A DNA stretch of 42,479 nucleotides, taken from the IMG/VR virus record IMGVR_UViG_3300006922_000052, positions 1 through 42,479 of that record. One strand, given 5' to 3'. The translations under genes and the position numbers were made by a program. This DNA is from a virus. Positions 1 through 42,479 of this stretch are shown here, piece by piece. The notes under the pieces are model-generated. The model was not told the origin of the DNA. It saw only the letters and a program-made list of their open reading frames with translations, and searched no databases. Numbering within the stretch: the stretch's first letter is position 1; each line of letters begins with the position of its first letter.

Positions 1-140
1 CTAAACCTTTTGAAGCGCCGTTGTTACCGCCGTTGTTACCGCCGTTATTACCGCCGTTGTTACCGCCGTTATTACCGCCTTTATTACCGCCTTTATTACC
101 GCCCGCAGTTACCGCACCCACAATCGTCGCAATCATTCAT
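1..140 (-). pseudogene. Cys/Gly/Asn-rich small protein, copy 1, frame broken and cut by the window edge
   Basis: The ATG at 140 opens a frame beginning MNDCDDCGCGNCG, the same start as the intact copy at 42362..42478, with cysteines spaced CxxCxCxxC. One extra C in the plus strand near 103-105 (GCCCGCAG here, GCCGCAG in the other copy) puts a TAA at 96-98 after 14 codons. With that base removed the frame continues through GGNK and GGNN repeats to position 1. If the window is circular it then ends in a TGA overlapping the ATG of the second copy. The start overlaps the stop of the 133..441 gene by 8 bp (ATGAATGA), which suggests coupled translation. Function unknown. The indel could be a real mutation or an error in a repetitive stretch. 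Confidence 0.55.
24..95. repeat. 12-bp tandem repeat (TTACCGCCGTTG type)
   Basis: Six consecutive 12-bp units read TTACCGCC followed by GTTG, GTTA, GTTG, GTTA, TTTA and TTTA, and a partial unit follows. On the minus strand in the restored frame they encode Gly-Gly-Asn-Asn or Gly-Gly-Asn-Lys. The other gene copy near 42400-42420 has only about two units, so unit number differs between copies, as expected for slippage or unequal exchange. Confidence 0.9.
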
Positions 141-441
141 GGCCGTTAAATCTAAGTTCGTCTACAACGCCTTTGAGCTTGTCCATTTCCTTCTCATAGA
201 AGTCGAGTCTAAGGTCTTGACGAGCGTCGGCAGGTAATGCGCCCATAGCGCCCCTGGGCCACTGTATCCTGAACTCGCTGTTAAGATGGATGTCGTCTTT
301 AAGGCGAACTAGTTCGAGTTCCAACGCGCTTATGCGGTTTACGATGACACTGTATGACCAGACCGCTGTAGCGATTCCCAGCACCAGTTTGGCGGCAAAG
401 GTCGCGTTGGCCTTGATTTGTGTGTTCTCGTCTAGTTTCAC
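133..441 (-). CDS. small membrane-anchored coiled-coil protein
   Basis: 102 residues from a GTG start; no better start lies upstream and no clear Shine-Dalgarno is visible. Residues about 14-35 form one hydrophobic segment, so the N terminus is probably membrane-anchored. A charged coiled-coil-like stretch follows, then a WPRG motif near residue 60 and a helical charged C terminus. Proteins of this layout are common near the ends of marine T7-like phage genomes, with no assigned function. A holin or spanin-like role is possible from size and topology but is not demonstrated. Its stop overlaps the start of the Cys/Gly-rich gene. Confidence 0.75.
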   Translation of the reverse strand: MKLDENTQIKANATFAAKLVLGIATAVWSYSVIVNRISALELELVRLKDDIHLNSEFRIQWPRGAMGALPADARQDLRLDFYEKEMDKLKGVVDELRFNGHE

Positions 442-450
442 GTATGTTAA

Positions 451-669
451 TTAAAAGGGTAGTTCTTCAGGGTCTTCATCGTCGATTTGATCGAGAAGAT
501 CCTGATCCATTTCAAACTCGATTTCATCGCCGCTTGTAAGGTAGTCGATCTTTAGTATCTCAATACACCCGACGATGGTAGCGTGATTAAGGTCATATTC
601 GTCTCCGAAGCGTTTTAGTACCGCCTGAAGCTCAAATAAAAGTTGGTCTGTTTGATCGTTGATAGTCAT
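451..669 (-). CDS. small acidic protein of unknown function
   Basis: 72 residues from an ATG. The sequence is helical in character, and the C-terminal third is strongly acidic (DEIEFEMDQDLLDQIDDEDPEE). No known motif was recognised. It starts 4 nt after the stop of the 32-residue gene upstream and ends 9 nt before the next start, so it belongs to the short post-terminase operon. Acidic phage proteins of this size can be nucleic-acid mimics or inhibitors, but nothing here proves such a role. Confidence 0.7.
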   Translation of the reverse strand: MTINDQTDQLLFELQAVLKRFGDEYDLNHATIVGCIEILKIDYLTSGDEIEFEMDQDLLDQIDDEDPEELPF

Positions 670-673
670 GGGT

Positions 674-772
674 TTATGAAATAGACGTAAAGTTTAGGGT
701 TGACGATTTGAAAACTCGATTATACTTTCGCTTTAGCGGACGTATTAATAGGCGATATAAACGCGATTTCAT
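674..772 (-). CDS. 32-residue basic peptide with a strong ribosome site
   Basis: A short frame, MKSRLYRLLIRPLKRKYNR and 13 further residues, starts at 772. It is preceded by GAGGAG about six bases upstream, one of the clearest ribosome sites in the window, and ends 4 nt before the next ATG. About nine of its residues are Lys or Arg and almost none are acidic. It could be a nucleic-acid binding peptide, a membrane-active amphipathic peptide, or a leader that couples translation to the next gene. No relatives are recognised. Support rests on the ribosome site and spacing. Confidence 0.6.
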   Translation of the reverse strand: MKSRLYRLLIRPLKRKYNRVFKSSTLNFTSIS

Positions 773-952
773 CGAACTCTCCTCGTGATTATAGCGTGAT
801 AGAAAAGAAGAAGATTAGAATAACGTTTAATTAAATCTTTCGTCTTCTTACCTTTATTACCGTCGTTTATACAGCCTTTAAATCGAATAGACTTAGAAGA
901 TTGTATAACCAAAGTTACCGTATTAAGTCCAAGGCGTTTTAATCGCGTTTAT
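757..952. promoter_or_regulatory. A/T-rich gap with a 12-bp inverted repeat downstream of terL
   Basis: The space between the terL stop and the 32-residue gene (773-963) has no other convincing gene and is richer in A/T than its surroundings. ATAAACGCGATT at 757-768 recurs as its exact reverse complement at 941-952. The minus strand also contains TTAATACGG (near 920) and TTAATACGT (near 744), each matching the first bases of the T7 promoter consensus but not the rest. A promoter or processing signal for the short terminal operon is plausible; none is proven. Confidence 0.35.
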
Positions 953-963
953 AACGGGGGCGA

Positions 964-2637
964 TTAGAACCAAGAATTTGTATGTTGGTTAGTCTTACGA
1001 TTTAAAGCGGACGACATAAACTTTTCTAATTCTTGGTCTAATAGTTCCGTCTTTCTATCGTTCATGTTCAAGTCCGCATTAGCCGCCATTTGCTGTACCC
1101 AATAATTGGTAGCGATAGCAAGCGCGTCTAATCTGTCGTCTTGAAGAAGACTGCCTTTTTCGGCGGTGATACGGCTTAATTGATGTATAAGCATGTACCT
1201 CGATTGAGATTCGATAGGGTAGACGAGAGCCGACTGATAATCGTCTTTTATGACGCTTCTATCTATTACCATCTTATGGGCGTTTAAGACGGGTTCTAGG
1301 GTGTCTATGATGCGTCTTTCCTTTTGTATGTTATGTCTTACTTCGTTGATGGTGACGGGATGTACGGCGTTTACAACGGGCTTAAACAGTTCGGTAAACA
1401 TCCCGTCTCCCATGTTTGATTCGATGATAACTTCATTGACCTTGTACCTGGCGCTTATCATCGCGAGTTCCTTCAAGACATTATCGCCGTATCCGCCTTT
1501 TAAGCCGCCACAAGCGTGTACGAACAGGAACCCGTTAAGCATCTTTACTACGGCGTATGCAGTCTCGTCCCTACCGCGCCCTGACGGGTCAATAGCGAGT
1601 ACAGATCCGCTGTATTCCACCATATCTCCAAGCGTTTTAAACGGACGATAAAACCTATCCCCGTTAAAACCGACGTTTGGAAGGTCGTCACAAACGAGTC
1701 CTGGTTCTGATGCCCATACGTACTTCTCGTTAGCTACGTCGTTATCAAGGTCATGTACGATTAGATCGTTAACCTTTAACGGGTATCTATCAGCGTCGCT
1801 TAGTCGTGGATTAAGGAGGAATTGAAGGGCGTACCCAGATCGTCCGTATGAAAGCTTACGTTCTTGTAGGTCTATATCTGTGAATCGTAACGGCTCGGTA
1901 GACCTGCCTACGTTTGTATCGGTGGTAGAATCGTCGATAAAGGGCGCTATAGCCCCGTCATAGACCGTTTGGTTCTTATCGGTACCCACATACTCACTAG
2001 GCCATATACGGGCGTTGTAGCCCCTCTCACGGAGCTTATTGTAGATAGAGTCCTCACATTGAGGCGTCCCAAGGAACAGGATACGGGATGTATCGAGTGG
2101 TTTGACGATAGCATCGAACTCTTTTACTTGATCCGACAGCTTGTCACGCATCCCTTGGGTAGCGCTGTTATTCGCGACTTCAACGTCGTCAGCAACGATT
2201 ATGTCCGCACGACTCCCTGTTAGCTGAGAAGTGATGCCCAAGGACTTAACCGAAGGCGCGTGAGAAGCGGGTGCTAATCCGACATCAAAAGAGATCTTAG
2301 AGAACCGTTGTCCATCCCGTGGCTTGAGGTGTTCAAGGATGGGCATGTCGTTTATCAGGCGTAGCGTAAACGTTGAGAAGTCGTCGGAGCGCGTTTTAGA
2401 CGCCGATACAACGAGTATGTTCTTCGTGGGGTCTAGGAGTAGTTGGTGTACGACATAGGCACTACATATCCACGATTTACCGACGCCTCGAAACGCCATG
2501 ACAATCGCACGTTTAGGCCCGTGTTGTAGGTAGTTCGATATGTCGTATTGAAGAGGCGTTGGGTCGGGAAGTCCAAGGTGTTTCCAACAGACGAACAGGA
2601 AGTTCCTGAAGTCGTGGAGTTCTTCTGGTACGTTCAC
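964..2637 (-). CDS. terL: terminase large subunit (T7 gp19-like)
   Basis: 557 residues. This is the DNA-packaging motor: an N-terminal ATPase that drives DNA into the prohead and a C-terminal RNase H-fold nuclease that cuts concatemers. Visible motifs are a Walker A (FRGVGKS, residues 49-55), a Walker B (IIVADD, about 146-151) and a coupling-like FLGTPQ near 188-193. The nuclease acidic residues are in AIDPSGRGRDE (Asp350), VIIES (Glu406) and DDRLDA (about 501-504). Length and motif order match T7-type terminases. The start overlaps the small-subunit stop by 4 bp (ATGA). Confidence 0.97.
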   Translation of the reverse strand: MNVPEELHDFRNFLFVCWKHLGLPDPTPLQYDISNYLQHGPKRAIVMAFRGVGKSWICSAYVVHQLLLDPTKNILVVSASKTRSDDFSTFTLRLINDMPILEHLKPRDGQRFSKISFDVGLAPASHAPSVKSLGITSQLTGSRADIIVADDVEVANNSATQGMRDKLSDQVKEFDAIVKPLDTSRILFLGTPQCEDSIYNKLRERGYNARIWPSEYVGTDKNQTVYDGAIAPFIDDSTTDTNVGRSTEPLRFTDIDLQERKLSYGRSGYALQFLLNPRLSDADRYPLKVNDLIVHDLDNDVANEKYVWASEPGLVCDDLPNVGFNGDRFYRPFKTLGDMVEYSGSVLAIDPSGRGRDETAYAVVKMLNGFLFVHACGGLKGGYGDNVLKELAMISARYKVNEVIIESNMGDGMFTELFKPVVNAVHPVTINEVRHNIQKERRIIDTLEPVLNAHKMVIDRSVIKDDYQSALVYPIESQSRYMLIHQLSRITAEKGSLLQDDRLDALAIATNYWVQQMAANADLNMNDRKTELLDQELEKFMSSALNRKTNQHTNSWF

Positions 2638-2879
2638 TTAGCCTGTCTGATCGCCTGTTTCTCGGCGTTTGAATCGTCGAATGGTAGGACGTCAGCAAGG
2701 TTTCCAAGGGGCGTAGACTTCTCGGTTAGACTGATTACATCGTTGTCCTTGAGGAGTTGTCTAGCGCCGTTAAGGAGTGCCGCGTTGTACTCGCCTGTAT
2801 CTTGCATCTCAAGGATTGAGTCGCGATAGGTGTCGGCAAGTAGGACTTGTAGTTTCTCTAGTTGTTCTCGTTTCTTCAT
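2634..2879 (-). CDS. terS: terminase small subunit (T7 gp18-like)
   Basis: 81 residues, called from position and shape. It directly precedes terL with an ATGA overlap and has the length and helical, charged composition of T7 gp18, with a central NAALLNGARQLLKDN stretch. In this family the small subunit recognises phage DNA and regulates the large-subunit ATPase. No sequence motif alone would prove the assignment. The preceding gene ends 9 nt upstream. Confidence 0.85.
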   Translation of the reverse strand: MKKREQLEKLQVLLADTYRDSILEMQDTGEYNAALLNGARQLLKDNDVISLTEKSTPLGNLADVLPFDDSNAEKQAIRQAK

Positions 2880-2888
2880 AATAGTTGT

Positions 2889-3050
2889 TTATTCTTCCGC
2901 TTTTGCTTTTAGGTCTTCCACTTCTTGTTTCAACGCATCGAACTCAAGGAGTACCTTGGCGATTAAAAGCGTGAACTCAGGGTGGTTTTGAATGTCTTGC
3001 CACTCGCCACTAGCGTATTTCTTTAAATGCTCTATTGTTTGTTCGTTCAT
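2889..3050 (-). CDS. 53-residue protein of unknown function
   Basis: A short frame starting MNEQTIEHLKKYASGEWQ, with a Gln-Asn-His-Pro-Glu-Phe-Thr core and an acidic coiled-coil end (FDALKQEVEDLKAKAEE). Its ATG overlaps the stop of the hydrolase fibre gene (ATGA) and it ends 9 nt before terS starts, filling what would otherwise be a 167-bp gap. The charged heptad-like C terminus suggests oligomerisation. A small gene at this position is a plausible accessory to packaging or tail assembly, but its function is unknown. Confidence 0.7.
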   Translation of the reverse strand: MNEQTIEHLKKYASGEWQDIQNHPEFTLLIAKVLLEFDALKQEVEDLKAKAEE

Positions 3051-5437
3051 GTTGTTGGATGGATGTTTTTATATGGATGATTAGACGGTAAATTTCCTGT
3101 TAGTCCCCACTTGTGAGTGAGGTATCCTTCCACTTTTTCAATATCTGAAGTCCCCAAGGTGGTATTAAAAATCATAAGTTCTGCAAGGTCTCCAACCCAT
3201 GCCCTTTGGAAAAAGAATCTATCCATCGTAAAACTAGATGCTAGTAAATCTGTTGTGGATTGAATGGCTATAATCGCCATCGATTGCGTATGGTTTGTCG
3301 TGCTAGGAGTTACCCCTGTACCGTTATACCTCCATGTTTGATTGTGGGCAGGAGAAAAGGTATCTACCAGATTAGTACCGCTGGAGTGCCAATCATAACG
3401 ATTGTATTTTGTTTGTGTCCATTGGTAACCTAATATCGGATGATTACCTCCTGTGCCTGTCCGTTTTGACACGATAAATATAGTCCTTGCATCCTCAATA
3501 TTGTTCCAACTGTGCCATGTGAAGTTGGTGTAACGCATTACAGGTAAACTGTTTTGAGCGTTCAAGACAACCGTAGGACTATTCGCCGTGTAAGACGCAT
3601 TAGGTGTAATAGTGTCATATACGCTCGTACCCGTGTTCCATTGCTGAAGTGAGCCGTTTCTAGTTGCGTCATTACCAGCTGGGGAATCATCCGTCCAAGT
3701 AGCGTCTGTCGATGTAAGACCCGAAGCATCTAGTCTTAGAACCATATTGCTCAAAGTTGATGGGTCAAATAATGGGTTTGTTGAAACCGCATTTCCAAGG
3801 TCAGTAGGCAGAAATGTTTTAATGTGAGAAGCGACAACAACAGTATTACTATATGTAATCTGAGCATAGGCTTGTGCGTTGTGGTTGACATTTATTGTAG
3901 GCAACTCCGCTGAGTATGTACCATCATTGTTATTAACCACAGTTGCTTGAACCCAATCAATGGTGTTTCCCTGATGCGGGTAGGTATTATCGTGGAAATA
4001 ATAGACCTCAACACTCGATACATCCGCATCCGCATCGGGAGTAACAGTAACCATCGGGAAACCAGCGTTTGTTTGACCTGTTGGAACGAGACCTTCAACG
4101 AGGGTTGGAGGGTCGTACCAAGTGGTAGCTGTGCCTTTTAAATATTTATCTAACCACAATAGAACATTTTGATTGGTATTTGGGTGTTGTGAGTGTGGTA
4201 CATTCGGTTCAAGTGACCAACTAATGGGCGTTGTGGTTGGAAAATATTTCAGTCCCTCTAACACATAAGGCATTATCCCGTGGTTATCGTCTGTGCCGTT
4301 AAGGTAAAGATAGGGTGTATCTGCACTTCTAAAATGAGCGTTTGGCGAAATTGAACTTATATACCAATTATCAGCTTCGTCCCAATTCCCTTTCCTTACA
4401 TTAAATTCATTCCATCCAGCACCATAATAGGAAACAACTGCTTTAACTCTTGGTTCGGAAATAAGACAGGTGGAAAGTGTCCCGCCAACAGAATGACCAA
4501 TTACTCCGATATTGTTGTTATCGACTTCTGTTTTACTACGTAAGAAACTAAGGACTCTACGAGTCATTGCTTGCCAATAGTAATAATCTTTTGTGCGAAT
4601 TGAATCAATGGTGGCGGTATTGGATTCATTCATGCTTGCCATGTCTAAATCCCCACCCGAATTAAAACCATCACCACTCGGATAGACTGTGCGATTCAAG
4701 TCTGTACCTGTGGAAGTGTCTTCACCTCGATAATCTAAGGTCATCAAAGCGTAGTCATTACCCGCTAGTTCCGTATTTACAAAGGCAGTATCAGCATTGT
4801 TATGTCCGCCATACCACCCATGTATTCCAAGGACTGCTGGAACTGTTCCGCTAGAAGACCGAAGTGAATCTTTGATGGTGTAGGTAACCGCAACTTGTAT
4901 GTACTTAGTACCCACATTACAGTCTATTCTACCTATCCACTTATAGATTCCATTAGTTGTTTCGGATGATATTTCTGTTGCGTTAAACGCCCCTGTGTCT
5001 GGATTAAAATCATTAAATATACTACCTACCTTCCATAATGAGGGGCCGCTAGGAACTACTTCAATGTCACCATCATAGGTATAATATGAATTATCCTTTT
5101 TGTAGACCATCGAATGCTGAGAGTGGTTGTTAGGATAAAGTCCAAAACCTTTAGCATCCTTACAGTACGCAGTTGTGCCGTCCGTCTCGGTCGCTATTAA
5201 GTTCGCTACGTCGCGTGACTCAATACTTACTCCATTCGATCCATCCGCACCGTCTGCACCGTCCACTCCCGCTGGCCCTTGAAACTGTGCAAGCGAGTTC
5301 CACGCTGTGACACCGTCGCCTACCTTCAGGATTTGATTTGTCGTATCAAACGCTGGTTCACCTTCGCTTAATACGGGGTTGGTACTGGCAAAGTTAGCCG
5401 CTGTATCGCGCCTTAGAAAAATTCTTCTTACTGTCAT
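3047..5437 (-). CDS. tail fibre or spike with alpha/beta-hydrolase and LamG-like domains
   Basis: 796 residues. Residues 1-50 resemble the attachment module of phage fibres (RRDTAANF, then LKVGDGVTAWNSL). Residues 54-69 are a short collagen-like Gly-X-Y stretch. Residues about 170-440 read as an alpha/beta hydrolase: an HG oxyanion segment (His206-Gly207), nucleophile elbow GHSVGG with Ser316, Asp383/384 in GTDDNHG and His415 in PNVPHSQHP. The C-terminal 240 residues resemble a concanavalin-like LamG domain, ending in the common EGYLTHKWGLTGNLPSNHPY signature. Likely a virion enzyme that removes ester groups from surface polysaccharide while the lectin-like end binds glycan. The substrate is not known. 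It lies among the late tail genes. Confidence 0.85.
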   Translation of the reverse strand: MTVRRIFLRRDTAANFASTNPVLSEGEPAFDTTNQILKVGDGVTAWNSLAQFQGPAGVDGADGADGSNGVSIESRDVANLIATETDGTTAYCKDAKGFGLYPNNHSQHSMVYKKDNSYYTYDGDIEVVPSGPSLWKVGSIFNDFNPDTGAFNATEISSETTNGIYKWIGRIDCNVGTKYIQVAVTYTIKDSLRSSSGTVPAVLGIHGWYGGHNNADTAFVNTELAGNDYALMTLDYRGEDTSTGTDLNRTVYPSGDGFNSGGDLDMASMNESNTATIDSIRTKDYYYWQAMTRRVLSFLRSKTEVDNNNIGVIGHSVGGTLSTCLISEPRVKAVVSYYGAGWNEFNVRKGNWDEADNWYISSISPNAHFRSADTPYLYLNGTDDNHGIMPYVLEGLKYFPTTTPISWSLEPNVPHSQHPNTNQNVLLWLDKYLKGTATTWYDPPTLVEGLVPTGQTNAGFPMVTVTPDADADVSSVEVYYFHDNTYPHQGNTIDWVQATVVNNNDGTYSAELPTINVNHNAQAYAQITYSNTVVVASHIKTFLPTDLGNAVSTNPLFDPSTLSNMVLRLDASGLTSTDATWTDDSPAGNDATRNGSLQQWNTGTSVYDTITPNASYTANSPTVVLNAQNSLPVMRYTNFTWHSWNNIEDARTIFIVSKRTGTGGNHPILGYQWTQTKYNRYDWHSSGTNLVDTFSPAHNQTWRYNGTGVTPSTTNHTQSMAIIAIQSTTDLLASSFTMDRFFFQRAWVGDLAELMIFNTTLGTSDIEKVEGYLTHKWGLTGNLPSNHPYKNIHPTT

Positions 5438-5438
5438 G

Positions 5439-5693
5439 TTATGTGGTTGATGCGTTACCGCCGTTTATCGCTGTTGCTTCTACGTGTTGAAGGTTTGCTC
5501 GACCGCCGTCTACAATGCCTACTGACGACGATTCAAGCGCCGTTATCTTCGCGTCTTGTAACGGCTTATCTGTTTCCAAAGCTATTAATCGTTGGTCTTT
5601 ACTAGACAGCTTGGTGTGTGAGCTTTGTGCCGATACGTGAGCTTGACGAATCAAGTATTCTGGGGCGACGTCTCTTCTGCGGTGATGAGGCAT
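5439..5693 (-). CDS. small tail-associated protein, unknown function
   Basis: 84 residues. The N terminus is basic (MPHHRRRDVAPEY), the middle is helical, and the end (VDGGRANLQHVEATAINGGNAS) resembles the Gly-Gly/Asn tails of small phage structural proteins. It lies one base upstream of the hydrolase fibre start and 6 nt after the holin-like gene, so it is co-translated with tail genes. An adaptor or chaperone for the neighbouring fibre is a reasonable guess only. Confidence 0.7.
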   Translation of the reverse strand: MPHHRRRDVAPEYLIRQAHVSAQSSHTKLSSKDQRLIALETDKPLQDAKITALESSSVGIVDGGRANLQHVEATAINGGNASTT

Positions 5694-5699
5694 AGGTCT

Positions 5700-5951
5700 T
5701 TACCTTTTCATTAATAGTTCCATCATGCGATCTAGTTTACCGCTCATTTCTTTGATCTTCTCTTCCAACCCGCTCATACGCGTTTCAACGGCGTTGTCGC
5801 GCTCGTTCTGTGCGGATAGGTCGATTTCAATCTTAGTCAATCTGTCTTCGTCTTTGTCGAGACGGTCAGCAAACTTCTTAAAGATCCAACCAAAGATACC
5901 AATGACGATTGCAAGCGCGGTGTCTAGGAAGTGGGAGAGTTCGTCGATCAT
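5700..5951 (-). CDS. holin-like single-span membrane protein with coiled coil
   Basis: 83 residues: a hydrophobic segment at about 10-24 (DTALAIVIGIFGWIF) followed by a long charged coiled coil to the basic C terminus. Size, topology and position just after the fibre genes correspond to the T7 gp17.5 holin slot. The architecture also resembles XhlA-type hemolysin/holin accessory proteins. In that role it would permeabilise the inner membrane at lysis. Its first base overlaps the last base of the upstream gene's stop. The call is by topology and synteny, not by a diagnostic motif. Confidence 0.6.
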   Translation of the reverse strand: MIDELSHFLDTALAIVIGIFGWIFKKFADRLDKDEDRLTKIEIDLSAQNERDNAVETRMSGLEEKIKEMSGKLDRMMELLMKR

Positions 5952-6592
5952 TAGGCGCTTATCTCCATTATACTTAAAGTCGTTGACGCAACTCCTCCAA
6001 AGATCCGACTTCCAGAAAATCCGTTTAACGTATAAGTACCCGCTGACCCCGCTCCCGCTCTAACTTTAAAAGTCGTAGCTGAGGTCGTACCTGCCGCCAT
6101 TTCGTGAATTAAAGGCGTTACTAACGGAGCCGTACTGACTCTCACGTCTTCCATGACAGCGGCTAAAGCGTCTGCCGTCGTGTCTTGGAACAACGCCGTT
6201 ATCATGTTGTAAGCGGATATTTCAGCGGAATGGAAGATATTTGCTGTTATCAGAAGTCTACTCGTCGCGCTTGTTGGCGTTATAGCAAGCGTTATGACCT
6301 CGTTTCCTTCGGTGTTCTGAGGAATTGTATCATCCGCGTTCATAATGGTTGTGCCTGTTAGCACGGAAGATACAGAAGTGTGTACGTGTTGTAGAACTTT
6401 ACCTGCGCTGACGTTCGTCAACTGCGAGCCATCAACAGCGGGTAGCTTCGCGGTGCCGTCGAGTTGAACAACGTTGTTAGCGGCGGTTCCGACGTTGAGT
6501 GGAGCGGCTGTACCGAGAGAAGCTGTAGTTGCATAGGTTGATCCAGCGTCTAAGTCGCCGATCATTCGAGAGTGTGTAGTCGTAATTGCCAT
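5951..6592 (-). CDS. accessory tail fibre or tip protein
   Basis: 213 residues, low in Cys and rich in Ala, Thr and Gly, with beta-rich character. Residues about 33-62 (LNVGTAANNVVQLDGTAKLP and the following AVDGSQLTNV) are a signature seen in many phage fibre shafts. The C-terminal half (SGSRIFGGVASTTLSI) resembles fibre-tip beta-sandwich segments. It follows the gp17-like fibre by 12 nt, so a second fibre subunit or receptor-binding tip is likely. No enzymatic motif is visible. Confidence 0.75.
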   Translation of the reverse strand: MAITTTHSRMIGDLDAGSTYATTASLGTAAPLNVGTAANNVVQLDGTAKLPAVDGSQLTNVSAGKVLQHVHTSVSSVLTGTTIMNADDTIPQNTEGNEVITLAITPTSATSRLLITANIFHSAEISAYNMITALFQDTTADALAAVMEDVRVSTAPLVTPLIHEMAAGTTSATTFKVRAGAGSAGTYTLNGFSGSRIFGGVASTTLSIMEISA

Positions 6593-6604
6593 ACATGGAG
6601 GTGG

Positions 6605-8197
6605 TTAGATTTTAATTATGTAGTTAAGGATCATGGTGGGCTGGACATTGTTGTGGGCGGAGGATGCGTCTGCGCCTGTCGTTGTTGGTGTATTTGGATC
6701 ATACGTGCTACTGTTTCTCCTTTGAATAGAACTACCTGAATCTGAAGTAGTTACTTCTACAGGTATATCGTGGGTGTGATCAGGTAGTCCCGATTCTGCG
6801 GCTGTAAGGGTGTGTTCCTTCGCTCCGCCCGTGTCAGCTACAGCGTCTGTACCACTTAATAAGCTACCGCCCATACCAGCGATCGCTCGTCCTTTAAGGT
6901 CGGGAACTCTAAAGTGGTTAGCTGTTTCTCCACCTGTGTTGTAAGTAGTGCTTAAAACGGCGAATAAAGCGGCGTATGTACCGACTTGGTTGTACTGAGA
7001 ACCGTCACATAAAACATAACCCGTTGGAGCGGTAGAACCTGCGTAAGCTGACACTGTTCCTGTGGGTATTAGGCTCGCTCCGTTTACTTTGTAGTCGCCC
7101 GTAATGTTTACATCGCCAGTTACAGGGTCAATAGTTAGACAAGTAACGCCGTTTTCACTGTCCGCTTCATCAGATTTAAACAGCCTAAATAAACTACCTC
7201 CAGTACCGTTAGCAAAAGAAAAGTTATCTATATTCCATCTGTACCCGTTGGGGTCTTGACTTCGTAATATAAGCTGGCCCCCTTCTGGCGTACCTGTCTG
7301 TCTATCTTTAATAGTTTCAATAGAACCGTTAACAGCTAGTTTAACACTGGGGTTATTAGTTCCAATACCAACATTACCGTCTGCTTGTATATTAAAGTTA
7401 GTATCTGTCGTGCTTATCTGAGCGCTTGTAATACTACCGTCCGCTATACCTCCGCTAACTACAGGCGTCAGGTAACCGCGATTGATAACGACGATCTTAG
7501 ACGCGTTTGGAGGTACGCTTGTAAACGTGATGGTATTAGCGTTGGCATTAATCGTATAAGCAGTCGTTGGCTCTTGTAACACACCGTCGATAGCAACTTC
7601 GTACATCTCATCAGCGTCAAGAGCGACGCCTGGACTAAAGGTAAAAGCGGCGTTGGAACCGTCGCCTGTAAACGCGTATTTAACAGGCGTTTGAGGCGAT
7701 CCATTAACCGCTGTGGCTACTTGTGTATCGACATATGTCTTGCTTGTGGCTTCGCTTGAAAGAGTCGGTGTAGGAAGATTAACAATACTTAGGTTCTGTG
7801 CATCCCAGTTTGTACCGCCTACTTCCTTCTGTAAGGACTGTTGGTTTAACGCCGCTAACTCCTCGTTTAAATAGAGGTTGTGACGATAAGCATTGTCTTG
7901 GTCAGTCTCGTTCAATACCGAACCATTAACAAAGTCTACATAGGGATTGTCTGAATCAGCGTTGGAGTTACGTCTGACACGCACCTTTTGTCCCACGGTA
8001 ACACCACTAGAGATAAGAACGCGTGTATCAGGGGACGTTTGAATAGTGTAGTTAGACGCGCTTAAAAGTGTGCCATCTACCTCTACGGTGACGTGTGTGT
8101 CTTCGAGGTAAGGGAAGTTAAATACAAAACCATAAGCCGCGTTAGACGGGTCTAGTTGGTTCGCTTGAGCGGGATAATCTTCGAATGTGTCTGCCAT
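6605..8197 (-). CDS. tail fibre protein (T7 gp17-like N terminus, tail-collar C terminus)
   Basis: 530 residues. The first about 120 residues match the T7 gp17 N-terminal attachment domain (FNFPYLEDTHVTVEVDG, then VRRNSNADS and LNEELAALNQQS), which anchors the fibre to the tail. A repetitive beta shaft follows. The last about 170 residues are a phage tail-collar domain (PTGTVSAYAGSTAPTGYVLC, FRVPDLKGRAIAGMGG and a SGLPDHTHDI motif), ending NNVQPTMILNYIIKI. It binds the host receptor. It sits directly after the gp16-like gene, as in T7. Confidence 0.93.
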   Translation of the reverse strand: MADTFEDYPAQANQLDPSNAAYGFVFNFPYLEDTHVTVEVDGTLLSASNYTIQTSPDTRVLISSGVTVGQKVRVRRNSNADSDNPYVDFVNGSVLNETDQDNAYRHNLYLNEELAALNQQSLQKEVGGTNWDAQNLSIVNLPTPTLSSEATSKTYVDTQVATAVNGSPQTPVKYAFTGDGSNAAFTFSPGVALDADEMYEVAIDGVLQEPTTAYTINANANTITFTSVPPNASKIVVINRGYLTPVVSGGIADGSITSAQISTTDTNFNIQADGNVGIGTNNPSVKLAVNGSIETIKDRQTGTPEGGQLILRSQDPNGYRWNIDNFSFANGTGGSLFRLFKSDEADSENGVTCLTIDPVTGDVNITGDYKVNGASLIPTGTVSAYAGSTAPTGYVLCDGSQYNQVGTYAALFAVLSTTYNTGGETANHFRVPDLKGRAIAGMGGSLLSGTDAVADTGGAKEHTLTAAESGLPDHTHDIPVEVTTSDSGSSIQRRNSSTYDPNTPTTTGADASSAHNNVQPTMILNYIIKI

Positions 8198-8211
8198 GTT
8201 ATGTTTCTTTG

Positions 8212-11200
8212 TTATTTAGGTAATTTAAGTAAGTCCTCGATGGATTTAGGAGCAAACCTATCAGGCGCTGTTGAGTGGAAGTTAGAATAATCAATACGTT
8301 GTTGAAGTGTTTCGTAAGGCCCGTACTTCCTGTAATCCGCCGAACCTTTCTCATTTTCTTTCTCGCTGACAAACTTACTCAACAAGGATCGGTTGCTTAA
8401 GAAGCGACTCATCACGATGTCGTCGTAAGTTTTTAATGTGTCATTTAATTGAGAAAGAGCGGGATTAGTGCGTTTATCTGGATTTGTAGGATGAGGAACC
8501 GAACCTTGATCACGGAACTTTTGCCAACTTTTGTTTTTAATAATTCTATCTATATCGCGTTTCACATTTGTTTTTCTCAGCTCTAAGTTGTAAGCATAAG
8601 TTAAAGTGACGCCATCTTCACGCTTAAAATCTTTCATAGGAATACCTTTAAACGTCGAAGCAGGTTTTTTAATGTCGCTGTAATGGTCGAGCTTAAGGTT
8701 CTCATCCCATTCGCTTTCTTCCTTTGCACGGTCAGGGAACGATCTCCAAATCATTTGGGAACCCGACATTTCTGTTTCTATGTCTTCGCCGAAGTGATCG
8801 GTCTTCCAGTTCTTAACGCCTGTTCCAAACGCTTCGTAGACACTACGTTCCCAAAAGCCCATGCCTTTAAGATCCGCGACACGTCCGCCAGCTTGATAAA
8901 ACTTTACTATCTTCTTAACTTGGGCAGGGTTAGGAACTATCGATCCTACAGCTTTAGCAAACGCGGCTGTTGCGATACTTGCGGAGTCGTTTGCTAAGTC
9001 TTCAACGTTCTTAATCGCCTGATTAAAAGGCATCTCTTTAACGAGTTGTAATGCCGACGCTATCATTACGGATACCTCGTCTTGGTCATCGTTGAGAATC
9101 TTTATACCTTTACGACGCTCTATATCTTTTATCTTCCTCCAAGCGCCTAAATCAGCACCTAAACTTAAAGCCAGCGAAATAGGTATCCATTCCTTGAACG
9201 ACCATCCAAACATCGTAAACTCTTTCGCTCCGTAGGTGTTACGTTGGTCTTCTGTCATCCACGCCTGTGAACCAACGACAGAACCTCCGAGGTAAGCACC
9301 TACGAAACCAGCGGCTCCAAACGTCGCACCCAGTAACTGATCAGCTAAAGCGTCCCTGTTGTACATGATCTTACGTGTTTCAATACGCTCACGTTTCTCG
9401 TGCAGTTGATCGATGTACTTTCTTTCGTCCGCTATTGCCTTCTCATCTAAGTCGCCTTCTCTTATGCGTTTATTAGCGGTGAGTAATTCGTTGTCTACGT
9501 CCTTTAGTCTCTTATTGTAGGGGTTACCGACGATAGGAGCATTTGTCATCTGTACCGCCCCTAACCCTGGAACTCCTACACGCGCTAATCTGCCACCTGC
9601 TCTTAGGGCTACCGTCATAAACGGCGCTATAAATCTAAATCCTAAAGATACAGAGGGATGATATTTTAAATTTGTTATGGGTCGCCAGAATTTACTCAAT
9701 ACCGTGTCAGCAATTGTTAAAGCGAACTCACTCTCGTCGATTTCTGCGGCGTTCCCAGCAAACAGGAGTTCTTGGTTTACATACGATGTAGAGTTCTGTT
9801 GTTCTCCCAAGGCGGTCAATACGCGCAATCCGTCGTCGTCTTTCCACCATGAGTTAAGAAGTTCCTGTGCGTGTTCATACGCTTTGTCAGGGTCGTCAGG
9901 AAATGATATATGTCCCTTCTGTATCGCCTCTGCTGTTTGTTGTCCTTTAAAGAACTGACGACTAGGTATCTCATCGATTGCAAGAATACTACGCATACCT
10001 AATTCATAAGATGTCCACAGCAAGCGTCCGAGAGGTGTATTCGATAAGTAGTTCTTGAGGTTACGTTTCGCTTCGACTTGACGTTCAGCGTTTGCTACGA
10101 CTTTCTTTAGGTTGCGGTGGTCAATACGTCTGCCATACTGTTTCTCGTCGGTCAGACGATTACGTCCCCCCGCTACCCTTGTAGCACTTTCTCCAGCCTT
10201 CCAAGTACGTTTAAACGCCGTAAGCCCGCCTTCCCAATCTTTAAGCATGACAGATAAACCAGCCACTTCCGCCGTAAAGTTCTTCCACGCCATTGGGCGG
10301 TTCTTTACTAGGTCGTGAAACAGCGTCGCCCAAGGACGATAAAATTGTTTAAACGTACCAGCGATACCTGTACCTAGACCCGCTGTAGCCGACGCCGCTT
10401 GGTCGATCATAGCAAGTTGACGTAGAACTAACGCTTGACGGGCAAAGTTAACAGCCTTATTACCAGGCTCGTCTAACATGACTTTGTACAAATGCTGTTC
10501 GACAGCTTTTAAGATACGAACGTTAGACGCTTCCTCGTCCATCTTGGCTTTCGCCCTATCAATGTCTGCTACCTTCTTACGCATGCGAGCTTTAGACTCG
10601 TTTATCTGTTTGCGTAACATCGCCGATTTAAGCGGCTGTTGTGGCCCTGTAGGTTTAGGATCTGTTGCCGCCCTCATCTCGCCCATGACTTCACGGGATT
10701 CCATTTCGACAGTATCGGCTAATTCCTTCTCAAGCTTGGCGATCTCCAACGCTTCTTTACGTGCGCCTTTATGCCACTTGATACGCTCTTCCCTGTCCTT
10801 GATGTCAGGATGTTTTTCCTTCGGGGGTTTTACCGCGCCAGCTTCCGCTTCGACGGCGTCCATATCTCCAAATTCTTTCTGAAGCTGTTCTAGTTCCTTA
10901 TCGAGCTTCGTAATTGCACGGTCGTGTGCCTTGGCGAGTTGAGCCGCTTGGAACTCAGGCGTCATCTCCTCACGTGCTTTATCAATCTCACGAACACGAT
11001 CCCTCATGTTCTTCTTAAGGAACGCTATATCTTCGTTAAGCTTCTCAATACGACCAGGAGCTTTGTTATCCGTCTTAGTGGATTTAGTTACTTCCGCCCT
11101 TTGAGCGCCTAATGGCCCCGTCTCCAACGCAAGAAGTCTGTTACGCTCTGCTATCTTCTTATCAAGGGTTATCGCTTCCTGACGCGCTTCCTTGTGGAAT

Positions 11201-14028
11201 TTGATCTGCGCTTCCTTCGCGAGTATGTCGGGATGCTTCTCTTTCTTAGGTGCGCCTTCAACGTCGTCTTTTACTAACGAGCTGTCGTCGCCAAACTCTT
11301 TACGTAACTGTTCAAGTTCCTTGTCGAGCTTTGAAATCTCTTCGTCATGGAGTTGAGCCGCTGTCTTAGCTTCTTCCATGTCTATACGCGCTTGGTCGAT
11401 CTCACGCACACGGTCACGCATATTCTTACGAAGGAACGCTATGTCAGATTCTACTTTCTCCAACTTACCAGGCGTCTTCTTCGGCCCTTTAGGCTTTGGT
11501 GTTATCTCATCACGCTGCGCGCCTAGACGTCCTGTTTCAATTTTAAGTAGACGGTCACGCTCTTTAAGACGTTGCTCTAGCTTCAAAGCATCACGCTCGT
11601 TAGCCTCGTAGAACTGAATACGATCTTTAAGATCTTCTATCTCGGCGTTGGCTTCCGCCTTCTTCGCCGCGTCTTTAGGCTTGAGCTTAGAGTCTTTACC
11701 AAAACGTTGCTGAAGTTGCTTAAGGCGCTTCTGTAGCTTCGCTTTCTCTTTCGCTTGTTGCTTCGCTACCTTGTTAGGATCTTGAAGCGTTATGTCAGAG
11801 TCGATGACTTTCTGTTGTAAATCCTTACGTGTCTTATCGACGACCTTACGGAGCGTGTTGAGATACGATTTAACTTGTTTAGGCTTTGCCCAATCAGGCG
11901 CTGGCCCTACCTCTTGACGTATCTTTGACAGGTCGCCTTCTTCCGCTAGTTCTAAAAGCGTCTCCAAGCGTTCTTCTAAAGCGGACGTTTCCGCCGCTTC
12001 TTTACCGCCTGTCTTGTAGAACTTGATACGATTCTCTAGGTCTACTTCTTCTTCCGACTTAACAAACGTTTTCTTCTTTCCTTGCTGACCACCTGTCTTA
12101 TCGATGATCTTTGCACGTTCAGCTTCTAACTGTTTCTGTAACGATTCAATACGCTTGTTACGTGCTACCTCTGGATCGACAGATTCTTCGGCGTCTTCAA
12201 CAAGTTTCCTACGTCTCTCTTGTTTGTCGAAGTCTTCCCTTACACGCTTGCCTATCTTCTTACCTTCGGCTTTAGCTTCGGGAACGACGTTTAAAAAGTT
12301 TAGATGAAGCTTATCAAGCTCTACCTCTGCGTTACCGTCGATACGTTCCTGTAACGCCTTCTCAAGCTCTCCTAATCTAAAGTCTTCTTCACGCGCACGG
12401 GAGGAAGTCCCCATCTTCTCTTCGTCAAATTTAAACTGCCCAGCGTCCATACGTTGAGACTGTACCATTCGACCGCCAGGTACTTTAATCTTATCGAGGA
12501 CTTCGGTGTTGAGCTTACGAATAAACTTAACTAGGTCTAACGCGTTTTGAATCTGCCCTGTGTCTGCGTTCTTGTTAACAAACACGTGGTGAATGGCGGC
12601 CCCGAGTTTCGTTTCTCTCTCGATCTTTAACGCGTTTGCTTCGACGCCTACTGCGGGGCCTTCGGTAGCGGCGTTGTCCTTAAGTGTAATATTTTCAAGA
12701 CGCTCTTTAAGCTTGTTAAAAGTAACTTCATGTTCGGGTAGATCGGTCGGTTGCTCTGGCGCTTTAGGCTCTTCCGTCTTTGCCTGTGGTTCTTCAGGCG
12801 CTTTAGGCGCGGGTTCTTCGACCTTCGGTGTGGTAACTGCGGGTTCTTCAACAGTTGGTTCGTCCGCTTTAGGCGCTGTTACTTCGGGTTCTTCAACGGT
12901 CGGCTCTTCCGTTCTAGGCGCAATAACTTCGGGTTCTTCAACGGTCGGTGTTGCTTCAGGTTCTTCAGCCTTTGGTTCTACGACTTCTAAATCGTCCTCG
13001 GTATACGGAGCTTCTTCTTTCTTATCTACCGCCGCTTTCTCCAACTCTTCGGCTTTCGAGTTAGACTCATTAATCTCAATGGACGCTTTTTCGTTTAAGT
13101 TCTTAGCTTGCTGAATAGTCGCTAGCTTCTTTTCCATCTCACGGATACCAGCCGCTTTACCCGCTTGATACATTCCACCATAGGCCGATACCCACGGGTT
13201 AGTAGATTTGACAGGCGCTTTAGCTTTCTCGATCTTACTTACGAGTTCAGCTTCTTGCGCTTCTAAATTCTGTTGTACACGATTGACTGCTTCGGTGGCT
13301 TGACCGCGTCCCCAAGCACCGCTGTTACGCCACATATGCCACAAGGAACCAGCGCCTCTAATCGCGGTATTAACGCCGCCACCAGCTACCGCTGACATAT
13401 AGAAGTCATACTCTTCAAAGTTCTCTTCTTCGCCCATCATCACGGCGGCGGTCTGACGAAACGCAGATTCAAGAACACCAAGAGTAGCGCCGCTTACCAT
13501 CGTCTTAGTACCGTTGATACCGACGGTTAAGGCTTTAGATTTCCAAGACGCTCCTAACGCGGGCTGTGCAAATTCAAATACTTTACGACCTTCGACGAGT
13601 TTATTGATAGGTGTCAGACCAAAGAGTGCGGACGCATAGACTTCGGACAGATGAGTGGCGTCTTGTAATCCGTAGTATTTTCTTACTTCCTGTCCCGCAA
13701 GATTAGAAAGCCCCCATATCGCCGCTTCTCCTCCCGCCATCGTCGCCCATCCAACAGGATTAGTCCAAGAGACAGGATTAAGTTTTGTAGCTTTAGACGC
13801 CCATTTAGCTCGGTTGAGCCACTTCATGTACGCTAACGAACCACTTATACCGCCTGTCATTTCGACGGTAGCGCCGCCTAGATAGCCTTTTACTTTAGCT
13901 TCGGTAGTAGGCTCGGTCGGGGAAGCTTCAACGTTTTTATACACGCCAGGAGCGGCGGGCTTGGGTAGTTGTTGTTCGCTTTGTTGTTGCTCCCGTAGCT
14001 TCTTAAGCTGTTCGTAAAGTTCGCTCAT
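8212..14028 (-). CDS. giant internal virion protein (T7 gp16-like) with four coiled-coil repeats
   Basis: 1938 residues, longer than T7 gp16 (1318). By synteny it is the core protein ejected into the host envelope to extend the tail channel. No lytic transglycosylase domain is seen at the N terminus, unlike T7. Residues about 341-430 are a Pro/Glu-rich repeat linker (units like TVEEPEVTAPK). Residues about 625-1163 hold four tandem repeats of roughly 130-140 residues, each with KLDKELEQL-type, ETGxLGAQR-type and RDRVREID-type blocks. The C-terminal third has hydrophobic stretches (ATFGAAGFVGAYLGGSVVG) suited to membrane insertion. A basic, helical C terminus ends 14 nt before the fibre gene. 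Confidence 0.9.
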   Translation of the reverse strand: MSELYEQLKKLREQQQSEQQLPKPAAPGVYKNVEASPTEPTTEAKVKGYLGGATVEMTGGISGSLAYMKWLNRAKWASKATKLNPVSWTNPVGWATMAGGEAAIWGLSNLAGQEVRKYYGLQDATHLSEVYASALFGLTPINKLVEGRKVFEFAQPALGASWKSKALTVGINGTKTMVSGATLGVLESAFRQTAAVMMGEEENFEEYDFYMSAVAGGGVNTAIRGAGSLWHMWRNSGAWGRGQATEAVNRVQQNLEAQEAELVSKIEKAKAPVKSTNPWVSAYGGMYQAGKAAGIREMEKKLATIQQAKNLNEKASIEINESNSKAEELEKAAVDKKEEAPYTEDDLEVVEPKAEEPEATPTVEEPEVIAPRTEEPTVEEPEVTAPKADEPTVEEPAVTTPKVEEPAPKAPEEPQAKTEEPKAPEQPTDLPEHEVTFNKLKERLENITLKDNAATEGPAVGVEANALKIERETKLGAAIHHVFVNKNADTGQIQNALDLVKFIRKLNTEVLDKIKVPGGRMVQSQRMDAGQFKFDEEKMGTSSRAREEDFRLGELEKALQERIDGNAEVELDKLHLNFLNVVPEAKAEGKKIGKRVREDFDKQERRRKLVEDAEESVDPEVARNKRIESLQKQLEAERAKIIDKTGGQQGKKKTFVKSEEEVDLENRIKFYKTGGKEAAETSALEERLETLLELAEEGDLSKIRQEVGPAPDWAKPKQVKSYLNTLRKVVDKTRKDLQQKVIDSDITLQDPNKVAKQQAKEKAKLQKRLKQLQQRFGKDSKLKPKDAAKKAEANAEIEDLKDRIQFYEANERDALKLEQRLKERDRLLKIETGRLGAQRDEITPKPKGPKKTPGKLEKVESDIAFLRKNMRDRVREIDQARIDMEEAKTAAQLHDEEISKLDKELEQLRKEFGDDSSLVKDDVEGAPKKEKHPDILAKEAQIKFHKEARQEAITLDKKIAERNRLLALETGPLGAQRAEVTKSTKTDNKAPGRIEKLNEDIAFLKKNMRDRVREIDKAREEMTPEFQAAQLAKAHDRAITKLDKELEQLQKEFGDMDAVEAEAGAVKPPKEKHPDIKDREERIKWHKGARKEALEIAKLEKELADTVEMESREVMGEMRAATDPKPTGPQQPLKSAMLRKQINESKARMRKKVADIDRAKAKMDEEASNVRILKAVEQHLYKVMLDEPGNKAVNFARQALVLRQLAMIDQAASATAGLGTGIAGTFKQFYRPWATLFHDLVKNRPMAWKNFTAEVAGLSVMLKDWEGGLTAFKRTWKAGESATRVAGGRNRLTDEKQYGRRIDHRNLKKVVANAERQVEAKRNLKNYLSNTPLGRLLWTSYELGMRSILAIDEIPSRQFFKGQQTAEAIQKGHISFPDDPDKAYEHAQELLNSWWKDDDGLRVLTALGEQQNSTSYVNQELLFAGNAAEIDESEFALTIADTVLSKFWRPITNLKYHPSVSLGFRFIAPFMTVALRAGGRLARVGVPGLGAVQMTNAPIVGNPYNKRLKDVDNELLTANKRIREGDLDEKAIADERKYIDQLHEKRERIETRKIMYNRDALADQLLGATFGAAGFVGAYLGGSVVGSQAWMTEDQRNTYGAKEFTMFGWSFKEWIPISLALSLGADLGAWRKIKDIERRKGIKILNDDQDEVSVMIASALQLVKEMPFNQAIKNVEDLANDSASIATAAFAKAVGSIVPNPAQVKKIVKFYQAGGRVADLKGMGFWERSVYEAFGTGVKNWKTDHFGEDIETEMSGSQMIWRSFPDRAKEESEWDENLKLDHYSDIKKPASTFKGIPMKDFKREDGVTLTYAYNLELRKTNVKRDIDRIIKNKSWQKFRDQGSVPHPTNPDKRTNPALSQLNDTLKTYDDIVMSRFLSNRSLLSKFVSEKENEKGSADYRKYGPYETLQQRIDYSNFHSTAPDRFAPKSIEDLLKLPK
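10540..12156 (-). repeat. four tandem about 137-residue repeats inside the gp16-like gene
   Basis: By reading the protein, units start at about residues 625, 760, 897 and 1037. Units 2 and 3 share LGAQRxEhT and KNMRDRVREID; units 2, 3 and 4 share a KLxKxLxQLxxxFG opening; unit 1 is the most diverged. Lysine, glutamate and arginine dominate, with strong heptad character, so each unit probably forms a long helical hairpin. The repeat explains part of the extra length over T7 gp16. Confidence 0.75.
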
Positions 14029-14035
14029 ATATTAA

Positions 14036-16396
14036 TTAAAGGAGGTTACGTTCAAGACGCATTAAATCCATTTGAGACTGTTCGAAACGTTGTAAATCTT
14101 CAATACTATAAATTCCATACGGTAGATATTCTTCTTGTATTTCTTTATCTTCGTCCGTCAACGTACCACGTACATCAGCGCTGTCTTTCTCGATGACCTC
14201 ACGCCAAGTAGCTAACGTTAGTTTGAGTTCGTCTTCACTACCAAACAGGCGCACATCATCGGCGTCTAAAGGCGGATCAGCTTCAGCGAGCATCGTAGCC
14301 GCTTCTTTCGTGAATGCAGTAAATCCAAAGTTATAAAGAGAACGAGCTAGTTGCGCCCTGTCACCGCGCTCTTGCATCGTCTTACGATCATCAACAACGG
14401 TCTGGAAACTCTTAGGATTGATGTTGTTGTCTGCGGCTACAAGAGATTCATAGTCGTCGTCAAATTTATAGAAAGGTTGTGAACCTTGAGCTTCAGATCC
14501 CGCTTCCTTCATCTTATTGATATCATCTTCTTCTAGCGCGTCTCCCTCGGCTTGGAGTTGTTCTTGTGACAGGCTATTACGGATGCGCATGAAGCGTTGT
14601 TTCTCTTGTTCAATAAGCTCGTCTCTACGTACCCGTATCGCTTTCTCACGCTGTTTAATCGCGTCTTCACCTTCGAAGTCATCCGCTATATCCTTGGCAT
14701 ATTCTTGAAGCTGACCTGTTATATAAGTCTCTGTATCTAGGGAGTAACGGTCGCCCGCCAACTCTAGTAGTGCCTGTTTTTTAGGCCCAAGATAAACGCC
14801 TGATTGTTGTATAGTCTTCTCATCAGTCAGTGCTTTAATCTCTTTCTTGACGTGACCGCCTGTAAGTTTATACGACTCAGACTTAAGGATGTAAGAACCA
14901 CGATTTAAGTTACGATCTAACTCGTTGAGCTTGGGCCATATAGTAAAGTTCTTACCTGTGTTCTTCATCCAGTCAGCTACACTTGCGGTGTTATCGACTT
15001 CTTCGTGGTAGGTTTGAAACTCATCTTGTAGCTCTGTCTTCTTCTCTCTTGAATACGTCGAAGCGTGAACAGGACGTGCATTTAGTAGTGAAAAAGTACG
15101 ACTACGGCTTTCGTTTGTACCAAAGAACAGGGCCATCGCTTGTTCACCTCCATCTAGGGCAAGTCCTTTAAGCAAATTATCAAACGTTTCTTCAGGCATG
15201 TCCGATTCTACAATCTGATTCTTAAGATCTTCCCACTTGTTTTCATCGACACCCAAGCGTTCAAACACGCGTTCCACGGTATCCAAGGTATCTTCCGATA
15301 CTATTCCGCCTATCTCTTTATTGCCTACACGTAACCCACGAAAAGCCGCTCCCCACTCGCCTGTAAACTGACGTCTGAGTTCAGCACTAGATGTTTCACT
15401 AGCGGTGTTTTGAGCGCGTGTAAGGGTAGAGATTAAACCGTTGATAGCAGTCTTAGCTTTACCAGAACGAAAGATAGGAACGCCTTTTTTAATCTCTAAA
15501 CCGTACATCTCATCGATCATTGTTTCCGCCGCATCCAAACGTTTGTTAACGATTAGACGTTCTGCTTGTGCTACGAACTCACCAAGAAGTATCTCATTGC
15601 GTTGTTGGCGGTCTGTAATCCCCGCTTCAATCATTAGCTTCTCGCGGTTCTTAGCGGCGTCTCTGAGACCCATAGCGTCGATAGGAAGCACGAACTCATT
15701 GCCGTTCTCATCGATGCCTGTCTTAACTTTCAGTAGCTCATCTAGTTCAATACCTAGTTCATCGCCCTGTCCCGCCGCTATAAAGTCGTCCTTCTTCTTG
15801 TCGTAAGCGGCGAGTATGTCGGCTTTAAACGGGCCTGTTACCGCGTTCCACAACGCTCTTGCTCCCTCGCTTGTAGCCGCTTCGTTACCGACTTGAGCGC
15901 TGAAGTCTTCCCACTTCTTTTGCATGAACTCATCAGTAGCGGCGAGTAACGACTTATCATCTTTGTGCTTATCGAGATCCAACAACGCATCAGACTCCGC
16001 CTTCATCGACGGTATTAGATCATTGTTGATAGCGCGTTTAATAAGCGTGTTGTTGAACGCCCTGTTCTTACGGTCGATACCAGCGATCTTCTCAAAGAAC
16101 GTAGCGTCTTGGCCTTTAATGTTTTTATAAATGTCAGCATCAGCGACTTGCATCGCCTCTTTCTCGCCTATCTGATCTTGAAGACCTTGAACAGCGGTGT
16201 ACTCCCTAAGCGTAGGATTGATCTTCGACAACGCATCAGCGAGATCCAACATCTTATTACTACCCGCCCGTTGAACGGCTACGCTGTATTGACCGCCGCT
16301 TTGAATCGTTGCTTGTAGCTTTGGAGCGTCTGCTAGATCGGCGACTTGAACACGCTTGGTATTCGCCGCTTTTACGAGGTCGTCTATTGATGCCAT
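14036..16396 (-). CDS. internal virion protein (T7 gp15-like)
   Basis: 786 residues, close to T7 gp15 in length (747), mostly helical and charged with few cysteines. It lies between the gp14-like and gp16-like genes with very short spacers (2 and 7 nt), the invariant order of the T7 core proteins. With gp14 and gp16 it would form the ejectosome that spans the periplasm during genome entry. No catalytic motif was recognised; the call rests mainly on position, size and composition. Confidence 0.85.
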   Translation of the reverse strand: MASIDDLVKAANTKRVQVADLADAPKLQATIQSGGQYSVAVQRAGSNKMLDLADALSKINPTLREYTAVQGLQDQIGEKEAMQVADADIYKNIKGQDATFFEKIAGIDRKNRAFNNTLIKRAINNDLIPSMKAESDALLDLDKHKDDKSLLAATDEFMQKKWEDFSAQVGNEAATSEGARALWNAVTGPFKADILAAYDKKKDDFIAAGQGDELGIELDELLKVKTGIDENGNEFVLPIDAMGLRDAAKNREKLMIEAGITDRQQRNEILLGEFVAQAERLIVNKRLDAAETMIDEMYGLEIKKGVPIFRSGKAKTAINGLISTLTRAQNTASETSSAELRRQFTGEWGAAFRGLRVGNKEIGGIVSEDTLDTVERVFERLGVDENKWEDLKNQIVESDMPEETFDNLLKGLALDGGEQAMALFFGTNESRSRTFSLLNARPVHASTYSREKKTELQDEFQTYHEEVDNTASVADWMKNTGKNFTIWPKLNELDRNLNRGSYILKSESYKLTGGHVKKEIKALTDEKTIQQSGVYLGPKKQALLELAGDRYSLDTETYITGQLQEYAKDIADDFEGEDAIKQREKAIRVRRDELIEQEKQRFMRIRNSLSQEQLQAEGDALEEDDINKMKEAGSEAQGSQPFYKFDDDYESLVAADNNINPKSFQTVVDDRKTMQERGDRAQLARSLYNFGFTAFTKEAATMLAEADPPLDADDVRLFGSEDELKLTLATWREVIEKDSADVRGTLTDEDKEIQEEYLPYGIYSIEDLQRFEQSQMDLMRLERNLL

Positions 16397-16398
16397 AA

Positions 16399-16944
16399 TT
16401 ATTTCTTAAGTTCTAAGCCTGTGCGGTACCCACTCACTCCGCCTTGAACGGTGCTTAAAGCGCCGCTTAAAAAGCTGGGTTTGTTGATGGGTCTATTAAT
16501 ATCGATAAGTCTATTCTGTGAGCGGAACCCAGCGTCGGTAAGAGCAAGTCCTGTTTGAACATCTCTCATCTCTTGTTGACGTCCAACGCCCATACGATAC
16601 TCCGCTTCTTGACGTGTGAAGTCGTCGATTAAAGCGTCCACGGAAGCTCCTGCTACACCCGATTCACCCGCGCTTACAGTCGCCCTAGACATTGCTTCAC
16701 GGGCTTTAGAAGCGACGTCCCCAAGCTCACGATTGGTAGCTTCCTGTTCCTGGGCCTGTCTCATACGAATAGAAGACTGTTCTTGTAGAGCGCGTTGACG
16801 CTCCGCTTCCGCCGCTTGTTGTTGATAACGGGCTTGTTGTTTCGCTTGTTGGCGCTGTCCTTGGTATTGAACGGCGGACGAAGCCGCGCCTACACCCGCG
16901 CTCGCTAACGCAATAGCTGTAGAAGTTGAAATAGGTTCACACAT
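16399..16944 (-). CDS. internal virion protein (T7 gp14-like)
   Basis: 181 residues. A short hydrophobic, Ala-rich N terminus (STAIALASAGVGAASSAVQ) precedes a long Gln/Ala/Glu/Arg coiled coil (QQQAAEAERQRALQEQSS). This is the usual shape of gp14-type proteins, which insert in the outer membrane during ejection. The gene sits between the gp13-like and gp15-like genes with 2-nt spacers. Length is close to T7 gp14 (196). Confidence 0.87.
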   Translation of the reverse strand: MCEPISTSTAIALASAGVGAASSAVQYQGQRQQAKQQARYQQQAAEAERQRALQEQSSIRMRQAQEQEATNRELGDVASKAREAMSRATVSAGESGVAGASVDALIDDFTRQEAEYRMGVGRQQEMRDVQTGLALTDAGFRSQNRLIDINRPINKPSFLSGALSTVQGGVSGYRTGLELKK

Positions 16945-16946
16945 AA

Positions 16947-17438
16947 TTATTCTTTGTAGATATAGAATTGTTTATAACCGTCGATGGTGCAGTCGTGGAA
17001 CGAAGCTCCTAACCATTTCAACCATCGCATGGACAATTCATTGCGTTCCATAACGATGTTAGTCAGGACTTCATAATCCCCTAATACACGTTGTATCCAC
17101 TCCCTTGAGTGTTTTAGAAAAGTCTTCTTGATAAGGTGCATACGGTGAGTACCAAGTAACCAAGGTACGCCTATGTTTTCATCTTCTGTACCTGCTATAC
17201 CAAAGCTACCAACCATACGATGTTCTTTTGTCAGGATCGTCCAAGCGTGTGTAGACACCTTGTAAGACTCTTCCAACGCGAGCCGTGGATGTTTACCTAG
17301 ACCTATTATCTCAAGCATATCCATTGACCGCATATCTTCGTATAGCGCTGGTGCGTCCATGTATCCGTTTGCAGGGTCGATCCTACAGTCGGGATAGATG
17401 TATGTTTCCTTATCCTCCATATCGTTTTGATCTTCCAT
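16947..17438 (-). CDS. gp13-like protein with GNAT-type fold
   Basis: 163 residues from the ATG at 17438; a TTG six bases upstream is in frame but weaker. Residues near VSTHAWTILTKEHRMVGSFG and PWLLGTHRMH, then NELSMRWLKWLGASFHD, match the pattern of T7 gp13-family proteins, which resemble N-acetyltransferases. In T7 gp13 is needed for a complete internal core; no acetyl substrate is established. The gene overlaps the 3' end of tail tube B by 29 bp and is followed 2 nt later by the gp14-like gene. Confidence 0.8.
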   Translation of the reverse strand: MEDQNDMEDKETYIYPDCRIDPANGYMDAPALYEDMRSMDMLEIIGLGKHPRLALEESYKVSTHAWTILTKEHRMVGSFGIAGTEDENIGVPWLLGTHRMHLIKKTFLKHSREWIQRVLGDYEVLTNIVMERNELSMRWLKWLGASFHDCTIDGYKQFYIYKE

Positions 17439-20169
17439 GTACAAAGCTTTCGAACTCAGCCGCTAACAACTTCATCGGCAATGCAGACGACGACTTAACC
17501 GTGATGGTGACATCGTCATGTTTAGAGTGAACGGGAAAGCGGAACGATCCGTTGTCCAAGACAAGCGAACCTAGAACCGCGTTAGCTCCGAGTTGAGTGG
17601 GGTTAAAAGCGTAGGTGTAAGTGTCCCTAAACTCAGGCGTTACCTCGACGGTAAAGTGTCCTGTGTCAGCGTAGTCAATCGTACCGTTTCTAAGCACCTG
17701 TGACATGAAGCTTGAAGCAGACCTACCACCGCGTTCTGTCGGCTGTTTAAGCGTCTGTGTGGAGAACTGATACAAAGCTTCATATTCAAGACCCACGAAG
17801 AAATCAGTCGCACTGTAGTCGCCTACAAGCGTGAATGAAGTAGCGTCTACACGGGTGATCTCACGGCGTAGTCCATCGGCGGTGTAAACGACGCTTCCAA
17901 CGGGATCATACGGCATATTAGATACAGTAGTCTTCTTAGTAGCGGCGTCGTAAGAGCGTGTTAAAGCGGCGCTAGAAACGCGTCTATCAAGATGTAAAGT
18001 GTAAGTCTTACCTGTGTCCTTGTGTCCCGCTTCCATCGCCATCTTTTCGAGGTATCCCTCCTTAGTGACGATATACAAGTTAGAATCAATAAAGCCTGTG
18101 CCTACGACTTCCTTGGCGAACTCAAAGCGCATCCAAGACGATTGGATCTTCTCTTTGTTATTCCAGAAGTATTTATAGACATACAGGTGTTTAAGGTCGT
18201 CGGATGTAGACGCGACTATAACGTCCTCACTAGGCGTACCTACAAGCGTTCTAAGCGACGATCTGACATACGTTGGAACTTGTTGGGTAATCTCTGAAGC
18301 GTCAAATATATCGGAGTCTTTATCGACATAGAACTCATACATCCCTTCGTAGCTGTCCCGTGGAAACGAGAAGTAAACGTAGTTAGTAAGAGCGAGAGGT
18401 TTGACGTTGGTCGATACGTTATACTCGGTAATAGGCGAGATATTAACGGTCTTAGGAGTCAGAAGATCAGCACCTCGTAATACAAACTGTGATTGAGGAC
18501 TGAATAAGACAAGCTTCTCTTGGAAAGGCGTTGCATACTTCAGTGTTGAAACCTTTGTGTGCGCGACTCCAACGTCGATAGGAGCGCTGTCTAACAGCGA
18601 CTGAGTCGTGGTTCTCCAAAAGTTAAAGTATTCATCGGCTTCGGAAAAGATAACAGCGTTGTCAGTCAGGAATCCTAATCGATTCTTAAAGAAGAATACA
18701 TCGTTGATAGGACTACCTACGAATGACGGTGCTGAGTTGGTGTCGAGATCACCTGCTTTACGTGTAGTCCAATCGGCGGTCTTAATCTTGTAGCCTGTTA
18801 CAACGCCGTTTACGAGCGGTTCAGGCACGATTTGAATAGGCATTGTAGAGGCGTCGAAATCAAGCGCTTGTCCTTCGGTCTGACCAGAAGCCGATCCATC
18901 CTGTGACCAACCTGCTACTTCTGTCCAAGCGCCTTCACCAAACTCTTCGTTGTCCTTTGTCTCAAACTCTACGTAGTAATCGTCTTGGGTAAGCTCGACA
19001 TCTCCACGCACCTTGACTCTGAAACCATCAAAGCACTTCTTCGGGAGGTCGGTGATAAAATCTACTTCCTTGTAAACAAGACCTAGACCTGTGTTAGCAA
19101 GGCCGTCGGTAACGGAAATCTTAAAGTCCGTGTTATCTGATTTACTTATCTTTAATAGACCATCTTGATTAGTGACGTTTATAGACGCGCTAGAAAGCGT
19201 GACGGAACTAACGGTAGGTTGCGTAGGAGTGGGAGGAGCTGGTGTGACATTAGTACCGTCGTAAGCTCTCCACGGCATGCTAGGGAAGTAAGTAGACTTA
19301 TAATACGTTTTAAACACAGGCGTGGGGGACGATGTATAACCGCTACCGCTATGTGTTATTACCACGCTTTGAATAGAGCCACTTGAGGTTACTGCTTTTC
19401 CTTTTGCGCCTGATCCCCCGCCGCCTGTAAACGTTACCTCGGTCTTAAATTCCATAGAGGAATCACTAGGATACGGGCTATCAGGAAACGTGTACCAACC
19501 ACTTCCTCCGTTTCCGTTGCTAATTGTCACACCGCTTACACCGCCCGCTGTTCCAGCGCTGTTTATCGCCGATTCAATCCTTGCCGCTATGACCTTTGAA
19601 TCGGCGTGATCGGCGGTATCTGAATTTTCACTTGTAGTTGAAGCTTGGAGGTTATCAATGTTAACGGTGTAGTCCTTCTCGTAATCGCCTTGTTTAACGA
19701 ACACTAAAGCTTCCTTTGCCAACGGCTCAGAAAGCGTAGTTCCAAGCGCTGGTGTGGCTTTCTTATTCGCTACAAAGGTGTAGTCAGCAATGGTAAGCGC
19801 ACGAAGATCTTTAAGCGGTTCAACAGCGCTGTTTAAATAGGTCTGCGCAGATGCTGAGATACTAACCACAGGAACAGGCGTTCCAAGCGATACGTTAAAT
19901 ATACTTACACTTGTTGTTCCACCAACATTGTCAAAGGTGAATAGATGCTTATTCGTTTCATCACGCTCCACCATGTGGATTAAAGCGTCGTCTTGAAACG
20001 TCTTGTTAAGGTTAGCTACATGCTCGGTGTGAGGACGCTTGTTAAGGCCGTCTACAACGGAGCTAAAAGCGTTTACTTGTTCCTCGGCTTGGCCTGGATA
20101 ACGGAGATTGTCAGGCTGTTGTGATACACCTTGTACAAGATTAGGTACAGACGTGGTAATCAGCGGCAT
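17410..20169 (-). CDS. tail tubular protein B (T7 gp12-like)
   Basis: 919 residues, longer than T7 gp12 (794). The N terminus is typical of the family (PLITTSVPNLVQGVSQQPD, then PGQAEEQVNAFSSVVDGL). The central region contains NRLGFLTDNAVIFSEADEYFNFW, split by shorter variable segments, and the end is beta-rich. It forms the nozzle of the short tail below tube A. A Gly/Ser-rich insertion near residues 200-330 (GGGGSGAKGK, then TPAPPTPTQP) is probably an added surface domain and may explain the extra length. Confidence 0.95.
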   Translation of the reverse strand: MPLITTSVPNLVQGVSQQPDNLRYPGQAEEQVNAFSSVVDGLNKRPHTEHVANLNKTFQDDALIHMVERDETNKHLFTFDNVGGTTSVSIFNVSLGTPVPVVSISASAQTYLNSAVEPLKDLRALTIADYTFVANKKATPALGTTLSEPLAKEALVFVKQGDYEKDYTVNIDNLQASTTSENSDTADHADSKVIAARIESAINSAGTAGGVSGVTISNGNGGSGWYTFPDSPYPSDSSMEFKTEVTFTGGGGSGAKGKAVTSSGSIQSVVITHSGSGYTSSPTPVFKTYYKSTYFPSMPWRAYDGTNVTPAPPTPTQPTVSSVTLSSASINVTNQDGLLKISKSDNTDFKISVTDGLANTGLGLVYKEVDFITDLPKKCFDGFRVKVRGDVELTQDDYYVEFETKDNEEFGEGAWTEVAGWSQDGSASGQTEGQALDFDASTMPIQIVPEPLVNGVVTGYKIKTADWTTRKAGDLDTNSAPSFVGSPINDVFFFKNRLGFLTDNAVIFSEADEYFNFWRTTTQSLLDSAPIDVGVAHTKVSTLKYATPFQEKLVLFSPQSQFVLRGADLLTPKTVNISPITEYNVSTNVKPLALTNYVYFSFPRDSYEGMYEFYVDKDSDIFDASEITQQVPTYVRSSLRTLVGTPSEDVIVASTSDDLKHLYVYKYFWNNKEKIQSSWMRFEFAKEVVGTGFIDSNLYIVTKEGYLEKMAMEAGHKDTGKTYTLHLDRRVSSAALTRSYDAATKKTTVSNMPYDPVGSVVYTADGLRREITRVDATSFTLVGDYSATDFFVGLEYEALYQFSTQTLKQPTERGGRSASSFMSQVLRNGTIDYADTGHFTVEVTPEFRDTYTYAFNPTQLGANAVLGSLVLDNGSFRFPVHSKHDDVTITVKSSSALPMKLLAAEFESFVHGRSKRYGG

Positions 20170-20174
20170 AACAA

Positions 20175-20756
20175 TCAGCGATCAATGACGCGGTAAACGT
20201 CGTAGTTATCAAATATAGTCCTATCGGCGTTCTCAGAGTCGCTGTCTACCGCCGTAGCTTTAGCAGTAATCTCATCACGAAGAGTGAAACTTTCAATCTC
20301 TTGGCTTCCAAGAAAGCGATTAGCGAATTTACGCGCGGCTTTAACGACGATATAAGAGCGGAATTGTTGAGGAATTTCTTCAAAGGTAAGTTCAAAAGTT
20401 ATGGATACGTCTAAGTCTTGAGTGAAGACGTCCGTGTGGTTCTTACGATCATACAAAGTAGACCCGCGTTGAACGATGTCTATGTCCGTGTATTTATCTA
20501 CAGGTGTATCGATCTTTAAGATGTTGTTTGGAAGAGTAAATTTGTTAGAAGCGTTACGAACAAGTGGATATTCATGCTCGGTGTTAAAGTGCCAACCTTC
20601 TGCTTGAACCTCTTTATTCACTTCGTCTAGCACGTTTAAAGCCGTTACAACCGATACAGGAAGACTGCCGCTTCCAGCGTTGATGGAGTTGACGGGCGTT
20701 TCTCCTATCACCCCTAGCATAGTATTGACTGCTTCTAGCTTAGTTGTAAGTGCCAT
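20175..20756 (-). CDS. tail tubular protein A (T7 gp11-like)
   Basis: 193 residues, matching T7 gp11 (196). Family features are the start LEAVNTMLGVIGETPVNS, VNKEVQAEGWHFNTE in the first third, and a helical QFRSYIVVKAARKFANRFLG segment. It forms the ring joining portal and nozzle. It ends 5 nt before the tail tube B start and follows the hairpin downstream of the capsid gene. Confidence 0.95.
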   Translation of the reverse strand: MALTTKLEAVNTMLGVIGETPVNSINAGSGSLPVSVVTALNVLDEVNKEVQAEGWHFNTEHEYPLVRNASNKFTLPNNILKIDTPVDKYTDIDIVQRGSTLYDRKNHTDVFTQDLDVSITFELTFEEIPQQFRSYIVVKAARKFANRFLGSQEIESFTLRDEITAKATAVDSDSENADRTIFDNYDVYRVIDR

Positions 20757-20793
20757 ATAGTTTATTAAGTTAGATATATAAATATGGAAGTGA

Positions 20794-20833
20794 GAGGGGA
20801 CGAGGCCAAAACGAATAAAAACCTCGCCCCCTC
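20794..20833 (-). terminator. stem-loop downstream of the capsid gene (T-phi-like)
   Basis: Arms 20794-20805 (GAGGGGACGAGG) and 20822-20833 (CCTCGCCCCCTC) can form a 12-bp stem with a 16-nt loop. In minus-strand RNA the single non-Watson-Crick position is a G-U pair; in plus-strand RNA it would be an A-C mismatch. The hairpin is therefore built for the transcribed strand. It lacks a long T-run on its 3' side. Its place, between capsid and tail tube A, is that of the T7 late terminator, so it may cut late transcripts partially or stabilise capsid mRNA. Confidence 0.7.
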
Positions 20834-20854
20834 AACACAACCAAACAAAAGGTA

Positions 20855-21919
20855 CTACTTCTGCAATTCGATAGCACATTCGGGACGGAGGATTCCGTGA
20901 CCCATAGCGTACTTCGCAATGAAAAGAGTTCCTTGACGTTCCATCTGATACTCAGACTCGGTAGCGAGATCTAGCAACTTGACGGTTCCTACTGCGGATG
21001 GGTGAGCAACGATACCAAGCGAGTTGGTGAAGTTACCGTTGTATCCGCTTCCACTTCCACCGAACACATCGTTAGATGCGGCTCCGTCGCCTGAAGAGAC
21101 TGCGGACAGATCGGTTGAAGGGATGTGAGTGGACTTGAAGATATTGATACCAGCCACTTGAGGAACAGTTCCAGAAGCGACAGATCCAAGACCTCCAACG
21201 TCTTTGTTAACTGCGGAAGATCCGATTACCAATCCGCCAGAACCACCAGTGATGAGCTTGTAGTACTCTTGTGGACGAAGTACGCAGAAGCGACCGTCGG
21301 AAGGTACGTCATTCTCATCAAGCTTTTGAGCGGCGGTAAACAACGCGGCAACAAGCTCGGCTCCAGTTGGATCAGAGTTGTCGGAGTCGTCAGAACCGTC
21401 ACCAGGTGTTCCCATCGCGTTAGCGGATACGTCAAGTACGCCACCAACTTTTCCACCTGTTACGCCAGGAGTAGCTTCGCGGGCGGCGGCGATGAATACC
21501 TTTGCAATCGCGGTATCAAAGCGTAACGCCAATGCTTTACCAAGCTCGGAAGCGTAGACGGAGCGGATGTCGTAGTGATTCTTAACGTCGTCGATAGAAG
21601 CGAGGAATGTGGAAGCAAGAAGAACATCGTCAATAGTGATGACTTTTTCGTTCTGGTTAATCTTACTTAAATACCCTGCGCCTGCGTCGGCGATGTTTTG
21701 ACCAGGACTGTAGTAATCGGCGGAAGCAATCCCAGTAACAGGGAATTGAGCGCTCTTACCGTTCTCGATGGTACGGATGGTGTGAAGAGGTTTAAATATG
21801 TTGTTCTCTTCAAACGTGGTTAGAATTTCGCCAGCAAATTTCTTCAAGAACAATGCGTCTACATTGCCTGCTTGATTAATCTGACCGACGCGTGATGGAT
21901 CAGTAGCTCCATTAGCCAT
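20855..21919 (-). CDS. major capsid protein (T7 gp10-like)
   Basis: 354 residues, close to T7 gp10A (345). Family segments include an N terminus with QAGNVDALFLKKFAGEILTT, the IDDVLLASTFLASIDDVKNH block, KALALRFDTAIAKV, and FCVLRPQEYYKL in the second half. It has the HK97 fold in this family. A clear ribosome site (AAGGAG, 9 nt before the ATG) fits high expression. It is framed by a 111-bp spacer upstream and a hairpin downstream. Confidence 0.96.
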   Translation of the reverse strand: MANGATDPSRVGQINQAGNVDALFLKKFAGEILTTFEENNIFKPLHTIRTIENGKSAQFPVTGIASADYYSPGQNIADAGAGYLSKINQNEKVITIDDVLLASTFLASIDDVKNHYDIRSVYASELGKALALRFDTAIAKVFIAAAREATPGVTGGKVGGVLDVSANAMGTPGDGSDDSDNSDPTGAELVAALFTAAQKLDENDVPSDGRFCVLRPQEYYKLITGGSGGLVIGSSAVNKDVGGLGSVASGTVPQVAGINIFKSTHIPSTDLSAVSSGDGAASNDVFGGSGSGYNGNFTNSLGIVAHPSAVGTVKLLDLATESEYQMERQGTLFIAKYAMGHGILRPECAIELQK

Positions 21920-22030
21920 AATTAGTGTCTCCTTATTTTAAGGGATTATTGTTGATGTTAGTGATTATTAGTCGTCGCTTGTCGGTCAGTTGTCCCGCGC
22001 ACGGGGCTGTCGTTTGCTTCGTCTAAAGTG
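21920..22030 (-). promoter_or_regulatory. capsid gene leader: candidate late promoter and ribosome site
   Basis: A 111-bp gene-free stretch before the capsid gene. On the minus strand it contains a CCCG-TGCG-CGGG hairpin near 22000-22015, then CGACTAATAATCACTAACAT (about 21956-21975), which resembles part of a T7-type promoter (TAATA and TCACTA blocks). AAGGAG follows just before the ATG. The position corresponds to phi10 in T7. The promoter call is a guess from position and partial similarity. Confidence 0.35.
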
Positions 22031-22495
22031 TTAGCGGCGTCCTCCAGGTGTGAAGTAAAAGCCCACGATCATTGGCAACACGACTGTCGCTTGAAAGAGC
22101 GCGATATGTCCTGTTGTAACGACCATAGGGGCTTGTGCCGCTTGAAAAGAGATGAGTCCGAATAAGAGTTCGTTGCGTCCTTCTCCAGTGATGTTGCTGA
22201 AGGTTGTAAGCGGGACGCTGGGATAAAGGCAGGTTGCGCATGTGATGAAGCTGAGTGTGCCCATTCCGATGAGTGCGAGCATCCGCCTAGTAGCGCGAGT
22301 AAAAGCGCCGCCTTCGCCGCTGTTGAGACTCTCTTGGAATTTAAGTGCATACTCATTGTTTCTTGCTTCACGTGCCATTTCTATTTCGAACTTCTGTTGA
22401 CGTGAATCCGACATCATACCGAATACGCCTTTTAAAACGCTTCCCATAGCGGCGCTTCCACCGCCTGTCAGAAACAACGTCAACAGTTCGAACAC
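22031..22495 (-). CDS. multi-span membrane protein, possible 3TM holin
   Basis: 154 residues from a GTG start. Several hydrophobic segments (ALIGMGTLSFITCATCLYPS; about 125-150 with IALFQATVVLPMIVGFYF) are preceded by an amphipathic charged helix (QQKFEIEMAREARNNEYALK). The layout resembles the holin-of-3TMs type found in gene transfer agents and many marine phages. It lies between scaffold and capsid, an unusual place for a lysis gene in T7. Either a holin or a membrane assembly factor would fit. Confidence 0.55.
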   Translation of the reverse strand: MFELLTLFLTGGGSAAMGSVLKGVFGMMSDSRQQKFEIEMAREARNNEYALKFQESLNSGEGGAFTRATRRMLALIGMGTLSFITCATCLYPSVPLTTFSNITGEGRNELLFGLISFQAAQAPMVVTTGHIALFQATVVLPMIVGFYFTPGGRR

Positions 22496-22500
22496 GATTG

Positions 22501-23262
22501 TTAAATATCAGATACAGCCAGTCGGCGTTCTACTTCGGCGTGATACGCTTTGTCCCCGCTTTTATAACGTGGGTCTTGCATAGCTCGACTGACTTCCTGC
22601 ATGGATTGATACGGCATAGTAGAAGTACCTGTGGTGTTGCCTGTTACAAGCTTTGGCCCACTCGATCCTACTTCCGCTTGGTAGCGCGCGTGTAAACCTC
22701 TAACGGCGAGTTGTGCCTGTTCAACTGAACCTTGGTTTACTGCTTCGTTAAATGCGTTGAACTCGCTATCGGATAGAGACTTCCCTGCCCATTCTGCCAT
22801 TGCGTCGTAATCGCCGTTAGCGGCGGACTTAATAGCTGTCTCTTCTTGGGCGGTAATAGCGGCTTGACCAGCGGCATAACGATCTACCAGCTCACGACTG
22901 ATACCCGCTTTAGCTAGAGCTTCATACGTATCATCAGTAAGCTTGCCTTCGTTCTCTGCGAACTCGACAGAAGCGTCGGTAATAAGCGTCTCAACAGGAT
23001 TGGGTTCGGTAGTAGGTTCGGTCTCGTTAGACGGTTCTTCTTCTACTTGCTCCTGTTCTTGTTGTTGGTCTCCCTGTCCCATCTTTGATTCAAGTTCTCC
23101 GTAAGCTTTTGCGAGTGCTTCTGCTGACTCAAACTTCTCTGGTAACCATTCTGGGCGTTCTTGCTGTGCTTGAGGTTCTTTAACCTCCGTTGCTTGCTGT
23201 TGATCGGGTTCAATCTCGCTGGGTGCTTTTTCGTTTATCTCTACTTTCTGATAGTCTGCCAT
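22501..23262 (-). CDS. capsid scaffolding protein (T7 gp9-like)
   Basis: 253 residues, acidic and rich in Glu and Gln (long QQQEQEQVEEEPSNETE tract) with helical ends; there are no cysteines. The C-terminal part (RGLHARYQAEVG, then SMQEVSRAMQDPRYKSGDKA and YHAEVERRLA) matches the scaffold family. It would direct prohead assembly and leave before DNA packaging. Position between portal and capsid is as in T7. Confidence 0.92.
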   Translation of the reverse strand: MADYQKVEINEKAPSEIEPDQQQATEVKEPQAQQERPEWLPEKFESAEALAKAYGELESKMGQGDQQQEQEQVEEEPSNETEPTTEPNPVETLITDASVEFAENEGKLTDDTYEALAKAGISRELVDRYAAGQAAITAQEETAIKSAANGDYDAMAEWAGKSLSDSEFNAFNEAVNQGSVEQAQLAVRGLHARYQAEVGSSGPKLVTGNTTGTSTMPYQSMQEVSRAMQDPRYKSGDKAYHAEVERRLAVSDI

Positions 23263-23270
23263 GATGTCGT

Positions 23271-24833
23271 TTATTGTTCACCTGTCGGTTCTGGTTGTTG
23301 TTGTGCTTGCTGAGACATCGCGTTTATAGCGGGGCCAACAGCGGGCGCTCCAAGCTTCATCATCATTTCCTGTTGCTGGGCTTGTTGCATTTGTTGTTGA
23401 AGTTCTTCTTCCGATTTAATCAATCCTTCGGTCTCGATTCCTAAGGCGGTTGCACGGCGTTTGAAGTAGTCTCCTACATTAACGTACTGAGCGACTGCTT
23501 CAGGGCCTACAACTTGATTAGCTCCCGCCAGGAACATGTCCAATCGATTAAGATCATTACCGCGTCCAAGCGCTTCAACGCCTGTAACAACGGTAGGTTT
23601 AACGATGTCCTTGGGGAGCTTGGGCAGGCGATCCCTCTTGCTCATACGATCCATTAATCGCGTTACAAGCGGGAGTTGAAACTCCTGACTAAGAATTGAA
23701 TACAGCCCGCCGAGAGCCGCTTCAAGTTCTTGCGATAACATTCGTATTTCCTCGGCGGTAACTCGTTCTGCGTCTCTAACGACGTTGCTGTTTAAAAGAA
23801 AGGCGTGACTAAGGCGGTCTTGAATCTGAGCCATAACCGTCTGTGCCACTCGAAAGTCGTTGAACTTGTTGAGTTGTAAGACAGATACATCACCTTCGGT
23901 TCCTTGGACGATTGCACCGTTAGGAGCTTCCGCCAATGTACGCGCGCGTGTAGTGCCGTTTGGATTGACCATGAACAGGACTTTAGCGGCGGCGGCACTG
24001 CCTTCAACGATAGCCTTAGTCAATGACTCAAGACTTTTAAGATCCCCAATGTACTCTTCTACGAACCCACGACCGTAGTCCTCGCCGTCTATACGCGTGT
24101 ATCTCAGCGGTAACCAAGGCGACTTGTCGATAGAATACGATCCTTTTGACTCTTCAATGACGATGCCTTTGACATCTTGTTGTACATCAAACTTATCACC
24201 GTTACGTACAATCGATGTATACAGGTCGCAGTTGTTGTCCTTTGATTCTTTGTAGACTTCTTGTCGTACTTCTTCGGGAAGCATGAACGGAGCAACAGTC
24301 TCCTTGACGGCGATATGTGTGACGTTCCCCATCGCATCACGCTTTACAACGTAACGGTCAGGACGGAACACTCGCATACCGCCGTCGTCGGGGAGATAGA
24401 GCAACGTGTTTCCTGTAATTAAAAGATTCTTTAAGGCTTCGAAAACGCCGACTCTAAACGCCTCTACTTCGACCTCTTGAGATACAGCGCGTTCTACTTC
24501 GCTTAAAGCTTTCTCAAGATCGGTGCGTAGTTGTTCGCCGCCTTCTTCACCCATCTCTGCTTTCGCTTTCTCAAGCTCATAACGGTCGATGACCAGGCGA
24601 AAGAAAGGCGCATTAGGCGGTAGTAAAGCGAGGAGTAACTTCGATGCTAGGTTGTTTACACCACGCGCACCAATGCCTTGATACGGCGTGTAGTACTTCG
24701 TGTGAGGGCCGTGTCCATCGGGCGGTAAGACATACGGAATAGTTAATTCAGATGAAGTTCTACCACGATCAAGGAACGTCCAACGCGAGTTCTCTAACTG
24801 CGTGTAAAGGCTTTGAGCCGTTTCGTATTGCAT
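23271..24833 (-). CDS. portal (head-tail connector, T7 gp8-like)
   Basis: 520 residues, near T7 gp8 (536). Family features are LENSRWTFLDRGRTSSELTI at the N terminus, YQGIGARGVNNLASKLLLAL, the DGEDYGRGFVEEYIGDLKSL block, and AERVTAEEIRMLSQELEAAL, with a Gln-rich C terminus. It forms the dodecameric ring at one capsid vertex. It ends 8 nt before the scaffold gene, and its first base overlaps the end of the upstream gene. Confidence 0.96.
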   Translation of the reverse strand: MQYETAQSLYTQLENSRWTFLDRGRTSSELTIPYVLPPDGHGPHTKYYTPYQGIGARGVNNLASKLLLALLPPNAPFFRLVIDRYELEKAKAEMGEEGGEQLRTDLEKALSEVERAVSQEVEVEAFRVGVFEALKNLLITGNTLLYLPDDGGMRVFRPDRYVVKRDAMGNVTHIAVKETVAPFMLPEEVRQEVYKESKDNNCDLYTSIVRNGDKFDVQQDVKGIVIEESKGSYSIDKSPWLPLRYTRIDGEDYGRGFVEEYIGDLKSLESLTKAIVEGSAAAAKVLFMVNPNGTTRARTLAEAPNGAIVQGTEGDVSVLQLNKFNDFRVAQTVMAQIQDRLSHAFLLNSNVVRDAERVTAEEIRMLSQELEAALGGLYSILSQEFQLPLVTRLMDRMSKRDRLPKLPKDIVKPTVVTGVEALGRGNDLNRLDMFLAGANQVVGPEAVAQYVNVGDYFKRRATALGIETEGLIKSEEELQQQMQQAQQQEMMMKLGAPAVGPAINAMSQQAQQQPEPTGEQ

Positions 24834-25066
24834 CAGCTAAGTCCTTCGCTCATCCACTCAGGGCCACTCAAGATGTTTAGTATCTCTTCGTGATTGTATT
24901 CCGTCTTACCGAGCAGAAAAAATGGTTGTGTGCCTTCGTACTTAACGAATGTTTTTGTACCGTCTAATGAGTAACGAAGTGTGTTGATGTTATTTTCTAT
25001 TACGCTATCGAAATCAACATTAGAAGCTTCCGATGCGTCTATAATTACATAAGTTCTATTATTCAT
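24833..25066 (-). CDS. small conserved phage protein, unknown function
   Basis: 77 residues. The start (TYVIIDASEASNVDFDSVIE) and middle (LRYSLDGTKTFVKYEGTQP, then YNHEEILNIL) match a small protein found widely in marine podo- and myoviruses beside structural genes. No function is assigned. It overlaps its neighbours by one base on both sides, so it is tightly coupled with the LamG-like gene and the portal. Confidence 0.75.
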   Translation of the reverse strand: MNNRTYVIIDASEASNVDFDSVIENNINTLRYSLDGTKTFVKYEGTQPFFLLGKTEYNHEEILNILSGPEWMSEGLS

Positions 25067-25869
25067 CAGGATGGTACGGTTGTGCTAATAACTGCATTAG
25101 TTAAGGTTAAGTCTTTTAAAGAAGAACCGTATCCGACATCAGTTATAGTTGATCCTGCTCCGCCGTCTGAATCCCCCATACGCCACCAATGATCAGGGCT
25201 TAATGTACTTAAATCATCTGGAGTACCTAAACTGCTATCGTAGATAGAACTCAAGTTGGATGTTTGATCGGAGAACCATAAAGCAACGTCATCTATGTAC
25301 CCATTCCAAATTTGACCTGGGTAAGTAGGAAAATCTCCTCCAAAATATTCGAGACTAACTGTAGCCGTTTTATTAGTAACTGACCTTCTAGAGGTTCCAT
25401 CTATATAAATATCTATATTATTTGAGGAATCTCTGATAACTGCAAAATGATACCAAGTAGTACCGTCTCTTGCTATGGTCACTCCTGAAGTTGTTTGAGT
25501 ACCGCCGAATCCTTGCATAGATAAATTCGATCCATTCATATAGAGAACTATATCCCCTCCTGAAATTTCTCCTAATAAAACCATAGCTGATGGAGAACTA
25601 TTATCGCACCTGAACCAACCGCTTATAGTAAAAGCACCACTCAAACTAATAGGAGCCGATAGTCGTCCATAATCCCCAGTAGCGTCAAAGTAAGCAGAGT
25701 AGTTATTGTTAAAACCCGGAGTTATAGTTGAGTCTTTATTCCATTCATTCCATCCCGTACCGTCCCACACTAGGAGTTTTTTGGAATCTGTTTCAAAGTA
25801 AGATTTACCTACATCACCCGTTCCCAAAGTCGGACGGGTTGTTGAAGTTGTTGAAGTTAATGTACTCAT
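25066..25869 (-). CDS. LamG-like (concanavalin-type) adhesin
   Basis: 267 residues. The first 50 residues are a short attachment module ending in KLLVWDGTGWNEWNKD, a motif common in virion decoration and fibre proteins. Residues about 55-260 read as a LamG/concanavalin beta-sandwich (AFTISGWFRCDNSSPSAMVL, then TWYHFAVIRDSSNNIDIYID, then GYIDDVALW). Such domains bind glycans or decorate heads. It sits far from the main fibre genes, in the T7 gene 7 region upstream of the portal. Confidence 0.8.
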   Translation of the reverse strand: MSTLTSTTSTTRPTLGTGDVGKSYFETDSKKLLVWDGTGWNEWNKDSTITPGFNNNYSAYFDATGDYGRLSAPISLSGAFTISGWFRCDNSSPSAMVLLGEISGGDIVLYMNGSNLSMQGFGGTQTTSGVTIARDGTTWYHFAVIRDSSNNIDIYIDGTSRRSVTNKTATVSLEYFGGDFPTYPGQIWNGYIDDVALWFSDQTSNLSSIYDSSLGTPDDLSTLSPDHWWRMGDSDGGAGSTITDVGYGSSLKDLTLTNAVISTTVPS

Positions 25870-25877
25870 TTTATTTG

Positions 25878-26099
25878 CTAATCTTGATTATATACTGCCC
25901 ATTTTAATCCATCATAAACATACAACTTATCGGTGTCTTTTGCGTGGACGATGGTGTAGTCAGGTGCGTCCGTTTGATCGATAAACTCAGACTCGTTGTC
26001 GAATACTTGGATGGTTGGGAATGTTAAGGAATCATCGAATACAGAGGTAAATGTAGGACTAGCTACTACGCCCAATCCGAATGTAGGAAGAACGAACAT
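25878..26099 (-). CDS. small structural-type protein, unknown function
   Basis: 73 residues. The C-terminal part (AKDTDKLYVYDGLKWAVYNQ) repeats the short YVYDG-W motif also found at the start of the LamG-like protein downstream, so both may use the same binding surface. The N terminus is hydrophobic and Gly/Pro rich. It lies in a compact block of similar small genes before the portal. Function unknown; a virion decoration or adaptor is inferred. Confidence 0.65.
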   Translation of the reverse strand: MFVLPTFGLGVVASPTFTSVFDDSLTFPTIQVFDNESEFIDQTDAPDYTIVHAKDTDKLYVYDGLKWAVYNQD

Positions 26100-26102
26100 C
26101 TG

Positions 26103-26759
26103 TTAAGCAGAAGTATCGCCAGCAAGAACAAAGGTATCAGCAGCGTAAGCAACTATACTTGCTACTCCGTACTGAGCATTGGTCTTAGTGTGGGACTGTC
26201 TGTTGTTGATGGTAGTTCCTGAAGCACTGAACGATACTTGACCTGCTCCCTTTTGTACGAAGCTGCAATTAAACCCCGCTCCCAATCCGCTTGGTACTGT
26301 GACAGTTACAGCAGAAGCATTATCAAGTACTACTACTTTACCGTTATCTCCAGCTACTAATGTATAGGTGGTTCCTGTTTGATCGTTGATCGAAGCGTCA
26401 AATCCTTCGATAGCAGTTCCATCAAAGTTACCGTCTGTTAAATCACCAGCTGATACGCTTTGTAAGTAGCTGCTTAAGTCTTGGTCACCTGTATTCGTTC
26501 CGCTTAAGTTACTAAGGTTCGTGATGTCGGATGCAGTAACAAACTTGTGGGTGGTTGAGGTATCGTCGATGTCGTCGGCATCCAGTACTACTGCACCTGT
26601 TGCTGTGTTGACACTTTGTACGGGAGCTTGCCCCATTAAATTCGTAACGGTTACTTTCTTTGTGGTAGGTGTACCTGATACGTCGTCTACCAGTGCGAGT
26701 AAATCGGCTCCCTGTGGACTGGTCTCTTCGGTCAGCTCTGTTATCTTTTTATTAGCCAT
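26103..26759 (-). CDS. fibre-like structural protein
   Basis: 218 residues. The start (KKITELTEETSPQGADLLAL, then VDDVSGTPTTKKVT) is the repeat-like N terminus used by many phage fibre and appendage proteins. It is followed by a T-G-D-Q-D-L-S-S-Y segment and a beta-rich C terminus (VVLDNASAVTVTVPSGLGAG, then FVQKGAGQVSFSASG) typical of fibre tips. It is probably a receptor-binding or head-decoration protein. It belongs to the structural block before the portal, not the main fibre locus. Confidence 0.75.
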   Translation of the reverse strand: MANKKITELTEETSPQGADLLALVDDVSGTPTTKKVTVTNLMGQAPVQSVNTATGAVVLDADDIDDTSTTHKFVTASDITNLSNLSGTNTGDQDLSSYLQSVSAGDLTDGNFDGTAIEGFDASINDQTGTTYTLVAGDNGKVVVLDNASAVTVTVPSGLGAGFNCSFVQKGAGQVSFSASGTTINNRQSHTKTNAQYGVASIVAYAADTFVLAGDTSA

Positions 26760-26761
26760 GT

Positions 26762-26965
26762 TTATTCAAATAGTATTATATCGTTAGCTTCTGTAGTCAT
26801 TGGTTCTCCTCCTTCGGTGAAGATAGCTCCGTCTATAACGGGCGTTGCATCCGTGGGTACATCGAATCCATAAAGCTTCTCAAACGCAGGGCGAACCAAA
26901 GCGTTTGGAAGACCGTCAACGATACCGCTGGGTTTCTTCAGTTCAGACGGAAATGTAATCGACAT
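26762..26965 (-). CDS. small protein of unknown function
   Basis: 67 residues, mildly acidic, with PSGIVDGLPNALVRPAFEKL in the N-terminal half. No recognised domain. It overlaps the upstream gene by one base and is followed after 2 nt by the fibre-like gene, so it is translated with structural genes and is probably virion-associated. Confidence 0.65.
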   Translation of the reverse strand: MSITFPSELKKPSGIVDGLPNALVRPAFEKLYGFDVPTDATPVIDGAIFTEGGEPMTTEANDIILFE

Positions 26966-27276
26966 TACAGCGAGTCAGTAGTTCCTGTTGCGAATACGCT
27001 TATAGCGCCGTTAGCAATTGGATCGACCTTTGCACGGATCTTTTCGTAGTGACCGTGGTCGTCTCTTATTACTTTGTTACCTACGGCGGTGACAGCTTCG
27101 CTGTGAATGGTTCGCCAGTCAGCGCCTATATAAGCTTGTACATCTACAGTAGCGCTCGTCGAAGTTGAGGCTACGGTAAACGTCCAGCCTTTCGAGCGTT
27201 CAACGCTGAAGGACGAGCCCGTCGAAGCGGCGGTGACACCGTCTGCGAGCGTGATCTTCTGGAGTGATTTTAACAT
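26965..27276 (-). CDS. small beta-rich structural-type protein
   Basis: 103 residues, rich in Ser, Thr and Val in alternating pattern (WTFTVASTSTSATVDVQAYI), predicting a beta sandwich. Composition and context suggest a small head or tail decoration protein. The next gene starts on the last base of its stop codon. No enzymatic motif is seen. Confidence 0.65.
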   Translation of the reverse strand: MLKSLQKITLADGVTAASTGSSFSVERSKGWTFTVASTSTSATVDVQAYIGADWRTIHSEAVTAVGNKVIRDDHGHYEKIRAKVDPIANGAISVFATGTTDSL

Positions 27277-27299
27277 AGTTAGTCTTTCTAGTTTATTAG

Positions 27300-27506
27300 T
27301 TACTTAGGTAAATTAACACCTGTTCCTTGGTAGTTACCGCCCATCGAGGGACGTGTAAGTTGTGCAGTTCCACGGCGTCTACGGCTCTTACTTCCTTGAC
27401 GCTTGTTAGCGGGCTTCGCTACCGCCGCTGTTTGCATAGGCGGAGGAGGAGACGCTGGACGCGGTGGAGGATCTTTAGGTTCGGGAACGTCAGGAGCTAT
27501 GCACAT
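27300..27506 (-). CDS. small Pro-rich, basic protein (virion-associated type)
   Basis: 68 residues: MCIAPDVPEPKDPPPRPASP followed by a basic Lys/Arg block (KPANKRQGSKSRRRRGTA) and a short tail ending in GTGVNLPK. A Met-Cys start with a Pro-rich N terminus and short basic end is common in small phage proteins encoded before the portal. Possibly a lipoprotein-like or head-completion factor, but no signal peptide or lipobox is present. Unknown function. Confidence 0.65.
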   Translation of the reverse strand: MCIAPDVPEPKDPPPRPASPPPPMQTAAVAKPANKRQGSKSRRRRGTAQLTRPSMGGNYQGTGVNLPK

Positions 27507-27514
27507 AATAGTAA

Positions 27515-27718
27515 TTAATCTTTCGGTGTGATGAGTGTCGTATGTTGTTCATCATAAACGTCTATGAGAAACTCAACGACTTGGCGGCGTCCCACTTTTA
27601 TCCATATGTCACGGTCGTCATCCTTGGGATCAGGACAGCGAGAAGGGAATCGGTCGTCTAAGACGTCGATTAAATCCTTGCTTAAATCGGGAAGTTTTCT
27701 TTCGATAGGGACTGCCAC
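27515..27718 (-). CDS. small conserved protein, unknown function
   Basis: 67 residues with KDLIDVLDDRFPSRCPDPKD and GRRQVVEFLIDVYDEQ. Similar short proteins lie between the exonuclease and portal in marine T7-like phages. Its ATG directly follows the exonuclease stop with no gap. Function unknown. Confidence 0.65.
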   Translation of the reverse strand: MAVPIERKLPDLSKDLIDVLDDRFPSRCPDPKDDDRDIWIKVGRRQVVEFLIDVYDEQHTTLITPKD

Positions 27719-28576
27719 TTATACCCCCTCTAATGGATCAAACGGATTAGGTCGAGCTAAATCTTCACTTAATTCACCAGTTACTTTGTGCATGATTGCG
27801 CTGTACTTTCTTTTCTTTTGAGCGTCCCAACAGTCAGGCATCCATAGATTCTTTATCTGTTTCCACCTGTGATTGTAGTTAACATTACGCATTAGATACG
27901 CCATCCAAGCGTTCATAAGCGCGTCGTGTTCGGTTAGTCCCGCCTTTGTATACGCCGCCATTACCGTGTCCCAAGTCGCACCGTCGTTGTCTAACATGCG
28001 CACGGCTCTTACTGTTCCTATTCCTGGTACGCCTTTGTATCCGTCAACGGGATCACCCGCTATGGTTTGCATAAGGTGATACTTATCAGCATCTTCCGTC
28101 GATACTTCGTGCATCTCATCGCGATTAAAGTCGTAGAAGTTACACGGTACTGACTTGAAGTCTTTATCGATTGATACAATGATCCGTCTGTCTTGGCGAT
28201 TAGGACGTTCGGTAGCTAGGATAGAAAGAACATCGTCTGCTTCTAAGTTAGGATAGGTAACAGTTCCGTATTCTTCGGTCATCCAATCCCGAATAGGACT
28301 AAGACCAATCGGTGCAAACTTAGACCGTCTGTTCGCTTTGTATTGCGGGTTAAGCTTACGACGGAAGTTATTCTTATCGGATATAGCTAGGATGAAATCA
28401 TCAGCGTCTGTCTTGCGTTTAAACATTTCCAAGCGTTCGACTATCCAGTTCTTAGCGAGAGATAGATCGGTATGTACCGTCCATAGTTCTTCCTCCCATT
28501 GAATGTTAGCTTGTGCGGTGAATGCTGATTGGTACGCCAGTACATCGGCGTCTATAAGTAATGTCGTTTTATTCAT
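27719..28576 (-). CDS. 5'-3' exonuclease (T7 gp6-like, FEN family)
   Basis: 285 residues, near T7 gp6 (300). Metal-binding acids are visible in LLIDADVLAY (Asp9, Asp11), YPNLEADDVLSI and IVSIDKDFKSVP. The helix-hairpin-helix region reads AGDPVDGYKGVPGIG. It degrades host DNA and removes RNA primers during phage replication and recombination. Its start overlaps the 3' end of the PD-(D/E)XK gene by 4 bp (ATGA). Confidence 0.95.
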   Translation of the reverse strand: MNKTTLLIDADVLAYQSAFTAQANIQWEEELWTVHTDLSLAKNWIVERLEMFKRKTDADDFILAISDKNNFRRKLNPQYKANRRSKFAPIGLSPIRDWMTEEYGTVTYPNLEADDVLSILATERPNRQDRRIIVSIDKDFKSVPCNFYDFNRDEMHEVSTEDADKYHLMQTIAGDPVDGYKGVPGIGTVRAVRMLDNDGATWDTVMAAYTKAGLTEHDALMNAWMAYLMRNVNYNHRWKQIKNLWMPDCWDAQKKRKYSAIMHKVTGELSEDLARPNPFDPLEGV

Positions 28577-28971
28577 TTGTTGTAATAGATACTCCAGTTG
28601 TTTTGGTATGGTTTGAATCGTGATTGGCTTGGTTTGTCGGGGTATAAGCGAATGGTTTTGCCTGTTACTTTATCGCGAGGAAGCGTCCACCACTCCTTTA
28701 GCGGAATAATATAAATAGCTACCACATCAACACTGTCGGGCATTGCGGCCTTATTCGCGCTCCCTGACGCTGTGTTTACGTTGTAGCTGTTGTTCTCTTT
28801 GTAGGATGTGGATTTAACTTGAACCTTTAGATCACCTGCGGGGCAATGAACGATGAAGTCCCAAGGCATAGGTGTCGTCGTTGGGTGTGGTTCGAAGTCT
28901 CGTTCTAAGCATTCGGCTATGAATAACGTTTCAGCTATCCAACCTATTCGCTGTGCGTTTGAAGAGGGCAT
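28573..28971 (-). CDS. PD-(D/E)XK nuclease-like protein
   Basis: 132 residues. The order Glu14 (GWIAETLFIAECLE), Asp38 in PWDFIVHC, then KVQVKSTSYKE with Gln51 and Lys53 fits the small PD-(D/E)XK nuclease fold seen in Holliday-junction resolvase-like and intron-associated enzymes. The gene lies between DNA polymerase and the gp6-like exonuclease with a 6-nt spacer, so it probably acts in replication, recombination or host DNA breakdown. The substrate is not known. Confidence 0.7.
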   Translation of the reverse strand: MPSSNAQRIGWIAETLFIAECLERDFEPHPTTTPMPWDFIVHCPAGDLKVQVKSTSYKENNSYNVNTASGSANKAAMPDSVDVVAIYIIPLKEWWTLPRDKVTGKTIRLYPDKPSQSRFKPYQNNWSIYYNK

Positions 28972-28977
28972 CGTACA

Positions 28978-30861
28978 TCAATGTGTATCCGCCCAGTTCG
29001 CTCCTATCTTGTACTCTCCATCTAGCGGACATCGCATCTTCAATACTTCTCCCGCCTTTTGAATCGCCCTGACAGCGCATTCTCCGTAGCTCTCGCTATA
29101 GTCAGGTAGTACCTCGGCTTGGAACTCGTCGTGGATGTTCGCCACAAAAGCGTATTCCCTGCCGATGGCTAGACCGCTGGCAGTCAGGTGGTTATGTAAC
29201 AGGATCAAAGCTTGCTTCATCACCACGGCTCCAGCGCTTTGTAACAGCGTGTTCAACGCCGAGTGTTCGGATCGTATAGGTAGGATGCGTCCGTCTAATC
29301 CCTTTAGGAATCCGCTACGCTTTACCTTTTGTTCGACCGCTTGCTTCAATCCATTCAACGCTGGTAACGACGCTAAGAACTTACGCTTCAACAACTTACC
29401 TTCGCGTGAAGAACCGCCGACGATCTCACCAATCTTTGCGTCCCCTGCCCCATATAAAAATGCGTAAATAAACGTCTTAGCTTGGTCACGTGTTTCCAAT
29501 CCCGCCGCCGTTTGGTTCACGGTATGGATGTCACCTGTCAGTAGTTCCTGTGCGTATTGACCGCCGTCAAAGCCCGCTAGGTAGTGCGCTAGCATACGCA
29601 GTTCAAGACCGCTGGCATCGCACCCGACAAGGGCGTATCCGTCGGACGCTTTGAACAAGCTTCTACACTCCGTACCATACGGCGCCCGAACGGCGGGGAC
29701 TTGAGCAACGTTAGGATAGCTATGAGTACAACGTCCCGTGACTGCGCCGTTGGTGTTTACCCGACCGTGGATACGTCCGTTCTTAGCGAGCTTTAACCAT
29801 GCGTTGTCGCCTTCAGCTAACATGCCTAATCGTTTCACAACCATCAGATACTCAAGGAGTTGGTCAGCGGATGGATGCTTTACTGATTTAAGCACGGCTT
29901 CATCGATCTTAGGTTTACCGTCAGGCGTGAAGTGAACGGGCTTCCATCCAAGTTCTTTCAATCGATCTGCTATCTGATCCCTACTTCCTGGGTTGAACGG
30001 TATGGACTTAGTCTTGTTGCCTAGTTTAGTCGCCTTGTTAGCGAGCGCTTGGGTCTGTCCTTCGTCCTTTAACATGCGCTTTAAAGCGACCTTGGTTTCG
30101 CCGAAGTATTCTTTACCGTCGATCTTTACCAAGTACCCGCTGGGTGTCTTCATCTCTTCAACAACAGGCGGGAATGTCTTCTGTAATTCATCGGTCAGTT
30201 CAGCGCGACGTGATGTCAATGTCATCGCTAGGTCTTCAGCTTTCGCTTTGTCAAACGAGATCCCACGGAACTCTTGCGCTCTCATCAACCGTGCAAACGC
30301 ATGTTCGATGTTAAGCATCCGTGTGTCAGGCTCTTGTTCACGTAGGTGCTTGCCGATTCCAACGGTGACATACACATCTGCTTCACAGTATTCCTGCATC
30401 TCAGGTGTGAACTTATCAAACGCTCCTTCTTGTTCGCCGAAGTCGAGCTTGAACACGCCGCCTAATCGGTGTCCCCACGCCTTTAACGAGTGACTACCGA
30501 TCAGTTCCTTCGGGTAGTTCTCCCGTGCTATGTCGGTGCTACGGATGTCGCTGTGTACCGCACGGCTGGTGACAAGTGTATCAAGGATGCGTGCCTGTGG
30601 TGACCAGTTGTACAGCTTTTGAAGCGCGGGTATATCGAAGCCTATGACGTTGTGACCAACGATTGTATCGGCGTTATCAAGCTCGTTTAAACCTGTAGGT
30701 ATACCGTCGTATCCATCGGTGTTGCTAAATGTAACAGTCTTCTGCATCACGGGATCGAAGATACTCAAGCAATGAACGGTGTGTAGATCGCTGAATGTTG
30801 AGAAGTCTTCAAGACCGTTTGTCTCGATGTCGAAGTACAGAGTTTTGTTTGGTCTATTCAT
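28978..30861 (-). CDS. DNA polymerase, family A (T7 gp5-like)
   Basis: 627 residues, shorter than T7 gp5 (704). The N-terminal exonuclease has YFDIETNGLE (Asp11, Glu13) and GHNVIGFDIPAL. Polymerase motif A is VGCDASGLELRMLAHY (Asp415). Motif B is AKTFIYAFLYGAG (Lys462, Tyr466); the tyrosine is at the position linked to dideoxynucleotide acceptance in T7. Motif C is VANIHDEFQAEV (His577-Asp578). The shorter length suggests a reduced thioredoxin-binding or thumb insertion, which should be checked by alignment. Confidence 0.97.
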   Translation of the reverse strand: MNRPNKTLYFDIETNGLEDFSTFSDLHTVHCLSIFDPVMQKTVTFSNTDGYDGIPTGLNELDNADTIVGHNVIGFDIPALQKLYNWSPQARILDTLVTSRAVHSDIRSTDIARENYPKELIGSHSLKAWGHRLGGVFKLDFGEQEGAFDKFTPEMQEYCEADVYVTVGIGKHLREQEPDTRMLNIEHAFARLMRAQEFRGISFDKAKAEDLAMTLTSRRAELTDELQKTFPPVVEEMKTPSGYLVKIDGKEYFGETKVALKRMLKDEGQTQALANKATKLGNKTKSIPFNPGSRDQIADRLKELGWKPVHFTPDGKPKIDEAVLKSVKHPSADQLLEYLMVVKRLGMLAEGDNAWLKLAKNGRIHGRVNTNGAVTGRCTHSYPNVAQVPAVRAPYGTECRSLFKASDGYALVGCDASGLELRMLAHYLAGFDGGQYAQELLTGDIHTVNQTAAGLETRDQAKTFIYAFLYGAGDAKIGEIVGGSSREGKLLKRKFLASLPALNGLKQAVEQKVKRSGFLKGLDGRILPIRSEHSALNTLLQSAGAVVMKQALILLHNHLTASGLAIGREYAFVANIHDEFQAEVLPDYSESYGECAVRAIQKAGEVLKMRCPLDGEYKIGANWADTH

Positions 30862-30866
30862 GTAGT

Positions 30867-32489
30867 TTAGAACGGATGATTCTCACCCATCGCTTGATCG
30901 TTATTAAACATAGTTGCATTAGTCTCATTTAATCTTCCTGTCTTTTGATCGAAGTGTAGTGTCCCTGCTAGTCCCGTCTCTCCACAGAAACGGTTCTTCA
31001 GTACGCGTAGCCTCGTTTGGTTAGAGTCGGCTTGATCGGATTGTTGGTTTCGTTCCAACCCAATCACCATGTCCGACAGTTGTGGTATGGCGTGTGATCC
31101 ACGGAGATGAGCGAGGCTTGTTACCTCTCCCTCTTCGTGTCCCTTGCCAGGTGGTCGTTTAAGATGACTGACTAAGACCATCCCGCATTGCGTCTCTTCG
31201 ACAAGCGATCTTAGACGGGTCATTGTATTGTCGATCAATCGACGTTCGTCGTCGCCGTCAAAGCCGCTGACTACAATCGATAGATGGTCTAGGAAGATCC
31301 ACTTACAGCCCAGTCCTTTGCATAGGTATCTGACACGGTTAAGTAGATTGTCGCTGTCACAACTTCCGAAGTGATCGTAGGTAAAGAAGCGTCCGTTCCC
31401 TACCGTCTCTTCGAACGATGGGCGTAGCGCCTCATGGTGGATGTCTTGTTCAAGATGTAACTGTCTACCTTCGTGCAGTCCCATGATGCCAAGAGCCGTG
31501 CGTCTGACGCTCTCTTCAAGCGCGATGTAACCGACTGTCTCTCCCTGTTGTAACAAGTGGTAAGCTACCTCACGACAGAACAGAGACTTCCCAATCCCAC
31601 TACCCGCGCAGATCGTAACGAGTTCTCCTCGGCGTATACCATGCGTCATGTTGTTCAAGTTGTCGTAAGGGTACGGTTGAGACTCGGCGTTGTTTACCTC
31701 GACTATCTTGTCCCATAGTTCTTCCGCTCCAACGATTCCATCAGGGCGATAGTCACGCGCTTGCCAAACGGCATCGACTAACTCCTTTGTACGGTTGGCA
31801 ACGACCATATCGTTTGGGTCTTTGAGTGGTAGCTCCGCTATCTTCGCCCGTCCTGGGGTCAGTAACGCCGCACATTCAGTCGCTCCCTTGCGTCCGCTGT
31901 CGTCCATATCAAACATGAAGACAACTTCTTCAAAGCGTTCTAACCAATCGAGCGCTTGAGCGACGTGGTTCTTCCCTGACTGAGCGCCGTGAGGAATAGA
32001 AACGACAGGCCATTTATGTTCGAACGCCTGTGATACAGACAGAGCATCGATCTCACCTTCGGTTACAACGACGCGTCTACCGCCGTCCCTCCATAGATGT
32101 TGACCATACAGTCCGACTAATTCGCCTCGTACTTTGAAGTCCTTGTTTGCAAATCTAATCTTCTGACCGACGAGTTTGCCGTCTCGACTTCGGTAGTTAG
32201 CTACCTGTGCTTGTTCTCCGTCTACCCAAGCTATCTGATAACCCCACTTCTTGCATGTAGCTTCCGTGAGATTACGTCTATTGATAGATGCGTATTCGCC
32301 TGTAACAAACGTAGGTGGTGGTTTGTTTATATCCATATTCGTTTTCGTTGTTGTTGTGGTTGTGTTGTCCGTTGGGAACGTGTGTTCACCGCACGAGAAG
32401 CAATGCGTTTGTCCGCTTATGTATTCGGATCGGGCATCGCTACTACCACAGGATGGACAACGCGTGTGGACTTGCGTGTATTCAGCCAT
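30867..32489 (-). CDS. primase-helicase (T7 gp4-like)
   Basis: 540 residues, near T7 gp4 (566). The N-terminal zinc site uses Cys11, Cys14, Cys30 and Cys33. The TOPRIM motif is VVTEGEIDAL (Glu145) with FMFDMDDSGRKG (Asp194, Asp196). The helicase Walker A is GSGIGKS (296-302), followed by IALEE and WIFLDHLSIV for motifs 1a and 2, and MVLVSHLKRPPGKG. It unwinds the fork and primes lagging-strand synthesis. A poly-Thr linker lies at about residues 43-50. The start lies inside the endonuclease I gene (73-bp overlap). Confidence 0.97.
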   Translation of the reverse strand: MAEYTQVHTRCPSCGSSDARSEYISGQTHCFSCGEHTFPTDNTTTTTTKTNMDINKPPPTFVTGEYASINRRNLTEATCKKWGYQIAWVDGEQAQVANYRSRDGKLVGQKIRFANKDFKVRGELVGLYGQHLWRDGGRRVVVTEGEIDALSVSQAFEHKWPVVSIPHGAQSGKNHVAQALDWLERFEEVVFMFDMDDSGRKGATECAALLTPGRAKIAELPLKDPNDMVVANRTKELVDAVWQARDYRPDGIVGAEELWDKIVEVNNAESQPYPYDNLNNMTHGIRRGELVTICAGSGIGKSLFCREVAYHLLQQGETVGYIALEESVRRTALGIMGLHEGRQLHLEQDIHHEALRPSFEETVGNGRFFTYDHFGSCDSDNLLNRVRYLCKGLGCKWIFLDHLSIVVSGFDGDDERRLIDNTMTRLRSLVEETQCGMVLVSHLKRPPGKGHEEGEVTSLAHLRGSHAIPQLSDMVIGLERNQQSDQADSNQTRLRVLKNRFCGETGLAGTLHFDQKTGRLNETNATMFNNDQAMGENHPF

Positions 32490-32866
32490 GATTTTGGTAT
32501 CGTTTTGTCACAATATTTAATGCCTTTCTTTTCGCACCACATCGCGTAGGTAGTCTTGCTACCCTTGCGAAGTTTGTTCGATGCGTTTTGAAAGCAAAGA
32601 CGGACGTCGAGTTCGGGATGTTGTTCACGAATCAGTAGATGTTTGGTTCGATCCTCGCTCGTCCATAACCCTTTAGTCTCAATGATGATCCCGTTAGGTA
32701 GGATGAAGTCAGGCGTGTACGTTGACATCTTCATGAACTCAATCTTCATACATTCGTATCCGAACTCGACGCCGTTCCGCCTTAAATAGTTGGCGGTCTT
32801 TGCTTCGAATCCAGAACGAAAATTAGAAGTCCGCCGTGAGGGGCGTTGCTTCTTTCTCTTCCGCAT
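32417..32866 (-). CDS. endonuclease I, Holliday-junction resolvase (T7 gp3-like)
   Basis: 149 residues, equal to T7 gp3. Catalytic residues are placed as in T7: Glu21 (RSGFEAKTANYL), Asp53 (YTPDFILPNG), then Glu63 and Lys65 (IIETKGLWT). The basic N terminus (RKRKKQRPSRRTS) can bind branched DNA. It debranches replication intermediates and helps degrade host DNA. It overlaps the SSB gene by 44 bp and the helicase gene by 73 bp, so the three are packed in staggered frames. Confidence 0.95.
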   Translation of the reverse strand: MRKRKKQRPSRRTSNFRSGFEAKTANYLRRNGVEFGYECMKIEFMKMSTYTPDFILPNGIIIETKGLWTSEDRTKHLLIREQHPELDVRLCFQNASNKLRKGSKTTYAMWCEKKGIKYCDKTIPKSWLNTRKSTRVVHPVVVAMPDPNT

Positions 32867-33482
32867 TATTATCGTTGGTAGGTTGGTCTAGGGTTTGTTC
32901 GAAGGTTTCTCCTCCGTGTGTGTATCCCGTTTCTTCCGCCGTGAAATTATGCGTGGAAGCCGCTTCGCTCTTACTTGGCTCAATAAGTTTTAAGATTTGC
33001 ACAGCTTGCGGCTCTAGTCTCACTCCAAAACCACTCGTAGGAACATAGTAAAAGTAAGGTTTAATCCCTATCTTTATCTCACTTCCTGCGCCTATGATTG
33101 GCTTGTTTGTCTTGATAGGAAGTGCGTCTTTATCGAAAAGGGCAACGCTTAATTTATACAGTTCCTTTGTATCTTTTCTAATACCTCCGCCTTTCATCTT
33201 AGTGTCGAGGTAGTGATTACCTTCGTTATCTATTTTAAAAGGCGAGGTGTCTGTCTTCTTAACTTGCTTACCTTCTCGACGACATATTTCATCGTAGGCC
33301 TTTTCATACTCAGGCTGTATCGCCACTTTGTAAGCGTTCCAATCTTCTTCAGACAGCACAAGCTCACATCTATAAGTGCCATGAACTGGGTCGTCGTATT
33401 TTCCGCTAGCGGGTTTAGTTAAATAGCACCAACGTGCTTTACCTTTAGGTGTTGTTATTGTTTTCATATTGTATCGGGTCAT
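32823..33482 (-). CDS. single-stranded DNA-binding protein (T7 gp2.5-like)
   Basis: 219 residues using the ATG at 33482. It is preceded by AGGAG at 33490-33494 with a 7-nt spacer; a longer open frame continues upstream into the RNA polymerase gene but is not supported. Features are TPKGKARWCYLTKPASGKYD at the N terminus, a central beta-rich part (VALFDKDALPIKTNKP) and an acidic end (NNAEEKEATPLTADF) that in T7 contacts polymerase and helicase. It protects single strands and organises the replisome. Confidence 0.92.
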   Translation of the reverse strand: MTRYNMKTITTPKGKARWCYLTKPASGKYDDPVHGTYRCELVLSEEDWNAYKVAIQPEYEKAYDEICRREGKQVKKTDTSPFKIDNEGNHYLDTKMKGGGIRKDTKELYKLSVALFDKDALPIKTNKPIIGAGSEIKIGIKPYFYYVPTSGFGVRLEPQAVQILKLIEPSKSEAASTHNFTAEETGYTHGGETFEQTLDQPTNDNNAEEKEATPLTADF

Positions 33483-33507
33483 TACAGCGCTCCTACGCTT
33501 CGTTTTA

Positions 33508-35925
33508 TTATGCGAAGAAATATTCCGAACCCAGCACCTCAAGTGGATCGAGCGATCCGTAAGGAGGTAGGTCAGGAAGTTCCTTCTCGGTTTGTGTTGA
33601 GATCTCATCCTTGAATTTAAGAAGTAGATCAGGTTGAAAGATTTCGGATGTCGCTTTACGCACAAGAACGCCGAGCTTGTCGCAGTTGGTAGCGTGTGTA
33701 GCGAAGCTGTCGTGTACCATCGCCAATGAATGGATGCCTTGTTCCTTCGCATACACCGCCGTTTGTTGGGCGACTGAAGCGTCAAGGCTATGGACAAAGT
33801 TCGGACTGACTCCGTTTGCCTGACGTCCTTTATCAACGGTGTCTTCTTCCGCTGTCCAACGGACGTAGCAAACGCGCTCCCCAAGGATGGTGTTAATGCG
33901 TTGGGTACGCGTGTTCATGTACCATTGCTTGACGCGGAAACCCATCGGTGTGTGCCATATAACAGGCTTCTGTTCATGTCCGAGTACACGGGCGGTCTCT
34001 TGCATCCACTTCATCACCGCATTAGGACGCTTCAAACACTCGTTCATCGCGCTCCAAACGAGACGACTAAGATAACCAATGGCGATAGGTGCTTCGTATC
34101 CAAACGGATCGAGGTTATCTTTCAAGCATTTCTCAGCGTACCAATCAGCGACGTACTCACGACAGGAGTAACGTGTACCACCGTATGGTTTGACCATGAC
34201 TGGACGCTTGGTTGTCTTACGATCTACTCCAAACTTCAGCCATGCTGATGCCACATGATCGCCTTTCTTGGCGTCTTCAAGTAGCAGTTCATTCACTCGG
34301 TCACTTACAAACTTGTAGAGATCGGCGGGAACGTCGGTAGCAGTGACGTTGGTTGCGGCTCCGCCGATCTCATCACGTCCCAACAGGCTTAGTAATTGAA
34401 TACCATTGTTGGACGCGTCCATTGCGCATGGGAGGCGTGTTTTAAAACCACGACCGCCACAAGCAAGCATGTCACCCCACTCAAAGCAGAAAGCTAGAAA
34501 CTGCCAGGGTTTATCTGCCGCTTGCCACCAGTCGTTGGTCTTAGGATCGGAGTATACTTCATGTATCTCCTTCTTTCTCTTATGTACCCACTCAACTCGC
34601 TCATCAAAAGTGATCTTGTCGTTACCGAAACAGTTCGCCCCGTGTATCGCCAACCAACGGGCGTCTATCTCTGGCTTGAACATCGTTTCCGACTCGCTGA
34701 ATAACAGCATGGACTTCGCTAGGTCTGTACCTTGAGGACTCAGGAAGTAAGGAACGGGATACATCCGTCCACGAAAGTCGATTTGATGGGGATAATAGAA
34801 GTGTTTACCTGCGTACTTCTCTGCCATCCACAACGTCTTGATGATGTGTAAGCGTTGGCTACGCATGGAAAGATTAAGGCGATGAACAGCGGACGCTTTC
34901 CTACCGTACTCCTTACGTGAGTCCTTATCTGTCTCGTACTTCTCCAACCACACGGGTAGCTCGTAGTCTTCACGCCTGCACATCTCCCCGATCTCACGGT
35001 TCGTGTCCCACGCCCATCGAGCGACGTCCATAACGCGGTCATTTACCGTCCACTTGGTCGATTGTACGTGGTTAACGGCGTCTACTACCGTGGGCATGTC
35101 CTTGAACTTGAGGGATCGTAAGTGATCCATGTCGTAGGACTTCACAAATGTTAACGGTGGAAGCCCGTCTGATACGCTGTAACCACCTTTCCAAACAGAC
35201 GTCCAGTTGTTCGGGCTTTCCACCGTTGGTAACCACAAAGGTCTAAGCACTTCGTTATGCTCGTTGTACTCCTGTATCCATTGGAACAGCTCATCCGTTG
35301 CTGACACGTGGTACACGGTACGAGTCGGGTTCTCACCGATCACTTTAAACATGATTAAATGTGTTGTGGTACGGATCAGCTCCAACATCCACGTACCCAT
35401 CGAGACTTTCTCTTTGCGTGTCCATGCTCTCCACGCTTTCATGTTTCCCTTCTTCGTCTCACCACGTGTGTGCCTTTTGTACGCCTCTGTCTTCGCTCGA
35501 TACGAACGGTTAGCGTGTTTCTCAATATCGATAGCGGCGTAGTGAAAAATCTCAGGGCTTTCGTCCCGTAACTCACGCAGTCTTACCTCGTCTTCGATGT
35601 ACGAACAGATGCGAATAGCAGACGATACAAGCGGACGCTTCTCACAGATGCCATCAATCACCGACTTCATCGAGAGCATGGCGATTGTCTCTGGCTCAAC
35701 GTCCCATATCAAAGGCATCCAAAACGGGATGGCATGTGGGTTCTTGCGGTGGTATTCGAAACGCTTTTCAAGCTCCGTTATAAGGATAGGTAGCTTGCTC
35801 CGTAGGATGCGTTGTCCATACGGTGCTTCCGATTCTAAACCGCGTTCACGGGCGGACTGTACCTTACGTCGGTAGCGGGCAATGCCCTGATCTACCATCT
35901 CTAGGTTAAGCTCTAGCTGATCCAT
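33508..35925 (-). CDS. single-subunit RNA polymerase (T7 gp1-like)
   Basis: 805 residues (T7: 883). Catalytic residues map to T7 as follows: Asp503 in CAMDASNNGIQ (T7 Asp537), Arg569, Lys573 and Tyr581 in RKTTKRPVMVKPYGG (T7 Arg627, Lys631, Tyr639), and Asp739 in MVHDSFATHA (T7 Asp812). It ends in YFFA, comparable to the T7 FAFA foot. It transcribes middle and late phage genes from phage promoters. The gene follows attP, the order seen in integrase-bearing marine podoviruses. The shorter length lies mainly in the N-terminal half. Confidence 0.98.
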   Translation of the reverse strand: MDQLELNLEMVDQGIARYRRKVQSARERGLESEAPYGQRILRSKLPILITELEKRFEYHRKNPHAIPFWMPLIWDVEPETIAMLSMKSVIDGICEKRPLVSSAIRICSYIEDEVRLRELRDESPEIFHYAAIDIEKHANRSYRAKTEAYKRHTRGETKKGNMKAWRAWTRKEKVSMGTWMLELIRTTTHLIMFKVIGENPTRTVYHVSATDELFQWIQEYNEHNEVLRPLWLPTVESPNNWTSVWKGGYSVSDGLPPLTFVKSYDMDHLRSLKFKDMPTVVDAVNHVQSTKWTVNDRVMDVARWAWDTNREIGEMCRREDYELPVWLEKYETDKDSRKEYGRKASAVHRLNLSMRSQRLHIIKTLWMAEKYAGKHFYYPHQIDFRGRMYPVPYFLSPQGTDLAKSMLLFSESETMFKPEIDARWLAIHGANCFGNDKITFDERVEWVHKRKKEIHEVYSDPKTNDWWQAADKPWQFLAFCFEWGDMLACGGRGFKTRLPCAMDASNNGIQLLSLLGRDEIGGAATNVTATDVPADLYKFVSDRVNELLLEDAKKGDHVASAWLKFGVDRKTTKRPVMVKPYGGTRYSCREYVADWYAEKCLKDNLDPFGYEAPIAIGYLSRLVWSAMNECLKRPNAVMKWMQETARVLGHEQKPVIWHTPMGFRVKQWYMNTRTQRINTILGERVCYVRWTAEEDTVDKGRQANGVSPNFVHSLDASVAQQTAVYAKEQGIHSLAMVHDSFATHATNCDKLGVLVRKATSEIFQPDLLLKFKDEISTQTEKELPDLPPYGSLDPLEVLGSEYFFA

Positions 35926-35950
35926 CGTTTCTGTTTTTGTTTGTGGTTGT

Positions 35951-36190
35951 GGTCACGACTTGGTCACGTCGCTACGCCCTCTAACGAGAGGTTCAACGGA
36001 CATTATGTCAATTAAATAGTTGTTATATTTGAAGAAGTTAGTCGTGACTCGCGTGATTAGTCTTGATAAAGGCTCATTCCTAAATCTAGCGTGTCTACCA
36101 ATTTCACCACGCCCGCAGTCAGCAAACACCCGTAACAACAAGGGTTTAGGTCGAGGGGAATTATCAGGGTTGGTCACGTAAGTCACGACT
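35951..36190. promoter_or_regulatory. GTCACG-type repeats flanking attP, candidate integrase arm or Xis sites
   Basis: GGTCACG occurs at 35951-35957 and 35962-35968 (11-bp spacing) on one side of the tRNA fragment. On the other side GGTCACG at 36172-36178 is followed by GTCACG in AGTCACGACT at 36181-36190. An inverted copy, AGTCGTGAC, lies at 36040-36048. Clusters of short direct repeats on both sides of a core are typical of arm-type sites of tyrosine integrases. Which protein binds is not shown. The remaining sequence between integrase and RNA polymerase holds no credible gene. Confidence 0.55.
36078..36116 (-). other. attP: attP core: 5' half of tRNA-Leu(UAG)
   Basis: Read on the minus strand from 36116, the sequence begins GCGGGCGTGGTGAAATTGGT and continues AGACACGCTAGATTTAGGA. 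This is the acceptor 5' strand, D-arm and anticodon arm of a bacterial tRNA-Leu with anticodon UAG. Identity stops in the anticodon loop; the 3' half (variable arm, T-arm, acceptor 3' strand) is absent, so it is not a tRNA gene. It lies between integrase and RNA polymerase, as in P-SSP7 and integrating pelagiphages. Integration into a host tRNA-Leu gene is inferred. Confidence 0.85.
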
Positions 36191-36197
36191 TTTATCT

Positions 36198-37229
36198 CTA
36201 TTTGGTCATGCTGTGGTCAGTCGTTTCCAATACATCCCTTGCGGTTTCAAGGTTCTTTGGAGCGATCTTCGCATAACGTATTGTGGTACTGATTGATTTG
36301 TGTCCAAGGAACTCCTGGATCACACGTAAATCGATACCTCGTTGGACGAGTCTGGACGCACACGTATGACGAAGACAATGCGGAACAAACTCCTTGTCAT
36401 GTCCTAGTCCAAGCATGTGTTTCATCGTCTTCCAACTGTGGTTGAAGCTGTCCTGTGTAAACGAGAACAAAGGTAGCTGACTGTCAGGCTTATGATGTCG
36501 GTTAAGAGCGTCCATAGCACGACTAGTAAGCGGTACAGATCGGGACTTACCATTCTTGGTATCCCACAGGTAGATGACACGAGCTTCTGCATCAACGTCA
36601 CGTCCACATAACTTGAACAACTCACCTGTTCGTAAGCCTGTGTCCACCAACACCTTACAGAAGTCAGCGACCTCATCGCGTCCAATCTCTTCGAACTTGG
36701 CAAGCATCGCTTGTTCTTCAGCCTCGTTTATCCAACGCATACGTCCTTCGGGTTCACGCTTGCGTTCAATCACAGGTATACGGGCGATGTAACCGCGACG
36801 ATAAGCGTGTCTCAACATCTTTGATAAGGCGGCAAGACGGCGATTAATCGTGCCGTTGCTCTTCCCGTCCCGCTCAAGCTGATACACAAGGTCGTCGATC
36901 ACTCGCTCATCCACCTCACGTACTGGACGACTAGCTCCGAGCCGTAGGTACACGTCCTTGGCGTTTCTCCAAGCGGCTAACTCGCTCTTACTTCCCCGCC
37001 AATGTCGGTTAAGCACCTCTTCCGCTAGTTCCCGAAGGTTCATCACCACCGCTCGTGTATTTTCCACCACGTCCTGTGATATATCGATACCGAGCCGTAC
37101 CTTTTCCTTCATCGCTCGTAGCCATTCGTCGGCTTCGTTGTAGGTCTTGAAGTGGGGACGTAATCTCACCCCGTTTGGTGTTCTCATATCGGCTTGAAAG
37201 CCCCGTCCCATTTGTCTTATTGCACCCAT
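36198..37229 (-). CDS. int: tyrosine-family site-specific integrase
   Basis: 343 residues from the ATG at 37229, chosen because AAGGAG lies 7 nt upstream; an in-frame ATG at 37262 lacks such a site. Catalytic residues are Arg200 (TGLRTGELF), Lys225 (TKNGKSR), His284 and Arg287 (PHCLRHTCASRL), His310 (FLGHKSISTT) and Tyr319 (RYAKI). The N-terminal part has an arm-binding-like region and a core-binding SAM-like domain. It should recombine attP with a host tRNA-Leu gene. An overlapping upstream gene (37009..37605) covers its first 221 bases. Confidence 0.96.
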   Translation of the reverse strand: MGAIRQMGRGFQADMRTPNGVRLRPHFKTYNEADEWLRAMKEKVRLGIDISQDVVENTRAVVMNLRELAEEVLNRHWRGSKSELAAWRNAKDVYLRLGASRPVREVDERVIDDLVYQLERDGKSNGTINRRLAALSKMLRHAYRRGYIARIPVIERKREPEGRMRWINEAEEQAMLAKFEEIGRDEVADFCKVLVDTGLRTGELFKLCGRDVDAEARVIYLWDTKNGKSRSVPLTSRAMDALNRHHKPDSQLPLFSFTQDSFNHSWKTMKHMLGLGHDKEFVPHCLRHTCASRLVQRGIDLRVIQEFLGHKSISTTIRYAKIAPKNLETARDVLETTDHSMTK

Positions 37230-37605
37230 CTCTATCTCCTTTCGTTTTGGTGCGGGCGTCATCGGATTCTACGTGTGTAGACTCAAAGCAATCAACTAGT
37301 AACTGCGATGCCCGTATTCTTTTTTTGCGTCGATCTGTTGTGTCCTCGGCCTCGTCAATGATACCCATGTCTATGCCATCACGGATCGCACGGCGTGTTG
37401 TCTCCTCGCTGAACGGTGAACCTTTAACCACGCTCTTCACCGCGATTGAATCGTGTCCCTTGTAGTGGTGAAGAAGTAATCCGTTGGCGATCAAACGATG
37501 ACACGTCGAGATCTTCACGAACGTCCGTGCTTGGTTGGTAGTGTCGTCAGTAAACGAACGCATGTAAGCGTCGAGGTACGGCACGATTTGATCGCGTTTA
37601 AGCAT
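37009..37605 (-). CDS. winged-helix-like putative regulator overlapping the integrase start
   Basis: 198-residue frame. Residues about 30-110 (HRLIANGLLLHHYKGHDSIA, then GSPFSEETTRRAIRDGIDMG, IIDEAED and RRKKRIRASQLLVDCFES) read like a winged helix-turn-helix with a basic wing. The last about 70 residues, inside the integrase gene, are low in complexity and may not be functional. A run of seven A (minus strand, near 37319-37325) would allow slippage; both other frames stop about 10 codons later. Position before integrase and after a palindrome suggests control of lysogeny or of int. The family assignment is by eye. Confidence 0.6.
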   Translation of the reverse strand: MLKRDQIVPYLDAYMRSFTDDTTNQARTFVKISTCHRLIANGLLLHHYKGHDSIAVKSVVKGSPFSEETTRRAIRDGIDMGIIDEAEDTTDRRKKRIRASQLLVDCFESTHVESDDARTKTKGDRDGCNKTNGTGLSSRYENTKRGEITSPLQDLQRSRRMATSDEGKGTARYRYITGRGGKYTSGGDEPSGTSGRGA

Positions 37606-37656
37606 GTCTATGAATCTCCGAGGCGGGAATAAATCGAATCGTTATTGTGGAATCAA

Positions 37657-37671
37657 ACGTAAATTTTACGT
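37657..37671. promoter_or_regulatory. palindrome ACGTAAA-T-TTTACGT, candidate operator
   Basis: A perfect 7+7-bp inverted repeat with one central base, immediately after the stop of the 37672..37911 gene and about 50 bp before the start of the winged-helix-like gene. It is too short and T-poor to be a terminator. A dimeric regulator, perhaps the product of the next gene, could bind it. No second perfect copy was noticed. Confidence 0.5.
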
Positions 37672-37911
37672 CTATTGTTTCCTGTACGGACTCCTCGCCC
37701 AGTACTCCTTCTTGACGGGTCGCTCACGCTTCTTTTGTGTACGTATAACGTCGGTTATTTTACCTTCCTCATCGTACACAAAGCGGTCGATCTCACACTT
37801 ATTCCAAAAGCGGTCAAAGGCTTCCACAACTTCTTCACGTGTTGGAAGTATCGATGTAAAGTGTTCCCACTCGCCTTGCTTGTAGTCAGGGTCAAAGTCT
37901 ATGTCGCTCAT
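37672..37911 (-). CDS. small early protein, unknown function
   Basis: 79 residues, charged, with an acidic N terminus (MSDIDFDPDYKQGEWEHF) and a basic C terminus (TQKKRERPVKKEYWARSP). The centre (REEVVEAFDRFWNKCEIDRF) is helical. It shares one base with the end of the kinase gene upstream. No known domain was recognised. As an early gene it may act on a host process. Confidence 0.65.
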   Translation of the reverse strand: MSDIDFDPDYKQGEWEHFTSILPTREEVVEAFDRFWNKCEIDRFVYDEEGKITDVIRTQKKRERPVKKEYWARSPYRKQ

Positions 37912-38414
37912 TATACCAACACCTTTCTATCGACGTCGGTTACGCCCGCTTCAGAGATGTGATTGTCGTTAGCAGGTGTAAAGTTCTTGCGATCTATCTC
38001 CCACACTTCCCCGCCAAGCTCACGTACCATCTTAGCCTCGTTTTCAAAGCGTAGATCGTCGATGACTATCGGATGATACTCCGTAAACATAGTGTCGGTT
38101 AGTGTGTGCTTCATCGCTCGTACCCAGATGTCTTGGTCGCCTGTATACTTAGATATTTCAACACGCCCCCACTCGGTTCCAAGCGTCTGTAAAAGGACAC
38201 GTCCTGTGACGCCTAGGTGGGTCATGTCGTTCTTCTTGTCCCCGAACACGTACTCGTGCCCCACTAGGACTTTAAGCATGTGTTTGATAGGCGTAGCGAA
38301 CGACAGCACAACGCCGTTTTCACCCGCTAAGAACTTTGCATAGGTTGATTTGCCCACGCCCTTGTACCCGCATAAAGCGATTAAACGTGGTTTGGATTTA
38401 GGTTGGTTACTCAT
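37911..38414 (-). CDS. deoxynucleoside monophosphate kinase-like protein
   Basis: 167 residues. The P-loop GYKGVGKST (16-24) is followed by a kinase-like core: FATPIKHMLKVLVG, GRVLLQTLGTEWGRV, then HPIVIDDLRFENEAKMV and ELGGEVWEIDRKN. This matches phage dNMP kinases (T4 gp1-like, P-loop NMP kinase fold), which raise deoxynucleotide pools for replication. Early expression fits. The exact base specificity is not deducible. Confidence 0.85.
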   Translation of the reverse strand: MSNQPKSKPRLIALCGYKGVGKSTYAKFLAGENGVVLSFATPIKHMLKVLVGHEYVFGDKKNDMTHLGVTGRVLLQTLGTEWGRVEISKYTGDQDIWVRAMKHTLTDTMFTEYHPIVIDDLRFENEAKMVRELGGEVWEIDRKNFTPANDNHISEAGVTDVDRKVLV

Positions 38415-38443
38415 AGTGTTCTTGTTCGATTACGAATGGTTTA

Positions 38444-38638
38444 TTAATGCGTTCCGTCGTAGTACGGCGATTGCATGTACGAGGGCAAGTTATGCTCCTC
38501 ATTGCGTTCTTGATGGCGTTCAAAAGCGTACCCGTCGTCGTCGCCATCCATTTCTTCTTCTTCGTTGTTGTCATAGTCTGTTTTTTCTACATGTCGGTTA
38601 ATGTATTTGAAGTCCTTAGTGGTTATTTCTGTTCGCAT
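38444..38638 (-). CDS. small highly charged early protein
   Basis: 64 residues with an acidic centre (DYDNNEEEEMDGDDDGYAF) and many His, Asn and Tyr residues. No domain is recognised. The start uses an AACAACATG context with no Shine-Dalgarno, like the HNH gene upstream, and it overlaps that gene by 16 bp. Acidic early phage proteins can mimic DNA and block host nucleases or polymerases, but that is only a possibility here. Confidence 0.6.
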   Translation of the reverse strand: MRTEITTKDFKYINRHVEKTDYDNNEEEEMDGDDDGYAFERHQERNEEHNLPSYMQSPYYDGTH

Positions 38639-39126
38639 GTTGTTGGTTGGTTGTTGATTAATAAAGAAAGTCGTTCCGATTCCGTTTTAAAACGATGACA
38701 GATCGCACACAAAACTTGGCATTTACTCAACTCCTCAAAGATCACTTTCCAGCTTTTCTTAGGTAAGTCACCTATTGAATAAGTCTTATCTTCCCTGTCC
38801 TTGTGGTCTAAATCCAAACCTAAAGGGTCGTCGTTATACCCGCATACACAGCATCCTTGAGAGCGTTTAAAAAGCGTTAGAAATGTTTTCTTCTTTTCTT
38901 TCTCTGACTTAGTGGTTTTAACACGTCGCTTTTCCAACGCTTCTTGAACCTGCATAAAGCGTGTCCTGTTGGTGTTATCACTCGCTACTACAGGCATTGT
39001 ATAACCTTCGGTTTCAAAGCGTAGAAAACTTTCTGCTTCTTCATCGGTCATATCTGTCGTTCGTAGCTCTTTTCTCGCTTTATCAATACGCTTCTGTACT
39101 TCCTTGATCTCGTTGAAATGATTCAT
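38623..39126 (-). CDS. HNH endonuclease with zinc-type cysteines
   Basis: 167 residues. A helical N-terminal region (to about residue 85) precedes an HNH domain with Cys92-x-x-Cys95 (GCCVCGYN), Asp107-His108 in LDLDHKDRED, and Cys140-x-x-Cys143-His144 (VLCAICHRFK). The cysteine pairs bind a structural zinc and the His-Asn/His set would bind the catalytic metal. Such genes in phages may be free-standing homing nucleases or packaging/degradation enzymes. The position in the early operon favours host DNA damage or homing. Confidence 0.85.
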   Translation of the reverse strand: MNHFNEIKEVQKRIDKARKELRTTDMTDEEAESFLRFETEGYTMPVVASDNTNRTRFMQVQEALEKRRVKTTKSEKEKKKTFLTLFKRSQGCCVCGYNDDPLGLDLDHKDREDKTYSIGDLPKKSWKVIFEELSKCQVLCAICHRFKTESERLSLLINNQPTTCEQK

Positions 39127-39304
39127 GTTGTTGGTTGTGTTGTTCTATTAGGTTGAATTGATCCTTGGGTGCGGTCGCTATCCACTCCCAATAATACTTC
39201 CAAGATCCGTCAGCGAACACGTATATAAGCTCGCCTTTCTTGGTGCGTTCTATCTTTGGTTGGACGTTTGAACGTCGGTTAGTGAATAGTCCTGTCTTAA
39301 TCAT
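39083..39304 (-). CDS. small early protein, unknown function
   Basis: 73 residues. RTKKGELIYVFADGSWKYYW gives a beta-strand rich middle, and the C terminus is Gln/His-rich (EQHNQQHESFQRDQGS). It overlaps the HNH gene by 44 bp and the gene before it by 8 bp. No family was recognised. Confidence 0.6.
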   Translation of the reverse strand: MIKTGLFTNRRSNVQPKIERTKKGELIYVFADGSWKYYWEWIATAPKDQFNLIEQHNQQHESFQRDQGSTEAY

Positions 39305-39554
39305 CGTTGTTTTCTAGGTAGTGGTTGATTTCTTCACGATCCATAACGTCCACGTAAAGAGGTGTTCCCTCTCCCATGTACGCACAGAACGTGTTGAATG
39401 CTAGATATTCCATCGCTTCTTCTTCGGTCATATCGTCGTCGGTTAACACGCCAACCATTTTACGAGCGTTGTACACGACACGATGGACGCCGTTGGAATA
39501 GTTAAGACCGATTATAGCGTCGTCAAAGCCGTCGGCAAAAAGCGTCGCAGTCAT
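39297..39554 (-). CDS. conserved small phage protein, unknown function
   Basis: 85 residues from the ATG at 39554; a longer frame upstream overlaps the 24-residue membrane gene and is not supported. The block DGFDDAIIGLNYSNGVHRVV followed by TEEEAMEYLAFNTFCAYMGE and GTPLYV is the pattern of a small protein very common in phages of many types, with no known role. Its ATG overlaps the upstream stop (ATGA). Confidence 0.75.
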   Translation of the reverse strand: MTATLFADGFDDAIIGLNYSNGVHRVVYNARKMVGVLTDDDMTEEEAMEYLAFNTFCAYMGEGTPLYVDVMDREEINHYLENNDD

Positions 39555-39625
39555 AGTATGTCGTACATCCAAGCGAGGATGAGAATACCTGCGATCAGCA
39601 ACGCTCCAAAAGTTATAAGGCTCAT
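39551..39625 (-). CDS. 24-residue membrane peptide
   Basis: A very short frame reading MSLITFGALLIAGILILAWM then YDIL: almost the whole peptide is one transmembrane helix. Its ATG overlaps the stop of the preceding gene (TGATG) and its own stop overlaps the next ATG (ATGA), so it sits in a perfect chain of coupled starts. This spacing on both sides is the main support. It may modify a membrane target early in infection; unknown. Confidence 0.6.
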   Translation of the reverse strand: MSLITFGALLIAGILILAWMYDIL

Positions 39626-39792
39626 CACTTGGTTTCGTCGTTAAGCACAGCAACACGCACGTCATACTCGCGTTGAAGGTCGGTTAAGCGTTCCATAGCG
39701 GTGATGTTGTCGGCGATGCGAACACGTATGCGGTTGTAGTGGTAGATAAGAGCTTTGATCTCTTCCGTTGTGAGGTCGTGTGTAGGTGTCAT
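39625..39792 (-). CDS. 55-residue helical protein, unknown function
   Basis: Starts MTPTHDLTTEEIKALIYHYN and continues with RIRVRIADNITAMERLTDLQ. It is an amphipathic helical hairpin in character. The ATG overlaps the stop of the preceding gene (ATGA) and the stop overlaps the next ATG (TGATG). Together with the 24-residue peptide it fills a stretch that would otherwise look empty. Function unknown. Confidence 0.65.
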   Translation of the reverse strand: MTPTHDLTTEEIKALIYHYNRIRVRIADNITAMERLTDLQREYDVRVAVLNDETK

Positions 39793-40124
39793 ACGTCGTA
39801 GTCGGTTGATTTGGTTATGGTTGCGATGTTCGCTGAATAGGTATGTTCGCTTGCGATTAAATATTTGTACTTACGCTTGGCGTCTTCCTCGTTATCAAAG
39901 ACCTCGTAAAAATCATTGACGCCATTCTTGGTACACCAAGCTACGAGGTACTGAAGTTTGTTATTATCGTCGGTTAACATGTCTTCTTCATCGCGTACCT
40001 TCTCAAGTAAATCCAATAAGGACACGTAAGCGGAGTAGTAAGGATCAGTCTTGTCGATGATACCTTCCATCTCGTTGTACACGATGTAGTCGAGCGTTTT
40101 TAATATGTGTTCTGAAGTTTTCAT
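39789..40124 (-). CDS. early protein, unknown function
   Basis: 111 residues from the ATG at 40124, chosen because it lies just after the upstream stop; an in-frame ATG at 40139 overlaps that gene. Charged and helical (MEGIIDKTDPYYSAYVSLLD, then LEKVRDEEDMLTDDNNK) with a second half rich in aromatic residues and an FEVFDNEEDAKRKYKYL-like strand-helix unit. No domain recognised. Confidence 0.65.
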   Translation of the reverse strand: MKTSEHILKTLDYIVYNEMEGIIDKTDPYYSAYVSLLDLLEKVRDEEDMLTDDNNKLQYLVAWCTKNGVNDFYEVFDNEEDAKRKYKYLIASEHTYSANIATITKSTDYDV

Positions 40125-40126
40125 AA

Positions 40127-40360
40127 TCAGTCGTCCCATCGCATGGTTTCGCGATTGATCGTCAACACTTCAGCGTGTTCATAATCGCCCTGTTTGCCGT
40201 AGTTACACATAACATGGATGACTTCGTCGTCGTAATCGTAGACTTCTAAGTCACAATAGAAACCTTCGACTTTGTATCCTTGCGTGTTTTCTATGGCGTT
40301 TGTTTCGGCGTCTAACAGCGAACTGATAGACTGCGTTTCTTGGTCGGTTAAATCTGTCAT
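40127..40360 (-). CDS. first gene of the early minus-strand operon, unknown function
   Basis: 77 residues if the ATG at 40360 is used; another in-frame ATG lies at 40372 and neither has a strong ribosome site. The product is acidic with LLDAETNAIENTQGYKVEGF and a beta-rich middle (YCDLEVYDYDDEVIHVMCNY). It lies nearest the divergent regulatory region, so it is probably transcribed first after entry. Unknown function. Confidence 0.6.
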   Translation of the reverse strand: MTDLTDQETQSISSLLDAETNAIENTQGYKVEGFYCDLEVYDYDDEVIHVMCNYGKQGDYEHAEVLTINRETMRWDD

Positions 40361-40675
40361 GGATCCGACCATGTGAAATTCGGTTAAGTCGTCAACACCA
40401 AAGTCGGTTACTACTACGTAGTACTTTTTTCATACGACCACGTACACGTAATCAGTCTCGCGTTTTTGGGGGCGTTTTTGGTGCGGTTTTGGGGCGAGAA
40501 AAAGGGCGTGGAAAATGGGCGTATTTTGGGCGAGGAAAACGCGACAAAAATCGAATGAATGGCAGTGTTAACGCGGTAGACAGCGAAATGAGAAAAAACA
40601 AAAAAGTTTGACAAGATTGGAAAAATTCATTTCCTCGGATCCATTCTTATTATTAATCACAAATCAAATACATAT
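40361..40675. promoter_or_regulatory. divergent regulatory region between early operon and plus-strand cassette
   Basis: About 300 bp without a credible gene. From left to right it has two GTCGGTTA-type octamers (to 40410), a perfect 12-bp palindrome TACTACGTAGTA (40412-40423) followed by a T-run, the phased A/T-tract array (40459-40550), and a TTGACA hexamer (40608-40613) pointing toward the plus-strand cassette. No convincing matching -10 box was found at the usual distance, so promoters are expected here but cannot be placed exactly. Confidence 0.55.
40459..40550. promoter_or_regulatory. phased A/T-tracts alternating with GCG, likely curved or protein-organised DNA
   Basis: GCG triplets start at 40460, 40472, 40483, 40494, 40506, 40519, 40530 and 40541, spaced 11-13 bp. 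Between them run A or T tracts of 4-5 bp (40463-67, 40475-79, 40487-90, 40499-503, 40512-15, 40524-27, 40536-39, 40546-50). About one tract per helical turn gives intrinsic curvature or a regular array of binding sites. Placement in the divergent spacer suggests control of early transcription, or an origin or packaging structure. Confidence 0.7.
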
Positions 40676-40909
40676 ATGAAAAACGAAAAATATAACGGAT
40701 GGAACAACTACGAAACATGGAGAGTGAATCTCGAATGCTTTGACGCATGGGAAGGAAACTTAGAAGCCGATGAAGCACGCGAGATGATCGAAACGCTAAT
40801 AGAAGAAGATACTAAGGAAGGTTTAGCACGCGACTATGCAATGGCTTTCATTTCCAATGTCGATTGGATGGAGATTGCAGAGCATTACAACGAGGAAGAA
40901 GAAGTTTAA
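40676..40909 (+). CDS. plus-strand cassette gene 1 (NGWNNYETW family protein)
   Basis: 77 residues: KYNGWNNYETWRVNLECFDA near the start is the hallmark of a small protein widespread in phages and some plasmids, with no known role. The C terminus is very acidic (EIAEHYNEEEEV). No ribosome site is visible before the ATG, unlike the strongest minus-strand genes. It begins the only plus-strand operon in the window and is followed by its neighbour after 2 nt. Confidence 0.8.
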   Translation: MKNEKYNGWNNYETWRVNLECFDAWEGNLEADEAREMIETLIEEDTKEGLARDYAMAFISNVDWMEIAEHYNEEEEV

Positions 40910-40911
40910 TC

Positions 40912-41325
40912 ATGAAAGAAACAAATAAGATAAAGGACTTCATCTATGGCTACAAACTCACTGCCTTATGGAGTACAAACGATAACGATAAAACCGAGTG
41001 CGAATTTCTAGATGAAAGATTCTCAGTAGATGATTTTGACAACGATGCTAGAAAAGCGATTGAAAGCGATTGTTTAAAGTTCATTACATCTAACAAAGAT
41101 GATCTAGAAACCTATTCAAACTCCATATCTTACAATATTCATGAATCGCTTTCCGCATGGGAAGTTGCAGGTCATGATTTTTGGCTTACTAGAAATGGTC
41201 ATGGTGCAGGTTTTTGGGATCGTCTTGGACTAGCTGAAACGATTGGAAAGCGATTAAGCGATTCAAGCGAATCCTTTGGTGAATGCGATATTTATGTAAA
41301 CAATCAACAAACTTTATCAGTATAA
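40912..41325 (+). CDS. plus-strand cassette gene 2 (GHDFWLTRNGHGAGFWDR family)
   Basis: 137 residues from the ATG at 40912, two bases after the preceding stop; an earlier in-frame start overlaps that gene. The block WEVAGHDFWLTRNGHGAGFW is a strongly conserved signature of a phage protein of unknown function, preceded by a helical N-terminal half and followed by an ESFGECDIYV strand. The run of His, Arg and Asp could be an active site, but no activity is established. Confidence 0.8.
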   Translation: MKETNKIKDFIYGYKLTALWSTNDNDKTECEFLDERFSVDDFDNDARKAIESDCLKFITSNKDDLETYSNSISYNIHESLSAWEVAGHDFWLTRNGHGAGFWDRLGLAETIGKRLSDSSESFGECDIYVNNQQTLSV

Positions 41326-41326
41326 T

Positions 41327-41458
41327 ATGAAAAACGAACAAAATAACGAAGATATATTCCATGAGCCTAAATGGCTTACCTTATTTACATCCGCGATGCC
41401 TGTGCTGTTGCTTGGCTTTTGGATCGCGATATTAAGCTCTATCCTGTTTGGATTATGA
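41327..41458 (+). CDS. 43-residue membrane peptide
   Basis: Starts MKNEQNNEDIFHEPKWLTLF and continues as a hydrophobic helix (about residues 17-42, MPVLLLGFWIAILSSILF). The start lies one base after the preceding stop and its stop overlaps the next ATG (ATGA). Its first codons resemble those of cassette gene 1 (ATGAAAAACGAA in both). Probably an inner-membrane peptide; function unknown. Confidence 0.65.
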   Translation: MKNEQNNEDIFHEPKWLTLFTSAMPVLLLGFWIAILSSILFGL

Positions 41459-41673
41459 AAATAAACAAAGACACGCTTTTAACTTGGGGCATATTTGCTT
41501 CTTTTACTGACGATAAAAACGCCCAAGAAAATGGCTATCATGGAAACGCTGATCAATACGAATTAGTTCTTCCAAGCGAAATCCAAGAAAAGATTTATGA
41601 TTTGATCAATGAACATCTTGAAAAGGCAGAAACAATCGAATTACCTAATGACCTTCCCTACATCTTTGAATAA
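41455..41673 (+). CDS. plus-strand cassette gene 4, unknown function
   Basis: 72 residues from the ATG at 41455, overlapping the stop of the membrane peptide (ATGA). It is small and soluble in character: KINKDTLLTWGIFASFTDDK, then YELVLPSEIQEKIYDLINEH with an acidic end. No domain recognised. One base separates its stop from the next start. Confidence 0.65.
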   Translation: MKINKDTLLTWGIFASFTDDKNAQENGYHGNADQYELVLPSEIQEKIYDLINEHLEKAETIELPNDLPYIFE

Positions 41674-41674
41674 A

Positions 41675-41923
41675 ATGAAAATAAAAAATACTTACGAATA
41701 TCAATTTCCCTCATATGCTCTTTGTGCCCTTTTCAATGGCGATATGGATGGATTAGATAATGACGATATTGAATTGTTTGAATCGTTCATGGAAAGAAAC
41801 AAGCAAATCGATATATGGGACGACAAAGAACCCGATCAAGAACCTTATTTCTGTAAATACCCAGAGTTTGGATTGGCGTGTGATGTTGTCGATTTAATCG
41901 GGATTGAATTTGAGAAAGAATAG
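41675..41923 (+). CDS. plus-strand cassette gene 5, small acidic protein
   Basis: 82 residues from the ATG at 41675. It contains YALCALFNGDMDGLDNDDIE followed by EPYFCKYPEFGLACDVVDLI, a pattern seen in a small phage protein family of unknown function. Three cysteines and many Asp/Glu residues could bind metal, but this is not shown. It is the last gene before a strong terminator 21 bp downstream. Confidence 0.7.
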   Translation: MKIKNTYEYQFPSYALCALFNGDMDGLDNDDIELFESFMERNKQIDIWDDKEPDQEPYFCKYPEFGLACDVVDLIGIEFEKE

Positions 41924-41944
41924 TTAACATCTAACCAAGCTTTA

Positions 41945-41979
41945 AAGCCCGTCTTAACGCGATTGAGACGGGCTTTTTT
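41945..41979 (+). terminator. rho-independent terminator of the plus-strand cassette
   Basis: Arms AAGCCCGTCT (41945-41954) and AGACGGGCTT (41966-41975) form a perfect 10-bp stem with an 11-nt loop, followed by a T-run ending at 41979. It sits 21 bp after the last cassette gene. In the minus direction only a short T-run follows, so it is mainly a plus-strand terminator. Confidence 0.93.
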
Positions 41980-42060
41980 GTGCCTATACATCTTTCCCTT
42001 ACCTAAGTATTACAGGCGATTGGAAACGGGCTTTAAGCGGTCTTTACGGGCTTGTAATGG

Positions 42061-42255
42061 CTATTCTAGGGAGTAGGCAACGCGTTTAAACATCGAGGCA
42101 AAAAACACCTGTACAAACAAATATACAGGAAATCGATTGGCTATGTCATTAAATACGCTTGGAAACCTTGCAAATTGCGACTCAATCGCATGATTTACAG
42201 CCTTAATCTTTACCCTGGACAAGCTTAATTGATCTTTTATCCCTTGTGATCCCAT
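42061..42255 (-). CDS. possible 64-residue protein, weakly supported
   Basis: MGSQGIKDQLSLSRVKIKAV at the start, with hydrophobic and aromatic residues in the second half (PVYLFVQVFFASMFKRVAYS). No ribosome site and no recognised family. It lies in a 437-bp stretch (41924-42361) between the cassette and the Cys/Gly-rich gene that otherwise holds the cassette terminator, a weaker stem-loop near 42010-42057 and repeats of ACGGGCTT. Given its low evidence it may be noncoding, perhaps near the physical genome ends. Confidence 0.3.
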   Translation of the reverse strand: MGSQGIKDQLSLSRVKIKAVNHAIESQFARFPSVFNDIANRFPVYLFVQVFFASMFKRVAYSLE

Positions 42256-42361
42256 AGAAATAAAGACTCTTTCCTGTACCTATTGACCATGCCATGACCA
42301 TACAGAAAAAAGTGACCCTACCAAGGGGGTAAATTCGCCCCGCTCTATAACGTATACCCCT

Positions 42362-42478
42362 TCAGATTTTTGTAACTAAACCTTTTAGGGCGCGCTTGTT
42401 ACCGCCGTTGTTACCGCCTTTTAAAGCGCCGTTCCCACCGCCGCAGTTACCGCACCCACAATCGTCGCAATCGTTCAT
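42362..42478 (-). CDS. Cys/Gly/Asn-rich small protein, copy 2, intact
   Basis: 38 residues: MNDCDDCGCGNCGGG, then two GGNN-like repeats, RALKGLVTKI and stop. Cysteines at 4, 7, 9 and 12 are spaced CxxCxCxxC, a possible zinc or iron-sulfur ligand set or cross-linking site. The Gly/Asn tail resembles modified-peptide precursors or flexible secreted peptides, but no maturation enzyme gene is seen nearby. It is almost identical in its first 13 codons to the broken copy at the other window end. On a closed circle it would start within the stop of that copy (ATGA). Confidence 0.7.
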   Translation of the reverse strand: MNDCDDCGCGNCGGGNGALKGGNNGGNKRALKGLVTKI

Positions 42479-42479
42479 A

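Follow-up and report, generated by a model that had tools for sequence, protein, structure and literature searches.

The early operon of this virus carries twelve exact copies of an octamer, TAACCGAC in gene sense, all in one orientation, and the same word recurs on the same strand in the corresponding early region of related phages. It is selected as a DNA word for its own sake, and may mark the operon for silencing.

An oriented octamer in the early operon

Counting both strands of the whole window (the full stretch of 42,479 nucleotides that was analysed) found GTCGGTTA exactly 12 times on the plus strand, from 36497-36504 to 40403-40410, none on that strand outside 36497-40410 in the 42.5-kb genome, and a single copy on the minus strand, at 31528-31535. 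Since all early-region genes read on the minus strand, GTCGGTTA is TAACCGAC in gene sense. Three one-mismatch copies in the same orientation (38402, 39801 and 40379) fall in the same region. The sites, named in the order of transcription, are:

A1: 40403-40410, minus strand, TAACCGAC in gene sense; in the leader, ahead of the first early ORF
A2: 40343-40350, minus strand, first early ORF (40127-40372), read L-T-D
A3: 39969-39976, minus strand, ORF 39789-40139, L-T-D
A4: 39679-39686, minus strand, ORF 39625-39792, L-T-D
A5: 39438-39445, minus strand, ORF 39297-39665 (phrog_13182), L-T-D
A6: 39274-39281, minus strand, ORF 39083-39304, T-N-R-R
A7: 38593-38600, minus strand, ORF 38444-38638, I-N-R-H
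A8: 38094-38101, minus strand, deoxynucleoside monophosphate kinase gene (37911-38414), L-T-D
A9: 37935-37942, minus strand, same kinase gene, 159 bp past A8, V-T-D
A10: 37750-37757, minus strand, ORF 37672-37911, I-T-D
A11: 37004-37011, minus strand, integrase gene, L-N-R-H; retained in 19/21 clade integrases
A12: 36497-36504, minus strand, integrase gene, L-N-R-H
Variant TAACCGAA: 40379-40386, minus strand, leader, 17 bp from A1
Variant CAACCGAC: 39801-39808, minus strand, one-mismatch copy
Variant TAACCAAC: 38402-38409, minus strand, one-mismatch copy

The first-pass annotation had reported twelve exact, one-orientation copies in about 4 kb and no same-orientation copy elsewhere in the window, and our count agrees in number, span and limits. 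It also had the copies stop at the integrase; none lies beyond it, but the last is within the integrase gene (36198-37262) itself.

Dinucleotide shuffling of the whole window gave 1.76 expected copies on both strands, and 13 were reached in zero shuffles. In the 4.3-kb early region, Markov simulation predicted 0.15 (order 2) or 0.59 (order 3) copies, with a maximum of 3-4, and permuting synonymous codons in the early ORFs predicted 0.65, with a maximum of 4 in 2000 shuffles, against 11 observed. Across the three nulls for the early region, synonymous-codon shuffling included, the expectation was 0.15-0.65, far below one as had been proposed. Neither outcome that would have refuted the earlier observation was seen: same-orientation density elsewhere in the window is zero, and relatives have the word in the corresponding region.

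Independence from protein coding

Within genes the octamer is read in both frames open to it (L/V/I-T-D or x-N-R-H/R), the third being closed because the octamer contains the stop TAA, and it also occurs between genes, which bears out the earlier description of several frames and non-genic copies. The L/V-T-D reading at many sites could suggest a by-product of codon or peptide preference in the early proteins (L-T-D, N-R-H), or else a chance repeat, an explanation to which we give practically no weight: it is contradicted by the synonymous shuffles, the several frames, the non-coding copies and the zero antisense copies, and by retention of the word across an amino-acid change. At the two integrase sites, the Arg columns within the octamer have the codon CGA in 19/21 and 18/21 sequences, the usual codon of the clade being CGT, and where Leu changes to Arg (CTT/CGT) the T of the motif is retained. 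Synonymous shuffling and frame analysis thus led us to reject a coding or peptide cause, and protein constraint is insufficient, as the first-pass annotation had held.

A second oriented word

TACGTG, a word additional to the octamer of the first-pass annotation, is also strand-biased (96 sense versus 9 antisense copies) and shares the limits of the octamer. Its copies in the window (site B) are:

40445-40450, minus strand, leader
40439-40444, minus strand, leader, head-to-tail with the copy at 40445-40450
40023-40028, minus strand
39723-39728, minus strand
39351-39356, minus strand
39218-39223, minus strand
38247-38252, minus strand
38021-38026, minus strand
36917-36922, minus strand, integrase gene
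36361-36366, minus strand, integrase gene
36323-36328, minus strand, integrase gene

No fixed spacing or pairing of octamer and TACGTG was found beyond the common ancestry of individual sites.

Relatives and limits of the pattern

Examination of related phages placed the octamer in the corresponding early region. Pooled, they hold 67 distinct early sites in sense and 0 in antisense in ~47 kb, where ~0.4 would be expected from the rate in 122 kb of their late sequence. Two genomes are nearly whole: the window has 12 early and 0 late copies on the sense strand, and the 39.8-kb relative G001 has 9 sites in 3.2 kb and two more elsewhere on the opposite strand. The A8/A9 pair is found with identical spacing in L025, L026, L027 and L030. 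The pattern sets in at the early-operon leader and fades by the integrase and RNA-polymerase genes, and no site lies ahead of the early leader in 3.2 kb of L165, 4.9 kb of L117, 7.8 kb of L108 or 9.8 kb of L105. As the sites run from leader to integrase, they are tied to the transcription unit and not to the genome end.

These limits bear on whether the octamer could be a Chi-like host site shielding the first-entering genome end from RecBCD/AddAB-type digestion. Phages without RecBCD inhibitors are known to be enriched in Chi, above all around origins and packaging sites (PMC3784561), and our sites resemble Chi in phages (Bobay et al. 2013) in being an oriented, phage-enriched octamer, the strand of the G-rich GTCGGTTA being the one predicted if a nuclease enters from the early side; their bounds, however, are those of the early transcription unit rather than of an end or origin. 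No sites lie between genome end and leader, and Chi would not account for TACGTG, whose limits are the same. Searching genomes with the RNA polymerase yielded a contig of the Opitutia NP78 MAG (a relative, 75% RNA polymerase identity) and a distant Cohaesibacteraceae match; the remaining 1.6 Mb of this MAG, its phage contig set aside, has just 23 octamer copies versus 65 of the reversed control, which also speaks against Chi, albeit as a weak test because the host status of this MAG is unconfirmed. The tRNA attachment pieces were unmatched in genomes of its class or order. A host Chi site is disfavoured, and we regard it as highly improbable. Primase or origin sites were rejected, as they would need mirrored genome-wide copies, which were not seen. 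Type III restriction orientation (cf. EcoP15I, T7) accounts for loss of one orientation, not for gain of the opposite one.

The early regions of LUZ100, Pasto, HTVC119P, CRP-227, RHEph01, Lo5R7ANS and BB8 show one-strand enrichment of neither word; LUZ100, Pasto and HTVC119P are T7-like phages bearing an integrase. As analogous motifs we rejected AAACGACACC in L015 and TCACTGGGAG in BB8, positioned just upstream of start codons, and Pasto CACCCATC and CRP-227 CCTGCCG, which cluster mainly by the left genome end. An exact-match scan with the window leader returned one match, in an unrelated contig. Scanning for head-to-tail octamers showed that L107, L109, L112, L120 and others hold an isolated pair and are otherwise unenriched. 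In the literature, the octamer appeared, among the matches listed, apparently by chance in oligonucleotide sequences.

Leader architecture, activators and RNA signals

Octamer copies occur in leaders and gene bodies alike, with promoter positions putative. Most leaders of the clade hold close-set octamer (or one-base variant) copies plus TACGTG copies. The octamer pairs are 8 bp apart in nine L121-type loci; in L165 and the L026-L030 subclade, where TAACCGAT comes first, they are 10-11 bp apart. In six of six loci of the L026-L030 subclade the pair is followed immediately by TTGGCACG-N4-NTGC, a sigma54-like -24/-12 box absent elsewhere in the loci scanned; neither the leader of the window nor those of the L121 type showed one. 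A putative promoter at this box would leave the pair outside the transcript, whereas pairs would be within RNA if a putative promoter lay upstream of them. Leaders of relatives in one subclade also contain palindromes, TGTATA-N5-TATACA.

Since sigma54 promoters require enhancer-bound activators, the box directly after the pair in six loci would fit octamers that are sites for a transcription activator or for a host protein regulating early expression (sigma54 enhancers, for instance), with the in-gene copies acting distally. We consider this improbable: enhancers are orientation-free and normally palindromic, but the octamer is strictly oriented, its copies extend 4 kb downstream, and the window and L121-type leaders are without the box.

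Somewhat less doubtful, though still on the unlikely side, is that UAACCGAC (with UACGUG) in early RNA is the target of an RNA-binding protein from phage or host, or of a sequence-specific ribonuclease, leading to antitermination by host RNA polymerase or to coordinated early-mRNA shut-off. The sites are restricted to the mRNA strand of the early unit, whether the sequence is coding or not, and the leader-pair spacing varies (8, 10 or 11 bp), which does not demand a single helical face. However, octamer accessibility in predicted RNA did not differ significantly from shuffled context (0.556 versus 0.523, p 0.09), TACGTG sites were less accessible (p 0.004), the leader sites of one subclade lie upstream of the sigma54-like box, and antisense sites are absent, with no complementary sRNA copy. 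A phage antisense sRNA seed was rejected, the sole antisense copy being distant, at 31528. T4 RegB-sensitive sites and lambda nut sites are RNA words in early transcripts, repeated or leader-located; the words here are alike in that respect but are other words, have no hairpin, and their action on RNA is putative.

Phage lifestyle and a candidate reader

Judged from its genes, the virus looks, like its relatives, to be a temperate T7-like phage, with a T7-like RNA polymerase, a tyrosine integrase and a MarR-type regulator adjoining the integrase:

37009-37605, minus strand, MarR-fold winged-helix regulator, candidate reader by inferred link to the sites; adjoins the integrase
36198-37262, minus strand, tyrosine integrase (phrog_1, E 2.8e-58)
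33508-35925, minus strand, T7-like single-subunit RNA polymerase (phrog_414, E 6.5e-226), downstream of the site-bearing region

Fragments of the tRNA-Leu 5' end adjoin the integrase in the window and relatives. The AlphaFold2 model of the 37009-37605 protein (pLDDT 73) has MarR-family proteins as its top Foldseek matches, its homologues give subthreshold HTH_27/MarR_2 matches, and the gene order around it is common to LUZ100, HTVC119P, CRP-227 and RHEph01. The protein is the first candidate as reader of the octamer. Its presence does not track the sites: L037, L038 and L133, where no regulator gene was found, still have 5, 5 and 2 of them, and L020 and L143, with close homologues, have 0 and 2. 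Inverted octamer pairs do not occur, because antisense copies are absent, and we accordingly rejected a palindromic MarR-dimer operator as the identity of the octamer. TGTATA-N5-TATACA suits a MarR dimer better, and the octamer may therefore have a different reader.

Oriented silencing sites as a possible mechanism

Of the three readings offered by the first-pass annotation, a binding site for a repressor or silencer fits best, an RNA signal is possible, and a replication or entry signal is unsupported because the sites set in with the operon leader rather than at the end of the genome. By analogy with L5 stoperators, we tentatively favour asymmetric DNA sites for a regulator that silences the early operon, a reading that is plausible yet short of probable. 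A regulator would bind the octamer and TACGTG words on DNA; leader copies would act as operator at the promoter, and copies within the operon would form a series of obstacles to host RNA polymerase, each dependent on orientation. In this way the early genes, the integrase and the RNA polymerase of a prophage would stay silent, and a related phage entering the cell would be shut down.

L5 stoperators are asymmetric, number 20-30 per genome and are aligned with transcription, and reversing them abolishes repression (PMC9283540, PMC6550527). The system described here is like that of L5 gp71 in its short asymmetric word, present in many copies in one orientation relative to transcription, in leader (with a putative promoter) and transcribed region of a temperate phage, and, as among cluster A mycobacteriophages, the word differs among subclades. 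Unlike L5, a siphovirus with a 13-bp word mainly in short intergenic gaps, this T7-like podovirus clade has an 8-bp word mostly in genes and confined to the early operon, and a second oriented word. Scanning the early ORFs against Pfam and PHROG revealed no repressor of the L5 gp71/TipsytheTRex type (HTH plus Stoperator domain), in contrast to which the candidate here is modelled with just one winged helix, of MarR fold. The LUZ100 study, in which no stable lysogens were obtained, proposed MarR as a repressor acting via sites near the RNA polymerase promoter (PMC10134795). The module here is like that of LUZ100, Pasto and pelagiphages in having a MarR-fold gene directly upstream of the tyrosine integrase and phage RNA polymerase, but differs in the two oriented words, neither of which shows one-strand enrichment in the early regions of LUZ100, Pasto, HTVC119P or CRP-227.

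It is possible, if rather doubtful, that TAACCGAC and TACGTG form a two-word, gene-spanning oriented code for silencing or marking, with a reader unrelated to known stoperator repressors. If so, immunity sites that block elongation, or a counterpart of them in RNA, would have been invented independently a second time. The conserved oriented sites across the host-transcribed unit bear on how temperate T7-like phages silence their early genes, and give binding and reporter assays a well-defined object. Should they block elongation, stoperators would extend beyond the cluster A mycobacteriophages; if they act in RNA, they would constitute a new code in early transcripts.

Layout of the window and oriented sites

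Nearly all genes between 964 and 40,372 of the 42,479-bp window, an IMG/VR virus record, lie on the minus strand. The phage is T7-like and encodes tail proteins, and its early operon is made up of small genes, among them those for a dNMP kinase and an HNH endonuclease.

33508-35925, minus strand: single-subunit RNA polymerase (phrog_414)
36198-37262, minus strand: tyrosine integrase (phrog_1)
40676-41923, plus strand: short operon diverging from the early leader

The divergent operon, which adjoins the early leader, is A-rich, encodes DUF7249-like and DUF6926-like proteins and ends at a terminator-like hairpin near 41940-41977. Both ends of the window (1-140 and 42370-42479) carry similar TTACCGCC-rich repeats and an identical CGCAGTTACCGCACCCACAATCGTCGCAATC stretch, and the contig probably represents an almost complete genome whose join lies in or near its end repeats. 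The 5′ half of a tRNA-Leu (36085-36122), a candidate attachment site, adjoins the integrase; in each of two other loci, L009 (47, 1139) and L156 (1471, 2563), two tRNA-Leu pieces lie ~1.1 kb apart between integrase and RNA polymerase, an arrangement suggesting an intervening small element or second attachment site.

Counting both strands confirmed the 12 same-orientation copies of TAACCGAC that the first-pass annotation had reported in the early region, from 40403 in the leader to 36497 inside the integrase, as well as their absence elsewhere: no copy in sense (the early mRNA strand) lies outside 36497-40410, and the other strand has one. Dinucleotide shuffles, Markov models and synonymous-codon shuffles predicted fewer than one copy for the early region or its ORFs. 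The sites do occupy several reading frames, as had been noted, being translated as L/V/I-T-D or x-N-R-x, and some are non-coding. The observation is real, is conserved and is extended by a second word, TACGTG; neither oriented site occurs in the divergent operon of the window.

Conservation of the octamer in relatives

The early gene 39297-39665, used as query, retrieved 80 loci, a subset of which (clade loci L025-L033 and L036-L038) carry TAACCGAC on the early-gene strand, with the opposite strand almost empty; it is the most frequent octamer in several of them. Further clade members were added by a head-to-tail-octamer scan (L105, L108, L110, L114, L116, L117, L121, L125), and still others by a search with an RNA polymerase alignment. 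Distinct sites pooled over the clade number 67 sense and 0 antisense, with 0.4 expected from late regions (74 and 1 when pooled slightly differently). Positions 5 and 7 hardly vary, and single-base variants are tolerated chiefly at positions 1 (C) and 8 (A, T). The window and the 39.8-kb G001, both nearly whole genomes, show directly that the octamer is restricted to the early unit, and the loci spanning the junction (L165, L108, L117, L105) have zero octamer sites before the early leader. That the octamer is a Chi site, with which its orientation and size agree, is very improbable, given that the sites avoid the stretch adjoining the genome end and that the octamer is not enriched in the single candidate host genome, whose assignment is unconfirmed.

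Two sites fall in a conserved stretch of 21 clade integrases. Their motif Arg codons are CGA in 19/21 and 18/21, whereas the usual Arg codon there is CGT, and a Leu-to-Arg replacement (CTT/CGT) retains the motif-initial T. Other sites show turnover: in the window the second integrase site is gone (AAT CGC), and the copy at 36497 is particular to the window. Octamer number and orientation seem to be conserved more than position.

A second oriented word

TACGTG surfaced when word counts in sense, antisense and late regions were compared systematically, with 96 sense and 9 antisense copies in the clade (9.9 expected from late regions) and 55 and 4 (3.2 expected) in the sister loci L015, L020 and L143, where octamers are few or absent. 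Sense/antisense counts in the window are 11/1 for early sequence and 6/11 for everything else; in G003, the contig containing L015, 22/25 copies are sense, mostly in the early part. Octamer-TACGTG spacing showed nothing fixed, and neither word was enriched in the other integrase-bearing T7-like phages checked. TACGTG is mostly confined to the early unit (window 36323-40450), as is also seen in L015, L020, L143, L116 and L121. Other repeated words, AAACGACACC in L015 (552, 781, 1108, 1706, 1950, 2343, 6356) and CACTGGGAG in L155 (BB8; five sites, 2475-4783), lie immediately 5′ of start codons and are apparently translation-initiation leaders.

Early leaders

The window leader contains two abutting TACGTG, a TACTACGTAGTA palindrome, TAACCGAC and TAACCGAA, and no sigma54-like box. 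L121-type leaders (nine loci) have TAACCGACTAACCGAC followed by two TACGTG within a strongly conserved block. Leaders of L027-L030 and L165 have, in this order, two TACGTG, TAACCGAT, TAACCGAC 10-11 bp from it, and TTGGCACG-N4-NTGC ~40-60 bp 5′ of the first ATG; L026 shares the octamer pair and box, with a single TACGTG 3′ of the box. TGTATA-N5-TATACA palindromes or degenerate forms, plausibly dimer operators, perhaps of MarR, occur 1-3 per leader 5′ of the oriented sites in L165, L026 and L030.

Positions of the sigma54-like box and palindromes in subclade leaders
Box: L165, 3295; L026, 1624; L027, 301; L028, 1442; L029, 1907; L030, 83
Palindromes: L165, 3193-3233; L026, 1540-1610; L030, 5-21

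The box, present in 6/6 subclade leaders and absent from every other locus scanned, fits the sigma54 -24/-12 consensus, and these T7-like phages may have an early promoter that depends on sigma54. With its putative start site, the box would place the leader pairs of this subclade outside the transcript, and accessibility of octamer sites in predicted RNA showed no significant rise; an RNA-level signal is a less likely reading than binding to DNA.

Mechanism and candidate reader

Stoperators have been described from cluster A mycobacteriophages (PMC9283540, PMC6550527). Like these, the sites here are oriented with transcription, occur in the leader and throughout the unit, accompany a temperate gene set and are confined to host-transcribed genes. 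Because of these shared marks, we tentatively favour, as the likeliest mechanism, a regulator that would bind the DNA sites and block elongation or the promoter. Pfam and PHROG scans of the early ORFs identified no homologue of the L5 repressor, so the system would lie outside the L5 family.

The ORF 37009-37605, 5′ of the integrase, has homologues at 30-54% identity. AlphaFold2 models its product as a winged helix (pLDDT 73); the model is most similar in the PDB to MarR-family regulators, although the matches are weak (E ~2e-3, TM ~0.44). L020 and L143 have homologues with a near-identical recognition helix, yet 0 and 2 octamer sites, and L037, L038 and L133 all have octamer sites but yielded no copy of the gene. 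In these three the integrase looks intact, the adjoining MarR-fold gene is missing and the sites are both scarcer and more degenerate, which would suit a loss of immunity (cf. D29 and L5). The MarR-integrase-RNA polymerase gene order of the window is that of temperate T7-like phages, in which, according to a proposal based on LUZ100 transcriptomics, MarR controls lysogeny (PMC10134795), and the MarR-fold protein is a candidate reader of the sites.
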